Both the position numbers and the translations under genes were made by a program. From Winogradskyella sp. MH6 (lineage in GTDB: Bacteria; Bacteroidota; Bacteroidia; Flavobacteriales; Flavobacteriaceae), in the NCBI RefSeq assembly GCF_022810765.1, contig NZ_CP094494.1:1302001-1366000 (forward strand): a stretch of 64,000 nucleotides of DNA, in the 5' to 3' direction. A model generated the notes under the pieces. The model did not search any database and was not told the DNA's origin. It saw nothing but the letters and a program-made list of their open reading frames with translations. Shown piece after piece: positions 1 to 64,000 of the stretch (position 1 is its first letter; each line of letters begins with the position of its first letter).

Positions 1-1
1 T

Positions 2-112
2 AAAGAATATCGCATGAAAATGGTAACTAGCGATGATTCAAAAGATGTGTTTGATACTTTTGATGAGGTGTTAGATAAGTTTTCAGACTATCAATTTGAA
101 AATCAATATTAA
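2..112 (+). CDS. C-terminal end of an unidentified protein (5' truncated by window edge)
   Basis: An open frame runs from the left edge to a TAA at 110-112, giving 36 residues that end in FDEVLDKFSDYQFENQY. The tail is acidic and aromatic and I recognise no family. The stop overlaps by 3 nt the stop codon of the convergent ABC permease gene, and such tight convergent packing recurs in this window, which supports a real gene end. Only the last few dozen codons are visible, so no function is assigned. Confidence 0.5.
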   Translation, partial: KEYRMKMVTSDDSKDVFDTFDEVLDKFSDYQFENQY

Positions 113-1311
113 GATTGAATCAATTTCTTTGTGATTCTTTGAGATGCTATTCTCGATGCGATTATACCTAATCCAAAAATCGTTGTTAAAACAATTATAA
201 TATTAAAGAATTTCAGTACTACAGGATAAGGTAAATCTGGAGTAAGCATTATTAATGCAAAGGATTGTTGAGCCAAAACAATTAGAAAACCGAGGACAAC
301 ACCAATAATACCGCTTACAAAGGTCATAAGACTACCTTGCCAAAAGAAAATAGACTTAATGGTTTTTGGCTCTGTACCTAAGTTAAAAAGCGTATTTAAA
401 GATTTCTTTTTATCTAAGATCATCATTATTATGGCCCCAATAACATTGAATAAGGCTATGATAATTACCAAAGTAAAAATGAGATAAATCGCTAAATTCT
501 CAGTATTCAACATTTTGAACAACGCTTCATTGAGTTGCTCTCTGTTTTTTATGACAAACCTATTTTTAAAAGTAGAGTTAATAGCATCTCTAACCTCGTT
601 TTCGTCTGCTTCAGGATTTAGTTTTAATTCCAAAGCACTAATTTGATTGTCTTTATAGTTTAATAATTGTTTTGCTAAACCTATATCAGAAAACACATAT
701 TCGTCATTCAATTCTTCGTTAATATCAAATAAGCCTACATTATTAACATAAACTGCATTATATGCGCCCTTTATTGAACTTATTTGCCCCTTTCCTGGTT
801 TAGGCACATACAAAGACAATGCTTTTCTAAAGTCTAAAATTCCAAAGGAAAGATTATGAGATATTCCCCAACCAGATACAACCTCGTTACTGTTTGGAGT
901 AAACCAATAGCCTTTTGTAACCATAGAGTCGATGTACGTTACGTTTAGAAAATTAGAATCAACGCCTTTGAGTGTAGCCAATAGGTTTTTATTTTCGGAC
1001 TTTAAGATAATCCGTTCTTCTATTACTTCAGAAAAAGAAGCAACACCTTGTATGTTTGTTAACGTGTTTTTGTCATCATCAGAAAACATGAAAGATTTTC
1101 CTTCAGCAGGAAAAATTTTCAAATCAGGATCAACAAAAGAAGAAAATTGAAGACTGTAATTTTTTAATCCAGCAAAAACCGAGAGTACAATAAATAAAGC
1201 CGCAGACGCAATAATAACACCTGCAGATGCAATAAGGGTCATAATATTTATAGCATTATTACTACTTTTAGAAAGCAGATAACGTTTAGCTATGTATAGC
1301 GAGAAATTCAC
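109..1311 (-). CDS. ABC transporter permease, LolC/LolE-MacB (FtsX) family
   Basis: A 400-residue inner-membrane permease. An N-terminal membrane segment (about residues 20-48) is followed by a periplasmic domain of about 220 residues, then three membrane segments near 270-297, 320-350 and 365-390. This is the one-plus-three topology of FtsX-fold permeases such as LolC/LolE, which extract lipoproteins with an ATPase partner. The start is GTG, directly abutting the TAA of rbfA (TAAGTG), so the two genes are almost certainly co-transcribed and translationally coupled. No LolD-type ATPase lies next to it; the ATPase at 13.3-14.2 kb is far away and not evidently linked. LolC/E-like lipoprotein release is the best guess, but the substrate cannot be read from the sequence. 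A MacB-type exporter is the alternative. Confidence 0.85.
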   Translation of the reverse strand: MNFSLYIAKRYLLSKSSNNAINIMTLIASAGVIIASAALFIVLSVFAGLKNYSLQFSSFVDPDLKIFPAEGKSFMFSDDDKNTLTNIQGVASFSEVIEERIILKSENKNLLATLKGVDSNFLNVTYIDSMVTKGYWFTPNSNEVVSGWGISHNLSFGILDFRKALSLYVPKPGKGQISSIKGAYNAVYVNNVGLFDINEELNDEYVFSDIGLAKQLLNYKDNQISALELKLNPEADENEVRDAINSTFKNRFVIKNREQLNEALFKMLNTENLAIYLIFTLVIIIALFNVIGAIIMMILDKKKSLNTLFNLGTEPKTIKSIFFWQGSLMTFVSGIIGVVLGFLIVLAQQSFALIMLTPDLPYPVVLKFFNIIIVLTTIFGLGIIASRIASQRITKKLIQS

Positions 1312-1704
1312 TTAGGATTTTTTGCGCTTGTCTAATAAATCCTTGTTTTCAAGCGGATTGTCTTTACCTTTAAGAGAACGTTCTATACCATCAATATATT
1401 CTAAGGAGTCATCAATAAAGAATTCTAGTTGAGGCATACGTCTTAGTTGATGACGCGTGCGTTGAGAGAGTTCGTGTCTAATGAGAGGTGTATTAGAACG
1501 TATACCTTCTAAAAGCCCTTTCACTTCTTTATTAGGGAAAATACTAAGATAAACTTTAGCAATAGATAGGTCTACAGTAACATTAACTTTAGATACAGAA
1601 ATAATTACACCCTTTAACCCACCAGAAGAAGCTGCGCGTTGCAACACTTCTGCCAAATCTTGTTGTAAAATACCAGCTATTTTCTTTTGTCTATTACTTT
1701 CCAT
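1312..1704 (-). CDS. rbfA: Ribosome-binding factor A
   Basis: This small KH-type protein helps mature the 5' end of 16S rRNA on the 30S subunit and is needed in the cold. The product begins MESNRQKKIAGILQQDLAEV, the usual RbfA opening, and contains the SVSKVNVTVDLSIAKVYLS strand and the RHELSQRTRHQLRRMPQLEF segment typical of the family. An ATG 18 nt further upstream (1722) is open, but it lies upstream of the -7 promoter element at 1709-1716, so the start at 1704 (130 residues) is preferred. The -7 element is so close that the mRNA may be leaderless. The stop abuts the GTG of the downstream ABC permease. Confidence 0.95.
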   Translation of the reverse strand: MESNRQKKIAGILQQDLAEVLQRAASSGGLKGVIISVSKVNVTVDLSIAKVYLSIFPNKEVKGLLEGIRSNTPLIRHELSQRTRHQLRRMPQLEFFIDDSLEYIDGIERSLKGKDNPLENKDLLDKRKKS

Positions 1705-1708
1705 AGTG

Positions 1709-1716
1709 CAAAAGTA
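1709..1716 (-). promoter_or_regulatory. -7 promoter element of rbfA
   Basis: TACTTTTG on the minus strand matches the Bacteroidota -7 consensus TAnnTTTG. Its last G is 5 nt upstream of the rbfA ATG (TTTTGCACTATG), so transcription would begin at or next to the start codon. No clear -33 TTG is seen at the usual distance. Confidence 0.6.
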
Positions 1717-1811
1717 GAGCATATTTAAAGATTATGGTATTTTTATAGAACAAAAATCATAGTTTCTATACAAAGGAATTCATTTCTTTGACGAAATTTT
1801 AAATTAATAGA

Positions 1812-2216
1812 ATGAAAAAAATCGAACATATAGGTATAGCCGTAAAAGATATAGACGCTTCAAATAATCTTTTTGCGTCATTATTCGGAAAAGAACATTA
1901 TAAAATTGAAGATGTAGAAAGCGAAGGCGTAAAAACATCGTTTTTTGAATGTGGACCAAATAAGATAGAGTTGTTACAAGCCACTAATGAGAATAGCCCA
2001 ATAGCAAAATTTATAGAAAAGAAAGGTGAAGGTATTCATCACATAGCTTTTGCTGTAGATGACATAGAAAGCGAAATAGCTAGATTAACAGACGAAGGTT
2101 TTAAAATGATTCACGAAAAACCAAAAAGAGGAGCAGATAACAAATGGATTGCTTTTTTACACCCAAAATCAACAAATGGTGTATTAATAGAGTTGTGTCA
2201 AGACATTAGAGAATAA
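1812..2216 (+). CDS. mce: Methylmalonyl-CoA epimerase
   Basis: A vicinal-oxygen-chelate (glyoxalase-fold) enzyme of 134 residues that interconverts (R)- and (S)-methylmalonyl-CoA in the propionate/succinyl-CoA pathway. It has two betaalphabetabetabeta halves. The first begins KKIEHIGIAVKDID, with metal-ligand His at residue 6; the second contains GIHHIAFAVDDIESEIARL, and ENSPIAKFIEKKGEGIHH is very characteristic of the epimerase subfamily. The C-terminal GVLIELCQ supplies the acidic ligand. It is transcribed alone, facing away from rbfA. The length is normal. Other VOC proteins share the fold, but these motifs point specifically to the epimerase. Confidence 0.93.
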   Translation: MKKIEHIGIAVKDIDASNNLFASLFGKEHYKIEDVESEGVKTSFFECGPNKIELLQATNENSPIAKFIEKKGEGIHHIAFAVDDIESEIARLTDEGFKMIHEKPKRGADNKWIAFLHPKSTNGVLIELCQDIRE

Positions 2217-2221
2217 TTTTC

Positions 2222-2252
2222 TTGTAGAGTTTTAAAATATATAGTAATATTG
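2222..2252 (+). promoter_or_regulatory. Promoter of the CAT-anticodon tRNA
   Basis: TTG (2222-2224), a 20-nt spacer and TAATATTG (2245-2252) fit the Bacteroidota -33/-7 pattern with one mismatch in the -7 box. Transcription would start about 35-40 nt before the mature tRNA 5' end. Confidence 0.5.
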
Positions 2253-2293
2253 CACACTCTTTTTAAAAGAGTATTATTAGCAGCATGCTAATG

Positions 2294-2367
2294 GGTCCTA
2301 TAACTCAGTTGGTTAGAGTATCTGACTCATAATCAGAAAGTCCCTGGTTCGAGCCCAGGTGGGACCA
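2294..2367 (+). tRNA. tRNA with CAT anticodon, probably tRNA-Ile2 (lysidine-type)
   Basis: A complete 74-nt cloverleaf: acceptor GGTCCTA/TGGGACC (one T:G pair), D arm ACTC/GAGT, anticodon arm TCTGA-CTCATAA-TCAGA, T arm CCTGG-TTCGAGC-CCAGG, discriminator A. CCA is not encoded. CAT can be initiator Met, elongator Met or Ile2. There is no initiator-type 1-72 mismatch. The acceptor has C4-G69 and C5-G68, pairs associated with TilS recognition of tRNA-Ile2 in E. coli, so Ile2 is favoured; elongator Met is not excluded. Confidence 0.9.
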
Positions 2368-2372
2368 CAAAA

Positions 2373-2401
2373 AGCCCTTCTAATTTTAGAAGGGCTTTTT
2401 T
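2373..2401 (+). terminator. Rho-independent terminator after the tRNA
   Basis: AGCCCTTCTA / TAGAAGGGCT forms a perfect 10-bp stem with a 4-nt loop, followed by six T. It begins six nucleotides after the tRNA end. Confidence 0.92.
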
Positions 2402-2463
2402 GTTTTTATTGACATTTGTCTAATTTAGACTCGTTCAGTCTTTCCGAGAACAGGAATTAATAT

Positions 2464-2471
2464 TATATTTG
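2464..2471 (+). promoter_or_regulatory. -7 element upstream of the PID-CTERM-like gene
   Basis: TATATTTG is a perfect TAnnTTTG match, about 155 nt upstream of the ATG at 2628. A second, one-mismatch candidate (TACATTTA) lies at 2601-2608 and would give a short leader of about 14 nt. Which is used cannot be told from sequence. The stretch 2402-2627 otherwise holds nothing I recognise. Confidence 0.4.
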
Positions 2472-2627
2472 CGTTAAATGTTCTTAATGTTTTGTGCGTA
2501 TCTTCCCTAATTATAGCACATTTTAAGCATTTCGTCGATAATATTTACCGTTTAAAGACGTTTTTTAATTATATTTATTTTGTTAGATTGGTTTTTTTAT
2601 TACATTTACGCACCCTTAATTGATAAT

Positions 2628-2831
2628 ATGAAGAATAGAAAGATAATTGTACTAATCTTATTTTTATCCATGGGTTTTGCCTCTGTGGCACAAGGAGCTA
2701 CACCTCCGCCACCGATACCACCACCTCCACCAGGCCTTCCAATAGATGAAGGGCTAATGGTATTATTTACTCTCGCGTTTAGTTTTGGGGTTTATAAAGC
2801 GTATAAAATTTCAAAAAAACTAGTTTCTTAA
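2628..2831 (+). CDS. Small exported protein with a PID-CTERM-like sorting tail
   Basis: Starting at the ATG at 2628, this is a 67-residue protein. It has a signal peptide (MKNRKIIVLILFLSMGFASV, cleavage near AQG), a very short proline-rich body (TPPPPIPPPPPG), then LPIDEGL, a hydrophobic helix (MVLFTLAFSFGVY) and a basic end (KAYKISKK). The tripartite tail of short motif, helix and basic residues is the layout of exosortase-type sorting signals, and PGLPID resembles the flavobacterial PID-CTERM signal. Almost nothing remains besides signal peptide, linker and sorting tail. An upstream in-frame ATG at 2580 would place 16 residues before the signal peptide and is disfavoured. The stop overlaps the end of convergent ribE by 12 nt. 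Its function is unknown. Confidence 0.72.
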   Translation: MKNRKIIVLILFLSMGFASVAQGATPPPPIPPPPPGLPIDEGLMVLFTLAFSFGVYKAYKISKKLVS

Positions 2832-3410
2832 GTCATTAAGACGTTTTACATACTTACCTATAACATCAAACTCTAGATTTACAGTGTCACCCACTTTAAG
2901 TTTATTGAATGTTGTGTGTTCGTAGGTGTAGGGAATTATAGCTACAGAAAATTCATCTATTTTAGAATTAACAACGGTAAGGCTTACACCGTTTACTGTA
3001 ATTGAGCCTTTTTCTATAGTGATGTTGTTAAGTGCTTTATCATATTTAAATGTAAAAACCCAGCTACCATCTTCTTCCTTTATCGAAATACATTTAGCAG
3101 TTTGGTCAACATGTCCTTGTACAATATGGCCATCTAACCGATCTCCAAGCTTCATTGCTCGTTCTACATTTACAAAATCGCCTGACTTTAACTTTCCGAG
3201 GTTAGTTTTATCTAAAGTCTCTTTAATAGCAGTGACTATGTAATCATCTTTATCAATAGAAACTACTGTTAAGCAAACTCCATTATGAGCAACACTTTGG
3301 TCTATTTTAAGTTCTGAAGTTATAGAAGTTTGCACTGTTATATGAAGATTTTCACCCTCAACCTCAAGATTTTTAATAATTCCTAAATCTTCTATTATAC
3401 CTGTAAACAT
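2820..3410 (-). CDS. ribE: Riboflavin synthase, alpha subunit
   Basis: Catalyses dismutation of two 6,7-dimethyl-8-ribityllumazine molecules to riboflavin in the cytosol. The 196-residue protein has the tandem beta-barrel repeat: the first half starts MFTGIIEDLGIIKNL with NGVCLTVV, and the second has LDGHIVQGHVD and NGVSLTVV, each carrying lumazine-binding residues. Both lumazine-binding domains are complete and the length is normal. It stands alone in its transcription unit; the other rib genes are not here. The leader is only about 30 nt, too short for an FMN riboswitch, so FMN control at this promoter is unlikely. It is convergent with the small exported protein gene, overlapping by 12 nt. 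Confidence 0.96.
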   Translation of the reverse strand: MFTGIIEDLGIIKNLEVEGENLHITVQTSITSELKIDQSVAHNGVCLTVVSIDKDDYIVTAIKETLDKTNLGKLKSGDFVNVERAMKLGDRLDGHIVQGHVDQTAKCISIKEEDGSWVFTFKYDKALNNITIEKGSITVNGVSLTVVNSKIDEFSVAIIPYTYEHTTFNKLKVGDTVNLEFDVIGKYVKRLNDLRN

Positions 3411-3443
3411 AGTATCCGCTTTATTTGGTTAAATTTGCATTTA

Positions 3444-3451
3444 CAAAGTTA
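3444..3451 (-). promoter_or_regulatory. -7 promoter element of ribE
   Basis: TAACTTTG on the minus strand is a perfect TAnnTTTG match, 33 nt upstream of the ribE ATG. No convincing -33 TTG is visible. Confidence 0.55.
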
Positions 3452-3506
3452 AGTACACAAATTAACTCCATTGTACGTTTTAATAAAAAAATAGGATAAT
3501 TGCAGT

Positions 3507-4547
3507 ATGAAGAAAGACGAAAAAGTGATTGTAGGTATTTCGGTTGGTGACCTCAACGGCATAGGACCAGAAATTATCATTAAAGCTTATGAAGATAATA
3601 GGGCCTTAGAACTAAGTACTCCGGTAATATTTGCATCAGGTAAGACAATGCAGTTCTTTAAAAACCACTTTAAGAGCAAGATAAATTTTTTCAATATAGA
3701 TAGTCCAGAAAAAGTAGTTCATGGTAAGGTAAATGTTGTTAATGTTTGGAAAGAACCTGTTAAAATTGAATTTGGAAAAGAAGACAAAAAGATAGGTGAA
3801 TATGCAATAAAGTCACTTGAAGCAGCTACAAGTGCATTAAAAAAAGGGTTAATAGACGTTTTGGTAACGGCTCCAATTAACAAACACAACATCCAATCAG
3901 AAAAATTTAATTTTCCTGGACATACCGATTATCTTGCAAAAGCGCTTAACGGAAAAAGCTTAATGTTTATGGTTGCTGGTGATTTGCGTGTAGGATTACT
4001 TACCGACCATGTGCCACTCAAAGATGCAGCTAATCATATTACAGAGGATTTAATCAGAGAGAAAATAGCAACAGTTACAAATTCACTAAAGCAAGATTTT
4101 GGCATCAGTAAACCTAGAGTCGCCGTATTGGCTATTAACCCTCATGCAGGCGATAATGGTGTTATAGGCAAAGAGGACGATGTGGTTTTAAGACCAACAT
4201 TAGAAAAGATAAGAGAGGAAGGAACGCTGGTGTATGGTCCTTATTCAGCAGACAGCTTTTTTGGCTCTAATAATTATAAAAGTTTTGATGCTGTAATTGC
4301 CTCTTATCACGACCAAGGGTTAATACCTTTTAAAACTATTGCGTTTGGAGGTGGTGTAAATTACACAGCAGGACTCAGCAGAGTAAGAACATCTCCAGAC
4401 CATGGCACCGCCTATGAAATAGCCGGAAAAGGAGTAGCAGACGAAAATTCTTTTGTACAAGCAATCTATACAGCAATAAACATTTTTAAGAACAGAGAAG
4501 AGTTCAATTTTTATTCAAAAAACCCTCTCAAAAAAGCCTCAAAATAG
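3507..4547 (+). CDS. pdxA: 4-hydroxythreonine-4-phosphate dehydrogenase
   Basis: NAD-dependent enzyme of the DXP-dependent pyridoxal phosphate pathway; it oxidises 4-phosphohydroxy-L-threonine. At 346 residues it has the family N-terminus (GISVGDLNGIGPEIIIKAY), the substrate and metal segments VTAPINKHNIQ, FPGHTDYLA and LLTDHVPLKD, and the C-terminal SYHDQGLIPFKTIAFGGGVN followed by RTSPDHGTAYEIAGKG. The conserved metal His residues of the PdxA fold are present. No other pdx gene is adjacent. It follows the divergent ribE gene with 96 nt between the starts. A weak hairpin follows the stop. Confidence 0.96.
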   Translation: MKKDEKVIVGISVGDLNGIGPEIIIKAYEDNRALELSTPVIFASGKTMQFFKNHFKSKINFFNIDSPEKVVHGKVNVVNVWKEPVKIEFGKEDKKIGEYAIKSLEAATSALKKGLIDVLVTAPINKHNIQSEKFNFPGHTDYLAKALNGKSLMFMVAGDLRVGLLTDHVPLKDAANHITEDLIREKIATVTNSLKQDFGISKPRVAVLAINPHAGDNGVIGKEDDVVLRPTLEKIREEGTLVYGPYSADSFFGSNNYKSFDAVIASYHDQGLIPFKTIAFGGGVNYTAGLSRVRTSPDHGTAYEIAGKGVADENSFVQAIYTAINIFKNREEFNFYSKNPLKKASK

Positions 4548-4572
4548 ATATTAACAAATTTTGTTGATATCT
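4546..4572 (+). terminator. Weak hairpin after pdxA
   Basis: AGATATTAACAAA and TTTGTTGATATCT can pair over about 12 bp with one G:T pair and a tiny loop. It is AT-rich and not followed by a T tract, so it is a doubtful terminator; it may only help protect the 3' end. Confidence 0.3.
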
Positions 4573-4596
4573 AGCCTTTAAATAAGGAAAAATTTA

Positions 4597-4604
4597 TATA
4601 TTTG
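4597..4604 (+). promoter_or_regulatory. -7 promoter element of the DUF177-rpmF unit
   Basis: TATATTTG is a perfect -7 match. Transcription is expected near 4608-4611, which leaves almost no leader for the ATG at 4615 but a leader of about 16-19 nt for the ATG at 4627. This decides the start of the next gene. Confidence 0.65.
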
Positions 4605-4626
4605 CAGGCTCAAAATGGGTGTGGTA

Positions 4627-5166
4627 ATGAAGGCATTAAAAGATTTTACAATTCAATTTGTTGGGTTAAAAGAAGGAGAGCACCATTTTGATTATAGTAT
4701 AGATAATAGGTTCTTTAAGAATTTTGAGTATGATGAATTTAATGAGGTTGATGTAAAAATTGACTTAAAACTCATTAAAAAATCAACATTATTAGAGTTG
4801 TATTTTGATGCATCTGGTTTTGTAAATGTTAATTGCGACCTTACAAACGAACCCTATAATCAAGACATTGAAGATGAATTTAAACTTGTTGTAAAGTTCG
4901 GTGCAGAATATAATGATGACAATGAAGATATCTTAATTATACCACATGGAGAGTACGAAATTAATGTAGCTCAGTATATTTATGAACTCATTGTTTTAGC
5001 CGTACCTGCTAAGCGAGTACATCCAGGCATAGAAGATGGCACATTAAAATCTGAAATACTATCAAAATTAGAAGAATTGAGCCCTAAAGAGGGAAAAGAA
5101 GATAAAACATCTGAGGATATAGACCCTCGTTGGAATAATTTAAAAAAACTATTAACGGATAAATAA
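4627..5166 (+). CDS. DUF177 (YceD-like) protein upstream of rpmF
   Basis: A member of the YceD/DUF177 family, whose genes almost always sit directly upstream of rpmF; some bacterial and plant relatives are implicated in 23S rRNA accumulation. From the chosen start ([20 protein letters not shown]) it is 179 residues. There is a first beta-rich part with FFKNFEY and EVDVKIDLK, a middle with [20 protein letters not shown], and a C-terminal conserved [20 protein letters not shown] plus [10 protein letters not shown], then an acidic tail ending [16 protein letters not shown]. That DPRW-L tail is a typical family ending. In this cluster it precedes rpmF, fabH, accB and accC. The ATG at 4615 is open but too close to the promoter. 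Confidence 0.88.
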
Positions 5167-5174
5167 CATTTAAA

Positions 5175-5378
5175 ATGGCACATCCAAAACGTAAAATATC
5201 TAAAACAAGAAGAGATAAAAGAAGAACACATTACAAAGCTTCTGTACCTCAAATAGCTACTTGCCCGACAACTGGTGAGCCACACTTATATCACAGAGCA
5301 CACTGGCACGAAGGAAAATTATACTACAGAGGACAAGTATTAATTGACAACTCTACAGAAGAAGAAAACTTAGCATAA
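5175..5378 (+). CDS. rpmF: 50S ribosomal protein L32 (zinc-free form)
   Basis: A 67-residue ribosomal protein starting [20 protein letters not shown], the standard basic L32 N-terminus. The zinc ribbon normally has two CxxC pairs, but here only one Cys remains ([20 protein letters not shown]). This is therefore the C-minus form that does not need zinc, which I believe is usual in flavobacteria. It begins 8 nt after the DUF177 stop and is followed by a strong terminator, so DUF177-rpmF is one transcription unit and fabH has its own promoter. Confidence 0.96.
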
Positions 5379-5401
5379 GTATTATGCACGCATACAATAA
5401 A

Positions 5402-5426
5402 ACGCTCACTTGTGGGCGTTTTTTTT
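5402..5426 (+). terminator. Rho-independent terminator after rpmF
   Basis: ACGCTCAC / GTGGGCGT (8 bp, one T:G pair, tiny TT loop) is followed by eight T. The remaining 130 nt up to fabH contain a near -7 box (TACTTTTA, about 5529-5536), the likely fabH promoter. Confidence 0.88.
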
Positions 5427-5556
5427 ATTTAAATTTTCTGAATAAGTGAAAAACCACTTAATTTGCATAATTATTTGCCAAAAAATGCTAAAAACTGAAT
5501 AGAAACAGTTCTTTTTTATCATTTTTCAATACTTTTAATTAATCTAAAAGCTAATA

Positions 5557-6555
5557 ATGAGTAAAATCACAGCGGCAATAACAGCTGTAGGAGGTTATCT
5601 ACCAGACTACGTGCTTTCTAACAAGATTTTAGAAACCATGGTAGATACCAACGACGAATGGATTACAACGCGTACAGGTATTAAAGAGCGCAGAATCTTA
5701 AAGGACGAAGGCAAAGGAACTTCATTTTTAGCCATAAAAGCAGCTGAAGATTTAATTCAAAAAACTGGATTAGACCCAAAAGAAATAGATTTGGTTATTG
5801 TTTCTACAGCAACACCAGATATGAAGGCCGCCTCAACAGCAGCATACACAGCTACACAAATTGGTGCTATAAATGCATTTTCTTACGATTTGGAAGCAGC
5901 GTGTTCTAGTTTTCTATTTGGAATGTCGACAGCAGCAGCTTACATAGAATCTGGTCGCTATAAGAAAATACTTCTTATCGGAGCCGATAAAAATTCATCT
6001 TTCATTAATTATAAAGACAGAGCTACTTGTATCATTTTTGGAGATGGAGCAGGTGCCGTATTGTTTGAGCCTAATGAAGAAGGCTTAGGATTACAAGACG
6101 AATTATTAAGAAGTAATGGTGAAGGACGTGAGTTCTTACAAGCAACTTACGGCGGATCTTCTTACCCTATGACCCAAGAAGCTTTTGATGAAGGTAAACA
6201 CTATGTATTTCAAGATGGAAGAACGGTATTTAAAAATGCTGTTTTTAATATGGCTGACGTAGCAGAACGAATTCTAAAAAGAAACAACTTAACAAATAAC
6301 GACATTTCTTGGTTAGTTGCACATCAGGCAAACAAAAGAATTATTGACGCCACAGCACAACGTATTAACCTCGAAGAAGAAAAGGTAATGATGAATATAG
6401 AAAAGTACGGAAACACGACTTCTGCAACTTTACCATTATTACTAAATGATTATGAATCTCAACTCAAAAAAGGAGATAATTTAATATTTGCAGCCTTTGG
6501 TGGAGGATTTACATGGGGTTCAATCTATTACAAATGGGCCTATAACCCTAACTAA
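5557..6555 (+). CDS. fabH: 3-oxoacyl-ACP synthase III (KASIII)
   Basis: Starts type II fatty-acid synthesis by condensing an acyl-CoA primer with malonyl-ACP. The 332-residue thiolase-fold protein shows the KASIII triad: Cys116 in LEAACSSFLFG, His256 in LVAHQANKRI and Asn286 in KYGNTTSATLP. The N-terminal NDEWITTRTGIKERRI and C-terminal FGGGFTWGSIYYKW are diagnostic. Branched or straight primer preference cannot be read from this. It is followed 30 nt later by accB, so supply of malonyl-CoA and its first use are probably co-expressed. The length is normal. Confidence 0.96.
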   Translation: MSKITAAITAVGGYLPDYVLSNKILETMVDTNDEWITTRTGIKERRILKDEGKGTSFLAIKAAEDLIQKTGLDPKEIDLVIVSTATPDMKAASTAAYTATQIGAINAFSYDLEAACSSFLFGMSTAAAYIESGRYKKILLIGADKNSSFINYKDRATCIIFGDGAGAVLFEPNEEGLGLQDELLRSNGEGREFLQATYGGSSYPMTQEAFDEGKHYVFQDGRTVFKNAVFNMADVAERILKRNNLTNNDISWLVAHQANKRIIDATAQRINLEEEKVMMNIEKYGNTTSATLPLLLNDYESQLKKGDNLIFAAFGGGFTWGSIYYKWAYNPN

Positions 6556-6585
6556 AAACTAACTAACAAAAACTATCTAAATATT

Positions 6586-7062
6586 ATGGATTTAAAAGAA
6601 ATTCAGAACTTAATCAAATTCGTAGCCAAGTCTGGTGCAAGCGAAGTTAAGTTAGAAATGGATGATGTTAAAATAACAATCAAAACAGGTTCAGATAATG
6701 AAACAACTATCGTGCAACAAGTTCCTGTTCAAGCAGCTGCACCTGTTGTTCAACAACAAGCTCCAGCTCCTGTTGCAGTTGCGCCAGAAGCACCTGCTGC
6801 ACCTGCAAGTGACGATTCTAAATATATTACTGTTAAATCTCCAATTATAGGAACATTCTATCGTAAGCCTGCTCCAGACAAACCAGTTTTTGTTGAGGTT
6901 GGAACAGATATTAAGGAAGGAGATGTTCTATGTGTTATTGAAGCTATGAAGCTATTCAATGAGATTGAGTCTGAAGTTTCTGGCAAGATTGTAAAAGTTT
7001 TAGTAGATGACTCATCTCCTGTAGAGTTTGACCAACCGTTATTTTTGGTTGATCCATCATAA
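6586..7062 (+). CDS. accB: Biotin carboxyl carrier protein of acetyl-CoA carboxylase
   Basis: Carries the biotin that shuttles CO2 between biotin carboxylase and carboxyltransferase to make malonyl-CoA. The 158-residue protein has the N-terminal MDLKEIQNLIKFVAKSGASE segment, an Ala/Pro/Gln-rich flexible linker (about residues 45-78) and the biotinyl domain with SPIIGTFYRKPAPDKPVFVE. Biotin attaches at Lys122 in IEAMKLFNEIE; the common EAMKM motif is EAMKL here, which is not rare. It lies between fabH and accC. An 83-nt imperfect inverted repeat separates it from accC. Confidence 0.96.
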   Translation: MDLKEIQNLIKFVAKSGASEVKLEMDDVKITIKTGSDNETTIVQQVPVQAAAPVVQQQAPAPVAVAPEAPAAPASDDSKYITVKSPIIGTFYRKPAPDKPVFVEVGTDIKEGDVLCVIEAMKLFNEIESEVSGKIVKVLVDDSSPVEFDQPLFLVDPS

Positions 7063-7145
7063 CAATTGAAAATTCCAATCCACTAATCCCAAACCCAATT
7101 ATTTGGAATTTGGTGCTTGGAAGTTGAATTTTTAAACCAAAAGTT
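7063..7145. repeat. Imperfect inverted repeat between accB and accC, possible dispersed intergenic element
   Basis: The left part carries AAAATTCCAATCCACTAAT and CCCAAACCCAAT; the right part carries TTGGAATTTGGTGCTTGGAA and GTTGAATTTTT. The halves are roughly complementary over about 30 nt each, so the mRNA could fold into a long imperfect hairpin. TTGGAATTTGGTGCTTGGA-type sequence reminds me of repeats scattered in flavobacterial genomes, but there is only one copy in this window. Confidence 0.45.
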
Positions 7146-8495
7146 ATGTTCAAAAAGATACTTATTGCAAATAGAGGGGAAATAGCACTTCGTGTTATTA
7201 GAACCTGCAAAGAAATGGGTGTTAAAACAGTTGCTGTTTATTCAACGGCAGATGCAGATAGTCTTCATGTTAAGTTTGCAGACGAAGCTGTGTGTATTGG
7301 CCCAGCACCTAGTAGCGAATCTTATTTAAAGATTTCAAATATAATAGCAGCTGCAGAGATTACAAATGCAGATGCCATACATCCAGGATATGGTTTCCTA
7401 TCTGAAAATGCTAAGTTTTCCAAAATATGTGAAGAGCATGGCATAAAGTTCATTGGAGCTTCTGAGGAAATGATTTCTAAAATGGGAGACAAAGCAACAG
7501 CAAAGGCAACTATGAAAGCTGCTGGTGTACCTTGTGTTCCTGGTAGTGATGGTATTATTGCAGATTACGAAGAGTGTGTTGTACTTGCCGAAGAAGTAGG
7601 CTATCCTGTAATGCTAAAAGCTACAGCAGGTGGTGGAGGTAAAGGTATGCGTGCTGTTTGGAAAAAAGAAGATTTAAAAGCAGCTTGGGACTCAGCAAGA
7701 CAAGAGTCTAAAGCAGCCTTTGGTAATGACGATATGTATATGGAAAAACTCATTGAAGAGCCAAGACATATCGAAATTCAAATTGTAGGGGATTCTAGAG
7801 GTAAAGCATGTCATTTATCAGAAAGAGATTGTTCTATTCAAAGAAGACATCAAAAGCTAACTGAAGAAGTACCTTCTCCGTTTATGACGGATAAGCTCAG
7901 AGCAAAAATGGGTAAAGCTGCAGTTAAAGCAGCTGAATTTATTAAATACGAAGGAGCAGGAACAATAGAGTTTTTGGTTGATAAGCACAGAAATTTCTAT
8001 TTCATGGAAATGAATACACGTATTCAGGTAGAGCACCCAATTACAGAGCAAGTTATTGATTTTGATTTGATTAGAGAGCAAATTTTGGTAGCTGCAGGTG
8101 TTCCAATTTCAGGAAAGAACTACACACCAAACTTACATTCTATTGAGTGTAGAATTAATGCTGAAGATCCTTTTAATGATTTTAGACCATCGCCTGGTAA
8201 AATAACAACACTTCATGCTCCAGGAGGTCATGGTGTAAGATTAGATACACATGTGTATGCAGGTTATAGTATTCCACCTAATTACGACTCTATGATTGCC
8301 AAGTTAATTACTACAGCGCAAACAAGAGAAGAGGCTATAAATAAAATGAAGCGTGCTTTAGATGAGTTTGTAATAGAAGGTATAAAAACGACTATACCGT
8401 TCCACAGACAGCTAATGGAGCATCCAGATTATTTAGCTGGTAATTATACCACTAAGTTTATGGAAGACTTTAAAATAAAGCCCGAAGAAGAATAG
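7146..8495 (+). CDS. accC: Acetyl-CoA carboxylase, biotin carboxylase subunit
   Basis: ATP-grasp enzyme that carboxylates biotin on AccB with bicarbonate. The 449-residue protein has [20 protein letters not shown], the ATP-binding glycine loop [12 protein letters not shown] (about residues 160-171), [29 protein letters not shown], and the catalytic [17 protein letters not shown] region. The C-terminal domain ([16 protein letters not shown] onwards) is complete. The length fits the bacterial subunit, not the longer propionyl-CoA carboxylase alpha chain, and there is no fused biotinyl domain. It ends in a strong terminator and closes the fatty-acid cluster. Confidence 0.97.
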
Positions 8496-8501
8496 TATAA
8501 G

Positions 8502-8526
8502 AAGCGACCAAACGGTCGCTTTTTTT
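8502..8526 (+). terminator. Rho-independent terminator after accC
   Basis: AAGCGACC / GGTCGCTT is a perfect 8-bp stem with an AAAC loop and runs into eight T. Confidence 0.92.
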
Positions 8527-8582
8527 ATTGTACATATCTCAAAATATTTGCTAATCATCGTTAATTTACCATTTCAATTAAG

Positions 8583-8610
8583 AAAGCCTTAAGGAATTAG
8601 GCTTTTTTTT
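8583..8610 (+). terminator. Second hairpin with T tract before the protease gene
   Basis: AAAGCCT / AGGCTTT with a 9-nt loop is followed by a run of T. The end of this T run also forms the -33 TTTG of the next promoter, so the backup terminator and the promoter interlock. Confidence 0.6.
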
Positions 8611-8639
8611 GTAAAGTCCTTAGATAACTGATACCTTTG
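8608..8639 (+). promoter_or_regulatory. Promoter of the secreted protease gene
   Basis: TTTG (8608-8611), a 20-nt spacer and TACCTTTG (8632-8639) match the full Bacteroidota consensus. The expected leader is about 20 nt. Confidence 0.75.
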
Positions 8640-8664
8640 TAGGGAAAAATAAAATTGTTCTAAG

Positions 8665-11658
8665 ATGAAAAAAAATTACCCTAAATTCCTTTTAACCTTT
8701 TTTCTTGCTTTGTTTTTTGGCATAATAGGAAATGCCCAAAAAACGGGTAACATATGGTCAATCAACAAAGATCAAATTAAGAAAGAAGATGTAGCTTTTT
8801 ATAAATCCAAGCCCAAATATTCAACGATAATTACAATTAATCTTGAAGGGTTAAAGCAACAATTAGCAAATGTTCCTCAACGTCAATTTTCTACTAAAGA
8901 TCAAGGAGTAGTACTTCAGTTCCCTAATCATGAAGGAAAACCTGAATCTTATTTGGTACAAGAAGCTTCTGTGATGGAGTATGAACTACAATCACAGTTC
9001 CCTGAAATAAGATCATTTGTTGGAAAAGGAATTGACAACCCTGCTGCAATAATTAGATTTAGTATATCTCCTCAAAAGGGTTTTAGTGGCATGGTATTGT
9101 CTGATAGCAAAACAGTTTTTCTTGAGCCCTACACCCAAGATTTAAAAACATATATAGCTTTTATAAATTCTGATGAAGATGGTCCAAGAGGAAGTTTTGT
9201 TTGTGAAACAGAATATGATCCGGCAGATTTTAAAATATCTGATGAGGATTTTATAACAGCAAAAAATGCGAATGATGGCATACTAAGAACCTATCGTTTA
9301 GCTTTAGCTTGTACAGCAGAGTACGCACAGTTTCATGGAGGTAATGTTGCTAATGTATTAGCGGCAATGAATGTAACCATGAATAGAGTAAACGGTGTTT
9401 ACGAAAGAGACTTAGGATTGACTATGGTTATAATAGCAAATAATCAAGATATTATATTTTTAGAGGATACAGCACTAAATCCAGACCCTTATACTAATAA
9501 TAGTGGCGGTATAATGCTTGACGAAAATCAAACAACTTGCGATAACCTCATAGGATCAGCTAATTACGACATAGGTCATGTTTTTAGTACTGGAGGAGGT
9601 GGAATAGCTCAATTACGTTCTCCATGTACCGCAAACAAAGCTAAAGGAGTAACAGGTTCTCCAGTACCTCAAGGCGATGCTTTTGATATAGACTATGTTG
9701 CTCATGAGATGGGACATCAATTTGGAGGCAATCATACTCAAAACAATAGTTGTCAAAGGTCGAGTGTGTCTGTAGAACCTGGAAGTGCTTCTACAATTAT
9801 GGGCTACGCAGGTATTTGTGCTCCTAATGTTCAAAATAATAGTGATGATTATTTTCATGGGGAGAACATAAAAGAGATGTGGGCTAACATATCATCTGGC
9901 CCAAGCAGCACTTGTTTTGCTAGTAGCACAACAAATAATGCAGCTCCCGCTGCCAACGCTGGTGCAGATTACACAATTCCTTTATCTACAGCATTTGTTT
10001 TAAGGGGTTCTGCAACTGATGCAGATACAGCTTCAGGGTTAACCTATTGCTGGGAGCAAACAGATGCAACACCAGCAACGATGCCTCCGCAATCTACTAA
10101 TTCTGCAGGGCCTTTATTTAGGTCTTTAGATCCAACCACGTCTCCGAATAGATATATGCCAACTTTGAGCACTGTTTTCTCGGGTTCTTTAGCCACTACT
10201 TGGGAGGTTGTGCCGTCTGTAGGTAGAACTATGAATTTTTCACTAACAGTAAGAGATAATGAAGTGGGTGGAGCTGCAACAGACTCTGATGATATGACAG
10301 TGACCGTTCAGAATTTTTCCACACCATTTACGGTTAATACACCACCAACATGGGGAGCAAATTCTAGTCAGACAGTATCATGGGTTGTTGGTCAAACAAA
10401 TTCAGCTCCAATAAATTGTCAAACTGTAAATATTTTGTTTACAACCAATGGTGGTTTTTCTTTTACTACCCTAGCCTCTGGTGTTCCTAATACAGGTTCA
10501 GCAACAATAACAGTTCCAGGTATAGGTAATACTAGTAATGCTAGAGTTTTAGTAGAAGCAGCAGATAACATTTTTTATGCGGTATCTAATGCTTTTTCAA
10601 TCTCAAACGTACAAGACTTTAGCATAAATGCTACTAATGGAGATGCATTTGTATGTGGGCAAGATACAGCTTCAATAGACTTTAGTTTTATAACGTCTAA
10701 TGGTTTTTCTGAGACAACTTCATTTAGTGTATCTGGTTTACCTGGAGGCGTAGGTTCTAATATAAACCCAATGTCTTTAAATACTGACGGTACGGTAACA
10801 CTTAATCTAACAGGGTTAAATTCTTTAGCGAACAACACCTATACGATTACACTTATTGCTACCTCACCATCAATCACAAAACAAACAACCGTAGATTTAA
10901 TAATTACAGATGGAGTTTGTCCTTCGGAAGGAAATTTAAGCTTTCAGACAAGAACAACAGGTGTGATTTTTAATACTATTAATAACTTAGATGCAGGCCC
11001 TAAAACCTCTCCTTATACAGATTTCACATCAATTTCTACTGATGTTGAGGCTGGTATGGATTACGATTTATCTGTAAGAGCGAACTCTGATGGTAATTAC
11101 CGAATTAGTACCAGAGTATGGATTGACTGGAATCAAAACTGCTCGTTTGATGATCCTGGCGAAGAGTATGATTTAGACTTAGGTACGACTGCAAATATTG
11201 CGGACGAATTAACAGACGGTTCGCCTCTAACGATAACGGTTCCTGTAGATGCAGTTGCAGGTACAACAACAATGAGAGTAAGTACTAAGTACTCTCCTCC
11301 ATCTCCTAATCCACTAGACTTCCCTACGTCTTGCGAAACAGGTTTTGATGGTGAGGTAGAAGACTATTCTTTAAATGTTATTAATGACTTGAGTATAGAA
11401 GACAATGAGTTAGACAACTTAAGCGTTTATCCAAACCCAAATAATGGCACCTTTACTATTGGTTTTAACTCAAGATCGGGTGAGGATATAAGTATTGAAG
11501 TATTTGATATTAGAGGTAGAGCTATTTATACTAAGACCTTTAATAGCACTAATAGATTCAATGAAGTGATTCAACTAAGTAGTGCACAATCAGGTGTGTA
11601 TTTATTGAATATTTCTGATGGCTCTTACAAGACAACCAAGAAAATTATAGTTGAATAA
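8665..11658 (+). CDS. Secreted reprolysin-like zinc metalloprotease with T9SS type A signal
   Basis: A 997-residue exported protease. A signal peptide (cleavage near GNAQ, residue 24) and a propeptide of about 180 residues precede the catalytic domain, which starts near RTYRLALACTAEYAQFHGG. The zinc site is HEMGHQFGGNH, first His at residue 347, with a Met-turn in STIMGYAGIC; this is the HExxHxxGxxH metzincin signature. Ig- or fibronectin-like stretches follow (about 430-760), then a GEVEDYSL-type domain ending near 900. The C-terminus (LSVYPNPNNGTFTIGF to the end) is a T9SS type A sorting domain, so the protein should reach the cell surface or medium. It has its own strong promoter and terminator. 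The substrate is unknown; a digestive role is likely. Confidence 0.92.
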   Translation: MKKNYPKFLLTFFLALFFGIIGNAQKTGNIWSINKDQIKKEDVAFYKSKPKYSTIITINLEGLKQQLANVPQRQFSTKDQGVVLQFPNHEGKPESYLVQEASVMEYELQSQFPEIRSFVGKGIDNPAAIIRFSISPQKGFSGMVLSDSKTVFLEPYTQDLKTYIAFINSDEDGPRGSFVCETEYDPADFKISDEDFITAKNANDGILRTYRLALACTAEYAQFHGGNVANVLAAMNVTMNRVNGVYERDLGLTMVIIANNQDIIFLEDTALNPDPYTNNSGGIMLDENQTTCDNLIGSANYDIGHVFSTGGGGIAQLRSPCTANKAKGVTGSPVPQGDAFDIDYVAHEMGHQFGGNHTQNNSCQRSSVSVEPGSASTIMGYAGICAPNVQNNSDDYFHGENIKEMWANISSGPSSTCFASSTTNNAAPAANAGADYTIPLSTAFVLRGSATDADTASGLTYCWEQTDATPATMPPQSTNSAGPLFRSLDPTTSPNRYMPTLSTVFSGSLATTWEVVPSVGRTMNFSLTVRDNEVGGAATDSDDMTVTVQNFSTPFTVNTPPTWGANSSQTVSWVVGQTNSAPINCQTVNILFTTNGGFSFTTLASGVPNTGSATITVPGIGNTSNARVLVEAADNIFYAVSNAFSISNVQDFSINATNGDAFVCGQDTASIDFSFITSNGFSETTSFSVSGLPGGVGSNINPMSLNTDGTVTLNLTGLNSLANNTYTITLIATSPSITKQTTVDLIITDGVCPSEGNLSFQTRTTGVIFNTINNLDAGPKTSPYTDFTSISTDVEAGMDYDLSVRANSDGNYRISTRVWIDWNQNCSFDDPGEEYDLDLGTTANIADELTDGSPLTITVPVDAVAGTTTMRVSTKYSPPSPNPLDFPTSCETGFDGEVEDYSLNVINDLSIEDNELDNLSVYPNPNNGTFTIGFNSRSGEDISIEVFDIRGRAIYTKTFNSTNRFNEVIQLSSAQSGVYLLNISDGSYKTTKKIIVE

Positions 11659-11675
11659 TTCTTAAGATTAAACTC

Positions 11676-11706
11676 AAAAGCTCCTTATATTGAGGAGCTT
11701 TTTTTT
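11676..11706 (+). terminator. Rho-independent terminator after the protease gene
   Basis: AAAAGCTCCT / AGGAGCTTTT (10 bp, 7-nt loop) with a T8 run ends only 3 nt before the next ATG at 11710. The descending arm contains GAGGAG, which could act as a distant ribosome-binding site if transcripts read through. Confidence 0.88.
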
Positions 11707-11709
11707 GCT

Positions 11710-12825
11710 ATGAATTTATCGTATTGGGAAATAAAAACGTGGTTTACAGAGGTCGATTTCACTATCGTTGGAAGTGGAATCGTTGGGCTCAACACAGCAT
11801 TTCATTTAAAAAACAGATTCCCAAGCGCTAAGATTGTAATACTAGAACAAGGGGTTTTGCCACAAGGGGCCAGCACTAAAAATGCAGGTTTTGCTTGTTT
11901 TGGAAGCCTAAGTGAAATTATTGACGACCTAACAACACATTCAGAAGAAGAGGTGTTAAATCTCATTACAAAACGAATAAATGGCTTACAATTACTTCGC
12001 GAAACCTTGGGAGATAAAGCTATAGACTATCAAAACCTTGGTGGATATGAGTTATTCACAAAAGAGAATGAGCCACTTTATAATCTATGCCAAGAGAAAC
12101 AAGAGTATATTAATAAGTCTCTAAAGCCTATTTTTAACGATGATGTCTTTAGTTTTAAATCAAATAACTTTGGGTTTAAAAACATTCAATCTCGATGCTG
12201 TTTTAATCAGTTTGAAGGACAGCTAGATACAGGTAAAATGATGGAGGCGCTTCTTCATAAGGTGTTGAGTTTGGGTGTTAAAATCATTAATAACTGTACT
12301 GTAGAGACCTATTCAGAAGGAACAAGCGATGTAAAGATAAAAACCAATCAATTTGAGTTTTCGACTTCAAAACTTTTAATAGCCACAAACGGATTTGCTT
12401 CAAGATTAATAGACGAAGAAGTAAAGCCTGCAAGAGCTCAGGTTTTAATCACCAAACCTATACATAATCTGCACATCAAAGGAACATTTCATTTAGATAG
12501 AGGCTATTACTATTTTAGAAATATAGATGATAGAATTCTATTTGGAGGTGGAAGGCATTTGGATTTTAAAACAGAGGAAACAGATGAATTTGGGCAAACA
12601 GAGCGTATTCAAAATACTTTAGAGTCGTTACTAAAAACCACTATTTTGCCCAATATAGATTTTGAAATTGACCATAGATGGTCTGGTATAATGGGAGTTG
12701 GCCAACAAAAAAAGGCTATTGTAAAACAACTTAGCAATAATGTTTTTTGCGGAGTAAGACTTGGCGGTATGGGAGTTGCTATTGGTAGTAGTGTTGGAAA
12801 GGATTTAGCAGATTTAATGGAATGA
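11710..12825 (+). CDS. FAD-dependent oxidoreductase, D-amino-acid oxidase/DadA superfamily
   Basis: A 371-residue cytosolic flavoprotein. The N-terminal Rossmann fingerprint FTIVGSGIVGLNTAFHLK, with Glu at ILEQG closing the ADP-binding fold, is followed by the DAO-family segment GASTKNAGFACFGS. The C-terminal half has ITKPIHNLHIKGTFHLDRGY, ILFGGGRHLDF and the closing GVRLGGMGVAIGSS, typical of the family. The substrate is unknown (amine, amino acid or N-methyl group). No amino-acid pathway gene lies next to it. It overlaps the next gene by ATGA, so the two are coupled. The start sits just after a terminator T tract with no clear promoter. The frame has no other early ATG, so the start is accepted. 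Confidence 0.85.
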   Translation: MNLSYWEIKTWFTEVDFTIVGSGIVGLNTAFHLKNRFPSAKIVILEQGVLPQGASTKNAGFACFGSLSEIIDDLTTHSEEEVLNLITKRINGLQLLRETLGDKAIDYQNLGGYELFTKENEPLYNLCQEKQEYINKSLKPIFNDDVFSFKSNNFGFKNIQSRCCFNQFEGQLDTGKMMEALLHKVLSLGVKIINNCTVETYSEGTSDVKIKTNQFEFSTSKLLIATNGFASRLIDEEVKPARAQVLITKPIHNLHIKGTFHLDRGYYYFRNIDDRILFGGGRHLDFKTEETDEFGQTERIQNTLESLLKTTILPNIDFEIDHRWSGIMGVGQQKKAIVKQLSNNVFCGVRLGGMGVAIGSSVGKDLADLME

Positions 12826-13271
12826 ACACAAAAGAACAGCTATACACTAAATGTAGTGATGTTTTACAAGCACGTTTAGCACTTGTTAAAAAAAGCATTT
12901 TAGACCTTGAGAATGCGTTGCAGTCTGAAACAAAGAGTAGTGCAGGAGATAAGCATGAAACAGGGCGAGCCATGATACAAATAGAGCGTGAAAAAGCAGG
13001 GCAACAGCTTGCAGAAATTCAAAAGAGTCAAGAGTTACTTCAAAAAATAGATTACAATTCAATACACAAAAACATTGCTTTAGGGAGTGTGGTGTACACT
13101 TCACAGCACAATTATTTCATAAGTATAAGCGTAGGTGAAATAAGTCTTAACGAGGCATCATTTTATGCCATTTCTCCATTATCACCAATTGCTAAATTAT
13201 TATTAGGGAAGACAAAAGGAGACACTATGGTTTTTAGAGATAATTCCTTTGTAATATCAAAAGTGATATAG
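12822..13271 (+). CDS. Small protein with coiled-coil N-terminus and GreA/GreB-like C-terminal domain
   Basis: A 149-residue protein. Residues 1-75 are a predicted helical hairpin rich in Glu, Lys and Gln (LALVKKSILDLENAL, RAMIQIEREKAGQQLAEI). Residues 80-149 form a beta-rich domain (ALGSVVYTSQHNYFIS, YAISPLSPIAKLLLGKTKGD, FVISKVI) resembling the FKBP-like C-domain of GreA/GreB. Helical hairpin plus GreA-C is the layout of secondary-channel RNA polymerase factors, but the conserved acidic tip of GreA is not obvious. Homologues are sometimes labelled 3-oxoacyl-ACP synthase, for which I see no basis. It overlaps the FAD oxidoreductase by 4 nt. A weak CCTTT/AAAGG hairpin with a T run follows (13273-13305). 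Confidence 0.65.
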   Translation: MNTKEQLYTKCSDVLQARLALVKKSILDLENALQSETKSSAGDKHETGRAMIQIEREKAGQQLAEIQKSQELLQKIDYNSIHKNIALGSVVYTSQHNYFISISVGEISLNEASFYAISPLSPIAKLLLGKTKGDTMVFRDNSFVISKVI

Positions 13272-13302
13272 TCCTTTTTGCTAGTTTGATTGAAAGGGTT
13301 TT

Positions 13303-14214
13303 TTAATCCAAAATTTTAAAATAAATCATCTCTTTCTCATTAATAGACTCTGTGTGAGAAATATATATAAGATGCTCATTATATAAAGCTTCTACCAGCC
13401 ATGAGTTTCCATTAAAATAGGATTGTTTAACAATGGCTTTTAAGTCAGAATGGTCTACAATTTTTAATTGGTGAGCGTAATAAATAGTGTTGTTAACACT
13501 ATTAAACTCTTCAAAAAAAGAAGCTATTAAAGGTAGTTTCGGGTTTTTATAAAGGTTTTGAGGAGTATCTTTAGCAATAATCTTTTTGTTGTGTAGCACT
13601 AACATTTCATCCGCAAAACCAAGAACATCATTTTTATCATGGGTGGCCACAACGCAAGTAATATTTTTTTCCTTTAGATAGTTAAATACGTTTCTGCGTA
13701 AGGATTGTTTTTTGAAATTATCAATATGACTAAAGGGCTCATCTAGCAGAAGGATTTCTGGTTCTTTTGCCAAAGCTCTGGCTAAGGCAACACGTTGTTT
13801 TTGTCCACCACTCAGATTTTTTACTTTGGTTTGTGCAAAGTTGTCTAATTCTACAATTGTAATTAATTCTTGCGTTCGTTTTTCTTTTTCTTCAGGATAA
13901 AAACGCGATAGATGTTTACCAATATTATTTGCAACCGAAGTATAAGGCATTAGGTCAAATTCTTGAGTGACATATTTCATAAAATCATAGCCCACAACCA
14001 AATTATGTTTTGGGCCAAGAATTTCGGTGTTTTTCCAAAATACCTGACCGTGTTCTAAGTCATATTCACCAAAAATTAATTTTAGAATTGTACTTTTTCC
14101 AGAACCACTCTCGCCAATGATAGCTAGATTTTCACCTGATTTAACGGTGAAGTTTATATCCTTCAGAACAGGATTATCGGTATAACCGAAGCTAAGGTTT
14201 TTAACTTGAAGCAT
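13303..14214 (-). CDS. ABC transporter ATP-binding protein
   Basis: A 303-residue ATPase from the preferred start MLQVKNLSFGYTDNPVLKDI. Walker A is GESGSGKSTI, the Q-loop lies near YVTQEFDL, the signature is LSGGQKQRVALARALA, Walker B is ILLLDEPF, and the switch His is in VVATHDK. About 90 extra C-terminal residues after the nucleotide-binding domain (including IYYAHQLKIVDHS and NEHLIYISHTES) resemble the regulatory domain of molybdate/spermidine/sulfate-type importer ATPases. No permease or binding protein is adjacent, so it is an orphan ATPase with unknown substrate. An ATG 63 nt upstream is open but lies inside the terminator hairpin of the previous gene and before the -7 box. The start at 14214 is favoured and may be leaderless. 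Confidence 0.88.
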   Translation of the reverse strand: MLQVKNLSFGYTDNPVLKDINFTVKSGENLAIIGESGSGKSTILKLIFGEYDLEHGQVFWKNTEILGPKHNLVVGYDFMKYVTQEFDLMPYTSVANNIGKHLSRFYPEEKEKRTQELITIVELDNFAQTKVKNLSGGQKQRVALARALAKEPEILLLDEPFSHIDNFKKQSLRRNVFNYLKEKNITCVVATHDKNDVLGFADEMLVLHNKKIIAKDTPQNLYKNPKLPLIASFFEEFNSVNNTIYYAHQLKIVDHSDLKAIVKQSYFNGNSWLVEALYNEHLIYISHTESINEKEMIYFKILD

Positions 14215-14218
14215 ATTG

Positions 14219-14226
14219 CAAAAATA
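14219..14226 (-). promoter_or_regulatory. -7 promoter element of the ABC ATPase gene
   Basis: TATTTTTG on the minus strand matches TAnnTTTG. Its last G is 5 nt upstream of the ATG (TTTTTGCAATATG), the same geometry as at rbfA, so the mRNA may begin at the start codon. Confidence 0.6.
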
Positions 14227-14230
14227 CCAT

Positions 14231-14259
14231 AAAAAAGCCGCTTGGATCTCAAGCGGCTT
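14231..14259 (-). terminator. Rho-independent terminator after the FG-GAP/UnbV gene
   Basis: AAGCCGCTTG / CAAGCGGCTT (10 bp perfect, 5-nt loop) is followed on the minus strand by six T. It separates the upstream gene from the ABC ATPase gene. Confidence 0.92.
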
Positions 14260-14278
14260 AGTGTATTTAAAATGCAAT

Positions 14279-16630
14279 TTATTTTTTAATAAACTTTCGT
14301 CTTATGCTTCGACCATTAGATTCAATTCTCAAGAAGTAAACACCTCCTTGAAGACTTGAAACATTAAGTTCATTATTAGTCATCATTTGGTTGAAAACAC
14401 GTTTTCCTGTAACATCAAAAATCGTAGCGATTTTTTCTGTTAATACTGTTGAGGTTTTAATCTTTAAAACATCATCTACAGGGTTAGGATAAATTGAGAT
14501 ATCTGAGATAGTCTGATCTTCGATACTAAGAGGAGCTGTACCTTCAACAAGCACATGAGTAGTATTAATGCTAGGATTTTCAAATACATCAACGACACCA
14601 GAAGGCCAATACACTCTAATTTCTGTAATTGAAGTTTCTGTACCTATACCAAAATGAGTGTTAAGCGAACTCATAAATTCAAAGCCTTCGCCACTTCTTA
14701 CATCTCTAATTTGAGTGCCAGAAGGAGTCACTAATTCAACTCTAGCACCTATTCCGTTTCTATTGCTGTAGTTTGGTGTAACATGTGCCATACCTACAGT
14801 GTTTATCTTAACCCAATTATTACTATTACCAAGATTGTAATATATGGTTTCGTTATAATAGGTGTCTATAAACCCATCGTTATTTAAATCACCAAAACTT
14901 CCATTTTTATAGTTGATTTGAGTATTATCGGCATCTTCAAAAGTCATGTCTCCCTTTCCATACATAATAGAACCATTACTTATAATATCAAGATAGCCAT
15001 CATTGTCAATGTCGTACGCAGAGCTTTCCCATCCTGTTGGAGCATTAATCCCAGCACCAGCCGTAACATCGGTAAAAACATAGTCATTGTTCGGGTTGCC
15101 ATCATCAGAGAAACCACTGTTTTCCATTAATTTGTGAGAACCAGAACTTGCGCCAACAAACACATCCATATCACCATCATTATCAAAATCTCCCCAAGCA
15201 GAAGACCAAGTTTGCATTGGGTCTGCCAAACCTATAACAGCAGCATTTTCAGTGTAAGTGCCATCTCCATTATTTGTAACCATCATATTTGTTCTTCGCT
15301 CTTCAGCTCCTCCACACTTAGCGATGAATAAATCGATGTTTCTATCGTTATTATAATCTATCCAGATAGACCCATAATCACCTCCAGTAGGATAATTACC
15401 TAGTGAGTAAGGTGCTCCAGCGGTTACGTCAGATTGATAAAAAGTAAAGTTGCCAGTACCATCGTTTATAAAATATACGTTTGGCTCTACATCGTGGCAA
15501 ACAAAAGCATCAAGGTTTCCGTCGTTATTAATATCTACAAAGTTAGAGCGTTGAGAGAATACATAATCTGAAGTGGATTGTTCGGTAAAGCTATTACCAT
15601 CGCTGCTTGCTTGCATAAATGTTACACCACTGCCAGACCCATAAAGTAAATCGGTTTTCCCATTTGCATCAAAGTCAGCTGCAGCCATACTCCAACTTGG
15701 TAGATAATTTGCGTTAGGTGTGGTAATATTTTTGTTCGTAAAAGAACCATTTAGATTTTGTTCTTGAATGTTAATATTCGTAGAAGAAACCCCAACAATA
15801 TCATCTAAAAAGTCTCCATTCATATCAACAACGGCCATATCATAACCACTAACCGCAATTGATTGCTGAGTGAAATTAATTCTTGAAGGTACAAGCGTTG
15901 TAAAACTTACTGGTCCAACAAAGTTTGAAACTTCACCATCACCACAATTAGCCTGTACATAAAAATCATAAGAAGTGCCTTGGGATAAGTTTGAAAGGTT
16001 ATAAGATGTTGTATTTAGGTTAGGAACACTATTACCCGAACCTAACGGAAAACCTGCAACACCCCATTCAATATTCCAAGAGAGTGATGACCCTATTTCA
16101 GTCCATTGGAGATCTGCTGAATTTGCCATAATATTACTGGCAGTTGGATTTGTAGGGTTTGGACAAGAAGGAGTTTCATATAATGTAACAACAATATTAG
16201 ACCAATCGGCATTTGAGCCACTATAACTTTGATTAAATACTAAATCAATATAGCCATCGGTTGATGGATCATAAAGACCTGGTAAATCTCCTTCAAAAAT
16301 TATTGTTGCATCACTTGTTGAATTGGCATCACCAGAAGTAGGAGGGTTAATGTTAACAGAGCCCGAAGAGGTTGTAAATGTTAAGTCTGCTTCACTAGAC
16401 CATGGAACACCAGACCCCTCTGACCAATCGACAGAGACTCTAAAAGAAATGTAAGAACCAGATGTGGGAGTGGTAACACCTGCTGAATTGCCAACATCGT
16501 TAAGGCTATAAGTTACAGGAGATGCTTGAGCCACATTTATTGGCCCATCGATAGTGCTAAAAACATACTGTGCATTTCCTACAAAATAGGTAAAGACAAC
16601 AGTTATTAAAAATAAGGTAATTTTTTTCAT
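14279..16630 (-). CDS. T9SS-exported FG-GAP/VCBS protein with ASPIC/UnbV (CRTAC1-like) domain
   Basis: A 783-residue exported protein. The signal peptide ends near VGNAQ (residue 21). A beta domain comes next, then a fibronectin type III-like module (about 155-245; PTASNIMANSADLQWTEIG). Repeated FG-GAP/VCBS units with Asp-rich loops follow (about 255-590; VDMNGDFLDDIVG, DINNDGNLDAFV, DFDNDGDMDVFV, DIDNDGYLDIIS), likely binding calcium in a beta-propeller. The ASPIC/UnbV domain has RNGIGARVELV and ITEIRVYWPSGVVD. The tail (ISIYPNPVDDVLKIKTS onwards) is a T9SS type A signal. It starts 12 nt after the diheme cytochrome gene and shares its transcript. UnbV-type proteins are often cell-surface or matrix proteins; the ligand is unknown. 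Confidence 0.9.
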   Translation of the reverse strand: MKKITLFLITVVFTYFVGNAQYVFSTIDGPINVAQASPVTYSLNDVGNSAGVTTPTSGSYISFRVSVDWSEGSGVPWSSEADLTFTTSSGSVNINPPTSGDANSTSDATIIFEGDLPGLYDPSTDGYIDLVFNQSYSGSNADWSNIVVTLYETPSCPNPTNPTASNIMANSADLQWTEIGSSLSWNIEWGVAGFPLGSGNSVPNLNTTSYNLSNLSQGTSYDFYVQANCGDGEVSNFVGPVSFTTLVPSRINFTQQSIAVSGYDMAVVDMNGDFLDDIVGVSSTNINIQEQNLNGSFTNKNITTPNANYLPSWSMAAADFDANGKTDLLYGSGSGVTFMQASSDGNSFTEQSTSDYVFSQRSNFVDINNDGNLDAFVCHDVEPNVYFINDGTGNFTFYQSDVTAGAPYSLGNYPTGGDYGSIWIDYNNDRNIDLFIAKCGGAEERRTNMMVTNNGDGTYTENAAVIGLADPMQTWSSAWGDFDNDGDMDVFVGASSGSHKLMENSGFSDDGNPNNDYVFTDVTAGAGINAPTGWESSAYDIDNDGYLDIISNGSIMYGKGDMTFEDADNTQINYKNGSFGDLNNDGFIDTYYNETIYYNLGNSNNWVKINTVGMAHVTPNYSNRNGIGARVELVTPSGTQIRDVRSGEGFEFMSSLNTHFGIGTETSITEIRVYWPSGVVDVFENPSINTTHVLVEGTAPLSIEDQTISDISIYPNPVDDVLKIKTSTVLTEKIATIFDVTGKRVFNQMMTNNELNVSSLQGGVYFLRIESNGRSIRRKFIKK

Positions 16631-16642
16631 GCTTTAATGGTA

Positions 16643-18004
16643 TTAATTACAGTTATTAAGAGAATTGATCCATTCTTCTATAAGATTAATTCCCTCTCTA
16701 TGGTTAATAGTTCTGCCTAATAAAGGCATTCTAAATGATTCGTCCTCAGTACTCAATCTGTAGTAAAGAATAGATAAGTCTATATCGTTGGGTGTTACAA
16801 TATAAGAATTTGGTATAAATTGTGTTTCAGGAACCACACAGACACCAATGTTTTCTGGGTTTTCAGTTAAACGAAACTCAAACCTCATTGGTCTATAGTT
16901 GCAGTGCCCACCATCTGAATGGCAATGTGCACAATTGATATCTAAATAGGATCTCACTCTATCGTTTAATGACTGGGATTCATCATCCCAAGCAACAACA
17001 GTGTTAATGGAATTGGGCAAATTTGAATTTAAATAACCAACTTGATTGAGCTTAAGAAGTTGGTTCATAATTTCCCCATCAAAATTATAATCTCTGTTAA
17101 TATTTTGTGGTTTTAGGCCAATAGGAGTTGGACTATCAGAACTGTTATGGCAAGTAAAACATTCTGCTCTAGAAGGAACCCTATAGTCTGTAGTCTTTAA
17201 GGCACCATTCTCTAGCCAACTGATATTTACTATACTTCCTTGATTTGTAAAATAGGCTTCTGTTTGTTCTTCGTTCCAGACGTAGTTTGCAAAATCCCAA
17301 CCACTTGCTTTTTTATACATAATCCGGGTTTCAATAATTTTTGTAGAATTATTGGGTTGTACGTTATTGTAATAAAAGTTTTTTATGATAATACTTCCGG
17401 TTGGAAAATCTAGGGGAGAATAATCATTGATGTAATTTGCTTTAACTCCATTAGGCATCCAAATAAAGCGTTTTTTCTTCGCGTAATCTGTAAACAACGG
17501 AGTAATAAGATCATAAGGTAAAACGCCAAAAGTAGGGTTGAGGTTGCTTAAATCTCCTTCAAAAAAATTGTAGGATGATAATGCTTGGTGAGGAGTGTCT
17601 CCTTCAAACATATTTACAACAGACAAGGTTGTGATTGACAAAGAAACATTTTCAGTTGAACAGTTATTAGAAGCATCACAGATGGTATATTGAATTGAAT
17701 CATCACCAACAGTGTTTGGATTTGCGGTGTAGACTAAATAATCATCATTTACATTTTCGGGAGTATTATTGTTGTTAATCACTACCGAACCCAATGAAGG
17801 GGCACTTATTGAAAGCGTACCAGATTGAGGAATATTAGCATCATTGTTGAATATAAATATCTCGACCTGAGAGTTTTGGGCCAAAATAATTTCGTCCGGA
17901 TTTGTTTCAATAGACAAAGGTGTTGTGTTATCATCTGATTCGCTACAAGATGAAAGTGACAACAAGGTTAAAAAAAACAGTTTTAGAATGTATTTCTTTT
18001 TCAT
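16643..18004 (-). CDS. Diheme c-type cytochrome lipoprotein, SO2930-like family
   Basis: A 453-residue lipoprotein from the preferred start MKKKYILKLFFLTLLSLSSC; Cys20 is the lipidation site. An N-terminal Ig-like region (about 30-130; NDANIPQSGTLSISAPSLGS) is followed by the cytochrome part. Two heme-binding motifs are present, CFTCH at 282 and CAHCH at 358. Nearby are FLPYDLITPLF-like and RVPSRAECFTCHNS segments and a C-terminal RMPLLGRTINHREG, where the Met may be an axial ligand. This fits the SO2930/HNE_0200 family. It should sit in the outer membrane or inner leaflet with heme delivered in the periplasm. The T9SS FG-GAP/UnbV gene follows in the same operon. A six-codon upstream extension is possible but spoils the signal peptide. 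The electron partner is unknown. Confidence 0.82.
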   Translation of the reverse strand: MKKKYILKLFFLTLLSLSSCSESDDNTTPLSIETNPDEIILAQNSQVEIFIFNNDANIPQSGTLSISAPSLGSVVINNNNTPENVNDDYLVYTANPNTVGDDSIQYTICDASNNCSTENVSLSITTLSVVNMFEGDTPHQALSSYNFFEGDLSNLNPTFGVLPYDLITPLFTDYAKKKRFIWMPNGVKANYINDYSPLDFPTGSIIIKNFYYNNVQPNNSTKIIETRIMYKKASGWDFANYVWNEEQTEAYFTNQGSIVNISWLENGALKTTDYRVPSRAECFTCHNSSDSPTPIGLKPQNINRDYNFDGEIMNQLLKLNQVGYLNSNLPNSINTVVAWDDESQSLNDRVRSYLDINCAHCHSDGGHCNYRPMRFEFRLTENPENIGVCVVPETQFIPNSYIVTPNDIDLSILYYRLSTEDESFRMPLLGRTINHREGINLIEEWINSLNNCN

Positions 18005-18040
18005 GTAATAAAGACAGCGCACTAATAGAACAGCTTCAAT

Positions 18041-18075
18041 AAAAAAACTCCTACTTTTTTAACAAAAATAGGAGT
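18041..18075 (-). terminator. Rho-independent terminator after prolyl oligopeptidase
   Basis: On the minus strand ACTCCTA and TAGGAGT pair, with a further TTTTT/AAAAA pairing beyond a bulged base, followed by seven T. Confidence 0.85.
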
Positions 18076-18167
18076 AAATCTAAGGTTTTTTAATTAAATC
18101 GTTTACAATTAATTAAAAAAAGATAAACGACCGTATTGAATGTGTTGTATTTAGAGAAATATGAAAA

Positions 18168-20333
18168 TTAGCCTTTCACCTTTTCTTTCGTTTTACTTGG
18201 TAGTACATCAAAGCCCATATTGTAAAGTGTAAACCCAAAAATATCAGCATATTGCTCAATGGTTTTACTTACAGGTGTACCTGCTCCGTGACCAGCATCT
18301 GTTTCAATTCTTATTAATACTGGATTATCACCTGTTTGCTTGCTTTGCAATTCTGCAGCAAACTTAAAACTGTGAGCAGGAACCACTCTATCATCATGAT
18401 CTCCTGTGGTTATCAAAGTTGCAGGGTATTCAACACCTTCTTTTACATTGTGAACAGGCGAATAACCTTTAAGGTATTCAAACATTTCTTTACTGTCTTC
18501 TGCAGTACCATAATCGTAAGCCCAACCTGCACCAGCAGTAAATGTATGATAACGCAGCATATCTAAAACGCCTACCGCAGGCAATGCAACCTTCATTAAA
18601 TCTGGTCTTTGTGTCATTGTTGCACCAACTAATAGACCTCCGTTAGATCCACCTCTAATAGCCAAGTAATCTGATGAGGTGTATTTTTCTGAAATTAAAT
18701 ATTCTGCTGCAGCTATAAAGTCATCGAAAACATTTTGCTTTTTCATTTGCGTGCCTGCATTATGCCATTTTTTTCCGTATTCACCTCCGCCACGTAAATT
18801 AGCGACAGCGTAAACACCTCCTTGCTCCATCCAAACAGCATTGGTAATACTAAAGCTTGGTGTTAATGAAACATTGAAACCACCATAACCGTATAGAATT
18901 GTTGGGTTTTTTCCGTTGAGCTCTATGCCTTTTTTATGAGTGATTATCATTGGGATTTTTGTACCATCTTTAGAGGTATAAAACACTTGCTTGCTCTCGT
19001 AATTATCTGGATTAAAATCTATGCTTGGTTTACGGTATAATTCAGATGTTCCTTTTTCTATATCATATTTATAAATACTTCCTGGTGTCACATAGTTTGT
19101 AAATGAATAATACAGTTCCTTTTCTTCTTTTTTAGCGCCAAATCCACCTGCACTACCAACACCAGGCAGTTTTACTTCTCTTACAAGTTTTCCGTCATAG
19201 TCGTATTGTAAAACTTTTGAAACAGCATCTACCATATATTCTGCAAAGAAATAGCCACCACCTGTTGATGGGCTAAGTACATTTTCCGTTTCAGGGATAA
19301 AATCTTCCCAATTTTCAGGCGTTGGGTTAGACGCATCAACGGTAACTATTTTTTGATTAGGTGCGTTAAGATTTGTCATAATATAGAGCTTAGAGCCTAC
19401 ATTTTCTATAATGTTAGAGTCTGAGTCTGTATGGCCTAAAATTTCAACTAAAGGAGCGTTCGGAACCGTTAAGTCTTTAATGTAAAGCTTATTACCAGAC
19501 GTAGAAACTCTAGGAGTAATTACTAAATACCTATCATCTTCTGTAACACCACCATAGATATAACGGTGTTTTTCTTCAGGAGTTCCTCCGTAGATTAATT
19601 GGTCTTCAGATTGCTTAGTGCCTAATTTGTGATAATACACCTTGTGTTGGTCTGTTTTCGCAGAAAGCTCACTTCCTTTTGGTTTATCGTAGCTAGAGTA
19701 ATAGAAACCTTCGTTTTTGTACCAAGACATACCACTAAACTTTATATCTACTAAAGTGTCTTCAATGATTTCTTTAGTTTCGGCATTCATTATAAGAATC
19801 TTTCTCCAGTCGCTACCTCCTTCAGAAATTGAGTATGCTAAAGTTTTACCATCTTTAGAAAAACTTGTTCCGCCTAAAGAGATTGTTCCATCTTCTTTAA
19901 AAGTATTAGGGTCTAAAAATACTTCAGCTGTTTCTGGGTCAGCATCGTTTTTGTATCTGTAGATGACGTACTGGTTTTGTAACCCATCGTTTTTATAAAA
20001 ATAAGTATAGTCCCCTTCTTTAAAAGGTGCTCCAATTTTTTCGTAATTCCATAGTTTGGTGAGGCGTTCCTTTAATTCCTCTCGGTATGGGATATTATCT
20101 AAATAGCCAAATGTAGTCTGGTTTTCGGACTTTACCCAAGCTTCGGTTTCTGCACTTCTGTCATCCTCTAACCAACGGTATGGGTCAGATACATCTTCGC
20201 CAAAGTAGGTGTCAACATGATTTATTTTTTTTGTTTCTGGGTATTGTAGTTTTGGTTGAATCAATTGTTGTGCGTTTAATTTTAGACAAACAAAAATACT
20301 TAGTAATGCAGTAATTAAAAGTAATTTTTTCAT
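18168..20333 (-). CDS. Secreted prolyl oligopeptidase family serine peptidase (S9A)
   Basis: A 721-residue exported enzyme that should cleave short peptides after proline. The signal peptide [20 protein letters not shown] ends near NAQ. Residues about 30-90 ([12 protein letters not shown]) and the C-terminal half form the alpha/beta-hydrolase domain; the middle forms the seven-bladed propeller that gates the active site. The nucleophile is Ser563 in RGGSNGGLL. The triad is completed by Asp in GDHDDRVVP and His in TDAGHGAG near the end. The length matches S9A enzymes. It is monocistronic, with its own terminator. It is probably periplasmic, since no T9SS signal or lipobox is seen. Confidence 0.93.
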
Positions 20334-20485
20334 AATAGGTGTTTAGTATTAAACTCAACACAAATTCTAATGTAAGACGGTATTGAGCTGAAAGTTTTTA
20401 GACATAAATAATCCTCTAATATCTCTTTAGAGATATGAGATGAAAGATACAAAATTTAGTGCTACTCTAAAAAATTATGAAATAC

Positions 20486-21475
20486 CTATACCAGACTGTT
20501 TTTTACAAGGTATTCTGCAATTTGAACAGTATTTGTTGCGGCGCCTTTTCTAAGATTATCACTAACCACCCAAAGGTTTAGTGTGTTGGGTTGTGAGCCA
20601 TCTCTTCTTATTCTGCCCACAAAAACATCATCTTTTCCGTTGGCATACATTGGCATTGGGTATACATTAACATCTAAGTTGTCTTGTACGGTAACACCAT
20701 CTGTATCGTTAAGGAGCTGTCTCACTTCGGTTAAATCAAAATCATTTTCAAACTCTACATTTACAGCTTCACTATGTCCTCCTGCAGTTGGTATTCTTAC
20801 CGCTGTAGCGGTTACGGCAATACTTTTGTCATCAAGAATTTTTTGAGTTTCTCTAACCAATTTCATTTCTTCTTTGGTATAGCCATTGTCTTCAAAAACA
20901 TCGCAATGTGGTATGGCATTTTTGTGAATAGGATAGTGGTAAGCCATGTCTCCTTTTTTGCCAGCTATTTCGTTTTCTAATTGCTCTACTGCTTTTACAC
21001 CAGTACCAGAAACAGATTGGTAGGTAGACACAACAATACGCTTTATTTTATATTTATGATGAAGTGGAGCTAATGCCATTACCATTTGTATGGTAGAACA
21101 ATTTGGGTTGGCAATAATTTTATCTTCTTTGGTTAGTTGACCAGCATTAATTTCAGGAACAACGAGCTTTTTTGATAAATCCATTCTCCAAGCCGAAGAA
21201 TTGTCTATAACTGTAGTGCCAACTTCTGCAAATTTTGGAGCCCACTCTAAAGATGTGCTTCCGCCAGCTGAAAATAATGCTATATCAGGACGTTTTTCAA
21301 TCGCAGCAGGAATGCTTATAACCTCATACGTCTTTCCTTTGAATTCCATTTTTTTTCCAACAGAACGCTCAGATGCTACTAAAAGCAATTCGTCAATTGG
21401 GAAATTACGTTCTTCAAGAACGTTTAACATTACGCTACCTACTAAGCCAGTTGCACCTACTACAGCTATTTTCAT
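20486..21475 (-). CDS. asd: Aspartate-semialdehyde dehydrogenase
   Basis: NADPH-dependent enzyme making aspartate semialdehyde for lysine/diaminopimelate, threonine and methionine synthesis. The 329-residue protein has the N-terminal MKIAVVGATGLVGSVMLNVL nucleotide-binding fingerprint and SAGGSTSLEWAPKFAEVG. The catalytic Cys126 lies in IANPNCSTIQMV, and the catalytic His in VRIPTAGGHSEAVNVEFE. The C-terminal FVGRIRRD and NLWVVSDNLRKGAATNTVQI close the fold. It is transcribed alone from a good -33/-7 promoter. The length and motifs fit the standard bacterial enzyme. Confidence 0.97.
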   Translation of the reverse strand: MKIAVVGATGLVGSVMLNVLEERNFPIDELLLVASERSVGKKMEFKGKTYEVISIPAAIEKRPDIALFSAGGSTSLEWAPKFAEVGTTVIDNSSAWRMDLSKKLVVPEINAGQLTKEDKIIANPNCSTIQMVMALAPLHHKYKIKRIVVSTYQSVSGTGVKAVEQLENEIAGKKGDMAYHYPIHKNAIPHCDVFEDNGYTKEEMKLVRETQKILDDKSIAVTATAVRIPTAGGHSEAVNVEFENDFDLTEVRQLLNDTDGVTVQDNLDVNVYPMPMYANGKDDVFVGRIRRDGSQPNTLNLWVVSDNLRKGAATNTVQIAEYLVKNSLV

Positions 21476-21512
21476 CTGTTAATTTTTAAAAAGAATTAAA
21501 ATAAATTTCGTG

Positions 21513-21545
21513 CAAAATTACGTAAAAAAAAGACCGTACTTTCAA
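21513..21545 (-). promoter_or_regulatory. Promoter of asd
   Basis: On the minus strand TTG (21545-21543), a 22-nt spacer and TAATTTTG (21520-21513) fit the -33/-7 consensus. The leader is about 30 nt. Confidence 0.65.
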
Positions 21546-21610
21546 TTAAATAAAGCCTTTTAACAATAAAAAACAAAGTGTTAATTATTTAACAGTGTGG
21601 CTTTTTTAAA

Positions 21611-21640
21611 AAGAAAAACCCAGACTTTAATGTCTGGGTT
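21611..21640 (-). terminator. Rho-independent terminator after mscL
   Basis: AACCCAGAC / GTCTGGGTT forms a 9-bp stem with a 6-nt loop, followed on the minus strand by TTTTTC and more T. Confidence 0.9.
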
Positions 21641-21680
21641 TGGTTAATAAAATGTAGTGTAGCGGTAAAGCTAAAACTTA

Positions 21681-22082
21681 TTATTTCTTTAAAGAATCTC
21701 TGATTTCCATTAATAAATCGATTTCAGATGGCCCTGCTGGTGGTTCTGGAGCTGGTTCTTCTTTCTTCTTCATTTTGTTAACTCCTTTTACAACCATAAA
21801 CATCACAAATGCAACGATTATAAAGTCAATAACATTAGTTAAAAATGTACCATACTCTAACCATACTTCTCCTACCATTTCTCCTGCGTCGTTTTGAGTT
21901 CCTTCCTGTAATTTATATCTTAAGTCTTTAAAATCTGAGTTGAAAATTAGACCTATTAATGGTGACACAATTCCACCAGTGAATGATGCAACCACTTTAT
22001 TGAAAGCAGCACCCATTACAAAACCAACAGCAATGTCTACAAGGTTGCCCTTCATTGCAAATTCCTTAAATTCTTTTAACAT
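21681..22082 (-). CDS. mscL: Large-conductance mechanosensitive channel
   Basis: Homopentameric inner-membrane channel that opens under membrane tension in osmotic downshock. The 133-residue protein starts MLKEFKEFAMKGNLVDIAVG, giving the N-terminal amphipathic helix, then the pore-lining TM1 GFVMGAAFNKVVASFTGGIV. A short periplasmic loop carries VWLEYGTFLTNVIDF. TM2 (FIIVAFVMFMVVKGVNKMKK) leads to the charged KKKEEP cluster and the cytoplasmic helix EIDLLMEIRDSLKK. The length is standard. It is followed by a strong terminator and is not obviously co-transcribed with asd. Confidence 0.97.
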   Translation of the reverse strand: MLKEFKEFAMKGNLVDIAVGFVMGAAFNKVVASFTGGIVSPLIGLIFNSDFKDLRYKLQEGTQNDAGEMVGEVWLEYGTFLTNVIDFIIVAFVMFMVVKGVNKMKKKEEPAPEPPAGPSEIDLLMEIRDSLKK

Positions 22083-22163
22083 AATTTGGTGTTTTAAATA
22101 GTTAGTATATATGTTATTGAGATACTAAAATAAGTAAAAAAGTCACAATTTGTTAAAAAAATA

Positions 22164-23273
22164 CTAATCTGAGATAATAATTCTTTTAACACGCTGAGAG
22201 ATTGCGGTGATGATTTCATAAGAAATCGTGCCAGAAGATTCCGCAAGATTGGAAGCCTTATGTATACCGTCGAATATTACAACTTCGTCACCCTCTTTAC
22301 AATCAATACCTGTAATGTTAACCATTATCATGTCCATACAAACATTGCCAATTATAGGTGCTTTTTTACCATTGATAAAAACAAAACCTTTGCCTTTACC
22401 ATAAACCCTTGTTATACCATCGGCATGACCAATTGGGATGGTGGCTGTTTTTTCAAAATCTTGTGCTAGATATGCTCTGTTATAACCTACGGTTTCTCCT
22501 TTTTCAATAGTATGAATTTGTGATATTACAGACTTTAAACTTGCAATTGGTTTTAGCTTTTGGTCTTCTATGGTTGAGTTTCCAAAACCGTAAAGCCCAA
22601 TACCACTACGAACCATATCTAAATGTCCTTCAGGATAGTTTATAATACCAGAAGTGTTGCATAAGTGCAACCAAGGGTTATAATCTAATTTAGATTTAAA
22701 ATCTTTAGCAATAGATTGAAAACTTGCTATTTGATTTTGGGTGAATTCAATTTCATTTTTATCCTCACTGGCAGCTAAATGTGAAAAAAGGGATTTCACT
22801 TTTACAGATTTGGTTTTATTTAATTTGGTAATTATGCTGTCTACATCATTTTCCCAAAAACCAAGGCGGTTTAAACCTGTATTGAATTTAATGTGTACAG
22901 GATAGTCTTTTTGAGACTCAGTCTCTGCAACGTTTATAAACTCATCTAAAATTCTAGAACTATAAATGCTAGGCTCCAAACAGCGCTCTATTATCGTTTT
23001 AAAATTAACAGGCTGAGGGTGAAGTACCAAGATAGGTGTTGTAACGCCAGCATCTCTTAGTAAAACACCTTCTTTAGCATAAGCTACAGCAAAGTAGTCT
23101 ATATTGAGGGTTTCCAAATGTTTAGCTATAACAACAGAATCACTACCATAAGCAAAGGCTTTTACAACAGCCAGAAATTTGGTGTTGGGTTTAAGTTTAG
23201 ATTTTAAATAATTGAAGTTATGTGTTAAGGCACCTAAATCAATTTCCAAGACCGTTTCATTCGCTTTTGGCAT
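22164..23273 (-). CDS. alr: Alanine racemase
   Basis: PLP enzyme that makes D-alanine for peptidoglycan. From [20 protein letters not shown] it is 369 residues. The PLP lysine is Lys38 in [11 protein letters not shown]; the more usual sequence there is KANAYG, so Asn is replaced by Phe. Substrate and barrel segments include [18 protein letters not shown] and [10 protein letters not shown]. The second-domain catalytic Tyr is in VGYNRAYLA, and [10 protein letters not shown] follows. A longer frame from 23309 would add 12 basic residues and deepen the overlap with tdk; the start at 23273 overlaps tdk by 17 nt and is preferred. alr is downstream of tdk in one operon. The protein length is normal. 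Confidence 0.94.
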
Positions 23274-23913
23274 CCGATTTTTTTTCTTTAGGATTGATTT
23301 CTTCAGCATCTTTCACTTTCATCTGTCTTACTTTATCTCTAAGCATGGATTTGTAAAAAGCGGCACGACTCAAAGGTTCGTATTCTTCTACTTCCCCAAG
23401 CAAAACCAAATCATCACTTTGTGCTTTTCTATAACTGTATTGCGCCAGGTTTCCTGTTCTTGTACAGATAGCGTGCACTTTTGTAACATACTCTGCGGTT
23501 GCCATAAGATATGGCATTGGCCCAAAAGGATTGCCTTTAAAATCCATATCTAAACCAGCGACGATAACACGAATGCCTTTGTTTGCCAAATCGTTGCATA
23601 CTCTCACAATTTCATCATCAAAAAACTGAGCTTCGTCAATACCAACAACATCACAACCATCTGCTAAAATAGGAATGTTGGCTGCAGCTGGTACAGGAGT
23701 AGAGCGAATTTCGTTAGAATCGTGAGAAACCACCATTTCATCATCATACCTCACATCTACAGCAGGTTTAAAAATTTCAACTTTTTGTCTGGCAAATTGG
23801 GCGCGTTTTAACCTGCGAATCAGTTCTTCGGTTTTACCAGAGAACATTGATCCACATATCACCTCAATCCACCCAAATTGTTCTTTATGATTTACCGTAT
23901 TTTCAAGAAACAT
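23257..23913 (-). CDS. tdk: Thymidine kinase
   Basis: Salvages thymidine to dTMP with ATP. The 218-residue type II enzyme has a P-loop GSMFSGKT at residues 21-28 after the short IEVIC strand, then the [20 protein letters not shown] catalytic segment, [15 protein letters not shown] and the lasso region [10 protein letters not shown]. The structural zinc site of many type II enzymes uses four Cys; here only ICTRTGN keeps one near that region, so zinc binding is probably lost. A charged tail ([15 protein letters not shown]) extends past the usual end. It overlaps alr by 17 nt. No clear -7 box is seen before it. Confidence 0.95.
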
Positions 23914-24084
23914 TTCGTAATTTTAGCACTAAAACGTAGTCAATTTTCGTTTGTATAAAGGTCAATCAAAAATATTAAAAATCAAAAGTAATTAAGATGA
24001 AACATCTGCTATTTATTTTTAAACAAGAATAGTATAGTTTAAAGATGTTCTGTGTGACTTTACTAAACAATAAACTTAGATCAC

Positions 24085-24831
24085 ATGAAAAAGAAGTTAG
24101 AATCAGAATTAATCAGCATTGCACATAGGATTCTAAAATTAAAAGGTAGAGAAGATGTCGATAGAATGCATGAGGAGGTTACCAAACTATATGAAAAGCT
24201 AACGGTCTTAAAATTTGCACAAGAAAATTTTGAAGACGATATGCCAACCATTGGTAATGATTCTTCATTTTTTGGTATGCTAGATGCCGCGTTTAATAAT
24301 ACTGTAAGCGATAATATTGAAATTGGAAATAAAACCTATGTTAATGTAGACGAGGTTGAGGACGACCAAATTACAGAGCCTCTAATGGAAAAAATTAAGG
24401 ATATGGTGGCCCAAATGCCAGACGAAAGCGAACAGGTAGATGTTATGGTAGAAGAAGCCGTCACAAATGAAAAGCCAACCACCATTGAATTTGAAACCAT
24501 AAGCTCAGATTTTGCTGATATCCCAGAATTTGAACCTATTGAAGAAGCTCAAAAACGTGAAGCAGAGCAAGCTAAAAAATCATTGAATGATAAATTAAAA
24601 GGCAACGGACTTCAAATAGGATTGAATGATAAATTAGCCTTTATAAAGCATCTTTTTGAAGGTAAAAATGAAGATTACGACCGTGTTATTTCCCAGATAA
24701 ACACTTCAGATTCTCTTGCGGAGGCTAGAACCCTTATTTATGATATGGTAAAACCAGATTATAATAATTGGGAAGGCAAGGAAGACTACGAAGAGCGCTT
24801 TATTGAAATTGTTGAAGGTAAATTTAGCTAG
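24085..24831 (+). CDS. Conserved acidic coiled-coil hypothetical protein
   Basis: A 248-residue soluble protein with no domain I can name. Residues 1-50 are helical (MKKKLESELISIAHRILKLK, VTKLYEKLTVLKFAQENFED). The middle is long and acidic (about 90-170, many Glu/Asp). The C-terminal 70 residues look folded and well ordered (LNDKLAFIKHLFEGKNEDYD, AEARTLIYDMVKPDYNNW). I believe similar proteins are conserved in the Bacteroidota, but their function is not known to me. It has a moderate leader region with an AACATCT/AGATGTT inverted pair of unclear meaning (about 24001-24050). It is convergent with the DUF11 gene, overlapping it by 4 nt at the stop codons. Confidence 0.75.
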   Translation: MKKKLESELISIAHRILKLKGREDVDRMHEEVTKLYEKLTVLKFAQENFEDDMPTIGNDSSFFGMLDAAFNNTVSDNIEIGNKTYVNVDEVEDDQITEPLMEKIKDMVAQMPDESEQVDVMVEEAVTNEKPTTIEFETISSDFADIPEFEPIEEAQKREAEQAKKSLNDKLKGNGLQIGLNDKLAFIKHLFEGKNEDYDRVISQINTSDSLAEARTLIYDMVKPDYNNWEGKEDYEERFIEIVEGKFS

Positions 24832-27800
24832 TAATTCAAATACACATACCCTTGTAGAGGTTTTGCAATTCCATTAATCTCTAAAATATAGAAATAGGTA
24901 CCAACAGGCAGTAAGCCAGACGATTTAGGTATGCCTCTGTTTGCCCTACCATCCCATGAGTTATCATAATTATTGGTTTCATAGATTAATGTGCCATAGC
25001 GATTGTAGATTTTAATTGTATTATCAGGAAAACGCTCAATACAAGGAATGACCAAAAAGTCGTTTTCTAAGTCCCCATTAGGAGAAATTCCTTCAGGAAT
25101 AGATAAGCAATTAGATATTTCTACAATGGCATCATCTTCATTGTTAGAGTCGTCTCTATCAACTTCATTTAAAGTGTTAAGAAAAGCAACATTCAACAAA
25201 TCGGTTGAAGCCACCACTAACACATTGATTTGTAAAGTTTCAGATTGATTAGGTTCTAAAACAGGAATAGACCAAGACAAAGAGCTATCATCAAAAATAC
25301 CAGAGCTTGTTGTGGCAGAAATGTATTCGTATCCAACAGGAAGCGCATCTAGAACCTGAACACCTGTTGCCTGTGTTGTACCAATATTTGTAGCTGTAAT
25401 AGTAAACGTTACTTCTTGGCCAACGATAGCTTCGGATGGCTCTACAGATTTTAAGATTTCGATATCTACATTTGAAGGATCAACAATAACATTTAACGTT
25501 GCACTTACTTGCGAAGCATCTAAATTATTTGTGTCGCTCATATTTTGAAAATCATTAAGATATGTGCCAGCAACATCTGAGGTTACCATTACCGAAAACG
25601 TACAACTTTCAACTCCACTCGGAAAAGTTAAGTCAGTAATCCCTACAAAAGTGTCTCCAGCAACACCACTAAATGTGGCTGTACATCCATTAGCATCAAT
25701 CCAAACAGGAGATGAGGTTAAAGTAACTCCAGTTGGTAAATTATCGGTAAAGGCTATACCGTTTTGAGTTGGGTTGGATGCAATATTATAGACTGAAAAA
25801 ATCAATTCACTTTCGTCGCCTTCAAAAATTGTATCTGGAAAAAATAGTTTATCAAGTACAGGAGATACCACCTGAACACTATTAACTGAAATATTAGTTT
25901 CTGGAGTTAATTCTTCATTGTCGGCAGCATTTGGAAAAGCTTCTGCAATGTTGTTAAATCCGCCTCCATAATTAGGTGCTGTTACAGGAATCGTCACTCT
26001 GATTGTTGAGCCAGCTTCCATTGAAGGAATTACTCCGGTTATTGTATTTCCGCTGATATTAAATGTAGAAATACAGGTTGCACTGCCAGAAGTTATACTA
26101 CAAGCTGGACTACCGGAAATTGTAAACGCGTTATCTAAAATGTTTTCAAATTGTATATCTATAGCACTAGAACTTGTGGTACTGTTACTTATGTCTACAA
26201 TCCAATCAAAAGGCTCTCCAGTATCTACTTGGGCAAATTCAGGATAAGTCTGCACTACTAAATCTATACAAGGAGCAAAGTATGTTTCTACAAATGCAGT
26301 ATTGTTACCAAGATTAGTCTCAGGAACATTATTTACATAATTTACTCTCACATAGTTTGTGCCAATCATAGGTTGTGTAGAACATTCTGGCTGCCAATCT
26401 ACGGTAACGGTAAATGATACCGAACTATTTGCCGGAAGTATCCAATTATCTTCAGGTAAAATCTCCCAAAAGGTGTCGAAGCTTCCGTCTTCGGTTGCTC
26501 CATCAAAAGTAACACCGATATTAGCATTTGCAATTGTGAAACAAGAGGCTGTACCAGTCGTTCCTGAACATTCCACACTAACTAGAGTTCCAGTAATAGG
26601 GACATCACCAGCCAATGGAACAGGCATGTGGTCTTGCACTTGTATAGGCTCATCAGTATTGCCATCATTGGTCACAGTAATTTCATAGGTTATTTCTCCC
26701 CATTCTGCAGTATTTGTTTGTGAACTTCCAATAGGTAATTCTGGAAAAATTTGAGTTTTTGTAACTTGTATGTCAGAAATATCTTCAGTATCACAAGGTT
26801 CCTCAGTAGGAAGTGTTATGTAGTTATAGTAATAATTGTTGTCAGTGTTTGTATCTATAGTTTGAGTTGGCAGGAGTACTATCTGACTTTTAATTGTAGC
26901 GTCAATTTGAGTTGGAAATGGGTTGCATGGAGGCTCTAGGAAAACCACTACCGTCTCAATGGTTATGGTAGTATTGGGCTGTAGTACAAATTCACTGCTT
27001 ACCCATAATTGGCCATTATCAGAAATTGTAAAATCTCCACAAGTAACAGGTCCGGTAGTTGTTATACAATTTACCGAAATTATATCCCAATCGACATTAG
27101 CCGATAAGTTTTGAATGAAGAAAAACAAAGGAGCTTCAGAAGGGCCATTATTACAAACTGTTGTTTCAAAAGTAACTTCTTCATTATAATCTATATCTGT
27201 AGTATCTGTAGGATCAATAATTTGGGTTTCAATGCATGCATCTGTTGTAGGACACTGGTCTGCATTTGGAAGAACAGTTTCTACAAAGTTGGATAGATTT
27301 GATGATACATTAGCATGATTTAAGGCAATTTCAATAAAGCTGTCGACCATAATGGGCATTGGGTCAGATGAACATGTAAAGTTGGTGTAGCGATAAGCCA
27401 TCTCAAAAGTAATACTGCCGCCAGATGTAATTTCAAAACCATCATTAAACGTAAAGATTGAAGGTGCGGTAGAGACGTTAGAAGTGGTAATGCTACTAGA
27501 AGAACCAGCAATAGTGCTTAAATCTGGACAAAGTGTGCCGTTGGTTGAGTCTATACATTCTATAGAAATAAATTCTGCAAATGGTTGACCATTTCCAAGG
27601 AGTGACGTTAAAATTAATCGACCTCTAATAACTTCAACAGGAAAGTCTATAGCACTATTATTAGTTATAGTGAATTGATAAGTTGCTTCGTCACCCCAAG
27701 CACCAACAGGTGTTCCGGGAGTTGGTGAAACTTGAGTGTGTGTCACTTCAAAATCAATAACAATATCTAACACATCTATAGAAATAATAGATTGGTTATT

Positions 27801-28241
27801 ACTGGTATTAGTGTCGGTTGTTCCAGCAGGAGGACTTATAGTACCATTAACAGCAATACCACCCAAGTTGGTAGGAGCAGAGACCAATACCAGGAACTCT
27901 ACGCTAGAGTTATTTGGCATATTTGCTACTGTAGCTGTTAATACATTTGCGGTAATAGAAATGCCTGAAACATCAGAGGCACCATTAATATTATTCTGGG
28001 AACTTGTTGAGAGTATGGTAATATCATCATCAAAATCTACTGAAATAGAGGCGTTGTTAATGGCATTACCAGAATTTGAAAGCGTAATTAAATATTGAAA
28101 ATCCTCATAAACATCTACCTGAGAAATGGCTGTACCACTTAGGTCTTGGACCTCTATGTTTATTGATAAATCTGTGGTTTGACTAAATAAGAAGGAGGAA
28201 CTATATAAAAGTATTAATAAAAGACAAAGCCGTTTTTTCAC
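24828..28241 (-). CDS. Giant secreted DUF11-repeat protein with T9SS type B (gliding-motility-like) C-terminus
   Basis: A 1137-residue exported protein built of Ig-like DUF11 repeats. The start codon is GTG (28239-28241); no ATG precedes it in frame. After a signal peptide (MKKRLCLLLILLYSSSFLFS) come about seven repeats of some 130-160 residues, each with the NNGxxxxxVxxxxxLP-type strand pattern (e.g. TNDGNTDEPIQVQDHMPV, TATNIGTTQATGVQVLDAL). The final 85 residues (ISPNGDLENDFLVIPCIERF, IKIYNRYGTLIYE, VGTYFYILEI) form the gliding-motility C-terminal domain, a T9SS type B signal. It is probably a long surface adhesin. It faces rsmI divergently and ends against the hypothetical gene by a 4-nt convergent overlap. 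Confidence 0.9.
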   Translation of the reverse strand: MKKRLCLLLILLYSSSFLFSQTTDLSINIEVQDLSGTAISQVDVYEDFQYLITLSNSGNAINNASISVDFDDDITILSTSSQNNINGASDVSGISITANVLTATVANMPNNSSVEFLVLVSAPTNLGGIAVNGTISPPAGTTDTNTSNNQSIISIDVLDIVIDFEVTHTQVSPTPGTPVGAWGDEATYQFTITNNSAIDFPVEVIRGRLILTSLLGNGQPFAEFISIECIDSTNGTLCPDLSTIAGSSSSITTSNVSTAPSIFTFNDGFEITSGGSITFEMAYRYTNFTCSSDPMPIMVDSFIEIALNHANVSSNLSNFVETVLPNADQCPTTDACIETQIIDPTDTTDIDYNEEVTFETTVCNNGPSEAPLFFFIQNLSANVDWDIISVNCITTTGPVTCGDFTISDNGQLWVSSEFVLQPNTTITIETVVVFLEPPCNPFPTQIDATIKSQIVLLPTQTIDTNTDNNYYYNYITLPTEEPCDTEDISDIQVTKTQIFPELPIGSSQTNTAEWGEITYEITVTNDGNTDEPIQVQDHMPVPLAGDVPITGTLVSVECSGTTGTASCFTIANANIGVTFDGATEDGSFDTFWEILPEDNWILPANSSVSFTVTVDWQPECSTQPMIGTNYVRVNYVNNVPETNLGNNTAFVETYFAPCIDLVVQTYPEFAQVDTGEPFDWIVDISNSTTSSSAIDIQFENILDNAFTISGSPACSITSGSATCISTFNISGNTITGVIPSMEAGSTIRVTIPVTAPNYGGGFNNIAEAFPNAADNEELTPETNISVNSVQVVSPVLDKLFFPDTIFEGDESELIFSVYNIASNPTQNGIAFTDNLPTGVTLTSSPVWIDANGCTATFSGVAGDTFVGITDLTFPSGVESCTFSVMVTSDVAGTYLNDFQNMSDTNNLDASQVSATLNVIVDPSNVDIEILKSVEPSEAIVGQEVTFTITATNIGTTQATGVQVLDALPVGYEYISATTSSGIFDDSSLSWSIPVLEPNQSETLQINVLVVASTDLLNVAFLNTLNEVDRDDSNNEDDAIVEISNCLSIPEGISPNGDLENDFLVIPCIERFPDNTIKIYNRYGTLIYETNNYDNSWDGRANRGIPKSSGLLPVGTYFYILEINGIAKPLQGYVYLNY

Positions 28242-28280
28242 AAGTTGGTTTTATATCTAGATGTAGATTCTTACAAATGG

Positions 28281-28313
28281 TTGCGTTAAGATATACAAAA
28301 GATTGTAAATTTG
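28281..28313 (+). promoter_or_regulatory. Promoter of rsmI
   Basis: TTG (28281-28283), a 22-nt spacer and TAAATTTG (28306-28313) match the -33/-7 pattern; the leader to the ATG at 28333 is about 13 nt. Confidence 0.65.
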
Positions 28314-28332
28314 AGATTAAGATTTATGATAC

Positions 28333-29001
28333 ATGAAACTTTACCTAGTACCAACACCTATAGGAAACCTTAAGGATATCACTTTTAGAGCGATTGAAGT
28401 TTTAAAAGAAGCAGATTTAATACTTGCTGAAGATACCAGAACTTCAGGAAAGCTTTTAAAGCATTTTGAGATTTCCACACATATGCAAAGCCACCATATG
28501 CACAATGAGCATAAAACGGTGGATCACTTAATCGAGAAACTAAAATCGGGAATGACAATTGCTGTGATTAGTGACGCTGGTACACCTGCGATTTCCGACC
28601 CAGGGTTTTTATTAGTTAGAGCCTGTGTAGAAAACAATATTGAAGTTGAATGTTTGCCAGGCGCTACAGCCTTTGTGCCAGCATTGGTAAATAGTGGTTT
28701 ACCAAATGATAAGTTTGTGTTTGAAGGCTTTTTACCTGTTAAAAAAGGTCGCCAAACTAGACTGTTACTTTTAGCAGAAGAAACCCGAACCATGATTTTT
28801 TACGAAAGTCCACATAAGTTAGTTAAGACTTTAGGACATTTTTGTGAGTATTTTGGCGAAGACAGACCAGTTTCCGTATCCAGAGAGCTTACCAAACTTT
28901 ATGAAGAAACTGTGAGAGGAACAGCTAAGGAAGTTTTAGAACATTACACCAATAAGCCGCCAAAAGGTGAGATTGTTGTTGTGGTTGGTGGGAAGAAATA
29001 G
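28333..29001 (+). CDS. rsmI: 16S rRNA (cytidine(1402)-2'-O)-methyltransferase
   Basis: SAM-dependent enzyme that 2'-O-methylates C1402 in the ribosomal P site. The 222-residue tetrapyrrole-methylase-fold protein has KLYLVPTPIGNLKDITFRAI at the start, ILAEDTRTSGKLLKHF, the SAM loop VISDAGTPAISDPGFLLVRA, the PGATAFVPALVNSGLP segment and a C-terminal FYESPHKLVKTL, VSRELTKLYEE and GEIVVVVGGKK. It is a little shorter than the E. coli protein, as is usual in Bacteroidota. It is monocistronic and convergent with the Sel1 protein, 37 nt apart. Confidence 0.96.
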   Translation: MKLYLVPTPIGNLKDITFRAIEVLKEADLILAEDTRTSGKLLKHFEISTHMQSHHMHNEHKTVDHLIEKLKSGMTIAVISDAGTPAISDPGFLLVRACVENNIEVECLPGATAFVPALVNSGLPNDKFVFEGFLPVKKGRQTRLLLLAEETRTMIFYESPHKLVKTLGHFCEYFGEDRPVSVSRELTKLYEETVRGTAKEVLEHYTNKPPKGEIVVVVGGKK

Positions 29002-29038
29002 AAATTGTGATTTAGATTGGAGGATATTAGTGTAAAAT

Positions 29039-30112
29039 CTAATCCAATAACTTTTTCATTTCATTTACTTTATCGCTATCCTTTAAAGCACTATATATAT
29101 TAATGAGGGAGTTTATAGCATCTTTTTTTAAATTTCCATTTATACTCATAACTTTTTCATAGTATGGTATAGCGGATTCTAATAATTTTTTTCTCTTAAG
29201 CTTTAGCTTTTCGTATTCTAAATCATCAGATTCTGTTGTTCCTAAATTGTTCATTTCTTCAACAATAATTTGGTCTAGGCTTACCATCAAAGTTGCCATA
29301 TTGAAATTTGCATTTTCATTTTCAGGGTATGTGTCGATTGCCTTTTTATAAAGCTTTGTTGCCTCTACATAATTTTCTTTATTGTTTTCTATAAGGCCTA
29401 GGTTGTAATAAAATTCAGATTCAAACAGAGTAAAATTTGAATCTATTTCATTGGGTTTGTTCAGTTTCATGTAATCAATAAAATCAAAAACATATTTTCT
29501 AGTGTTTTCTTTAAAAATACTTGAACGAAATATATGAGAATACAACTCATCTTTTTTGTTAAAAGAGCTTAAATCACCTTTAGCTACAGTTATTAAAATT
29601 GAGATGGCTTTATCAAGATTTTCATCAACGCCTTTTCCAAGTTTATACATTAAACCAACATTATACATGGCTTGAACATTACCAAGATCAGAAAGTTTTT
29701 TTAAGTAAGTAAAAGCTATGTTATCATTTTGATCGACTCCTATTCCGTTAAGGTACATATGGGCTAGATAGTTTAATGCTTTGATGTTGTTTTGAGCTTC
29801 TGATTTTTTGAACCATTCAAGTGCTTTGGTGTAGTTTTGTTGAACATAAATGCCTTCTGCATACATATAGCCTATAGCATATTGTCCTCTTGAGTTTCCC
29901 ATTTCGGCAGCTTTCTTAAAGAACAAAAAAGCTTTTTCATTGGATTGATTGACTCCATTTCCTTTATAATAGTCATTTCCAGATTGATAATAACCATTAG
30001 CAGATAATGAGTCTGTAAGTTTTGAGGCGACACTATTAGTTTCTTGTGCGTTTATAGTGTAAACTGAAAGAAATAGGAAAAGTAAGGTTAAAAAAGATGA
30101 AATAAGTTTCAT
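29039..30112 (-). CDS. Exported Sel1-like repeat/TPR protein
   Basis: A 357-residue periplasmic or secreted protein. The signal peptide ends near INAQ (residue 23). Residues about 40-190 contain at least four Sel1-like repeats (e.g. GNDYYKGNGVNQSNEKAFLF, AIGYMYAEGIYVQQNYTKAL, YLAHMYLNGIGVDQND, NVGLMYKLGKGVDENLDKAI). A second helical part (about 230-350) looks like TPRs (FYYNLGLIENNKENYVEATK, NFNMATLMVS). Such proteins are scaffolds for protein contacts; no partner is evident. It is alone on its strand. The 224 nt upstream hold the terminator of the A2M operon and no clear promoter; CATATTTG near 30160 is a one-mismatch -7 box. Confidence 0.82.
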   Translation of the reverse strand: MKLISSFLTLLFLFLSVYTINAQETNSVASKLTDSLSANGYYQSGNDYYKGNGVNQSNEKAFLFFKKAAEMGNSRGQYAIGYMYAEGIYVQQNYTKALEWFKKSEAQNNIKALNYLAHMYLNGIGVDQNDNIAFTYLKKLSDLGNVQAMYNVGLMYKLGKGVDENLDKAISILITVAKGDLSSFNKKDELYSHIFRSSIFKENTRKYVFDFIDYMKLNKPNEIDSNFTLFESEFYYNLGLIENNKENYVEATKLYKKAIDTYPENENANFNMATLMVSLDQIIVEEMNNLGTTESDDLEYEKLKLKRKKLLESAIPYYEKVMSINGNLKKDAINSLINIYSALKDSDKVNEMKKLLD

Positions 30113-30274
30113 AAATATTTTATGTTTTTTATTTTTTCAATATTCCGAACACTTTCAAATATGAGTATTAATTTATGAGTTATAAAGCTAAGCAGATATT
30201 TAATGCGTTTCTAGTCTTTTTCAAAAATGCTAGCTCATCTAAAAGATTAAATAGTTGTCTATCATAAATATACA

Positions 30275-30299
30275 AAAAAACCTCACCATTTCTGATGAG
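30275..30299 (-). terminator. GAAA-loop terminator after the A2M gene (copy 1 of a 25-nt repeat)
   Basis: On the minus strand CTCATCA-GAAA-TGGTGAG (7-bp stem with one T:G pair) is followed by G and seven T. Exactly the same 25 nt occur at 37846-37870 in the same orientation. Confidence 0.85.
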
Positions 30300-30336
30300 T
30301 TTTTTCAACTTAAAATATTTGAGAAATTAAGCCATA

Positions 30337-33300
30337 TTAATCTTTAATCTCAACTGTATTTCCTGAGATCCAGGTTTTGTTTTCATCTCCATAGTAAAGA
30401 TAAGCAGTACTTGCAGGTGCTTGATAGTGGCCAGCAATATCAGCTTTTAAGTCGAGCCTAATATTTTTGGTTTCTGAAGCTTTAAATTCTCGCCAGTAAA
30501 ACACTAAATAATTATCAAAAATCTCATAAAAAGCCACCTTATTTTCTTCTAAAATCTTTTTTAATTGCCATGGTTGAGCTGTTGTTCCAGAAGGTATACC
30601 AACAATTGTGGTGACCATGCCTAAGGGTTCTTCGTTGGTGTTTGCCACAGATATATTAAAACTTACATTATCGCCAACCGAGTGGTTTTGTCCAGTAATT
30701 GTTGTTTCTAGTTGTAAAGGACAAGCCTTTGAACTATCTGGTAAAGTGCTATCCCAATTTACATTCAAAGTATAAGGAAATGTTGTCTTTGGGTTATTAA
30801 ACTTAACTGCAATAGTCTGTTTTCCTTGTTTTAGATAGTTTTCAAAACCGTTAATGGTGATTTTTCCATCGCCTGAAAGTTCTAATTTTTTAGTTATCGA
30901 TTTACCATTTACTACTAGAGTGATGTCATCGTTTTCCTCAAGTATTTTTTGCTTTTGACTTTTCGTGTAATTAATCAGAGCTTTAAGGGCCATTGCAGTT
31001 GCTTGTGTAGAGCCAAAACGGTTGTGTTTACGTTGTTTAATGAGATAATCTACACCTTCTGTTACGAGCACTGTATTTTCGTTTTTCTCGTCCATTAAAG
31101 CTAATACTGTAAGTGCTACGGTTTCTATCTGTTTTGAGTTACCGTAAGATCTGGTAATTGTATTTTCTACAGGTATTTTATCAAAACCATACTCCTCAAT
31201 ATTTGCTTTTATTTTGGCTAAAAGTGTTTTAAAGTTCTCTTCTTTATTGAGGTTATGACTTGCCATGGCTAGTAATGCCATTTTATAAGTATCATTACTT
31301 TTTATAGCATCTGCATAGGCTGTGTTATACTCTAGCATATAATCTGCATTGACACCAGATTCGCTTAATGCATAGACAATGTAAGCATTGGCAACATCTG
31401 TTGGTGAACTAGCAAAACTATCATAGCCTTTTTTACTTTTTTTGAAACCACCTTTACCGTCTTTTCGGCTTATTAACCAATCTACAGTTCTGGAAATCAT
31501 TTTGTCGCTTACACCATCGTATACTTCTTTCATTTCGGTAAATTCCAAAATTCCATAAGCGGTTAAGGTTTCGTGTGGTGGAGTATGACCAAACCATTCA
31601 AAACCACCTTCAGAAGTTTCAAAACCAATAAGCCTTTTGTAGCCTTGCTTTATAAAATCTAGAGCTTTAGCTTCAATTTCAGGATTGCTTTTGCCAGCTT
31701 CTTTCAGGTATTTTAAGACCATAATATTAGGATATGTTGAAGATGATGTTTGCTCAAAACACCCGTAAGGCTGACGGATTAAAGACTCAATACCATCCAT
31801 AACATCACCTACAATGTCTGTATAAATATTAAATTCTGTAGTAACGCTATTTTTAACAGCGTGGTTAATTTCAAAGTCAAACGTTTGAGTTTCTGAACCA
31901 GACAATGATAAAGAAGTTGGAAAATAAGGGCTTAAAATTGTTACCTTTTTCTTGATGATATCCTTATAATCTTCAGATTCAGCCAGAATGGAAATGTCTA
32001 AGTCCTTACCCTTTTCAAGAGGTATAACTTTTATGGTTTTGGTCACAGCGTCATTAGCGTCGACGATTAGTTTTTCGTCAATAGACGATACCAACTTTAA
32101 ATGTTCAGGCAATAGAAACTTTAAATTAGTTTCCATGGCTTTCTCAGTTTCATTTGTAATGGTAATTGCTAATGAAATGGTATCATTCAGCACCATGTAA
32201 TTAGGTGTTTTAATGTCTATGTTCAATAATTTCTTGGTAGCGTATAATTTATCAGCTTTGCCTACAAGGCCATTATAACCAATGCCTTCAGCAGAAATTT
32301 TAAACGATGTTACAGCATCAGAATTATAAAATTCAATTTCGGCAATACCATCAGCATTGGTTTGTACCACAGGATTCCAGTATATGGTTTGTCTAAAATC
32401 GGTACGCTCTTCTGGTAGATTTTTTCCTTCATAGATTGGCATGTAGAAACTTCTTGGAGTGTCCATGTGGTTTCGATTATAGTGATAAAATTGCTTTACA
32501 GCATAGTTTTTATAATCTCTGTTATTTAATCGTTTTACTGCTCCACTACTGTTTGGATATTTTCCGTGTTTTGTATTTATAAGAATAACACCATTAGAGC
32601 CTCTGCTACCATAAATGCTAGTTGCAGCAGCATCTTTTAGAACCGTTACACTGTTTACTTGCTGAGGGTTGATGTCGCTCAAAGCAGACTTATCATAAGG
32701 CACACCATCTACCACAACAAGAGGTTCGTTATTACCAGACATACTGCCAATGCCTCTGATTCTAACCGTTGCAGTACTACCTGGTTGTCCGCTACCATTT
32801 ATTATGTTAACACCAGCCACTTCGCCAGCCAAAGCATTCATTACAGAATTACCGTTGGATGCAATTTCTTCTCGCGAAATCACAGTCACAGAACCTGTAA
32901 CGGTTTCTTTACTTGTGGTACCATAACCCACAACCACAACTTCATCTAAACCGTTTTCACTTTCTTGTAAGCCAACAGATATTTGTGCTTTTTGTTTAAT
33001 AGCCTTTTGTAGCGGTTTTTCATTTTTATCAAATGATTTAACCTTTTCTTTATTTTCTATGTTTTTAGTTGATGTTTGGCTGTAATAGCTTCCTTTTTTT
33101 AAGTGTGTTTCTTTAATAGTAACACGTTCTCCATTGTCTTTATAGGCCAATAAAGTCAAGTGATAATTATTGTTGAATTTAAAAGCGAAAGAACCATCTT
33201 CTTCGGTGTCAAAAACCAAAACTTTATTACCATCTCTATCAAAAAGCAGTAAATGTGCTTGGGTTGGTTTCTCTTTTTTGTTGAGCACAACACCAGTTTG

Positions 33301-34911
33301 TATAGCACTCTGTTCTGGTAGGTATTGTGCATTCTCCTTAGTAACGGTAGGAGCATTGATATAGTCTCGCCAACCATGAGTTAGCATTACATAATCTATT
33401 GCTTTTTTTGATTTTGGCTCTTTTGGATTCAAGTAAAAATCTGGCTTATGAATTTTTCCTTTCAGTTCAGAAGACACCAATAAATAAGATAAAATATGGT
33501 CTTGCTTGTCGTCAGCAAAGGACAGTAATTTATTATCTGCAACGGCTAATGATAAGTTTGCAGGAATAGGATTCTGCTTTTCATCATATGTTTTTATAGT
33601 AAGTTTTACTTTTTCTCTGGTATTATATTGGTTCTTATCTAGGCTGAGGTCTACATGAAGTTTTTTGTGAGGATTTAGAAATACTAAACGCTCTGCGAAT
33701 GTACTACCATATTCATTTTTTAAACTGAATTTGGTAATGCCCATAGGATATTCTGAAGTGTTTAAACTTATATTTTTTTTGAGACCGATTTCCTTTTTTA
33801 AGAGCAATGTGTTTGCATTAGAAACTTCAAGAAATAAAGGTGTGCTATAAGTTGAAAAAACATCTAAATTGGTGGATAGACTATCAGTTGTAACAGAAAA
33901 CCGAACACCATTTTCATGCACTTTTGGTAGCTGAATTAATTCCTCAGAACTGAAAGGTTCTGTGATTTTAGCATAGTATACCTCGTCCTTAATTGGGTTA
34001 AAATTGAAGCTTCCCATGCCATCATGAAAACTTTCAAAAGTTGAAATGGTTTCTCCTTGTGCATTAACAATATCGCCTTGGAGATCTACAGGTTTTCCAA
34101 ATTCATTAAGGGCTTTAAAAGCAACTTTATTTAAAGTGCCTGCTACAATTTTGCCACTTTCTGGTAAAAACTGAAGATCAATAGTGTTTAAAACCACAGG
34201 AACAGCTCTTGAGATAGATTCTGTAGTGCCTTTGTGATATACCAAAGCGTTTAAAACCACATCAATGGACTCTAAGTTTTCTGGTAATGTAAAGCTGGGT
34301 TTGGCTTTACCGTCTTTGTCTGTAACCACAACATCATTTATAATGTCTGTGCCTTTTACACTCACTTTATATGTAACTTCAGTATGGGATAAAGGTTGAT
34401 TTTTTAAATCCTTAACTTCAAGATTTGCGATAACCTCAGAGGATTTTCCGTACCCTTCTTTTTCGAATTTTAAATTAAGTAACAGCTTAGGTTTTACCAC
34501 TTTTTGAATAGTGATTTTTTTGGTAAAAAATGAATCTTCACCATAATTACGCATCCAATTGGTGTAGCATTTTAAAGTGTAAATGCCACCAACCCAATCC
34601 GAGCTTATATCAAAATTTCCGTAAGCATATCCTTGTTTCACATTAAGATTTAAGGATGTTACAACAGCGCCTTTAGGCGAAATTAATTCCGCATGCATTA
34701 CATCACTGATGGTCGTAATAGTATTGTCTGTATCGACGATGTAAGATTTAAACCAAATGGTTTCTCCAGGAAAATAGAATGGTCTGTCCGTTTGTGTGTA
34801 TATCTTCTCTAATGGATTATTAAATGCTTCAAAAGCTTTATAGGACAGCAACGTGAAGAAGCAAAGTCCGGCAATTACCAAAAGTTTGGTGTTTTGTATA
34901 AGTTTTTTCAT
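30337..34911 (-). CDS. Alpha-2-macroglobulin family protein with an inserted TonB receptor plug domain
   Basis: A 1524-residue exported protein. An N-terminal hydrophobic segment (about 9-27) without a lipobox acts as signal peptide or anchor. Macroglobulin MG domains follow (IYTQTDRPFYFPGETIWFKS at about 37-56, MG2-like). Residues about 654-783 are a full SusC-type TonB plug: LDEVVVVGYG, TATVRIRGIGSMSG, PLVVVDGVPYD, NSVTVLKDAAATSIYGSRGS, NGVILINTKHG. The A2M domain resumes near 839 (DFRQTIYWNPVVQ). The thioester motif is PYGCFEQTSS, Cys1051 and Gln1054, then the helical thioester domain to about 1340 and C-terminal MG/receptor-binding-like domains. A2Ms trap proteases through a cleavable bait and reactive thioester; here the plug sits about where a bait would be. 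It lies 5 nt downstream of a plug-less SusC-like barrel gene. The reading frame is continuous, so it is not two broken genes. Confidence 0.9.
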   Translation of the reverse strand: MKKLIQNTKLLVIAGLCFFTLLSYKAFEAFNNPLEKIYTQTDRPFYFPGETIWFKSYIVDTDNTITTISDVMHAELISPKGAVVTSLNLNVKQGYAYGNFDISSDWVGGIYTLKCYTNWMRNYGEDSFFTKKITIQKVVKPKLLLNLKFEKEGYGKSSEVIANLEVKDLKNQPLSHTEVTYKVSVKGTDIINDVVVTDKDGKAKPSFTLPENLESIDVVLNALVYHKGTTESISRAVPVVLNTIDLQFLPESGKIVAGTLNKVAFKALNEFGKPVDLQGDIVNAQGETISTFESFHDGMGSFNFNPIKDEVYYAKITEPFSSEELIQLPKVHENGVRFSVTTDSLSTNLDVFSTYSTPLFLEVSNANTLLLKKEIGLKKNISLNTSEYPMGITKFSLKNEYGSTFAERLVFLNPHKKLHVDLSLDKNQYNTREKVKLTIKTYDEKQNPIPANLSLAVADNKLLSFADDKQDHILSYLLVSSELKGKIHKPDFYLNPKEPKSKKAIDYVMLTHGWRDYINAPTVTKENAQYLPEQSAIQTGVVLNKKEKPTQAHLLLFDRDGNKVLVFDTEEDGSFAFKFNNNYHLTLLAYKDNGERVTIKETHLKKGSYYSQTSTKNIENKEKVKSFDKNEKPLQKAIKQKAQISVGLQESENGLDEVVVVGYGTTSKETVTGSVTVISREEIASNGNSVMNALAGEVAGVNIINGSGQPGSTATVRIRGIGSMSGNNEPLVVVDGVPYDKSALSDINPQQVNSVTVLKDAAATSIYGSRGSNGVILINTKHGKYPNSSGAVKRLNNRDYKNYAVKQFYHYNRNHMDTPRSFYMPIYEGKNLPEERTDFRQTIYWNPVVQTNADGIAEIEFYNSDAVTSFKISAEGIGYNGLVGKADKLYATKKLLNIDIKTPNYMVLNDTISLAITITNETEKAMETNLKFLLPEHLKLVSSIDEKLIVDANDAVTKTIKVIPLEKGKDLDISILAESEDYKDIIKKKVTILSPYFPTSLSLSGSETQTFDFEINHAVKNSVTTEFNIYTDIVGDVMDGIESLIRQPYGCFEQTSSSTYPNIMVLKYLKEAGKSNPEIEAKALDFIKQGYKRLIGFETSEGGFEWFGHTPPHETLTAYGILEFTEMKEVYDGVSDKMISRTVDWLISRKDGKGGFKKSKKGYDSFASSPTDVANAYIVYALSESGVNADYMLEYNTAYADAIKSNDTYKMALLAMASHNLNKEENFKTLLAKIKANIEEYGFDKIPVENTITRSYGNSKQIETVALTVLALMDEKNENTVLVTEGVDYLIKQRKHNRFGSTQATAMALKALINYTKSQKQKILEENDDITLVVNGKSITKKLELSGDGKITINGFENYLKQGKQTIAVKFNNPKTTFPYTLNVNWDSTLPDSSKACPLQLETTITGQNHSVGDNVSFNISVANTNEEPLGMVTTIVGIPSGTTAQPWQLKKILEENKVAFYEIFDNYLVFYWREFKASETKNIRLDLKADIAGHYQAPASTAYLYYGDENKTWISGNTVEIKD

Positions 34912-34916
34912 AGTAT

Positions 34917-37745
34917 TTATATTTTTAAGTTGACTTTTAACCCAACTTCACTCATTAAAGGAGTATTGAAAAAGTTAAGATTATGTCCAGAATTGGTATC
35001 AAAAAGTGATGAATAAGGAGATGCTCCTCTGTATTTTGTAAATGTGATGAGGTTATGAGCGTAAAGTCCTATTTCAACTTGCCTGAAAAAATCATAATTA
35101 CTTTTAGCAAAATCATAAGAGAGCTCAATGGTTCTTAAGTTAAGATAGCCAGCATCTTCAATAGCTTCTTCTGCAACACCACTGAAGCCGTAGCGTACAA
35201 AGCGGTTATTTTCAATACCATCTTCAGGATTATAAAAATCTACAGGAATTGTATTGGTATTGCCTTGTGTGTTTACACCATTAAAAACATAATTTGTAAT
35301 GTTTCTTTGATCTGCAGATTGTCGTGATCTGCCAAAATAGTTAAGTACATTTTGAGTACCATTCCATGTATCTCCACCCTTTTGGTAGTCTAACGTGAAA
35401 TGGAATTTTAATTTCTTCCAGGTAAAACGATTAGAAAAGCCAAGTGTAAAATCTGGTACAGGATTACCAATAATTTGTTGTTCTGTATCTACAATTGGGT
35501 AGCCATTGCCATCTATAATGATATTGTTTTGAGTGTCTCTTGCAAAAGCAGTTCCTACAATAACACCAGCAGGTTGGCCAACGATTAAATTTTTAGACAC
35601 ATTTTGAAAACCTGCAATTGGTACACGCTCTTCATTATTGTATAGTTTGGTAACCTTATTTTGGTTTGTCATAAAGCTTAGTCTGCTATTCCAACGCACA
35701 GAGCCAAACCTTTCAGAAACATCTAATTGCAGCTCTAGACCTTTATTGGTAATATCTGCAATATTTTGAAGTTGAAATTGATTGCCTTCCAAAACAGGGA
35801 ACATACTTCCTTTGGTTTTTGAGCCAAAATAGCTTGCAGTAAAATCCCAATAAGCATCCCATAAATAAAAGTCTAAATCGAGATTAAAAGAATAATCGTG
35901 TCGCTCTTCTAAATCTAAGTCTTCGTTTATAAATAAGTCAATGTTACTAGTGTAGCCAAGACTTTCTGAAGGTAATAACTGCAGACTGTTGTGACTTTGA
36001 TTGTTGTAAAAAAGAGGCATTTCATTAACATCAAAAGCACTTGTTGCGCTAAGCGAAAAATCGTAAAAATCATAGATGTCTAAAATATCTGCTAAATCAA
36101 CTTTTATAATAGATGAAGGTAATAGCAATTTGTTTTTCTGAATGGAAGATATATATGAAGTATTACTAAATATAATTTTAGAGTGTCTCTTGTATTCTAG
36201 AGCAACAGACTGATGTGGTCGCAGCACATTTCTATTAATGCGATTAGAGATTTCAGTGGTGTTATTTGGATTTGAAAATGTAAGGGCATCAAAACCCTCA
36301 GATTCTTTGAATGTATAATCTAATTGCTCATTTTTAAATCTAGTAATGGAACGTACATCTATGGAAAAATCTCCTAAGTATTTATCATAGTGCAAGTCTA
36401 GCATAGCATTGAAGCTATTGTTTTTTATGGTTTTGTTGCTTAGATAACCGTTTTCAAAACCTACAGTATTGGTAAACAAGCCAAATTTTTGTTCGTTTTC
36501 CGCTGTTTTATAGCTTAGTTGACTTCCTATTGAAAAGTCATCACCAATATTTATGTCATTTTCTAGGTTGGCTACAAATAAGGTGTTAGCATCATAGTTT
36601 TTATGGTTAAACAGCCATTCAGGATTGTTGTAGTTGGTTGGGCTAAAACTGCGTTGTGTATTGTCTGGTAAAACGCTGCCTTGACCATTATTAAAAGACA
36701 CAGGTGTTACCCATGAATTTAAAAGGAGGTTATTTCTAAATCCATTAATGTTAGGTTGGTTGTTTTTCCAGTGGCTGTATTTAATAAATGATTTCCAACT
36801 TAGTTCTTCACTGTTACGATTAAGGGTTTTAAAGTTTAGTACAAGATTGTTATTTATTTTTTGTGCTCTACCAAAAATATCTTCAGTGTTTTTATGACTA
36901 AAGTCAAGTCCTGTAGTCCATTCATCTGTATCAACATCAAAATACACATTGGTAAATCTACTAATGGCAGTATTTAACACGCTATTGTTGTACTGCTTAG
37001 AGCTAACTCCATTTCCATTGCCTTGCGTAACCAGTCTGCCGTTGTTGTCGTATATATAATTACTTCCATCAAACTCTAAAGTATTTAGGTTTGGTCCATA
37101 AGAAAAGATGCTTCCTGTTTCTGGCCCTAAAAAAGCAATAGATCCATTTTCGGTGGCTCCTTGGCTGTAGGAAGATTGTAACTTTGGTAAGTTACTTTCC
37201 TTAACAAACTGAAAGCTTAAGTTAGATTTTACTCCAACCTGAAAATAAATATCTGGATTAAAATAGGTTAGGTTAACATGTTCTGGGTCCAGTTGAATGT
37301 CTTTAATTCTATGCAAAGCGTTATAGTTACCTTTTTTGTTGTAGCTATGTTTTGAATTTGCTATGGAAGGTATTTTAAAACGTTCTTTTTTTTTGTTTTT
37401 TAAAGCTTCACTATAAGCGTCAGTTTCAATAGGTTTTACTTTTACTCGCTTAACCGCTGTTTTTTGTATGGCTCCGAACATATCAGCTGTCACTGTAATT
37501 TCCTTTGGATCCATACCAACATAGCTAATAACTATAACATCACCTACGTTACATTTTATACTGTAATTTCCATCAAAATCGGTTTGTACTCCATTGGTTG
37601 TTCCTTTAACAAATATATTTGCTCCAGGAAGTGGTAATCCGTCTGATGAAGTGGTGAGTGTTCCTGTTACCGTTCCTTCTTGAGCGAAACAGAACACTGG
37701 GAATAATATGAGCAATACGAATATTTTGAATGTAATTTTATTCAT
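34917..37745 (-). CDS. SusC-like outer-membrane barrel protein lacking a recognisable plug domain
   Basis: A 942-residue protein. The signal peptide ends near CFAQ (residue 22), and a carboxypeptidase-like regulatory domain follows (about 23-90; GTVTGTLTTSSDGLPLPGAN). SusC proteins next carry a plug of about 130 residues with IRIRG, VIDGV and IYGSR motifs. None of these is here; only a basic linker of about 75 residues (KNKKKERFKIPSIANSKHSY) leads into the barrel, which begins near IYFQVGVKSNLSFQFVKESN. The rest is typical SusC barrel (NRFTWKKLKFHFTLDYQKGG, GYLNLRTIELSYDF) ending in SEVGLKVNLKI. It is the first gene of an operon with the A2M protein, which carries the missing domain type. No SusD lipoprotein is nearby. 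The substrate is unknown. Confidence 0.88.
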   Translation of the reverse strand: MNKITFKIFVLLILFPVFCFAQEGTVTGTLTTSSDGLPLPGANIFVKGTTNGVQTDFDGNYSIKCNVGDVIVISYVGMDPKEITVTADMFGAIQKTAVKRVKVKPIETDAYSEALKNKKKERFKIPSIANSKHSYNKKGNYNALHRIKDIQLDPEHVNLTYFNPDIYFQVGVKSNLSFQFVKESNLPKLQSSYSQGATENGSIAFLGPETGSIFSYGPNLNTLEFDGSNYIYDNNGRLVTQGNGNGVSSKQYNNSVLNTAISRFTNVYFDVDTDEWTTGLDFSHKNTEDIFGRAQKINNNLVLNFKTLNRNSEELSWKSFIKYSHWKNNQPNINGFRNNLLLNSWVTPVSFNNGQGSVLPDNTQRSFSPTNYNNPEWLFNHKNYDANTLFVANLENDINIGDDFSIGSQLSYKTAENEQKFGLFTNTVGFENGYLSNKTIKNNSFNAMLDLHYDKYLGDFSIDVRSITRFKNEQLDYTFKESEGFDALTFSNPNNTTEISNRINRNVLRPHQSVALEYKRHSKIIFSNTSYISSIQKNKLLLPSSIIKVDLADILDIYDFYDFSLSATSAFDVNEMPLFYNNQSHNSLQLLPSESLGYTSNIDLFINEDLDLEERHDYSFNLDLDFYLWDAYWDFTASYFGSKTKGSMFPVLEGNQFQLQNIADITNKGLELQLDVSERFGSVRWNSRLSFMTNQNKVTKLYNNEERVPIAGFQNVSKNLIVGQPAGVIVGTAFARDTQNNIIIDGNGYPIVDTEQQIIGNPVPDFTLGFSNRFTWKKLKFHFTLDYQKGGDTWNGTQNVLNYFGRSRQSADQRNITNYVFNGVNTQGNTNTIPVDFYNPEDGIENNRFVRYGFSGVAEEAIEDAGYLNLRTIELSYDFAKSNYDFFRQVEIGLYAHNLITFTKYRGASPYSSLFDTNSGHNLNFFNTPLMSEVGLKVNLKI

Positions 37746-37767
37746 AGTTGTGTGTGTTGGTTGATTT

Positions 37768-37775
37768 CAAATGTA
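37768..37775 (-). promoter_or_regulatory. -7 element of the barrel-A2M operon
   Basis: TACATTTG on the minus strand is a perfect -7 match, 22 nt upstream of the ATG of the SusC-like gene. No -33 TTG stands at 17-23 nt, which may suggest an activator-dependent promoter. Confidence 0.5.
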
Positions 37776-37845
37776 TAATCAACTTCATTGGTTAGAAATA
37801 AGGAATGAGTGAAATGCCCAAATGAATGAGTAAAGTGAGTAAAAC

Positions 37846-37870
37846 AAAAAACCTCACCATTTCTGATGAG
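37846..37870 (-). terminator. GAAA-loop terminator after the AhpD-like gene (copy 2 of a 25-nt repeat)
   Basis: The same hairpin as at 30275-30299, on the minus strand: CTCATCA-GAAA-TGGTGAG, then G and six T. It lies 42 nt after the AhpD-like stop. Confidence 0.85.
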
Positions 37871-37911
37871 GATTGAATCTAATATGTCTAAAAATCTAGT
37901 AATCTATAGGT

Positions 37912-38514
37912 CTAGTAAATACTTCCATCATGCTTCCCCTTTTCCCAGCCGTGTTTCCCTAAATATTGATCCGCACTTTCTACAGCTCCAGTTTCAATAT
38001 CGGTTCCCATAGAGTCGTTCCAACGGTTGAGGTAACCAAAAAGTGAAATAACTCCAAGCATTTCCACAATTTCTCCTTCGTCCCAATGTTGGTATAAGCG
38101 TTCTTTTATTTCTGCATTCACAGTATTAGGCACTTGGCTAGCCGCCAAACTAAAATCTAAAGCAGCACGCTCAGCCTCATTAAATGCAGGATGCGTTTTG
38201 TATTCCCAAATATTATCGAGTTGTTCTTGTTCGGCACCATAACGTTCAGCTGCTCTAATGGCATGTGCCTGGCAGTATCTGCAACCTGTAGCGTTACTAC
38301 TTACCCAAGCAATCATTCGCTTTAAAGCAGAAGTTACGCGACCTTCATTTGCCATTACAGCTTTATTCAAATTTATAAACGCTTTACTTATGGCAGGTCT
38401 GCGTTGCATGGTTAAGACTGAATTAGGGCAAAACCCTAAAGTTTCATTAAAGAATTCTGCTAATTCCTTGGTTTCTAAATCGTGCTCTGGAGATAACGGA
38501 GTTACTAGTGCCAT
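37912..38514 (-). CDS. Carboxymuconolactone decarboxylase/AhpD-like peroxidase-related protein
   Basis: A 200-residue, all-helical protein of the AhpD/CMD superfamily. The redox pair is in ATGCRYCQAHAIRAAERYG (CxxC followed by His), the site used by AhpD to reduce hydroperoxides. Upstream are FFNETLGFCPNSVLTMQRRP and KRMIAWVSSNATGC, and the C-terminal half has EIVEMLGVISLFGYLNRWND. A longer uncharacterised peroxidase-related subfamily fits its size. It is divergent from an OsmC-like gene, another thiol peroxidase type, so the pair may share an oxidative or organic-peroxide stress role. This is inferred from context only. Confidence 0.85.
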   Translation of the reverse strand: MALVTPLSPEHDLETKELAEFFNETLGFCPNSVLTMQRRPAISKAFINLNKAVMANEGRVTSALKRMIAWVSSNATGCRYCQAHAIRAAERYGAEQEQLDNIWEYKTHPAFNEAERAALDFSLAASQVPNTVNAEIKERLYQHWDEGEIVEMLGVISLFGYLNRWNDSMGTDIETGAVESADQYLGKHGWEKGKHDGSIY

Positions 38515-38531
38515 AGTTATTTTTTTAGTGG

Positions 38532-38539
38532 TATTTTTG
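38532..38539 (+). promoter_or_regulatory. -7 promoter element of the osmC-recJ unit
   Basis: TATTTTTG is a perfect -7 match, 41 nt before the osmC-like ATG. It lies between divergent starts. Confidence 0.5.
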
Positions 38540-38580
38540 AATGTACAAGATAGCAGTTCTATAAATTAAACTAAAAGAAA

Positions 38581-39018
38581 ATGGAACATAAAATAGTAAC
38601 ACATTGGCAAGGAGGACTAACATTTGAGTCAGACAATCCTAGTGGAAAAACTGTAATAATGGATACTAATATTGAAGGTCAAAATGAACGTTTTGGACTT
38701 TCGCCTAAAGCTATGATGTTGTCATCTTTAGCTGGTTGCTCTGGCTTAGATGTGATTTCTATCTTGAATAAAATGAATGAAAAGATAGATGATTTCAAAA
38801 TTGAAGTTTCAGGTGAATTAACTGAAGAACACCCAAAGTTTTATCACTCTGTTAAGGTAGATTACCATTTTTATGGTTCAGATTTAAATAGGAAAAAATG
38901 TGAACGTGCTGTAAACCTATCAGTCGAAAAATATTGTGGAGTGATGGAGATGTTTAGACAATTTGCAGAAGTAGAAACCGAAATATTTTACCACGTAGGA
39001 ACTAAGCACAATATGTAA
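38581..39018 (+). CDS. OsmC family protein
   Basis: A 145-residue OsmC/Ohr-fold protein. Members use two Cys residues to reduce organic hydroperoxides. The two conserved sites are LAGCSGLDVISILNKM (about residue 54) and VEKYCGVMEMF (about residue 120); the first Cys is followed by SGLDV as in the YhfA-like branch rather than the Ohr branch. A dimeric cytosolic enzyme is expected. It starts an operon: recJ begins 6 nt after its stop, then an MFS gene. The AhpD-like gene is divergent. The specific substrate cannot be read. Confidence 0.88.
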   Translation: MEHKIVTHWQGGLTFESDNPSGKTVIMDTNIEGQNERFGLSPKAMMLSSLAGCSGLDVISILNKMNEKIDDFKIEVSGELTEEHPKFYHSVKVDYHFYGSDLNRKKCERAVNLSVEKYCGVMEMFRQFAEVETEIFYHVGTKHNM

Positions 39019-39024
39019 TCTTGT

Positions 39025-40716
39025 ATGCGTTGGACCTTAAAACCAAAACCAGAACCTTCAAAAGTTCAAGCTTTAAAAAATGCACTTCAGGTTGATGAAG
39101 TCGTGGCAACATTATTGCTGCAACGTGGTATCGAAACCTTTGAAGAGGCTAAAACGTTTTTCAGACCAAGTTTTGAGGATTTACACGACCCATACCTCAT
39201 GAAGGATATGGATAAGGCCGTCACACGCATAGAGCAAGCTATAGCAGAAGGTGAAAACATTTTGGTTTACGGAGATTATGATGTTGATGGTACTACTTCG
39301 GTGGCTTTAATGTCTTCCTATTTAAAAACCAGAACTGCAAATGTAGCCACATATATTCCAGATCGTTATGAAGAAGGTTATGGTGTGTCTTACCAAGGTA
39401 TTGATTTTGCAGATGATAATGGTTTTAGCCTAATTATTGCTTTAGATTGTGGTATTAAAGCCATTGAAAAAGTAGCTTATGCTAAAGAAAAAGGCATTGA
39501 CTTTATCATTTGCGATCACCACAGACCAGGAGACGAAATACCAGATGCAGTTGCGGTTTTAGATCCTAAACGAGACGATTGCGAATATCCTTTTAAAGAA
39601 CTTTGTGGTTGTGGAGTCGGCTTTAAGTTAATCACTGCCATAGCCTTTAAACAAGGACAAACTGTCGAAGATTTAACCGAATATCTCGATTTGGTAGCCA
39701 CAGCAATTGGTGCAGATATTGTACCTATTGTTGGCGAAAATAGAGCACTTGCTTATTTCGGTTTACAGGTTATAAATACCAATCCAAGACCAGGAATAAA
39801 GGCCATTATTGCTGAGGTAAAAAAAGAAGAATTATCCATTATCGATGTGGTTTTTATTGTAGCGCCACGTATTAATGCAGCAGGCAGAATGAAACATGGT
39901 AACCATGCTGTAACCTTATTAACCGAAACCGATTTCAATCTAGCAGCTAGTTATGCTGTAGATATCGATCAGTTTAATACAGACCGAAAGGAAACCGACA
40001 GACTTATCACCGAAGAAGCCTTACTTCAAATTGAAAAAAACAAAGAAAAAGACCGATTTACAACTGTTGTTTATGATGAAAATTGGCATAAAGGTGTCAT
40101 AGGTATTGTTGCTTCTAGACTTACTGAGACCTATTACAGACCAACATTGGTATTTACAAAAAGTGGCGATAAGTTAGCTGCTTCAGCACGTTCCGTGAAA
40201 GGTTTTGATGTGTATAACGCATTAGAAGCTTGTAGAGAATTTATAGAGCAATTCGGAGGTCATAAATATGCTGCTGGTTTAACCTTGCTACCAGAAAACT
40301 ATGAGGCGTTCAAAGCTAAATTTGAAGCGGTTGTAAAAGAAACCATAGACCCTAAACTTCTAACTCCAGAATTGAAAATCGATTTAGAGATTAACCTCAA
40401 CCAGATTGATGATAAACTAATGCGGATTACTCGTCAGTTTGCTCCATTTGGACCTGGAAATATGACACCAGTCTTTATGACTCAAGGCATTCAAGATACA
40501 GGTTGGGGAAAATGTGTTGGTGAAGGAGATAAACATTTACGTTTTACAGGAATTCAACCCAACAGCAACTCTATTGTGTGCATTGGTTTTGGACTTGGCG
40601 ATAAATTAGAATTGATAAAAGACAAAAAACCATTTGATGCTGCCTACACCATAGATGAAAATCATTGGAATGGTAATGTTAGTTTACAGTTGAAATTAAA
40701 GGATATTAAAGCATAA
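39025..40716 (+). CDS. recJ: Single-stranded-DNA-specific exonuclease RecJ
   Basis: 5'-3' ssDNA exonuclease used in recombination and mismatch repair. The 563-residue protein has the DHH phosphoesterase core: YGDYDVDGTTSVALM (about residues 84-98), ALDCGIKA, FIICDHHRPGDEIPDAVAVL (motif III) and the DHHA1 part with GVIGIVASRLTE and FGGHKYAAGLT, then an OB-fold C-terminal part (RQFAPFGPGNMTPVF). The start MRWTLKPKPEPSKVQALKNA is the usual RecJ beginning. It is the middle gene of osmC-recJ-MFS; the MFS gene starts 4 nt later. Confidence 0.95.
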   Translation: MRWTLKPKPEPSKVQALKNALQVDEVVATLLLQRGIETFEEAKTFFRPSFEDLHDPYLMKDMDKAVTRIEQAIAEGENILVYGDYDVDGTTSVALMSSYLKTRTANVATYIPDRYEEGYGVSYQGIDFADDNGFSLIIALDCGIKAIEKVAYAKEKGIDFIICDHHRPGDEIPDAVAVLDPKRDDCEYPFKELCGCGVGFKLITAIAFKQGQTVEDLTEYLDLVATAIGADIVPIVGENRALAYFGLQVINTNPRPGIKAIIAEVKKEELSIIDVVFIVAPRINAAGRMKHGNHAVTLLTETDFNLAASYAVDIDQFNTDRKETDRLITEEALLQIEKNKEKDRFTTVVYDENWHKGVIGIVASRLTETYYRPTLVFTKSGDKLAASARSVKGFDVYNALEACREFIEQFGGHKYAAGLTLLPENYEAFKAKFEAVVKETIDPKLLTPELKIDLEINLNQIDDKLMRITRQFAPFGPGNMTPVFMTQGIQDTGWGKCVGEGDKHLRFTGIQPNSNSIVCIGFGLGDKLELIKDKKPFDAAYTIDENHWNGNVSLQLKLKDIKA

Positions 40717-40720
40717 GATT

Positions 40721-41995
40721 TTGGCAAAAACAGATCCATACGCAGCACTCCGCTTTAAAGAATTCAACATCTTTCTTTTAGTAAGATTCGCTTTGGTTTT
40801 TGGCTGGTCCATGCAGTTTTTGGTTATTGAATGGCAAGTGTATGACATTACCAATTCAAAATTAAGTTTAGCTCTTATTGGTTTGTGTGAATTCATTCCA
40901 GCATTTTTCTTAGCGCCCTCTGCAGGTCATATTGTAGATAGAAAAGAAAAACGAAACCTTTTCATCCTCTGCATTACGTTGTTTTCTTTAATAAGTTTTG
41001 GCTTGTTTTGGTTAACCTCAGAGCAAGTTGAAGCCAATTGGAGTGCCAACAGCATTTTAATAGGTATTTACAGTTTAGTCTTTTTTGGTGGTGTTTTAAG
41101 AGCCTTTTTTGGACCTACTATTTTTTCATTAATTGCTCTAATTGTTCCAAAGTCAGCTTATCCTAATGCCGCAACTTGGAGTAGTAGTACGTGGAAAGGT
41201 GCTGCTGTTTTTGGTGCATTATGTGGTGGTTTTCTTATCGCATGGATTGGAGTGCACTATACCTTAGGAATTATTTTTGGCTTGGTGATGTTGGCTCTAG
41301 TGTTGGTTTTTCAAATTGGTAAAAAGCCTATTTTAAATAAAGCGATCAACGAATCCATGAAAGAAAGTTTAATATCTGGAATCAAGTTTGTGTTTAACGA
41401 CAAGGTTATTCTAGGGGCACTAACATTAGATATGGTTGCTGTGTTATTTGGTGGAGCGGTTGCCATTTTTGCTGTGTTTGCAAAAGATGTTTTAGATGCA
41501 GGGCCTAAAGGCTTCGGGATTTTGAATGCAGCACTATCATCTGGAAGTATTATTACCATGGTAGCAACGACCTATATCCCAATCACGAAGAATACTGGTA
41601 AAAAATTGTTGACAGCCGTTTTTGGATTTGGTGTGTTTATGATCATTTTTGGGGCTTCAAAACTATTGTGGCTTAGCGTTATTGCATTGTTCTGTTCTGG
41701 TGTGTTTGATGGTATTTCTATGGTAGTTCGGCAAACCATACTTCAACTTAAAACTCCAGATCATATGCGAGGACGCGTAGGTGCTGTAAATTCTATGTTT
41801 GTGGGTTCTTCTAATGAACTTGGTGCGGTGGAAAGCGGTGTTGCAGCAAGAATATTTGGTGCGCCCTTAGCTGTTGTTCTTGGAGGTTCGGTTACGTTAC
41901 TTGTTGTAGCTATAATGAGTTTAAAAAATAAACCACTTCGCGAACTCGATTTGCAACAAGATGTTGAAGAACATTACGATGAGGTTAAAAACTAG
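40721..41995 (+). CDS. MFS transporter
   Basis: A 424-residue inner-membrane transporter with about 12 membrane segments. The start is TTG (TTGGCAAAAACA) 4 nt after the recJ stop; no in-frame ATG is available, and MAKTDPYAALRFKEFNIFLL makes a normal N-terminus. Early TM segments contain GWSMQFLVIEWQVYDITNSK and the loop GHIVDRKEKRN, the MFS signature between TM2 and TM3. The second half has MRGRVGAVNSMFVGSSNELG, typical of the EntS/DHA3-like branch of exporters. The substrate is unknown. The stop overlaps the end of convergent lpxH by 3 nt. Confidence 0.87.
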   Translation: MAKTDPYAALRFKEFNIFLLVRFALVFGWSMQFLVIEWQVYDITNSKLSLALIGLCEFIPAFFLAPSAGHIVDRKEKRNLFILCITLFSLISFGLFWLTSEQVEANWSANSILIGIYSLVFFGGVLRAFFGPTIFSLIALIVPKSAYPNAATWSSSTWKGAAVFGALCGGFLIAWIGVHYTLGIIFGLVMLALVLVFQIGKKPILNKAINESMKESLISGIKFVFNDKVILGALTLDMVAVLFGGAVAIFAVFAKDVLDAGPKGFGILNAALSSGSIITMVATTYIPITKNTGKKLLTAVFGFGVFMIIFGASKLLWLSVIALFCSGVFDGISMVVRQTILQLKTPDHMRGRVGAVNSMFVGSSNELGAVESGVAARIFGAPLAVVLGGSVTLLVVAIMSLKNKPLRELDLQQDVEEHYDEVKN

Positions 41996-42765
41996 TATTC
42001 CTTCAACTCAAAAGTTTCTCCATCAAAAACACCATAAGTGTAATACTGAATCCAATCTCCTAGATTAATGTATTTTGAGCTGTCATTGAGCTCAATATCT
42101 AAAGGCAAATGTCTGTGACCGAAAATAAAATAGTCGCGATGCTTTTCTTCGAGTTTACGCTTACAATAAGCTACTAACCATTCTTTGTCTTCCCCTAGAA
42201 ACTTAGCATCATCATCACCAGAAATCAGCTTATTTTTTACAGAAAAGTATTGTGCAATTCTTACGCCAATATCTGGATGTAACCATCTAAACAACCATTG
42301 AAAGAAAGGATTGGTAAAAACTTTCTTCATGCGTTTATAGCCTTTATCTTCTGGACCCAAACCATCTCCGTGACCAATAAAAAAAGAGGTATTATTGAAA
42401 GTGAATTCTTGTGGTTTATGAAAAACAGGAATATTCAATTCGTCTTCAAAATACCCATTCATCCACAAATCATGATTGCCAACAAAAAAATAAATTGGAA
42501 TTCCTGAATCTGTGATTTCTGCCAATTTACCCAAAGTTCTGGTAAAACCTTTTGGGATAACGGTTTTGTATTCAAACCAAAAATCAAATAAATCTCCCAT
42601 TAGAAAAATAGCAGCAGCATCTTTTTTTACTTCATCTAACCAAGCCACAAACTTTTTTTCACGAGGTCTAGACTTGTCACTCGTAGGAGCGCCAAGATGA
42701 TTGTCTGAAGCAAAGTATATTTTTTTGCCTTTCGGGATTTCTATTTGAAATTTGTTTTCAGTCAT
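41992..42765 (-). CDS. lpxH: UDP-2,3-diacylglucosamine diphosphatase (LpxH-like)
   Basis: Calcineurin-like metallophosphoesterase that makes lipid X in lipid A synthesis. The 257-residue protein has the metal motifs KIYFASDNHLGAP, FLMGDLFDFWFEYK, FFVGNHDLWM, FIGHGDGLGP and FIFGHRHLP. The DNHLG, with Asn-His in place of Leu-His, is usual in the Bacteroidota form. A membrane-facing helical insertion (NPFFQWLFRWLHPDIGVRIA) matches the LpxH cap. It stands downstream of queD, 43 nt apart, on the same strand. LpxG is the alternative, but the insertion and motif spacing fit LpxH. Confidence 0.9.
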   Translation of the reverse strand: MTENKFQIEIPKGKKIYFASDNHLGAPTSDKSRPREKKFVAWLDEVKKDAAAIFLMGDLFDFWFEYKTVIPKGFTRTLGKLAEITDSGIPIYFFVGNHDLWMNGYFEDELNIPVFHKPQEFTFNNTSFFIGHGDGLGPEDKGYKRMKKVFTNPFFQWLFRWLHPDIGVRIAQYFSVKNKLISGDDDAKFLGEDKEWLVAYCKRKLEEKHRDYFIFGHRHLPLDIELNDSSKYINLGDWIQYYTYGVFDGETFELKEY

Positions 42766-42770
42766 AATTA

Positions 42771-42800
42771 TGAGACCTTTCGACTGCGCTCAAGGTGACA
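42771..42800. repeat. REP-like intergenic hairpin between queD and lpxH
   Basis: The sequence ACCTTTCGACTGCGCTCAAG plus GTGACA pairs ACCTT with AAGGT around a GC-rich loop. The core TTCGACTGCGCTCA is a string I recall seeing as scattered palindromic repeats in many bacterial genomes. It is much more GC-rich than its surroundings. Only one copy is present here. Confidence 0.5.
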
Positions 42801-42808
42801 TTTCAAAT

Positions 42809-43261
42809 TTATTCATTATCAGAAGCGTACCATTCTGCAAAACTGGTTGCTGTCTCTTGAAGTTTTAAGGAGTGTAATTTAATATTATCTGGTAAACGCT
42901 CTTTTATTTTTTCGGCAAAGTCGATCACCATCATTTCGCTTGTAGGTTGATAATCAACAAGTAATATATTATGACCTCTGTCTTGTAACTCTTTTGCCAA
43001 TTCTACATGAGGTGTGTTTTTGTTAAAGACAGTTGCGTGATCAAAAACATCAACGATTTCTTCCTTTACAATTTTTTTTAGATCACCAAAATCGATGACC
43101 ATTCCAAACTTAACATTGCTGTTATCTGAAATTGGTGTGCCAATAACCGTAACATCTAACCTATAGCTGTGCCCATGTACATTTTTGCATTTACCATCGT
43201 AGCCATAAAGTGCATGACCAGTTTCAAAAGAGAATTGTTTTGTAATTCGGATTTTACTCAT
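42809..43261 (-). CDS. queD: 6-carboxy-5,6,7,8-tetrahydropterin synthase
   Basis: Converts dihydroneopterin triphosphate to carboxytetrahydropterin, the second step of queuosine/preQ0 synthesis. The 150-residue T-fold enzyme (PTPS family) starts MSKIRITKQFSFETGHALYG. Zinc ligands are the His of GHALY and the two His of NVHGHSYRL, with catalytic Cys in DGKCKNVHGH. C-terminal EMMVIDFAEKIKERLPDNIK and LQETATSFAEWY supply the pterin-binding Glu. A 7-residue longer frame (from 43282) is excluded because its start lies within the -7 box at 43280-43287. It is divergent from the 2OG oxygenase gene; no other que gene is here. Confidence 0.94.
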   Translation of the reverse strand: MSKIRITKQFSFETGHALYGYDGKCKNVHGHSYRLDVTVIGTPISDNSNVKFGMVIDFGDLKKIVKEEIVDVFDHATVFNKNTPHVELAKELQDRGHNILLVDYQPTSEMMVIDFAEKIKERLPDNIKLHSLKLQETATSFAEWYASDNE

Positions 43262-43279
43262 TCTAATAAAATAATACTG

Positions 43280-43287
43280 CAAAGATA
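43280..43287 (-). promoter_or_regulatory. -7 promoter element of queD
   Basis: TATCTTTG on the minus strand, 19 nt upstream of the ATG at 43261. It fixes the start of queD. Confidence 0.65.
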
Positions 43288-43318
43288 TTATAAATGTAAA
43301 ACGAAAGGGATTTTAGAT

Positions 43319-43326
43319 TACATTTG
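43319..43326 (+). promoter_or_regulatory. -7 promoter element of the 2OG oxygenase gene
   Basis: TACATTTG, divergent from the queD promoter 31 nt away. The predicted transcript starts near 43332, giving a leader of about 47 nt that includes a 7-codon ORF (MKKHFFF, 43349-43372) in frame with and just before the main gene. Confidence 0.6.
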
Positions 43327-43378
43327 CGCACTTTTTTAGAGATTTAAAATGAAAAAACACTTCTTTTTTTAGACTAAA

Positions 43379-44008
43379 TTGGAAAGTCTATTTGAATCTA
43401 TTCCGTTTTCAGAAAACCTTCTGTACGAGAATATTATAACAGATCTTACATCTAAACAGTATAGTATTATAGATAACTTTTTCACCAGTGAAGAGGTTTT
43501 GGCTTTGCGTCAATCTTTATTGCAAAAATATGAGGAAGATGCTTTCAAAAAATCTGCAATAGGCAATCGCACCAATGAGGTTATAAAAAAAGCTGTTCGT
43601 GGTGATATTATTCTTTGGATTGATGAAAACAACATAAATGCTTCTGAACAGTTGTTTTTCAATAAAATTAATGACCTCAAGGATTATTTAAATAGAACTT
43701 GTTTTTTGGGTATTAACCAAAAGGAATTTCATTACGCTATTTATCCTGAGGGGACATTTTACAAACGACACTTAGATACGTTTCAAAATGATGACAGACG
43801 CAAACTCTCGTTTGTTTGTTACCTTAATGAGGAAGACTGGAAACCAGAAAATGGAGGTGAACTCGTATTATATTTAGAAAAAGGAGAAGAAGTTGTCTAT
43901 CCTTTTCCTGGCAAAGTGGTGATTTTTGAAAGCCAAATTTTAGAGCATGAAGTAAAACCTGTTAATACTCAAAGACTAAGTATTACAGGCTGGCTAAAAA
44001 CCAGATAA
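43379..44008 (+). CDS. 2OG-Fe(II) oxygenase superfamily protein (PKHD-type)
   Basis: A 209-residue predicted dioxygenase. The iron and 2-oxoglutarate site is read as His in FYKRHLDTFQND with Asp two residues later (HxD), the distal His in SQILEHEVKPV, and Arg in NTQRLSITGWLKTR. Typical strands RRKLSFVCYLNEEDWKPENG and GELVLYL lie between. The start is TTG (TTGGAAAGTC), with no in-frame ATG before the conserved part; a 7-codon ATG ORF in the same frame ends 6 nt earlier. Related proteins are prolyl or PKHD hydroxylases, but the substrate is not readable. It ends directly against the 31-residue membrane ORF on the other strand. Confidence 0.86.
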   Translation: MESLFESIPFSENLLYENIITDLTSKQYSIIDNFFTSEEVLALRQSLLQKYEEDAFKKSAIGNRTNEVIKKAVRGDIILWIDENNINASEQLFFNKINDLKDYLNRTCFLGINQKEFHYAIYPEGTFYKRHLDTFQNDDRRKLSFVCYLNEEDWKPENGGELVLYLEKGEEVVYPFPGKVVIFESQILEHEVKPVNTQRLSITGWLKTR

Positions 44009-44104
44009 TTATCTGCGTTTACGGTTGTAGAAATAGGCTATAATTAGTACAATAGCTAATATTAAAAACAAGCCGTTTCCGCCTAAAAATTGAAGTATAT
44101 CCAT
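44009..44104 (-). CDS. 31-residue single-helix membrane protein
   Basis: MDILQFLGGNGLFLILAIVL continues with IIAYFYNRKRR: one hydrophobic helix (about 11-25) with a positive C-terminus, which should lie in the cytoplasm. It starts immediately after the stop of the 58-residue ORF (TAAATG), so the pair is coupled. It is too short for standard gene finders. I do not know the family; small subunits or assembly helpers of membrane complexes have this shape. Its stop abuts that of the 2OG oxygenase gene. Confidence 0.6.
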   Translation of the reverse strand: MDILQFLGGNGLFLILAIVLIIAYFYNRKRR

Positions 44105-44281
44105 TTATTCGTCTTTTAATCTATTCTTGTTATATCTGTAAATTGCATAGGCAATAATCACTAATATCACAAAAGGCAGCATTGAGCCAATAAATACACC
44201 AATACCATAGTTGTCGTCTGGTGCATTTTCTAGCTTTTCTTCAATGTTGATTTCCTGTAAAAAAGAAATTAATAAGTTCAT
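44105..44281 (-). CDS. 58-residue single-helix membrane protein
   Basis: MNLLISFLQEINIEEKLENA, then PDDNYGIGVFIGSMLPFVIL, VIIAYAIYRYN and a charged end KNRLKDE. An amphipathic N-terminal helix is followed by one membrane helix (about 28-46). It is preceded by a perfect -7 box (44318-44325) and coupled to the 31-residue ORF. Codon usage looks normal for the genome and the helix-plus-positive-tail logic is kept in both ORFs, supporting real genes. Function unknown. Confidence 0.62.
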   Translation of the reverse strand: MNLLISFLQEINIEEKLENAPDDNYGIGVFIGSMLPFVILVIIAYAIYRYNKNRLKDE

Positions 44282-44317
44282 AAATAATGACGTTTATGCT
44301 AATCGACAATTATTGTC

Positions 44318-44325
44318 CAAATTTA
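44318..44325 (-). promoter_or_regulatory. -7 element upstream of the two tiny membrane genes
   Basis: TAAATTTG on the minus strand overlaps the last codon of the MATE gene; the leader to 44281 would be about 30 nt. Confidence 0.5.
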
Positions 44326-45660
44326 AGTGTTTTGGACTAGTGTTTTAAATGTTTTTCTGAATTTTATGATTAACGGAAGTCCTCTGGCGATAATCCATAA
44401 GGTAAATGCAATGAAAATACCATGCAGTTTGTAATCTAAAGCATCAGTTACTAAAACAACAGGAATAAACACCAAAAGTGTTGAAAACAAGAGCACGTTT
44501 CTTAGGTATTGCATTTTTCCTAAGCCTTTAAAAACTCCATCAAAAATAAAGGCAAGTGCACATAAGGGCTGCATGGCAAGAATCATCCAAAACACGTTAT
44601 TAAACGCTTCTAAAACAGCTTTATCATCTGAAAAAATAGAGCCAATAGGATAATAGAAAACGGCACCAATTAATCCAATAATTACACCGACCACAACACC
44701 ATATTTTATAAGCTTATTACTAAGTTCTAAGAGTGTTTTATAGTCTTTAGCTCCAAATAGTTTTCCTGATAAAATATTACCAGCACTAGCATAACCATCA
44801 ATAAGAAAAGCGCCCAAAAACCAAAGATTAATGGCTATGGTGTAAGCGGCAATATATGTAGTGCCATATTTTGTAGCAAAGCTTGTCCCAAAATACAAAG
44901 CCACGTTGAGTGCAATGGTTCTAATGAACAAGTTGACAATCATTAATATAAAGCGGTTAATTTCTTTATTGAAAGGAAATTTAACCAACAAAGGAATGTC
45001 TGTCTTTTTCAAGATGTAATAAGCAGATAAAAGTGCCATTATTACTTGTGCAATAACACTAGCGTAAGCAGCTCCTTTTATATGCATGGCTGGCACAAAA
45101 CCTTCAATACCATAAACTAAAACGATGTCTAAAATAATATTAGCAACAGCTCCACTTATGGCAATAAGCATTGGATGGTATGTGTTTTGTAGACCTCTAA
45201 ACGTCCCAAACACAGCAATTGTAAAGAGTGTAAAAGGAAACCCAAATACTCGAATTTGGTAATAATCTACACTGTAAGTTAATATTAAATCTGACGCATT
45301 ATAGAGTTTAAAAATCTGAGCAGCTAAAGGATATGTTACAGCAATGATTAATAAGCTAAGCGATGTAATAATAAATATGGCTTGTGCAGGTAGGTTTTTT
45401 ACTTCACTTAATTGATCTGCCCCTAAATATTGAGATACGATAGAAGAAATTGCACTACGTGTTTGTCCTAAAACCCAAATGAGCATAGATAAAAATGTGG
45501 TAACAATACCTACGGCAGCCAAGGATTCAGTTGCGTTTGAGTCCATATTACCAATGATCGCAGCATCGGTTAAGGACAAAATAGGCTCAGAAACACCAGA
45601 AATTAATGCTGGTATGGCTAGTTTGTTGATTTGTTTTAAAGTAATTTTTGTTGCGCTCAA
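44323..45660 (-). CDS. MATE family efflux transporter
   Basis: A 445-residue inner-membrane antiporter of the MATE (DinF/NorM-like) family with 12 predicted membrane helices. The start MSATKITLKQINKLAIPALI leads into SGVSEPILSLTDAAIIGNMD, the family's first-helix motif; the second half repeats it with RTIALNVALYFGTSFATKYG. Members export drugs or metabolites using Na+ or H+. Substrate unknown; DinF-like is the closest impression. It overlaps the upstream GNAT gene by 4 nt (ATGA), suggesting a two-gene unit, with the two tiny membrane genes downstream. Confidence 0.9.
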   Translation of the reverse strand: MSATKITLKQINKLAIPALISGVSEPILSLTDAAIIGNMDSNATESLAAVGIVTTFLSMLIWVLGQTRSAISSIVSQYLGADQLSEVKNLPAQAIFIITSLSLLIIAVTYPLAAQIFKLYNASDLILTYSVDYYQIRVFGFPFTLFTIAVFGTFRGLQNTYHPMLIAISGAVANIILDIVLVYGIEGFVPAMHIKGAAYASVIAQVIMALLSAYYILKKTDIPLLVKFPFNKEINRFILMIVNLFIRTIALNVALYFGTSFATKYGTTYIAAYTIAINLWFLGAFLIDGYASAGNILSGKLFGAKDYKTLLELSNKLIKYGVVVGVIIGLIGAVFYYPIGSIFSDDKAVLEAFNNVFWMILAMQPLCALAFIFDGVFKGLGKMQYLRNVLLFSTLLVFIPVVLVTDALDYKLHGIFIAFTLWIIARGLPLIIKFRKTFKTLVQNT

Positions 45661-46157
45661 AGTATTAACTCATAACAATGAAAAGGAAATTCACTTTGTT
45701 TAGGAAAGTAAATATCTCCCAATCGTTCGTAACCGCGAAGTTCGTAAAACTTTTGGTTTCTTTTGTTCTGTGAAAACGTATCTAATCGTATAGAGCTATA
45801 GTTGTTTTCTATAGCATAATTTTCGGCGAAACTCATAAGCAGCTGTGCGTAACCTTTACCTTGAAGTTTTGGATGCACAGCCAATCTGTGTATGTAAACA
45901 TTGTTTTTGTTTTTTGTCAACCATTTTATAGGTTGGTATTCTTTATCCATAAAAGTTGAAATCACAATGCAACCCATAATTTCATTGTCAACTTCTAAAA
46001 CAAAAAGTTCATTTCTTTCAACGTCATTTTCAAAAGCCAATCGGTTAGGATAGTGTTCATTCCATTGAAAAATACCGTGTTCTATCATGTAGGCTGCACA
46101 TGCTTTGGTGATGTTTAGGATGGTGTCAATATCTTCTTTTACTGCTTTTCGAATCAT
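45657..46157 (-). CDS. GNAT family N-acetyltransferase
   Basis: A 166-residue acetyltransferase. The fold runs MIRKAVKEDIDTILNITKAC, ELFVLEVDNEIMGCIVIS, the acetyl-CoA-binding segment VYIHRLAVHPKLQGKGYAQL (Q/RxxGxG/A-like QGKGYA) and the end IRLDTFSQNKRNQKFYELRG. The length is typical. The substrate is unknown. It overlaps the MATE gene by 4 nt, so an acetylation/export resistance pair is conceivable but not shown. It is divergent from, and very close to, the universal stress protein gene (starts 35 nt apart). Confidence 0.88.
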   Translation of the reverse strand: MIRKAVKEDIDTILNITKACAAYMIEHGIFQWNEHYPNRLAFENDVERNELFVLEVDNEIMGCIVISTFMDKEYQPIKWLTKNKNNVYIHRLAVHPKLQGKGYAQLLMSFAENYAIENNYSSIRLDTFSQNKRNQKFYELRGYERLGDIYFPKQSEFPFHCYELIL

Positions 46158-46167
46158 TAATTATGAT

Positions 46168-46175
46168 TACTTTTG
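46168..46175 (+). promoter_or_regulatory. -7 promoter element of the universal stress protein gene
   Basis: TACTTTTG, 14-17 nt before the two adjacent ATG codons at 46189 and 46192. It rules out the earlier open ATG at 46105 as the main start. Confidence 0.62.
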
Positions 46176-46191
46176 TTTAAATTTTACTATG

Positions 46192-46989
46192 ATGAAAACA
46201 ATACTTGTTCCTGTTGGGTCTTCCAAAAATGCAAAATCGCATTTGCAATATGCTGTTGATTTTGCTAAAGCTTTTGGCGCAAAATTATATGTAGTTCAAA
46301 TATATAATGTTTACACCAAAGCAGGAACTATGATAAAAGTAGATCATATTTTAGAGCGCGAATCTCAGGCCTTTTTAGAAGCTCATATTGCTTCAATTAA
46401 CACGAGAGGAGTAGAGGTTGTCGCTAAAACTTTCAAAGGAAAATTAATAGATACTTTAGAGAAGGTTTGTAGTGCCTTAGATGTGGATTTAATTATATTA
46501 GAGCCTAGAACCAACTCTATTAAAGATGAGGTTTATTTGGGGAAAACATCAGGTAAAATTATAAAGCGCACACAAATACCTGCATTAATTGTACCTGAAG
46601 GATATGTATACAAACCTATTGTAAAGATGCTATTGGCCGTAAAATCGGCTGTCATTAAGCGTGAAGGAGTATTGAAGCCTATACATGATATCAAAGACCA
46701 ATTTAAGGCAGTTCTTAATTTGCTATTAGTAAAAACGCCGTATCATAACCCTGAAGATTTTGAGGTTAATGATGAGCTAAAAGCAATGATAACTAATACA
46801 ACAAAGGCAGAAAGCCCAACAACATTTCAGGCGGTTTTAGAACATTACAAAAACCACAGTCCTGATGTATTGTGTGTGGTAAGGCGCAAACGCGGTTTTT
46901 TCTCAAAACTTTGGGAAGATAATATTATCTTGAAAAAGGACTTTCATAGTTCAACGATACCAGTTTTGGTGTTGAGTGGACTTAAATAA
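46192..46989 (+). CDS. Universal stress protein, tandem Usp domains
   Basis: A cytosolic stress protein of about 265 residues from MKTILVPVGSSKNAKSHLQY. The first Usp domain (about 1-145) has AVDFAKAFGAKLYVVQIYNV, and the phosphate-loop region reads GKTSGKIIKRTQIPALIVPE. The second half (about 146-265) is a weaker Usp-like repeat ending SSTIPVLVLSG. The first-domain GxxG(x9)G(S/T) nucleotide motif is only partly kept, so ATP binding is uncertain. ATG at 46189 is an equal alternative (one extra Met). A tRNA-Ala follows 5 nt after the stop, so both may share a transcript. Confidence 0.87.
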   Translation: MKTILVPVGSSKNAKSHLQYAVDFAKAFGAKLYVVQIYNVYTKAGTMIKVDHILERESQAFLEAHIASINTRGVEVVAKTFKGKLIDTLEKVCSALDVDLIILEPRTNSIKDEVYLGKTSGKIIKRTQIPALIVPEGYVYKPIVKMLLAVKSAVIKREGVLKPIHDIKDQFKAVLNLLLVKTPYHNPEDFEVNDELKAMITNTTKAESPTTFQAVLEHYKNHSPDVLCVVRRKRGFFSKLWEDNIILKKDFHSSTIPVLVLSGLK

Positions 46990-46994
46990 TATTT

Positions 46995-47068
46995 GGGGCA
47001 TTAGCTCAGCTGGCTAGAGCGCTACGCTGGCAGCGTAGAGGTCATCGGTTCGACTCCGATATGCTCCA
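46995..47068 (+). tRNA. tRNA-Ala (anticodon GGC)
   Basis: A complete 74-nt cloverleaf: acceptor GGGGCAT/ATGCTCC with the G3:U70 pair that marks tRNA-Ala, D arm GCTC/GAGC, anticodon arm CTACG-CTGGCAG-CGTAG, T arm ATCGG-TTCGACT-CCGAT, discriminator A. CCA is not encoded. It starts 5 nt after the usp stop without room for a normal promoter, so it is probably processed from the usp transcript. Confidence 0.95.
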
Positions 47069-47072
47069 CAAA

Positions 47073-47098
47073 ACTCGTCATTAACGACGAGTTTTTTT
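47073..47098 (+). terminator. Terminator after tRNA-Ala
   Basis: ACTCGTC / GACGAGT, with extra A:T pairs at the base and a 6-nt loop, is followed by seven T. The reverse strand has four T, so it may also help end the TonB receptor gene. Confidence 0.9.
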
Positions 47099-47112
47099 AT
47101 TTAAACACCACT

Positions 47113-49617
47113 CTAAAAATACACGCGAATAACAGCATTAGTCGTTAGACCTAAAGAGAATCGTGAAAATTTGTTTACAGTATTGGTTTCATTTATCCTG
47201 TAATAATCATTTATAAAGTTTTCTCTATTTGAAATGTTCCAAATAGAAGCACCTATCTCCGATCTAAAACTGTTGTTAATTTTGAATTTGTAGATAGCGG
47301 AAGCGTCTATTCTTAAATAATCCAATAAGCGTTCATTATTTGCTATATCAAAATTAACATCATTGTCTACAATTTCGTTACCAGATAGAGGTATAGAGGT
47401 TGGGTTTCCTGTTCTGTAATTTACACCAGCAGAAATGTTTAAAGATTTATTACTAAAGGTGGTTCCAAGAGTAAAGGAATGGGTAATGTCAAAATTACTA
47501 GGAAACTCTATGTCTTCAAGAGCTTCAAATGTGTATGTGTTATTTAAATAAGAATAACTTAACCAACTATTAAAGTTACCGAATGTTTTTCGGCACAAAA
47601 ACTCCAAACCGTAAGCGTCGTAGCTCCCCTTTTCTTTTGCAAATTCGTATTTTGTGGTAAAACTTTGGCTTTGGGTAGTTATCCCTTCAACAGTTTTATA
47701 GTATCCTTTAACATCAACCAGCCAACCACTTTTTTTAAATAATATTCCTAAAGATGCTTGTTTGCTTTGTAAAATAGGAATACTATCATTATCTGTTAAT
47801 TGCCATCTTCGCTTTTCAATGCCTAAAAAATCATTTTGAAAATTAACAATCTGTGAGGTACTCTGATGTTTGTATTCGCCTTGAGCCTCAATTTCTATAT
47901 GTTCTCCAATAGATTTTCTAACACTTAGTCTTGGCTCAACAATCAATTTATTGAACTTGGTTAAGTAATTTGTTCTAACTCCGACCCTAAAAGCAAAATC
48001 TTCATTTCGGTTTTTGTACCAAGCCTGGCCAAAAGCTCCGTGCTCTAGTAATATTTCTTCATCTCGTCTCACAAAACGAGGCAAATCAATATCGTTTAAG
48101 TTGATGACTTCGGTTTCTGTGAATTGATAACCAAGATTAAAACTCCATAGATTTTTTACATATAAATTATTTAGTTGTGCGCTCGTTTCTGAAACAATAT
48201 TTTCTTGTAATTGAAGCTGGTTGCTTAACACATCTGCATTAAGAGCATCGAGCTTATATTCGTTATTATATGCATTAATTGTTGAGGAAAAATTAGTACT
48301 CCACTTTCTTTTATAATTAAAACCAACACCAAGGCTGCTCTGAGATATGTTACTGCGCCTTGTTCTAGATGCTCCATTAATGGTTGCGGTTTCATTAAAC
48401 CCTAAATCGTTATTTATTAGAATAAAATTTAATCTAATAAAGTCTTTATCTGTGGGTTGATATAACCACCTTAAGGACGCATCATAAAAATTAAAGTCTT
48501 GTTTGGAGTTGGTTACATTTGAAGTATTGATCTCAGCCTCAGTATCTTGTGTTACTCTGTCAAAATAAGCCTCATAGGTCGGAGTTCTAAAAAAGTTATC
48601 TAAGGATTTTCTTGATGCAACTTGGAGTGACGACTTTCTTCCTATGGGAATATTAGAGAACAACTCAGCATTTAAAAAGTTAATCCCAAAAATACCATTG
48701 AATTTTGAATCGACCTGTTTGTCTGTCAGCATATGAATTGTCCCAGACACACCATCGGTTAATGAAGCATCAGAGCCGTTATTAATAACACGTGCTGTTT
48801 GGGTCATTAAAGGGTTAAAGCTAGAAATAAGACCAAAAAAATGACCTGTCTGGTACATTTTTATACCGTCCCAAAGCATTAAATTTTGATCATTAGAACC
48901 TCCTCTAATATTAATGTTTGAAACCGTTTCATCAACACTCAAAATACTTGGTAGTGCTTGAACGGTCTGTAAAACATCAGATTCTATAAGACCTGGCAAC
49001 AGACTAAATCGCTCATAATCTATAGATGTTGTCCAATCCTGTCGTTTATCAATACCTTTAACAAGATATGTTTCAACCACTACAGGTGCTATAATCTCTT
49101 CTTGAATACGCATTGTTATAGTTGCACAATCTTTTAAGTTGAAATATTTTACCTGGCGTTCAACGGTTTTAAAACCTAGATGTCTTATGGTCAATAGTTC
49201 ATTTTGTGATTTCAGCTCAATTTCAAAATACCCGTTTTTATCAGTGATGGCATAAGTAGACTTGCTGGTAATAGTGACATCAGCCATAGGTTTTTGAGAT
49301 TCGGAATCTTTAATATAACCACAAAGCTTGATGGCTTTTGAAATGGTATAGACCAAAGTACTAACCTTATCAAAAACTAGGTTGGTTTGGTCTTGGAGAT
49401 TCTTAATCTTAGCAGACAAGCTCAAATCTTTTGTAACAGGAATTACTGTAATATCCTCTAAAAGACTACTCTCGTAATTAAATGTTATGTTATGCGATTT
49501 TGAGATATCTTCTAGAACCACTGAAATGGGAACTTTCTGCTCAGAGTTTTGCCCTTGTGATTTGAACAGCGAAAAGAAACAAATAAAAAGAAAAATGTAC
49601 AATCTAGTTCTTTCCAT
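47113..49617 (-). CDS. TonB-dependent receptor with signalling (STN) domain
   Basis: An 834-residue outer-membrane receptor of the FecA-type signalling class. The signal peptide ends near KSQGQ (residue 22). The STN/secretin-type N-domain (about 25-90; VPISVVLEDISKSHNITFNY, NLVFDKVSTLVYTISKA) contacts the FecR-like protein. A carboxypeptidase-like domain follows (about 96-175; GYIKDSESQKPMADVTITSK), then the plug (about 190-310; ALPSILSVDETVSNINIRGG, NLMLWDGIKM). The C-terminal barrel ends RFSLGLTTNAVIRVYF. Substrate unknown. The start overlaps the fecR-like gene by 14 nt, and the order sigma-fecR-receptor forms a classical cell-surface signalling unit. Confidence 0.93.
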   Translation of the reverse strand: MERTRLYIFLFICFFSLFKSQGQNSEQKVPISVVLEDISKSHNITFNYESSLLEDITVIPVTKDLSLSAKIKNLQDQTNLVFDKVSTLVYTISKAIKLCGYIKDSESQKPMADVTITSKSTYAITDKNGYFEIELKSQNELLTIRHLGFKTVERQVKYFNLKDCATITMRIQEEIIAPVVVETYLVKGIDKRQDWTTSIDYERFSLLPGLIESDVLQTVQALPSILSVDETVSNINIRGGSNDQNLMLWDGIKMYQTGHFFGLISSFNPLMTQTARVINNGSDASLTDGVSGTIHMLTDKQVDSKFNGIFGINFLNAELFSNIPIGRKSSLQVASRKSLDNFFRTPTYEAYFDRVTQDTEAEINTSNVTNSKQDFNFYDASLRWLYQPTDKDFIRLNFILINNDLGFNETATINGASRTRRSNISQSSLGVGFNYKRKWSTNFSSTINAYNNEYKLDALNADVLSNQLQLQENIVSETSAQLNNLYVKNLWSFNLGYQFTETEVINLNDIDLPRFVRRDEEILLEHGAFGQAWYKNRNEDFAFRVGVRTNYLTKFNKLIVEPRLSVRKSIGEHIEIEAQGEYKHQSTSQIVNFQNDFLGIEKRRWQLTDNDSIPILQSKQASLGILFKKSGWLVDVKGYYKTVEGITTQSQSFTTKYEFAKEKGSYDAYGLEFLCRKTFGNFNSWLSYSYLNNTYTFEALEDIEFPSNFDITHSFTLGTTFSNKSLNISAGVNYRTGNPTSIPLSGNEIVDNDVNFDIANNERLLDYLRIDASAIYKFKINNSFRSEIGASIWNISNRENFINDYYRINETNTVNKFSRFSLGLTTNAVIRVYF

Positions 49618-50506
49618 TCCTTATGATGACCTCGTTAGTATTTTGAATCGTGTAGGTCAAATGAAGAGGATTTGAGATAGATTTTAAGGCATTTTCAAGG
49701 TTGTTATGTTCAAAAGCACCAGTAAATTTTACGTTCAGGTTGAGAGGATAATCTACTTTTACGTTGTACTGCTTTTCAAGCTCTTCTACGACATCTTTAA
49801 AAGAAGCATTTTCAAAAACACTCATGTTTTTAAGCCAGTATGGCTCTGAAATTGCAATATTAGATGTTGTACCTTGTCCTGATAATAGTATAAACTCAGT
49901 ACCAGCAGGTAGCTTAACTTTATTATCGTTATATGTTACTTGTACCAAACCTTCGTAACAAGCAACTTTAAAAATACTGTCTCTAGATAGAACATTAAAC
50001 TCAGTACCTAAAACACTAATTTTTCCAAATTCGGTATTGACATCAAACCGTTTTCCTTTTTCTACATCAAAAAAGGCTTCACCTTTTAAATCAATAGATC
50101 TATTATCATCCCATTTAGAGCTATTATATTTCAGCTCCGATAATTCATTAAGATTTACTGTGGAATTATCAGGTAGGCTTATGATTTCATTTTGAGCTAA
50201 ATTGGTGTTGAATGTGTTTATCTGGTCTTTGTTTAACACGGTAAATAAAGCAAAACCAACGACAAGAATAGCTGCTAAGCTAGTAACAACTCTAACCCAA
50301 TTAATGGTGTTGCTTTTATGGGAAACTAATTTTTTGTCCACAACATCAAAAGCTTCAACTTTTGCATTTGTATTGCCGCTAAATCTTTGTGCTTCCTCAA
50401 TAATTTCCTTATAAAGGTCAGCGTCTTTCAATGTATTGAAAGCTTCTAACTCTGTATTAGAAAGGTTATTGTTTAACCATTTTTTTATTAATTGTTCTTT
50501 GTCCAT
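49604..50506 (-). CDS. FecR family anti-sigma regulator
   Basis: A 300-residue inner-membrane protein. Residues 1-70 form the cytosolic sigma-binding part. One membrane segment follows (about 73-92; VVTSLAAILVVGFALFTVLN). The periplasmic FecR domain (about 105-200) has ISLPDNSTVNLNELSELKYN and GEAFFDVEKGKRFDVNTEFG with ISVLGTEFNVLS. The C-terminal part (about 228-300; SVFENASFKDVVEELEKQYN) is an STN-like DUF4974 domain that should bind the receptor's STN domain. It lies between the ECF sigma gene (upstream) and the TonB receptor (overlap 14 nt). One copy of the shared ECF-type element stands right before it. Confidence 0.93.
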   Translation of the reverse strand: MDKEQLIKKWLNNNLSNTELEAFNTLKDADLYKEIIEEAQRFSGNTNAKVEAFDVVDKKLVSHKSNTINWVRVVTSLAAILVVGFALFTVLNKDQINTFNTNLAQNEIISLPDNSTVNLNELSELKYNSSKWDDNRSIDLKGEAFFDVEKGKRFDVNTEFGKISVLGTEFNVLSRDSIFKVACYEGLVQVTYNDNKVKLPAGTEFILLSGQGTTSNIAISEPYWLKNMSVFENASFKDVVEELEKQYNVKVDYPLNLNVKFTGAFEHNNLENALKSISNPLHLTYTIQNTNEVIIRNGKN

Positions 50507-50520
50507 AACATACTGTTATA

Positions 50521-50551
50521 TAATTAAAACAACTTAAATTATAATTGTCCC
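50521..50551 (-). promoter_or_regulatory. ECF-type promoter element, copy A (before fecR-like gene)
   Basis: On the minus strand GGGACA (50551-50546), 15 nt, GTTTTA (50530-50525). Transcription would start near 50518, leaving a leader of about 12 nt to the fecR-like ATG. The element begins 5 nt after the sigma gene's stop, so fecR-receptor can be expressed apart from sigma. It is near-identical to copies B and C. Confidence 0.6.
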
Positions 50552-50555
50552 AAAA

Positions 50556-51080
50556 TTATTTTCGATTTAGTTCTTCAAGCTCATTCTTAAGTTTATTTAA
50601 AGCGGCATAGATTCTGTGTTCTGCTACTTTTTTGGTAATGCCTAATATCTCAGCCACTTCTTTGTGTGTTTTGCCGTCTACCTTATTTAAAAGAAAAGCG
50701 GCCCTTTCCTCTTCTTTTAATTGAGACAAAACACGCTCAAACCGTTTTAGAAACTCCTTTTTGCGTAAAATAAATTCTGGTGACTCGTTTGTATAATCCT
50801 TTGGTTTTACCTGCTGATATTTTAAAACTACTTTTTGATGCTTAACCTCGTTAAGCATCATATTATTTGCTGTGGTGTACAAAAAAGATTTTACAGCTTC
50901 TGGTTTTATTTTAGCGCAGTTTTTCCATAGCTTGATATACGCTTCTTGTACTTTATCGGACGGATTTAAAAGCTCTCCATACTTATAAAGCAAAATATTA
51001 CTCAATGATTGCGCATACTTCTCATATAGTTTTGAAAAGCGAATCTTGTCACAGATATCTTTATAAATAGGCTCTGGCAC
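50556..51080 (-). CDS. ECF RNA polymerase sigma factor, FecI-like
   Basis: A 174-residue sigma-70 family protein with regions 2 and 4 only. Region 2 (about 12-80) includes LYEKYAQSLSNILLYKYGEL, SDKVQEAYIKLWKNC and the -10-contacting FLYTTANNMMLNEVKHQK. Region 4 (about 118-170) has LSQLKEEERAAFLLNKVDGK and HKEVAEILGITKKVAEHRIY, the -35-contacting helix-turn-helix. The start is GTG (51078-51080); an in-frame TAG lies two codons upstream and no ATG is available. fecR-like and TonB receptor genes follow. It should be released by ligand-bound receptor through FecR and transcribe its target set, candidate promoters being the repeated element in this locus. Confidence 0.93.
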   Translation of the reverse strand: MPEPIYKDICDKIRFSKLYEKYAQSLSNILLYKYGELLNPSDKVQEAYIKLWKNCAKIKPEAVKSFLYTTANNMMLNEVKHQKVVLKYQQVKPKDYTNESPEFILRKKEFLKRFERVLSQLKEEERAAFLLNKVDGKTHKEVAEILGITKKVAEHRIYAALNKLKNELEELNRK

Positions 51081-51126
51081 TAACTAAAATTTTACCTAAA
51101 TCTATATAATTTTTTTTAATCCTTAT

Positions 51127-51153
51127 GGGATAATTATAATTTAAGTTGTTTCA
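51127..51153 (+). promoter_or_regulatory. ECF-type promoter element, copy B (divergent from sigma gene)
   Basis: GGGATA (51127-51132), 15 nt, GTTTCA (51148-51153). The spacer is the same AATTATAATTTAAGTT-type sequence as copies A and C. Transcription would start near 51160, about 30 nt before the ATG at 51190. Because the element has imperfect dyad symmetry, it could also influence the divergent sigma gene. Confidence 0.58.
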
Positions 51154-51189
51154 ATATTATAGAGCTTAGTTTTTTAGGACAATAACATT

Positions 51190-51447
51190 ATGCAAGTTTC
51201 TCGTATTAATAAAACCACATTACTTATAAGGTCAATAGTGTTAATGAAAAGCGAGGAATTGCTGGAATGTAAGTTAAAAATAAATGCTTTGGAGGTGGCA
51301 CTAGAAGAAGACTATAGCAGTATTAACGTTTACAAATACAGGCAAGCAAATCAAAGATTTAATAATTTAAAGTCTACAATATTTACCTTAAAACAATTAG
51401 AATTAAGGATTAATAAAAAAAATAAAAATTTCTTGGGACAATTATAA
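51190..51447 (+). CDS. Small coiled-coil hypothetical protein in the ECF locus
   Basis: An 85-residue, lysine- and glutamate-rich, mostly helical protein (LMKSEELLECKLKINALEVA, YKYRQANQRFNNLKSTIFTL). It has no signal peptide and no family I recognise. It is divergent from the sigma gene and preceded by copy B of the ECF-type element. Its last codons contain the start of copy C. An anti-sigma or small regulatory role is possible but not shown by sequence. Confidence 0.55.
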   Translation: MQVSRINKTTLLIRSIVLMKSEELLECKLKINALEVALEEDYSSINVYKYRQANQRFNNLKSTIFTLKQLELRINKKNKNFLGQL

Positions 51448-51461
51448 TTTAAGTTGTTTTA
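51435..51461 (+). promoter_or_regulatory. ECF-type promoter element, copy C (before the acidic lipoprotein genes)
   Basis: GGGACA (51435-51440), 15 nt (ATTATAATTTAAGTT), GTTTTA (51456-51461). Identical to copy A over the whole element. A leader of about 57 nt would precede the ATG at 51525. Confidence 0.6.
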
Positions 51462-51524
51462 AGAATAAAGGGCCTTTATAAAGACAAATTAAAAAAGCGA
51501 ACTCATTTAATTAAAATATCTATT

Positions 51525-52952
51525 ATGAAAACATTTAAACCCATCTTACTAATAGTACTTGGTGTTATGTTGATTACGACATCTTGTAGAACAGAAGACG
51601 ATTTATCGATAGACCCTCCTACCGAAGAAACAATAACAGCAAATTCAACAATTGCCAATTTAATGAGCCGAACAGTATTTAATGATGGTTCTAATGATAA
51701 TATTATAGATAATGCTAGCTGCATCAGCATACAATTTCCGGTAACGGTAACTGTAAATGGTATAACACTTCAGATAGATAATGATGATGATTTAGATGAG
51801 ATTGAAGATATCTTTGATGAATTTGACGACGACGATGATAACATAGTTATCTCTTATCCTATAACTATTGTTTTTGCTGATTTTACCACTATAGAGATTA
51901 ATTCTGATGATGAATTGCAAGATTTTGCTGATGACTGCTTTGAAGATAATTTTGATGACGATGACATAGAGTGTATAGATTTTCAGTATCCAATTACTGC
52001 ATCTGTATATGATGAAAACAATGATCTTATTAATTCTATTATCATCAATAACGATAATGATATGTATGATTTTATTGATGATTTAGACGAATACGCTGCT
52101 GTGACTATTAATTTCCCTATTACGGTAATTCTGGCAGATGGTACAACACAAACAATCAATAATATACAAGAATTAGCGACGGCTATTGAAGATGCCGATG
52201 ACACCTGTGATGAAGACGACGACAACGATTACGATGATGATGATTGTGATAACTGTTCAACAGATTTAGTTACCGATATTCTAACTCAATGTGACAATTG
52301 GTATATAGATGATTTAGAAAGAAACGATAACGACCTTGAAGATAATTATGCAGGCTTTTTCTTTACCTTTAATAATGACAACACCCTACAAGTGTCTTGG
52401 GATAATGGTACACAGACCGAAAGTGGCACTTGGAGCGCAAGTGGATCGGGTAATACTATAATTTTTGATATAAATATTCCGGGTTTTGACGACATCAACG
52501 ATTCATGGAATCTACATGAAATTGAAAATTATGGAGATGAACTAGAGTTTAAACTTAGAATAGGAGATGAAGATGAATTAGAGTTTAAAAATAATTGTTC
52601 TTCAGATAGCAGTAATGATAACTTAGTGAATACACTTTCTGATGGTTTATGGATTGTGGCATCATACACCGAAGATAATGATGATCAAACCTCAAATTAT
52701 TCGGGTTATGAGTTAGATTTCAATACAGACGGAACCGTTTCTGCTTCAAACGGATCTAATACAAATAGCGGAACATGGACTGTTTTTAACAGCGGAAACG
52801 AAATGATGCTTGATTTTGGAACAGATATGCCTTTTCAAGAGTTTAACGATGATGACTGGGATGTTATTTCCTCATCAGAAACCGAGGTTATCCTCCAAGA
52901 TGTTAGTGGAGGTAATGGCGGCACAGACACTTTAACACTTCAAAAATTATAA
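51525..52952 (+). CDS. Acidic lipoprotein with four tandem repeats and two lipocalin-like C-terminal domains
   Basis: A 475-residue lipoprotein; the signal peptide ends at Cys21 (LLIVLGVMLITTSC). Residues about 66-228 hold four repeats of 35-50 residues of the form hydrophobic strand plus acidic helix: CISIQFPVTVTVNGITLQID, IVISYPITIVFADFTTIEIN, CIDFQYPITASVYDENNDLI and AVTINFPITVILADGTTQTI, separated by very Asp-rich stretches (up to DDDDD). Residues about 245-365 and 372-475 are two related domains (DNWYIDDLERNDNDLEDNYA; GLWIVASYTEDNDD) that look lipocalin-like. The acidity suggests cation binding at the cell surface. It is preceded by ECF element copy C and followed by a paralogue of its last domain. 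Confidence 0.8.
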   Translation: MKTFKPILLIVLGVMLITTSCRTEDDLSIDPPTEETITANSTIANLMSRTVFNDGSNDNIIDNASCISIQFPVTVTVNGITLQIDNDDDLDEIEDIFDEFDDDDDNIVISYPITIVFADFTTIEINSDDELQDFADDCFEDNFDDDDIECIDFQYPITASVYDENNDLINSIIINNDNDMYDFIDDLDEYAAVTINFPITVILADGTTQTINNIQELATAIEDADDTCDEDDDNDYDDDDCDNCSTDLVTDILTQCDNWYIDDLERNDNDLEDNYAGFFFTFNNDNTLQVSWDNGTQTESGTWSASGSGNTIIFDINIPGFDDINDSWNLHEIENYGDELEFKLRIGDEDELEFKNNCSSDSSNDNLVNTLSDGLWIVASYTEDNDDQTSNYSGYELDFNTDGTVSASNGSNTNSGTWTVFNSGNEMMLDFGTDMPFQEFNDDDWDVISSSETEVILQDVSGGNGGTDTLTLQKL

Positions 52953-52981
52953 AATAATTAATTCATTAAAAACAACAATTT

Positions 52982-53467
52982 ATGAAAAAAGTATTTAATC
53001 TAGGGTTTATTTTAATGCTAAGCATTACGTTAATGTCATCTATGTGTTCAAGTGATGATGACGATGGAACACCAAATAATAACAGCCAGCAAATAGCAGA
53101 AATAGAAAATGATGTTCAATCTGGTACTTGGAGAATAACAAGCTTTATAGATTCGGGACAAAATGAAACGTCAGATTTTAGTGGTTATGATTTCTCTTTC
53201 AATTCTGACGGATCGCTTGTAGCAACAAATGGCACAAACACCCAAACAGGTACCTGGTCTATAACCGATGACGATAGTAGTGATGACGACAGTAGTAGCG
53301 ATGATGATATAGATTTCAATATCTCCTTTCCTACACCTTCCAACAGTAATTTTGAAGACTTAAATGACGATTGGGATATAGTAACTTCAACGTCTACACG
53401 AATAGAACTTGTTGACATTAGTGGCGGTAATGGAGGAACAGATACGCTCACTTTTGAAAAAAACTAG
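52982..53467 (+). CDS. Short acidic lipoprotein, paralogue of the preceding protein's C-terminal domain
   Basis: A 161-residue lipoprotein (signal peptide to Cys22 in SITLMSSMCSSDDDD). It then has one domain that aligns with the last domain of the upstream protein: GTWRITSFIDSGQNETSDFS matches GLWIVASYTEDNDDQTSNYS, and both end VDISGGNGGTDTL / QDVSGGNGGTDTL. An inserted Asp/Ser run (DDDSSDDDSSSDDD) occupies a loop. It starts 29 nt after the upstream stop and shares its transcript; a strong terminator follows. Function unknown. Confidence 0.8.
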   Translation: MKKVFNLGFILMLSITLMSSMCSSDDDDGTPNNNSQQIAEIENDVQSGTWRITSFIDSGQNETSDFSGYDFSFNSDGSLVATNGTNTQTGTWSITDDDSSDDDSSSDDDIDFNISFPTPSNSNFEDLNDDWDIVTSTSTRIELVDISGGNGGTDTLTFEKN

Positions 53468-53524
53468 ATGGTTTTATCTTAAAAATAACCCCTTAATATA
53501 CCGTTAATTGTTGGTTAATAGCAG

Positions 53525-53556
53525 ACCAGTCATGATTCGTCATGGCTGGTTTTTTT
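53525..53556 (+). terminator. Terminator with TTCG loop after the acidic lipoprotein genes
   Basis: ACCAGTCATGA-TTCG-TCATGGCTGGT forms an 11-bp stem (one T:G pair) with a TTCG tetraloop, then seven T. Confidence 0.93.
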
Positions 53557-53628
53557 ATTCTGTAAAGAGCCTAAAAAACCGGCTTGTTATTTTTTTCGTA
53601 AGTTGTTAAATGTTTAAAGCCCCTAAAC

Positions 53629-55995
53629 ATGAAACCATTCTTACTAATAACCTACATATTGGCATTATTTTCTTATGCCCAAAAACCAGCTTTTGATCCT
53701 GAAAATCCATCGCGGAAATTTTTTGAGTATGCAGAATACGCTCTAATAGACAATAAAGATTTCTCCTTAGAAGATATCATAAAAGCTGAAAATATTGACT
53801 TTAAAGACTTAAATTCTGAAAACCACGATTTGGGTTTTACATCAGATAGTTATTGGCTTAGATTTAAACTAAAAAACAGCTCAGATACTCCAAAAACCTA
53901 TTATTTAAGCACTGCTAGACCAATTACCGATGTTGTTAATCTATACAGCATTGCAAATGGAATAAAAATTCAGAGAAGTGGAGATCAAATACCATTTGAC
54001 GAGAGAGCTGTAGATCATAGGCAAACTGTTTTTAAAATTGAACTTAAACCTAATAACACAACACAATTTTATATAGAACTTAAAAGTGATGGCGAGACTA
54101 TTAATCTACCTCTAAACCTGTATAGCCAATCTGAATTTATTTTATCTAATTATAAGCAGCAATTGTTCTTGGGGCTTTTTTACGGTGTTTTGCTGCTTGC
54201 CGGATTAATTTATCTTTTCTTTTATAAGAGCTTAAAGAATAAAGCTTTCCTTTATTATGGATTATATGTGTTTTCTATTGCATTAATGCAAGCGGCTTTA
54301 GATGGTTTTGTATATCAATATATTTTTCCAAATGCAGGATATATTAATAGTAGAATGGTTTTAATATCTGCTCTTTTTTCAAACTTCTTTCTTCTTAAAT
54401 ATTGTGAATATTTCTTAAACATTGAAACTCATTTACCCAAACTAAAGAAAGTATATAAGGGTATTTATACAGTCTTATTTGTGGTTTTTGCAATGATTTT
54501 TATTAACAAACAAACATTAGAGTTAGCTTATCCTATCAGTAATCTAAATGGACTATTAAGTCTTGTATTGATATTGGCTTCAATGTTTGCAATTAGATTT
54601 AAGAAAATTCCTTTAGACCCTTATTTTTCAATTGGAATTTTCTTCTTGGTTATTGGATTACTAGGGTTTGTGATGAATAACCTAGGCATGCTCTCTACAA
54701 ATTTTTACACATTAAACAGTTCTAAATTTGGTACAGGCTTCGAGGTTATATTTCTATCACTTTCCATGACTAATTTTTTAAGAAAATTAAGAGAGCAAAA
54801 AGAAAAATCGCAAGAATTGGCATTAAAAAAATCTGAAGAAATCAGTGAGCTCAAAACATATTTTATGTCTAACATAAGCCATGAACTAAGAACGCCAATT
54901 AATGCCATAATGGGTATTGTAGAAACAGAATTAGCAAATAATAGTAATTCTAAAGAAGACCGCAAAAAATATCAAGTTGTCCGTAATGCATCTATTAGTT
55001 TATTGAGTAATGTAAATGACATTTTAGATTTTGAAAAGATGGAAAAGAAAGAACTTGTTTTAAAAGAAGAAGTTTTTAACCCATCATTATTATTAAATCA
55101 AATCAGTGAAAATTGGAAAGCTGAGGCTCTTAAAAAAGGACTGAGTTATCGTTTTGAGATGGATTCAGAGATCACCACTAAGGTTGAGGGTGATGCAGAC
55201 CGATTGCTACAAATTATTAATAATGTTTTAAGCAATGCTATAAAATTTACAAATTCGGGCACAGTTGTGTTTAAGCTTAAATGTGTAACACAGCCAAATA
55301 ATTTTAGCAAATTTATATTTCAAATATCTGATACAGGTATTGGAATGGATAAAGAAAGTATGGCAACGGTCTTTGATAGTTTTAATCAAATGCGAAAAAA
55401 CCATAAACGACAGTTTGGTGGAATTGGGTTAGGATTAAATATTGCAAAGCATCTGGTAGGTTTATTTAAAGGCTCCATAGAGATTCAAAGTGAACTTAAC
55501 AAAGGAACAGAAGTGTTTATAGAAATACCATTAAAGAATGTTGTTGATAAAAGTGTAGAGATTCCTGTTGGCCAAAACAAAGAACTGCAAAATCCAATGC
55601 ATATTTTGGTTGTAGAGGACAACAAACTTAACCAGATGGTAATGCGCAAATTGTTGAGTAGTTTTGATAATGTTACATTTTCTGTGGTAGATAATGGAAA
55701 AGAAGCAATAGAGGCTTTAAAGCAAGAGGTCTATGATTTAGTATTAATGGATCTGCAAATGCCAGAAATGGATGGTTATGAAGCAACAGAACTCATTAGA
55801 GGAGGCGAATTAGGTAATGTAACGGGAAACATACCTATAATTGCAGTAACTGCTGATGCTATGCAAGAAACCAGGCAACGTGTATTAGATTTAGGAATGA
55901 ATGACTACATGACCAAACCTGTAAAAAGAGGTTTACTTTTACAGAAAATTAAAAACTGTTCGGAAGAAAGTAATAAGCTAAACATTGTGGCTTAG
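53629..55995 (+). CDS. Hybrid sensor histidine kinase/response regulator with 7TMR-DISM sensor
   Basis: A 788-residue inner-membrane sensor. The signal peptide and extracytoplasmic 7TMR-DISM domain (about 20-170; SYWLRFKLKNSSDTPKTYYL) precede seven membrane segments (about 182-390; FLGLFYGVLLLAGLIYLFFY). The kinase core has MSNISHELRTPINAIMG with phospho-His418, an ATPase domain (NVLSNAIKFTNSG, DTGIGMD, FGGIGLGLNIAK), and a C-terminal receiver with HILVVEDNKLNQ, phospho-Asp708 in LMDLQMPEMDG and the Lys in YMTKPVKR. No separate output regulator lies beside it. The DISM domain may bind a carbohydrate-like ligand. It lies after the acidic lipoprotein genes but behind a terminator, so the link is uncertain. 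Confidence 0.94.
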   Translation: MKPFLLITYILALFSYAQKPAFDPENPSRKFFEYAEYALIDNKDFSLEDIIKAENIDFKDLNSENHDLGFTSDSYWLRFKLKNSSDTPKTYYLSTARPITDVVNLYSIANGIKIQRSGDQIPFDERAVDHRQTVFKIELKPNNTTQFYIELKSDGETINLPLNLYSQSEFILSNYKQQLFLGLFYGVLLLAGLIYLFFYKSLKNKAFLYYGLYVFSIALMQAALDGFVYQYIFPNAGYINSRMVLISALFSNFFLLKYCEYFLNIETHLPKLKKVYKGIYTVLFVVFAMIFINKQTLELAYPISNLNGLLSLVLILASMFAIRFKKIPLDPYFSIGIFFLVIGLLGFVMNNLGMLSTNFYTLNSSKFGTGFEVIFLSLSMTNFLRKLREQKEKSQELALKKSEEISELKTYFMSNISHELRTPINAIMGIVETELANNSNSKEDRKKYQVVRNASISLLSNVNDILDFEKMEKKELVLKEEVFNPSLLLNQISENWKAEALKKGLSYRFEMDSEITTKVEGDADRLLQIINNVLSNAIKFTNSGTVVFKLKCVTQPNNFSKFIFQISDTGIGMDKESMATVFDSFNQMRKNHKRQFGGIGLGLNIAKHLVGLFKGSIEIQSELNKGTEVFIEIPLKNVVDKSVEIPVGQNKELQNPMHILVVEDNKLNQMVMRKLLSSFDNVTFSVVDNGKEAIEALKQEVYDLVLMDLQMPEMDGYEATELIRGGELGNVTGNIPIIAVTADAMQETRQRVLDLGMNDYMTKPVKRGLLLQKIKNCSEESNKLNIVA

Positions 55996-55998
55996 TAA

Positions 55999-56841
55999 TT
56001 AATTTTTGATGAACCTTTTAATAGAGGTAACTACAGCTTGTAATTCAATACTTAATAACTTTTTAGTCCAAGGATGTCTTACATTAAACACATGGTCTGC
56101 TGCCTCAATGATTTTTAGGTGACTATTAGGATTCCATTGGTGTAAAGCATAAGCTTCTTCAATTTTTACAGAAGTGTCATTGTTGCCATGAATAATTAAA
56201 TGTGGCACTTGTAATTGTTTTTCGGCAGTTTCTATATGTAATCGTTCTTCATTAGCTTTAAAGTCTTCGTAAAATTGGTAGTAATGTGGCATTTGTTGTT
56301 TAGTTCTACCATTGATTACATATTTTACACCATTTTCTTTCCATTCTTCTAAATTTCCAATTGTAGCTGTTCGCTTTGCAAAGTCGCAGACACTTGCTAA
56401 GGTTATTAGTTTTTTAATTCTTTTGTCTTCTGAAGCTTTTATAATTGTAATGCCACCGCCACGACTATGACCTATTAGAGAGATATTATCAACATCTACA
56501 AATGAGTTATTCTTAAATTCTGAAATCACCCAATCAATAACATCATTAAGGTCGTCTAATTCTTTTGAATAATTGTTGTTTCCAAAAGCTTCTAAATCTG
56601 GAAAATCTATAGGGTTTTCCATAGTACCTCCATTATGCGAAAAGTTGAATTTTACAAAACAAATGCCAGTCTCTGCAATAGATTTTGCCATAAGATTCCA
56701 TGCTCCCCAATCTTTAAAACCTTTATAACCATGACAAAAAATAGTTATAGGCTGATTAGAAAATTCTTTGGAATAAAAAGTGTCTAACAGAATAGGCTTT
56801 TTTCCTTCTCTCTTTAATATTTTATTTTCCTCTACTTGCAT
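55999..56841 (-). CDS. Alpha/beta hydrolase (dienelactone-hydrolase-like)
   Basis: A 280-residue cytosolic hydrolase. The oxyanion strand is ITIFCHGYKGFKDWGAWNLM; the nucleophile is Ser in LIGHSRGGGI; Asp in HLIIHGNNDTSV and His in AADHVFNVRHPW complete the triad. The length suits a small esterase or peptidase. The substrate is unknown. It starts within the stop of the upstream nuclease gene (TAATG overlap of 1 nt), so it is translated from the same mRNA. It is convergent with the histidine kinase gene, 3 nt apart. Confidence 0.87.
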   Translation of the reverse strand: MQVEENKILKREGKKPILLDTFYSKEFSNQPITIFCHGYKGFKDWGAWNLMAKSIAETGICFVKFNFSHNGGTMENPIDFPDLEAFGNNNYSKELDDLNDVIDWVISEFKNNSFVDVDNISLIGHSRGGGITIIKASEDKRIKKLITLASVCDFAKRTATIGNLEEWKENGVKYVINGRTKQQMPHYYQFYEDFKANEERLHIETAEKQLQVPHLIIHGNNDTSVKIEEAYALHQWNPNSHLKIIEAADHVFNVRHPWTKKLLSIELQAVVTSIKRFIKN

Positions 56842-59597
56842 TAGTCCAGCTCTTTTTCAATAAAGTCTATGTTAGGATTACATATTTCTATAATGAGTTT
56901 TTTAAGTTCAATTTCGAATTTTTTTAAAGTATCTTCTGTGATAAGTTGATCTTTGTTTTTGCTACGTGTTGACTCTTTTTTGCCGAATTTAAGGAAGCCT
57001 TCATTTAAGTTTTTAAATGAAATAATACCAGCTTCAATAGGTAATTCTATTCTCTTTTTTTGATTCATCATATAAGCGTAGCACAGAACCTGAAAGGATT
57101 TACTGTACTTATCATAATCTGTAGTGACGTCTTCCCAATCAATAATTTCTACTTTATTTTGTTCTACCTTGCCAGACTTATAATCTATAACACGAGTAAC
57201 TCCATTAAATTGATCTATTCTATCAACTTTTCCGGTTAAGTGTATTGGATAAGGAATATTCTCAATATTTAATTCAATTTTTTCATCAGCTTCTATGGCT
57301 AATATTTTTATTTGGTTGCCAGCTTTAAGGTGTTCAATTTCAGAATTAATAAAGTTTGAAATATAACGCTGGGCAATTTCAAAAATGATGAGGTTTTTTC
57401 CAGAGGTAAAATCACCATCTTTATATAAATCTTTAAAGTGGTGAGTAACCGTTTTTTTTATGCTTAGTTTAAAGTTTTTAAGATCCTCAATAGAGAGAAA
57501 TTTGCCTTCTAAAGGTTTATAGAAATCTTCTAACGTATTATGTATTACAGAGCCCAATGTGTTAGCAGCGATGTTTTCTTCTACATCTTCAAACGTTTTA
57601 ATGCCTAATATTTTTTCGTAATAAAAATCTATTGGGTTTCTAACATAATTGGTTAAGGAAGAAGGAGAAAAGCCTTTACTTGAAAGCACTTTTAGTTTAG
57701 AAACAATAGCCTCAGTTTTTGAAATTTGTTTCAATTTTTTCTCAACCACAGGTACATTAGGTGAAACAACGGTATGATTAATTTTATGAATGCCTTCTAC
57801 CTCCATTTGGGTTATAAATCTACTTTTTTCACCACCTTTTAGCGCATCAATTTCTGTGTTGTACAGTATGTAAACATTTTTGGCACGTTGTATTAACCTA
57901 TAAAAGTGATAGGTATAAACAGCGTCTTTTTCTTTATAAGTTGGGAGCCCATTTTGTAGTTTAACATCAAAAGGAATAAAGGAATTATTTGTTTTACCAG
58001 ATGGTAGAATACCTTCGTTTACAGAGCTTATTATAATAGTTTCAAAATCTAAAACACGAGATTCTAACATTCCCATAACCTGAAGACCTTCAAGCGGTTC
58101 TCCTTTAAAGTCTAAGGTTTCGGTTTGTAGCAAATCATTGTAAATACGGTATAGACTTTCAATAGAGTTTAAGTAATGATAATTATCGTTCAGTTCAGTT
58201 AATTGGTTGAACAAAGAATGAAATCGATAAAGATATTCTAGATCTAGACTGTTTAGATTTTCACTATTGTTGCGTTTAATTAGGTGGATGAGGCCTAAAC
58301 AATTACTCAAGGCTGTTTTTGGGTTGTTTTCCCAAGAGCTATACAATAAGTCGATTATATTATGTACAGATTTATCAGCAATTTTTTTAAGTTGATTTGT
58401 TGAGATGTATACCAAGTTATTTTTTTGAATATAACTTGAAATATCACTTAAATAATTGCTTTTTTCGGTTTCAAATAGACTGTGGATTGAAGGGTGAGAA
58501 ATAAGGTCTATGACTTCTCTGAAATAGTATTTAGTTGTAGGTTTTTTGTGAATAGAAAATAACAAATCAAACAACGAAGCCAAGGGTACAAATTTAAGCG
58601 GTAATCCCATGGTAACGTTAATTTGATCAATCTGTTTGGGGATAGAATTTAAAACAGGAATTAATAAATTCTCTTCACCTAGAACAACAGCAGTATTTTT
58701 TAAGTCGCTATTTTCTGAACCTATACGTTCTAAAATTTGTCCAATATATTTTGCTTGCCCAACTAATTTTGGTACGCCAATAATTTCAATATTTTTCTTT
58801 TCGCTATAATTAGATGTTATCCAATTAAAAGACTTTGTTTTAAAGTAGTTCCATTTTGCTTTGTGTTGTCTAATAAAAAGGCCAGCATCGTGAATGTTAT
58901 CTTGTAAAAAAGCATCGTCTATATCCCAATATACATGAGCTAATTCGCTTTGAAGTAAACCTTGTATTATAAGAGATTCGCAAGTATTTAATGCATTGAA
59001 ACCTAAAAACACATGGGTCTTATGAGCGTTGTTTTCAATGTAAGACTCTAGGTTTTCAACAGCTTCTCTGTATATTAAACCTTGATAACCTTGTTTATTA
59101 TTAAGTAGTTTCTCTGTAAAAACGTTATAATAGGTTTTTAACTGTTTCCAAAACCTCAAATAAGATTTAACTAAATCGGTTTGTTCTGCTTCTAAAGACC
59201 AATGGTCAATTTCTTTAATAGCTTGTAGATAATCAAAAATAGAGTTCTGCTTACCAAGATATCGATCTATCTCATTAAAGTCTTGTATGAGTATTTGTGC
59301 CCAACTAGAAAATGCTTCAAAAGGTTCTTGGTTTTCTTTTGGTGTAACGTCAACATAAGCATTGTATAGCTGAAATAAAGTGTCTGTATTAGACACAGTT
59401 TTTAGACCTGACATTTCTTCCACAAACTCTTCAATACTGAGAATATGAGGAGCAAATACCGGCTTGTTAATTATTTTTGAAAGATGATGTTTTAAAAATA
59501 CTCCAGCCCTTTTACTGGGAAGGATAAAAAACAATTTTTCTATAGTATTGCCTTTATCTTGAAGGTCTAATAGTACAGATTTAATAAAGCTGCTCAT
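56841..59597 (-). CDS. PD-(D/E)XK nuclease family protein, AddB-like
   Basis: A 918-residue protein that likely works with the AddA-like helicase 2.8 kb upstream in processing double-strand DNA ends. The N-terminus (FFILPSKRAGVFLKHHLSKI) is the inactivated helicase-like domain found in AddB; SVNEGILPSGKTNNSFIPFD lies in the middle. The C-terminal RecB-type nuclease domain (about 660-880) starts FSPSSLTNYVRNPIDFYYEK and has the active-site GKVDRID and VIDYKSGKVE motifs and QVLCYAYMM. It is not a canonical AddB in full length or iron-sulfur Cys set (no Cys cluster seen), which is common in Bacteroidota. A terminator separates it from ompA; the alpha/beta hydrolase gene overlaps its stop. Confidence 0.88.
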   Translation of the reverse strand: MSSFIKSVLLDLQDKGNTIEKLFFILPSKRAGVFLKHHLSKIINKPVFAPHILSIEEFVEEMSGLKTVSNTDTLFQLYNAYVDVTPKENQEPFEAFSSWAQILIQDFNEIDRYLGKQNSIFDYLQAIKEIDHWSLEAEQTDLVKSYLRFWKQLKTYYNVFTEKLLNNKQGYQGLIYREAVENLESYIENNAHKTHVFLGFNALNTCESLIIQGLLQSELAHVYWDIDDAFLQDNIHDAGLFIRQHKAKWNYFKTKSFNWITSNYSEKKNIEIIGVPKLVGQAKYIGQILERIGSENSDLKNTAVVLGEENLLIPVLNSIPKQIDQINVTMGLPLKFVPLASLFDLLFSIHKKPTTKYYFREVIDLISHPSIHSLFETEKSNYLSDISSYIQKNNLVYISTNQLKKIADKSVHNIIDLLYSSWENNPKTALSNCLGLIHLIKRNNSENLNSLDLEYLYRFHSLFNQLTELNDNYHYLNSIESLYRIYNDLLQTETLDFKGEPLEGLQVMGMLESRVLDFETIIISSVNEGILPSGKTNNSFIPFDVKLQNGLPTYKEKDAVYTYHFYRLIQRAKNVYILYNTEIDALKGGEKSRFITQMEVEGIHKINHTVVSPNVPVVEKKLKQISKTEAIVSKLKVLSSKGFSPSSLTNYVRNPIDFYYEKILGIKTFEDVEENIAANTLGSVIHNTLEDFYKPLEGKFLSIEDLKNFKLSIKKTVTHHFKDLYKDGDFTSGKNLIIFEIAQRYISNFINSEIEHLKAGNQIKILAIEADEKIELNIENIPYPIHLTGKVDRIDQFNGVTRVIDYKSGKVEQNKVEIIDWEDVTTDYDKYSKSFQVLCYAYMMNQKKRIELPIEAGIISFKNLNEGFLKFGKKESTRSKNKDQLITEDTLKKFEIELKKLIIEICNPNIDFIEKELD

Positions 59598-59603
59598 TAT
59601 ATA

Positions 59604-59638
59604 AAAATAAAAAACGCTCCGAATTTCGGAGCGTTTTT
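59604..59638 (-). terminator. Bidirectional terminator between ompA and the AddB-like gene
   Basis: AAAAACGCTCCGAA / TTCGGAGCGTTTTT gives a 14-bp stem with T runs on both strands. It ends the ompA transcript only a few nt before the AddB-like ATG at 59597. Confidence 0.93.
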
Positions 59639-59662
59639 TAAATATATTTTAGTGTATGATAA

Positions 59663-61060
59663 TTAGTTTTTCAACTTAACTTCTACACGTCTGTTTTCTT
59701 TCTTACCAGCTCTTGTGTTGTTGTTAGCAATTGGGTTGTCTTCACCAAAACCTTTAGCTGTTAATCTATCAGCACTAATTCCATTAGCGATTAAGTAATC
59801 TCTTACAGCATTAGCTCTTCTTTCAGATAAAGATTGGTTCATTTTTCTAGAACCATCACTATCAGTGTGACCTTCAATCGAGAAGTTAGCTTGAGGGTAT
59901 TGCTTAAAGATAGCAACCATTGCTTGTAATACTTGATCAGTTTGCTTTTGGAAAGTCGCTTTACCAGAGTCAAATAAAATAGATCTTGAGTAACTGTTTA
60001 AAGTTTCCATAACTTCTTCAGTTGGCTTAACTTCTGGACAACCATTGTTAGCAGCAACACCAGCTTCGTTAGGACACTTGTCGTCTTTGTCTAAGATACC
60101 ATCACCATCAGTATCAGGCCAAGGACAACCGTTGTTAGCAGCAGGGCCAGCTTCGTTAGGACAGTTATCATCACCATCAGCAACACCGTCACCATCAGCA
60201 TCTGGACAACCAGCTAAAGATTTTAAACCAGCAACAGAAGGACATTTATCATCTTTGTCCATTACACCATCACCATCAGAATCTGGACAACCGTTAAATT
60301 CAGCTAAACCAGCAGTATTAGGACAATCGTCTTTAGAATCTTGGATGCCATCGTTGTCAGAATCTGGACAACCATTAAAGATTTCTAAACCAGCTTCTTC
60401 AGGACAAGCGTCGTCTTGGTCGTAGATACCGTCACCATCTGTGTCAGTACCACCAAACTTAAGAACTAAACCAACTGAATGTTGGAAATGCTTTGGTAAG
60501 TAATCCTCAAATGAATGCTTGTAAGTAGAGTTAACATCGATACCAAGTTTTTCAGTAAACCAATATCTGAAACCTAAAGAACCGTTTAAAGTACCAGCTC
60601 CTATGTCATCAACCCAAGTGTAACCACCACCAACACCAAGATATGGGTCGATTGATTTAGAGTTGATTAAATCCATAAAACTGTAAGATACTCTACCATC
60701 TATACCGTAATAAGTTAAATCATCAACTGTTGCAGTAGTTTCCACACCAGTCATAGGGTCACCATATGTGCCTATTTTTTCTATTCTGTTTAATGATCCA
60801 GTAGCGGTGAAAGTAAACCCATCACTTAAGTATCTAGATACCGAAATCGTAGACAAAGAAGGGAAAACATTCCAGTGATCAGTCACATTGAAATATTCAT
60901 CAAAGTAGTCACCTTGAGGCATATCTTCACCTACAGGGTATAAATCAACTGCGTTAGCACCAATTGTTACAGCCCACGGATTGTTTTTGTCTTGGGCATG
61001 TGCAGTACTAAAACTTACAAGAAGCACTACGGCAAAAAGTAATCTGCTAAGATTTTTCAT
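59663..61060 (-). CDS. OmpA family outer-membrane protein with thrombospondin type 3 repeats
   Basis: A 465-residue outer-membrane protein. The signal peptide ends near AHAQ (residue 23). An N-terminal beta-barrel (about 25-205) has aromatic-rich strands (FTFTATGSLNRIEKIG, GSLGFRYWFTEKLGIDV). About five calcium-type TSP3 repeats follow (about 205-345; DTDGDGIYDQDDACPEEAG, DSDGDGVMDKDDKCPSVAG), and the C-terminal OmpA domain (about 355-465) has FSIEGHTDSDGSRKMNQSLS and ERRANAVRDYLIANG plus ADRLTAKGFGEDNPIANN to bind peptidoglycan. It links outer membrane to wall. It has a perfect -33/-7 promoter and strong terminator, so it is probably highly expressed. Confidence 0.95.
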   Translation of the reverse strand: MKNLSRLLFAVVLLVSFSTAHAQDKNNPWAVTIGANAVDLYPVGEDMPQGDYFDEYFNVTDHWNVFPSLSTISVSRYLSDGFTFTATGSLNRIEKIGTYGDPMTGVETTATVDDLTYYGIDGRVSYSFMDLINSKSIDPYLGVGGGYTWVDDIGAGTLNGSLGFRYWFTEKLGIDVNSTYKHSFEDYLPKHFQHSVGLVLKFGGTDTDGDGIYDQDDACPEEAGLEIFNGCPDSDNDGIQDSKDDCPNTAGLAEFNGCPDSDGDGVMDKDDKCPSVAGLKSLAGCPDADGDGVADGDDNCPNEAGPAANNGCPWPDTDGDGILDKDDKCPNEAGVAANNGCPEVKPTEEVMETLNSYSRSILFDSGKATFQKQTDQVLQAMVAIFKQYPQANFSIEGHTDSDGSRKMNQSLSERRANAVRDYLIANGISADRLTAKGFGEDNPIANNNTRAGKKENRRVEVKLKN

Positions 61061-61096
61061 ATTCTAATTAATTTAATTTTAAGTGTTAATTGTTGG

Positions 61097-61127
61097 CAAA
61101 TTTAAGTTGTTAAATGTTATTAACAAA
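61097..61127 (-). promoter_or_regulatory. Promoter of ompA
   Basis: On the minus strand TTTG (61127-61124), a 19-nt spacer and TAAATTTG (61104-61097): a full consensus match. The leader is about 30 nt. Confidence 0.78.
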
Positions 61128-61183
61128 GACAAATATATAAAAATATTGTTACATCGCCCTAAAATAAAGCGTTTGTAACGATT

Positions 61184-62377
61184 TTAAATAATTTCTAGTC
61201 GTTTCCCTACCTTTATAAAAGCGCTTATAGCTTTGTCTAGTTGTTCTTTTGTGTGTGCTGCAGAAAGTTGTACGCGTATTCTTGCTTTTTCTTTAGGAAC
61301 CACAGGGTAGAAAAACCCAATGACATAAACTCCTTCTTCCAATAGCATATTTGCCATTGTTTGAGATAGTTTGGCATCGTAAAGCATTACAGGTACAATA
61401 GCTGAATCTCCATCTATTATGTCAAAACCTGCTTCTTTCATACCTTTTTTAAAATACTTGGTATTCCATTCAACTTTATCTCTCAATGTTGTGTCGTTTT
61501 TAAGCATGTCAAAAACTTTAATCGATGCTCCTACGATTGCAGGTGCCAAAGAATTTGAAAACAAATAAGGACGAGAACGCTGACGTAATATTTCTATAAT
61601 CTCTTTTTTTGCTGTTGTGTAGCCTCCCATTGCTCCACCTAATGCTTTACCTAGTGTACCAGTAATGATGTCAATTCTGCCTAAGACTCCTTTTTCTTCA
61701 AGCGTGCCTATTCCTGTTTCTCCAATAAAGCCTGCAGCATGGCATTCGTCTATCATTACCATAGCATCATACTTATCGGCTAAGTCACAAATTTTATCTA
61801 AAGGAGCAACCAAACCATCCATAGAAAACACACCATCGGTAACAATGATTTTAAAGCGTGCACCATTTTCGTTTGCAGCAATAAGCTGTGTTTCTAAATC
61901 TGCCATATCATTATTTTGATAACGATATCTGGCAGCTTTACAAAGTCTTACACCGTCTATGATGGAAGCGTGATTTAAAGAATCTGAAATTATAGCATCT
62001 TCAGCAGAAAGAAGAGGTTCAAACACACCACCATTGGCATCAAAAGCAGCAGCATATAAGATAGTGTCTTCTGTACCATAAAAATCTGCAATTTTCTGCT
62101 CTAATTCTTTGTGAATATCTTGAGTGCCACAAATAAAACGTACTGAAGACATCCCAAATCCATGCGTATCTAAAGTGTCTTTTGCTGCTTTTATAACTTC
62201 AGGATGCGAGGATAAGCCAAGATAGTTGTTTGCACAAAAGTTAAGAACTTTCTGCCCAGTATTTAAAGTGATTTCAGCACCTTGAGGAGAAGTAATAATG
62301 CGTTCTTCTTTGAAAAGACCAGCGTCTTTTATGTCTTCTATTTCTTGTTGTAAATGTGCTTTTATATTTCCGTACAT
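61184..62377 (-). CDS. kbl: Glycine C-acetyltransferase (2-amino-3-ketobutyrate CoA ligase)
   Basis: PLP enzyme that converts 2-amino-3-ketobutyrate plus CoA to glycine and acetyl-CoA in threonine breakdown. The 397-residue protein starts [40 protein letters not shown] and [20 protein letters not shown] are hallmark segments, and the PLP lysine is in [30 protein letters not shown] places the cofactor Asp. The length and the family motifs separate it from 5-aminolevulinate synthase and BioF. The threonine dehydrogenase partner gene is not here. It has its own -33/-7 promoter, whose -33 lies in the end of the AddA-like gene. Confidence 0.95.
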
Positions 62378-62399
62378 AATTTTGTGTTTAGTTGTTTAG

Positions 62400-62429
62400 C
62401 AAAGATACTATCTTGAAATTAGACTTCAA
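62400..62429 (-). promoter_or_regulatory. Promoter of kbl
   Basis: On the minus strand TTG (62429-62427), a 19-nt spacer and TATCTTTG (62407-62400): a full consensus match, with the -33 within the last codons of the AddA-like gene. The leader is about 16 nt. Confidence 0.72.
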
Positions 62430-64000
62430 TAACTTCTACGCTTTCATTTATATAAACAAGATATTTGTATTGTACTTTGTAGTTCATGGTAGAAAGTATC
62501 GAGGCATAGGTGTTTAGCTGCGCTGCATGAGATGGTTTCTGATCACCTGTTTTATAATCAATAATAATAGCTTCATTATTTAGATTGATATTTATGCGGT
62601 CTGGTCTAAGAAGCTCTCCAGATGGAGTAACAATATCTCTTTCGTTATAAACTTTATGCTCATTATTGAAGTATAAACTCATTTTAGGATGCTGAATTAC
62701 ATCCATTACAATTGTTCTAAGGTCTTCTGCTTTTAATTTTGTAGTATCTCCTGTGGCTATTAAATCGTCAATAGCAAAGTCAATATCTTCTTTGGTTGTA
62801 ATTTTAGACAATAAAAGATGAACTAAATTACCTTTTTCTATAGCCTCGCCTTGTTTGGTGTCCCAAAGTTGGCCTGCCTTTGTAATAATTCTTAGGTTGT
62901 GATTTTCTTTGGGGACAGAGATTAAATTAATAGTATTCGTGTGGGTTTCTAATTCTGCTTTTTGTTTTGTGGTTTTTGAAGTACCAAAGCTGTAAGTAAG
63001 TGTATTATCTGACCATAATCCTTTGTCTTGTAAATATGAAATAAACATACCAGCATATGTTTTTTCGCTTACAACACCTTTAGCGTTAATATCCTTTTTG
63101 GTAATGATATATAATTGTTCTGCAGCTCTAGTTAACGTTACATATAGAAGATTGATATTATCTAACTCTAGTTGAGATTGATGAATATCATAAAGCTCTT
63201 TGCCAATCTCACCAAAGTGTTCAACATCACTATTGTAGTTAAGAAGTAGAGTTTCAAAATTCTGGTAGTTGTTTTTATCTGTCGGAAACCAGACTTTTGG
63301 CTCTATCTCACTACAAATATTTAGATCAGCGTAAGGAAAAATAACCACAGGAAATTCTAAGCCTTTTGACTTGTGAATAGTCATGATTTGAATAGCATTA
63401 TTATTTTTTGGTGAAATAACGCTGAGACTGTCTTTTTTCTTTTCAAAATAATTGATAAACGACGACAAATCTGAGTTTTGCTTTTGTGTAAATTCTAAAA
63501 CAACATCTAGGTAAAATTGAAGAAAAGCATCTGAAGTGTTATGAAGGTTAAACACTCTAATTAATTCTTCAACTAATTCGTATAGAGGTAATTGTAAGAG
63601 TTTGTTTTTATTGATGTAGATGTTTAAATCTTCAAAATTTTTGAGCATTTCATCAAAACTAATGTTTAGATGAGCACTATAAAATGAATGTTTGTCTTCT
63701 ATATTCTGCTGATTTGCTATAAATGTTAAAACCTCAATTTTTAAATTATCATTATCTGCTTGAAGTAGTAATTTTAAAAACGAATCAAGAAACAGAATTT
63801 TATCTGAGTTTTTTAAGAGTAAGGTTTCAGATGAGGTAATTTTAATTCCCTTTTCACTCAGAAATTCAGCAATTTCAACACCGTCTTTTCGCTTTCTTAC
63901 AATAACACAAATGTCGTCTAAAGTAAAACCGTTTTTAAGACATTCTTCAATGGTTTTAAAAACGCTATTTGTGTATAGTTCGTTGGCGTCATCGTCTTTA
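62419..64000 (-). CDS. UvrD/RecB-type helicase-nuclease, AddA-like (5' end beyond the window)
   Basis: The frame is open from the stop at 62419 to the right edge, at least 526 codons; the Met at 63646-63648 is internal, not the start. Visible parts are the end of the second helicase domain (ICVIVRKRKDGVEIAEFL, GIKITSSETLLLKNS), the SF1 motif region IQIMTIHKSKGLEFPVVIFP and VTLTRAAEQLYIIT, and the C-terminal RecB-type nuclease: GNLVHLLLSKI, LRPDRININ, IIDYKTGDQKPSHAAQLNTY. It resembles AddA/RecB-like proteins that pair with the AddB-like nuclease at 56841-59597. In this chromosome the two are separated by ompA and kbl. Confidence 0.88.
   Translation of the reverse strand, partial: KDDDANELYTNSVFKTIEECLKNGFTLDDICVIVRKRKDGVEIAEFLSEKGIKITSSETLLLKNSDKILFLDSFLKLLLQADNDNLKIEVLTFIANQQNIEDKHSFYSAHLNISFDEMLKNFEDLNIYINKNKLLQLPLYELVEELIRVFNLHNTSDAFLQFYLDVVLEFTQKQNSDLSSFINYFEKKKDSLSVISPKNNNAIQIMTIHKSKGLEFPVVIFPYADLNICSEIEPKVWFPTDKNNYQNFETLLLNYNSDVEHFGEIGKELYDIHQSQLELDNINLLYVTLTRAAEQLYIITKKDINAKGVVSEKTYAGMFISYLQDKGLWSDNTLTYSFGTSKTTKQKAELETHTNTINLISVPKENHNLRIITKAGQLWDTKQGEAIEKGNLVHLLLSKITTKEDIDFAIDDLIATGDTTKLKAEDLRTIVMDVIQHPKMSLYFNNEHKVYNERDIVTPSGELLRPDRININLNNEAIIIDYKTGDQKPSHAAQLNTYASILSTMNYKVQYKYLVYINESVEVIEV

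Follow-up and report, generated by a model that had tools for sequence, protein, structure and literature searches.

At the level of sequence, the plug and the barrel of a SusC-type outer-membrane transporter are split over two adjacent genes in Winogradskyella sp. MH6. The split is reciprocal, with a barrel protein that has no plug and an alpha-2-macroglobulin (A2M) that carries one, and it is conserved. We interpret the two proteins as a split SusC-type transporter in which the A2M would supply the plug in trans, in a form that TonB could pull, and would place a thioester trap at the periplasmic mouth of the pore; we put the probability of this reading at roughly 0.6. The pair lies in the 64,000-nucleotide stretch of contig NZ_CP094494.1 that was analysed, referred to here as the window, and all coordinates are positions within it.

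A plug-less barrel gene followed by a plugged A2M gene

Both genes are on the minus strand, as is every feature given below. The upstream partner encodes a plug-less SusC-type outer-membrane barrel of 942 aa (34917..37745), recognised with Pfam, NCBIfam, AlphaFold and Foldseek. It is separated by an intergenic gap of 5 nt (34912..34916) from the gene for the plugged A2M (1524 aa, 30337..34911), which was defined by its open reading frame and by Pfam and NCBIfam domains. The coordinates, strand, lengths and gap given in a preliminary description of the locus were all borne out on re-reading of the sequence. Flanking window genes scanned with Pfam included CMD, OsmC, Sel1, TP_methylase and DUF11/CHU_C, with neither a SusD lipoprotein gene nor a sigma-factor gene among them.

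The barrel protein begins with an NTE, a carboxypeptidase-regulatory-like domain (PF13715, CarbopepD_reg_2, E 1.1e-14) at residues 26–88 (37482..37670). A linker from the NTE to the first strand follows at residues ~89–166 (37248..37481, from Pfam and AlphaFold), at the place where the TonB box and plug usually lie, and then a barrel of 22 strands at residues 167–941 (34923..37247), supported by Foldseek and by strands counted by hand in the AlphaFold strand listing. The AlphaFold model, made with 33 aligned barrels, has a mean pLDDT of 70.6, and linker residues 103–145 fall below 50. The protein matches the SusC model TIGR04056 with an E-value of 1.1e-57, a match that lies under that model's own cut-off, and a Foldseek comparison of the barrel model with the PDB returned SusC proteins first, including the BT2261-2264 complex (E 4e-39, TM ~0.64).

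No plug was detected in the 942 aa protein by Pfam (PF07715, E ≤ 1) or NCBIfam. With filters off, a SusC-plug HMM gave at most 1.7 bits in 100 adjacent barrels, versus 86–180 bits in 99 A2M plugs; one further barrel row at 177.9 bits comes from a separate SusC-like gene downstream in locus L159 and not from the partner barrel. Together with the low pLDDT of residues 103–145, these searches rule out a hidden plug, and the earlier claim of a full barrel without a plug agrees with the sensitive profile search. No DEVVV-like segment was seen by eye C-terminal to the NTE, so the barrel protein also appears to lack a TonB box. Decay of the barrel into a pseudogene was ruled out by dN/dS values of 0.03–0.30 across barrel segments in nine pairs, one segment without synonymous changes being left unscored. 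Every scorable segment of both genes had a dN/dS below 1 in these pairs, hence both are, as estimated from their sequences, under purifying selection.

The A2M has an MG2 domain at residues 36–118 (PF01835, 34558..34806), an A2M/MG7 domain at residues 842–931 (Pfam) and a thioester (TED) domain at residues 1029–1315 (PF07678, E 2.8e-34, 30967..31827). The thioester motif GCFEQ (residues 1050–1054, 31750..31764), read from the sequence and alignments, is invariant across a 20-row A2M alignment, and P-x-G-C-x-E-Q is present in all 164 A2M homologues kept, so the thioester described earlier as intact is so by motif. Between the MG2 and MG7 domains lies a TonB box with a complete SusC-type plug (residues 656–785, 32557..32946), identified by Pfam, NCBIfam and HMM. 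The plug itself matches PF07715 at residues 668–775 (E 1.7e-19; 70.8 bits, cut-off 23.9), and the SusC signature TIGR04057 matches at its end (residues 752–781, NCBIfam), which upholds its description as complete. The segment LDEVVVVGYG stands directly N-terminal to the plug and contains the SusC-type TonB box DEVVVVG (residues 656–662, 32926..32946), recognised from the sequence, a 72-row alignment and its likeness to the Ton box of Bt1763. Given these Pfam and NCBIfam domains and the location of DEVVVVG, the barrel protein comprises the NTE and barrel of a transporter, and the A2M its TonB box and plug.

An AlphaFold model of A2M residues 24–998 (72 aligned rows; protein numbering is model numbering plus 23) has a mean pLDDT of 81.5, with modest confidence in the plug core (block means 48–67). 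Foldseek with this 975-residue N-terminal model gave 50 listed matches, all of them A2M or complement proteins. Two stretches beside the plug are candidates for the bait. The first is a linker of low model confidence (pLDDT < 50) at residues 612–673 (model residues 589–650, 32893..33078), which includes the TonB box. The second is the plug-to-MG7 segment at residues 786–835 (32407..32556), with an alpha'NT-like end. Residues 601–655 and 786–835 are both fast-diverging.

Conservation and inheritance of the pair

The A2M, its C-terminal part or an alignment of it served as query in the homologue searches. A total of 174 A2M loci were examined (34 + 80 + 60, the set of 80 being the best 80 of at least 571 confirmed loci), of which a filter on length and domains retained 164: 99 plugged A2Ms and 65 without a SusC-type plug. 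The ten loci filtered out comprise two in which the A2M is split over two frames (L129 and L156, both with plug and barrel), five with a plug in which the A2M start is off the contig (L143, L145, L146, L152 and L168) and three that are truncated or split, with no plug called (L166, L183 and L187). From one homologue search with 65 matches, G840, G963, G1048 and G1109 were left out of the neighbourhood reading.

Where the upstream gene was visible, a plug-less barrel lay directly upstream of every A2M with a SusC-type plug (98 of 98) and of none of those without one (0 of 62); no upstream gene was visible for the plugged L180 or for the unplugged L169, L226 and L234. The named and unnamed collections overlap, and leaving out five identical A2Ms brings the figures to 93 of 93 and 0 of 62. 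The association with plug-less SusC-like barrels that the preliminary description proposed to check therefore holds for the SusC-type plug in all 98 testable cases. Spacing between the two genes is mostly 2–6 nt, with extremes of a 50 nt gap and a 269 nt overlap of ORF calls.

Barrels of this family and plugged A2Ms also co-occur in the same genomes, in 26 of 395 genomes of an order panel, 12 of 99 genomes of a panel of relatives and, within the window's genus, 11 of 60 genomes, the other 49 having neither gene. These panels overlap (395 and 99 genomes), and few best candidates were scored per genome (two for the 395 genomes, five or at most nine for the 99 relatives). The barrel is full-length in 25 of the 26 order-panel genomes and shortened in G404, where it scores below two intact cousins and was identified by its place. 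Among the best 80 of at least 571 loci, named members with both plug and barrel include Winogradskyella, Psychroserpens, Aquimarina, Kordia, Leeuwenhoekiella, Chitinophaga, Niastella, Xanthocytophaga and Chryseolinea. A search of 98 genomes from the order of G570 matched G570 alone. The conservation of the pair over many genomes rules out chance or an assembly artefact.

A FastTree phylogeny of 159 A2Ms shows only about two changes between the plugged and unplugged state, and one of these is the long branch of L192, which has a divergent non-SusC plug only and no barrel. With so few changes, the two-by-two counts above reflect plug and barrel inherited as a unit, not 160 independent trials. 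Many Bacteroidota, as judged by their sequences, carry this unit of plug-less barrel and plugged A2M and inherit its parts together. A mirror-tree analysis of 93 pairs found no plug-specific signal. The distance correlation with the barrel was 0.62 for the plug, next to 0.91 for MG2, 0.95 for the middle part, 0.93 for MG7, 0.76 for TED and 0.47 for the C-terminal part, and after correction for TED and the middle part it was 0.20 for the plug versus 0.30 for MG2 and 0.36 for MG7. Plug-specific co-divergence with the barrel was thus rejected on these 93 pairs.

The bait slot and other plugs in Bacteroidota

Most A2Ms that lack a SusC-type plug have a variable linker, disordered in appearance when read by eye, in the slot from the middle domains to MG7, and the 55 such slots shorter than 230 aa showed no similarity to a plug (HHalign probability 0.1%). 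Both A2M classes share a conserved YYRARxFAAPxY...RTDFR-type segment C-terminal to the slot. From their place in the protein, the slot and this segment would correspond to the bait and alpha'NT of A2Ms; in human A2M, a cut in the bait and retraction of alpha'NT trigger the conformational change, according to a section of PMC9352918. The homologue slots and the AlphaFold model place the plug in this bait slot, confirming its earlier location at the bait region.

Plug and TonB domains are also found in Bacteroidota outside barrels and without a barrel next to them. Pfam (E ≤ 0.001) detected a divergent, non-SusC plug in three of the 65 slots (L192, L235 and L251) and Pfam also gave a TonB C-terminal domain in five (L169, L203, L250, L251 and L252); none of the six such loci with a visible upstream gene has an adjacent barrel, the seventh, L169, having no visible upstream gene. 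Small A2M-like proteins without a thioester domain contain plug remnants in 5 of 14 cases (HMM), at loci without a barrel match, and a plug-like domain occurs in an M56 protease as well. An A2M plug without an adjacent barrel, which the preliminary description, read strictly, named as evidence against its proposal, is thus found among the three divergent plugs and the five remnants, and the association stands for the SusC-type plug. In other words, plugs in slots without a neighbouring barrel exist, but the three found are not of the SusC type.

These solitary domains raise the possibility that the A2M plug is a protein-binding or force-sensing domain for TonB or another partner, and that the barrel is an open or differently gated pore. 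The mirror-tree result, with no special tie between plug and barrel, is in keeping with this, as are the A2M slots, the M56 protease and the small A2M-like proteins. However, the barrel-paired type of plug never occurred without the barrel in the panels searched (26/395 and 12/99), and solitary plugs score low on the SusC-plug HMM. This model was built from 20 intact SusC plugs, which themselves score 186–212 bits; the 99 barrel-paired A2M plugs (86–180 bits) lie below but near them. The 14 small A2M-like proteins without TED reach at most 39 bits, a half-plug protein 41, the M56 protein 52 and a second A2M in L193 67. The higher scores of the barrel-paired plugs therefore indicate more SusC-like constraint than in the solitary plugs examined, and we consider a binding or force-sensing domain beside an independent pore very improbable.

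Constraint on the paired plugs is also visible in single residues: across 72 plugged A2Ms, R719-G720 of the plug do not vary and E657-V658 of the TonB box hardly do. The fastest-diverging parts of the A2M are the first half of the plug (residues 656–725) and the linkers that flank the plug; this half has 71–73% identity to four close relatives, versus 92–100% outside residues 601–835. Its dN/dS is 0.14–0.55 in eight of nine pairs and 0 in one, and so gives no evidence of diversifying (positive) selection at this divergence hot spot.

The preliminary description had the plug moving from the barrel to the A2M, an origin that the HMM comparison leaves unsupported. With an A2M-plug HMM, the plugs of the five nearest intact cousins of the barrel (barrels that match the plug-less family best and have their own plugs: the first ORF of L274, L275, L276, L277 and L279) score 113.7–129.4 bits, lower than 20 other SusC plugs at 146–162 bits (L261 and L262 being cut by the fetched stretch). 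Descent of the A2M plug from the barrel's own ancestor therefore finds no support. In a plug tree based on few columns, the A2M plug of L047, a locus of family f5, is nearest to the plugs of VWA proteins.

Family f5 of the window's order, possibly Weeksellaceae, has a second plug in the operon. The gene order is an ECF sigma factor, a membrane protein with a plug and a VWA or YfbK domain, the plug-less barrel and the plugged A2M, with a VWA/YfbK gene interposed in some loci. The ECF sigma factor was identified by Pfam in L047, and the other f5 loci have an ORF of similar size. A second plug is present in 18 of 20 f5 loci, the fetched stretch of the remaining two being truncated, and the 16 of these VWA/anti-sigma-like proteins that were scored reach 32–116 bits on the SusC-plug HMM. 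The N-terminus of the second-plug protein looks anti-sigma-like by eye, with one membrane segment. Part of PMC12204202 puts forward the proposal that VWA proteins with YfbK-like folds transduce force at the inner membrane.

Given this second plug-bearing protein, the f5 barrel may have another partner besides the A2M, and the second-plug protein may use the barrel jointly with the A2M and act as a sensor. Extended to the pair in general, this arrangement would amount to surface signalling, in which the barrel takes alternative plugs (from the A2M or from an inner-membrane, ECF anti-sigma-like protein) and their occupancy reports the state of the envelope to an ECF sigma factor. The f5 operon fits such a role, but no sigma gene accompanies the window pair among the flanking genes scanned, and we regard signalling as an improbable account of it.

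How the two proteins may work, and what the unit means

Both ends of the plug of a TonB-dependent transporter face the periplasm. Because of this, and because the A2M has a signal-like N-terminus (judged by eye) and no lipobox, its body is expected in the periplasm below the pore. We think it likely, from the reciprocal domain content and the linkage of the genes, that the A2M plug inserts from the periplasmic side into the lumen of the barrel next door; seated there, it would leave the A2M body hanging under the barrel mouth.

In a rival reading, the barrel would serve as an outer-membrane anchor only, with the fit of plug in barrel replacing a lipid anchor, tethering the periplasmic A2M and keeping the pore shut. 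Such a fit would hold the A2M stably, and another anchor would be useful given the rarity of the lipobox (by a simple pattern, 1 of 99 plugged A2Ms and 4 of 65 others). An anchor appears to be dispensable, however, as most A2Ms with no SusC-type plug lack both a lipobox and an adjacent barrel, and it would not need the TonB box, which is nearly invariant. We consider a pure anchor unlikely.

In the split transporter that we prefer, TonB would bind the A2M's own TonB box and pull the plug, opening the pore and straining the bait slot. The pull would thus couple the two events; we give this coupling an even chance. Cleavage near the plug, or strain, would then activate the A2M and lead to thioester capture at the pore mouth. 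Whether the thioester domain captures an incoming or linker-cleaving protein (a protease or another import), so that a gated trap forms at one outer-membrane pore, is more doubtful, and we propose it tentatively. A TonB-powered trap with a plug in place of its bait, cocked by insertion of the plug into the dedicated barrel, fired by a TonB pull or by a protease cut beside the plug, and binding incoming protein covalently at the mouth of the pore, is a speculative and unlikely elaboration. In it the second plug of f5 would compete for the barrel and report firing to transcription, and the bait slot of Bacteroidota A2Ms, whether filled by a plug, a TonB C-terminal domain or plain bait, would be the docking site to the TonB system.

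Each half of the unit resembles a known system. Like SusC/RagA proteins (TIGR04056; BT2264, Bt1763), it has a PF13715 NTE and a 22-strand barrel, with a TonB box and SusC-type plug in the partner A2M. Unlike them, it has the TonB box and plug on another protein, and the Pfam scan of flanking window genes found no SusD. In Bt1763, as a portion of PMC7782687 describes, the Ton box DEVVVTG follows the PF13715 domain and mutants grow poorly on levan. The A2M shares MG2, MG7/A2M and a TED with a CxEQ thioester with type I bacterial A2Ms (E. coli YfhM/ECAM, Salmonella A2M), but differs in having a TonB box and plug in the bait slot and in adjoining a barrel gene; type I A2M genes adjoin PBP1c in a number of bacteria, as noted in an extract of PMC5764988.

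Closure of a pore by a second protein has precedents. The SprA pore of the T9SS has a distinct Plug protein that seals it (from an excerpt of PMC10994853). The likeness is that of an outer-membrane pore closed by a separate polypeptide, which genomic linkage and precedent would suggest here too. To our knowledge, SprA does not belong to the SusC barrels, and its Plug is neither part of an A2M nor a PF07715 domain. An FpvAI barrel without its plug regains part of its function when the plug is supplied in trans as a soluble protein (as given in a section of PMC10994204), but that split is engineered, with the plug alone and not within another protein. The cork and barrel of FhuA have likewise been studied as separately made proteins (Braun 2003, as cited in a passage of PMC2615193). 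In open-licence PMC full text, no title or abstract start among the matches listed describes a pair such as this one.

The split between plug and barrel is thus established at the level of sequence. It points to a second protein as what closes the pore and perhaps operates it, and the trap is an idea that can be put to the test. A2M, VWA/anti-sigma-like and M56 proteins would together form a class that borrows plug or TonB domains. TonB-dependent transporters are taught as one self-plugging chain; here a natural and widespread unit has its plug on another protein. Such a unit would make it testable whether a plug comes out of its barrel in one piece, what puts it back and what bacterial complement-like A2Ms guard.

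Divergence of the plug and other genes in the window

When the TonB box and plug of the window alpha-2-macroglobulin (A2M; window 32557–32946) were compared with those of its close relatives (L038–L041), the plug emerged as a hot spot of divergence, above all in its N-terminal half, with 71–73% identity against 92–100% outside residues 601–835. Recombination or relaxed constraint may be the source. Two further window genes lie on the reverse strand. The 834-aa product of one (47113–49617) combines a carboxypeptidase-like domain with a weakly scoring plug (27 bits) and is probably an ordinary TonB-dependent protein. In the 1137-aa product of the other (24828–28241), a DUF11 domain is accompanied by a type IX secretion signal of the CHU_C kind.

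Plug and TonB domains in A2M-like proteins and a protease

The A2M bait slot is occupied by a TonB C-terminal domain (PF03544) in five loci (L169, L203, L250, L251 and L252), and the A2M of L251 contains both this domain and a plug. L193 encodes another, 2005-aa A2M-like protein downstream of its first A2M (12433–18450, forward strand), in which Pfam detects a plug (48 bits). One family of A2M-like proteins (790–960 aa; L048–L055, L111–L113, L153) has no thioester domain; of 14 members, five carry plug remnants at the same position, and 13 belong to loci without a barrel match, the sole exception being that of L153, whose gene immediately precedes a barrel/A2M pair. An M56/BlaR1-type protease of the same genome as the window (G000, contig C1, 2143387 region; L056:9388–11583, reverse strand) terminates in a plug's C-terminal half and is adjoined by a short protein which, judged by eye from its sequence, looks like a BlaI-type repressor.

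Plug-less barrels and their other neighbours

The barrel partner is just 802–806 aa long in two sister A2M lineages (L088, 3649–6069, and L139), which may reflect a shortened gene or a genuinely shorter barrel. In Chitinophaga-like loci (L164–L191), the N-terminal carboxypeptidase-like domain is likewise not seen in several of the plug-less barrels, which are ~810–900 aa long. In one relative (G011), the gene immediately upstream of the plug-less barrel (L044:4623–5093, forward strand) encodes a protein of 156 aa that consists of two half-plugs.

In family f5, the gene order at L047 (2360–8041) is an ECF sigma factor, a membrane protein that combines a SusC-type plug with a VWA/YfbK domain, then the plug-less barrel, and the corresponding place in L092–L110 shows the same arrangement, with an ORF of comparable size in the position of the sigma factor. 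This additional plug was present in 18 of the 20 loci (two of the 20 ended at the edge of the stretch read), and the VWA/YfbK membrane protein is predicted to provide a second plug in trans, encoded in the same operon as the plug-less barrel.
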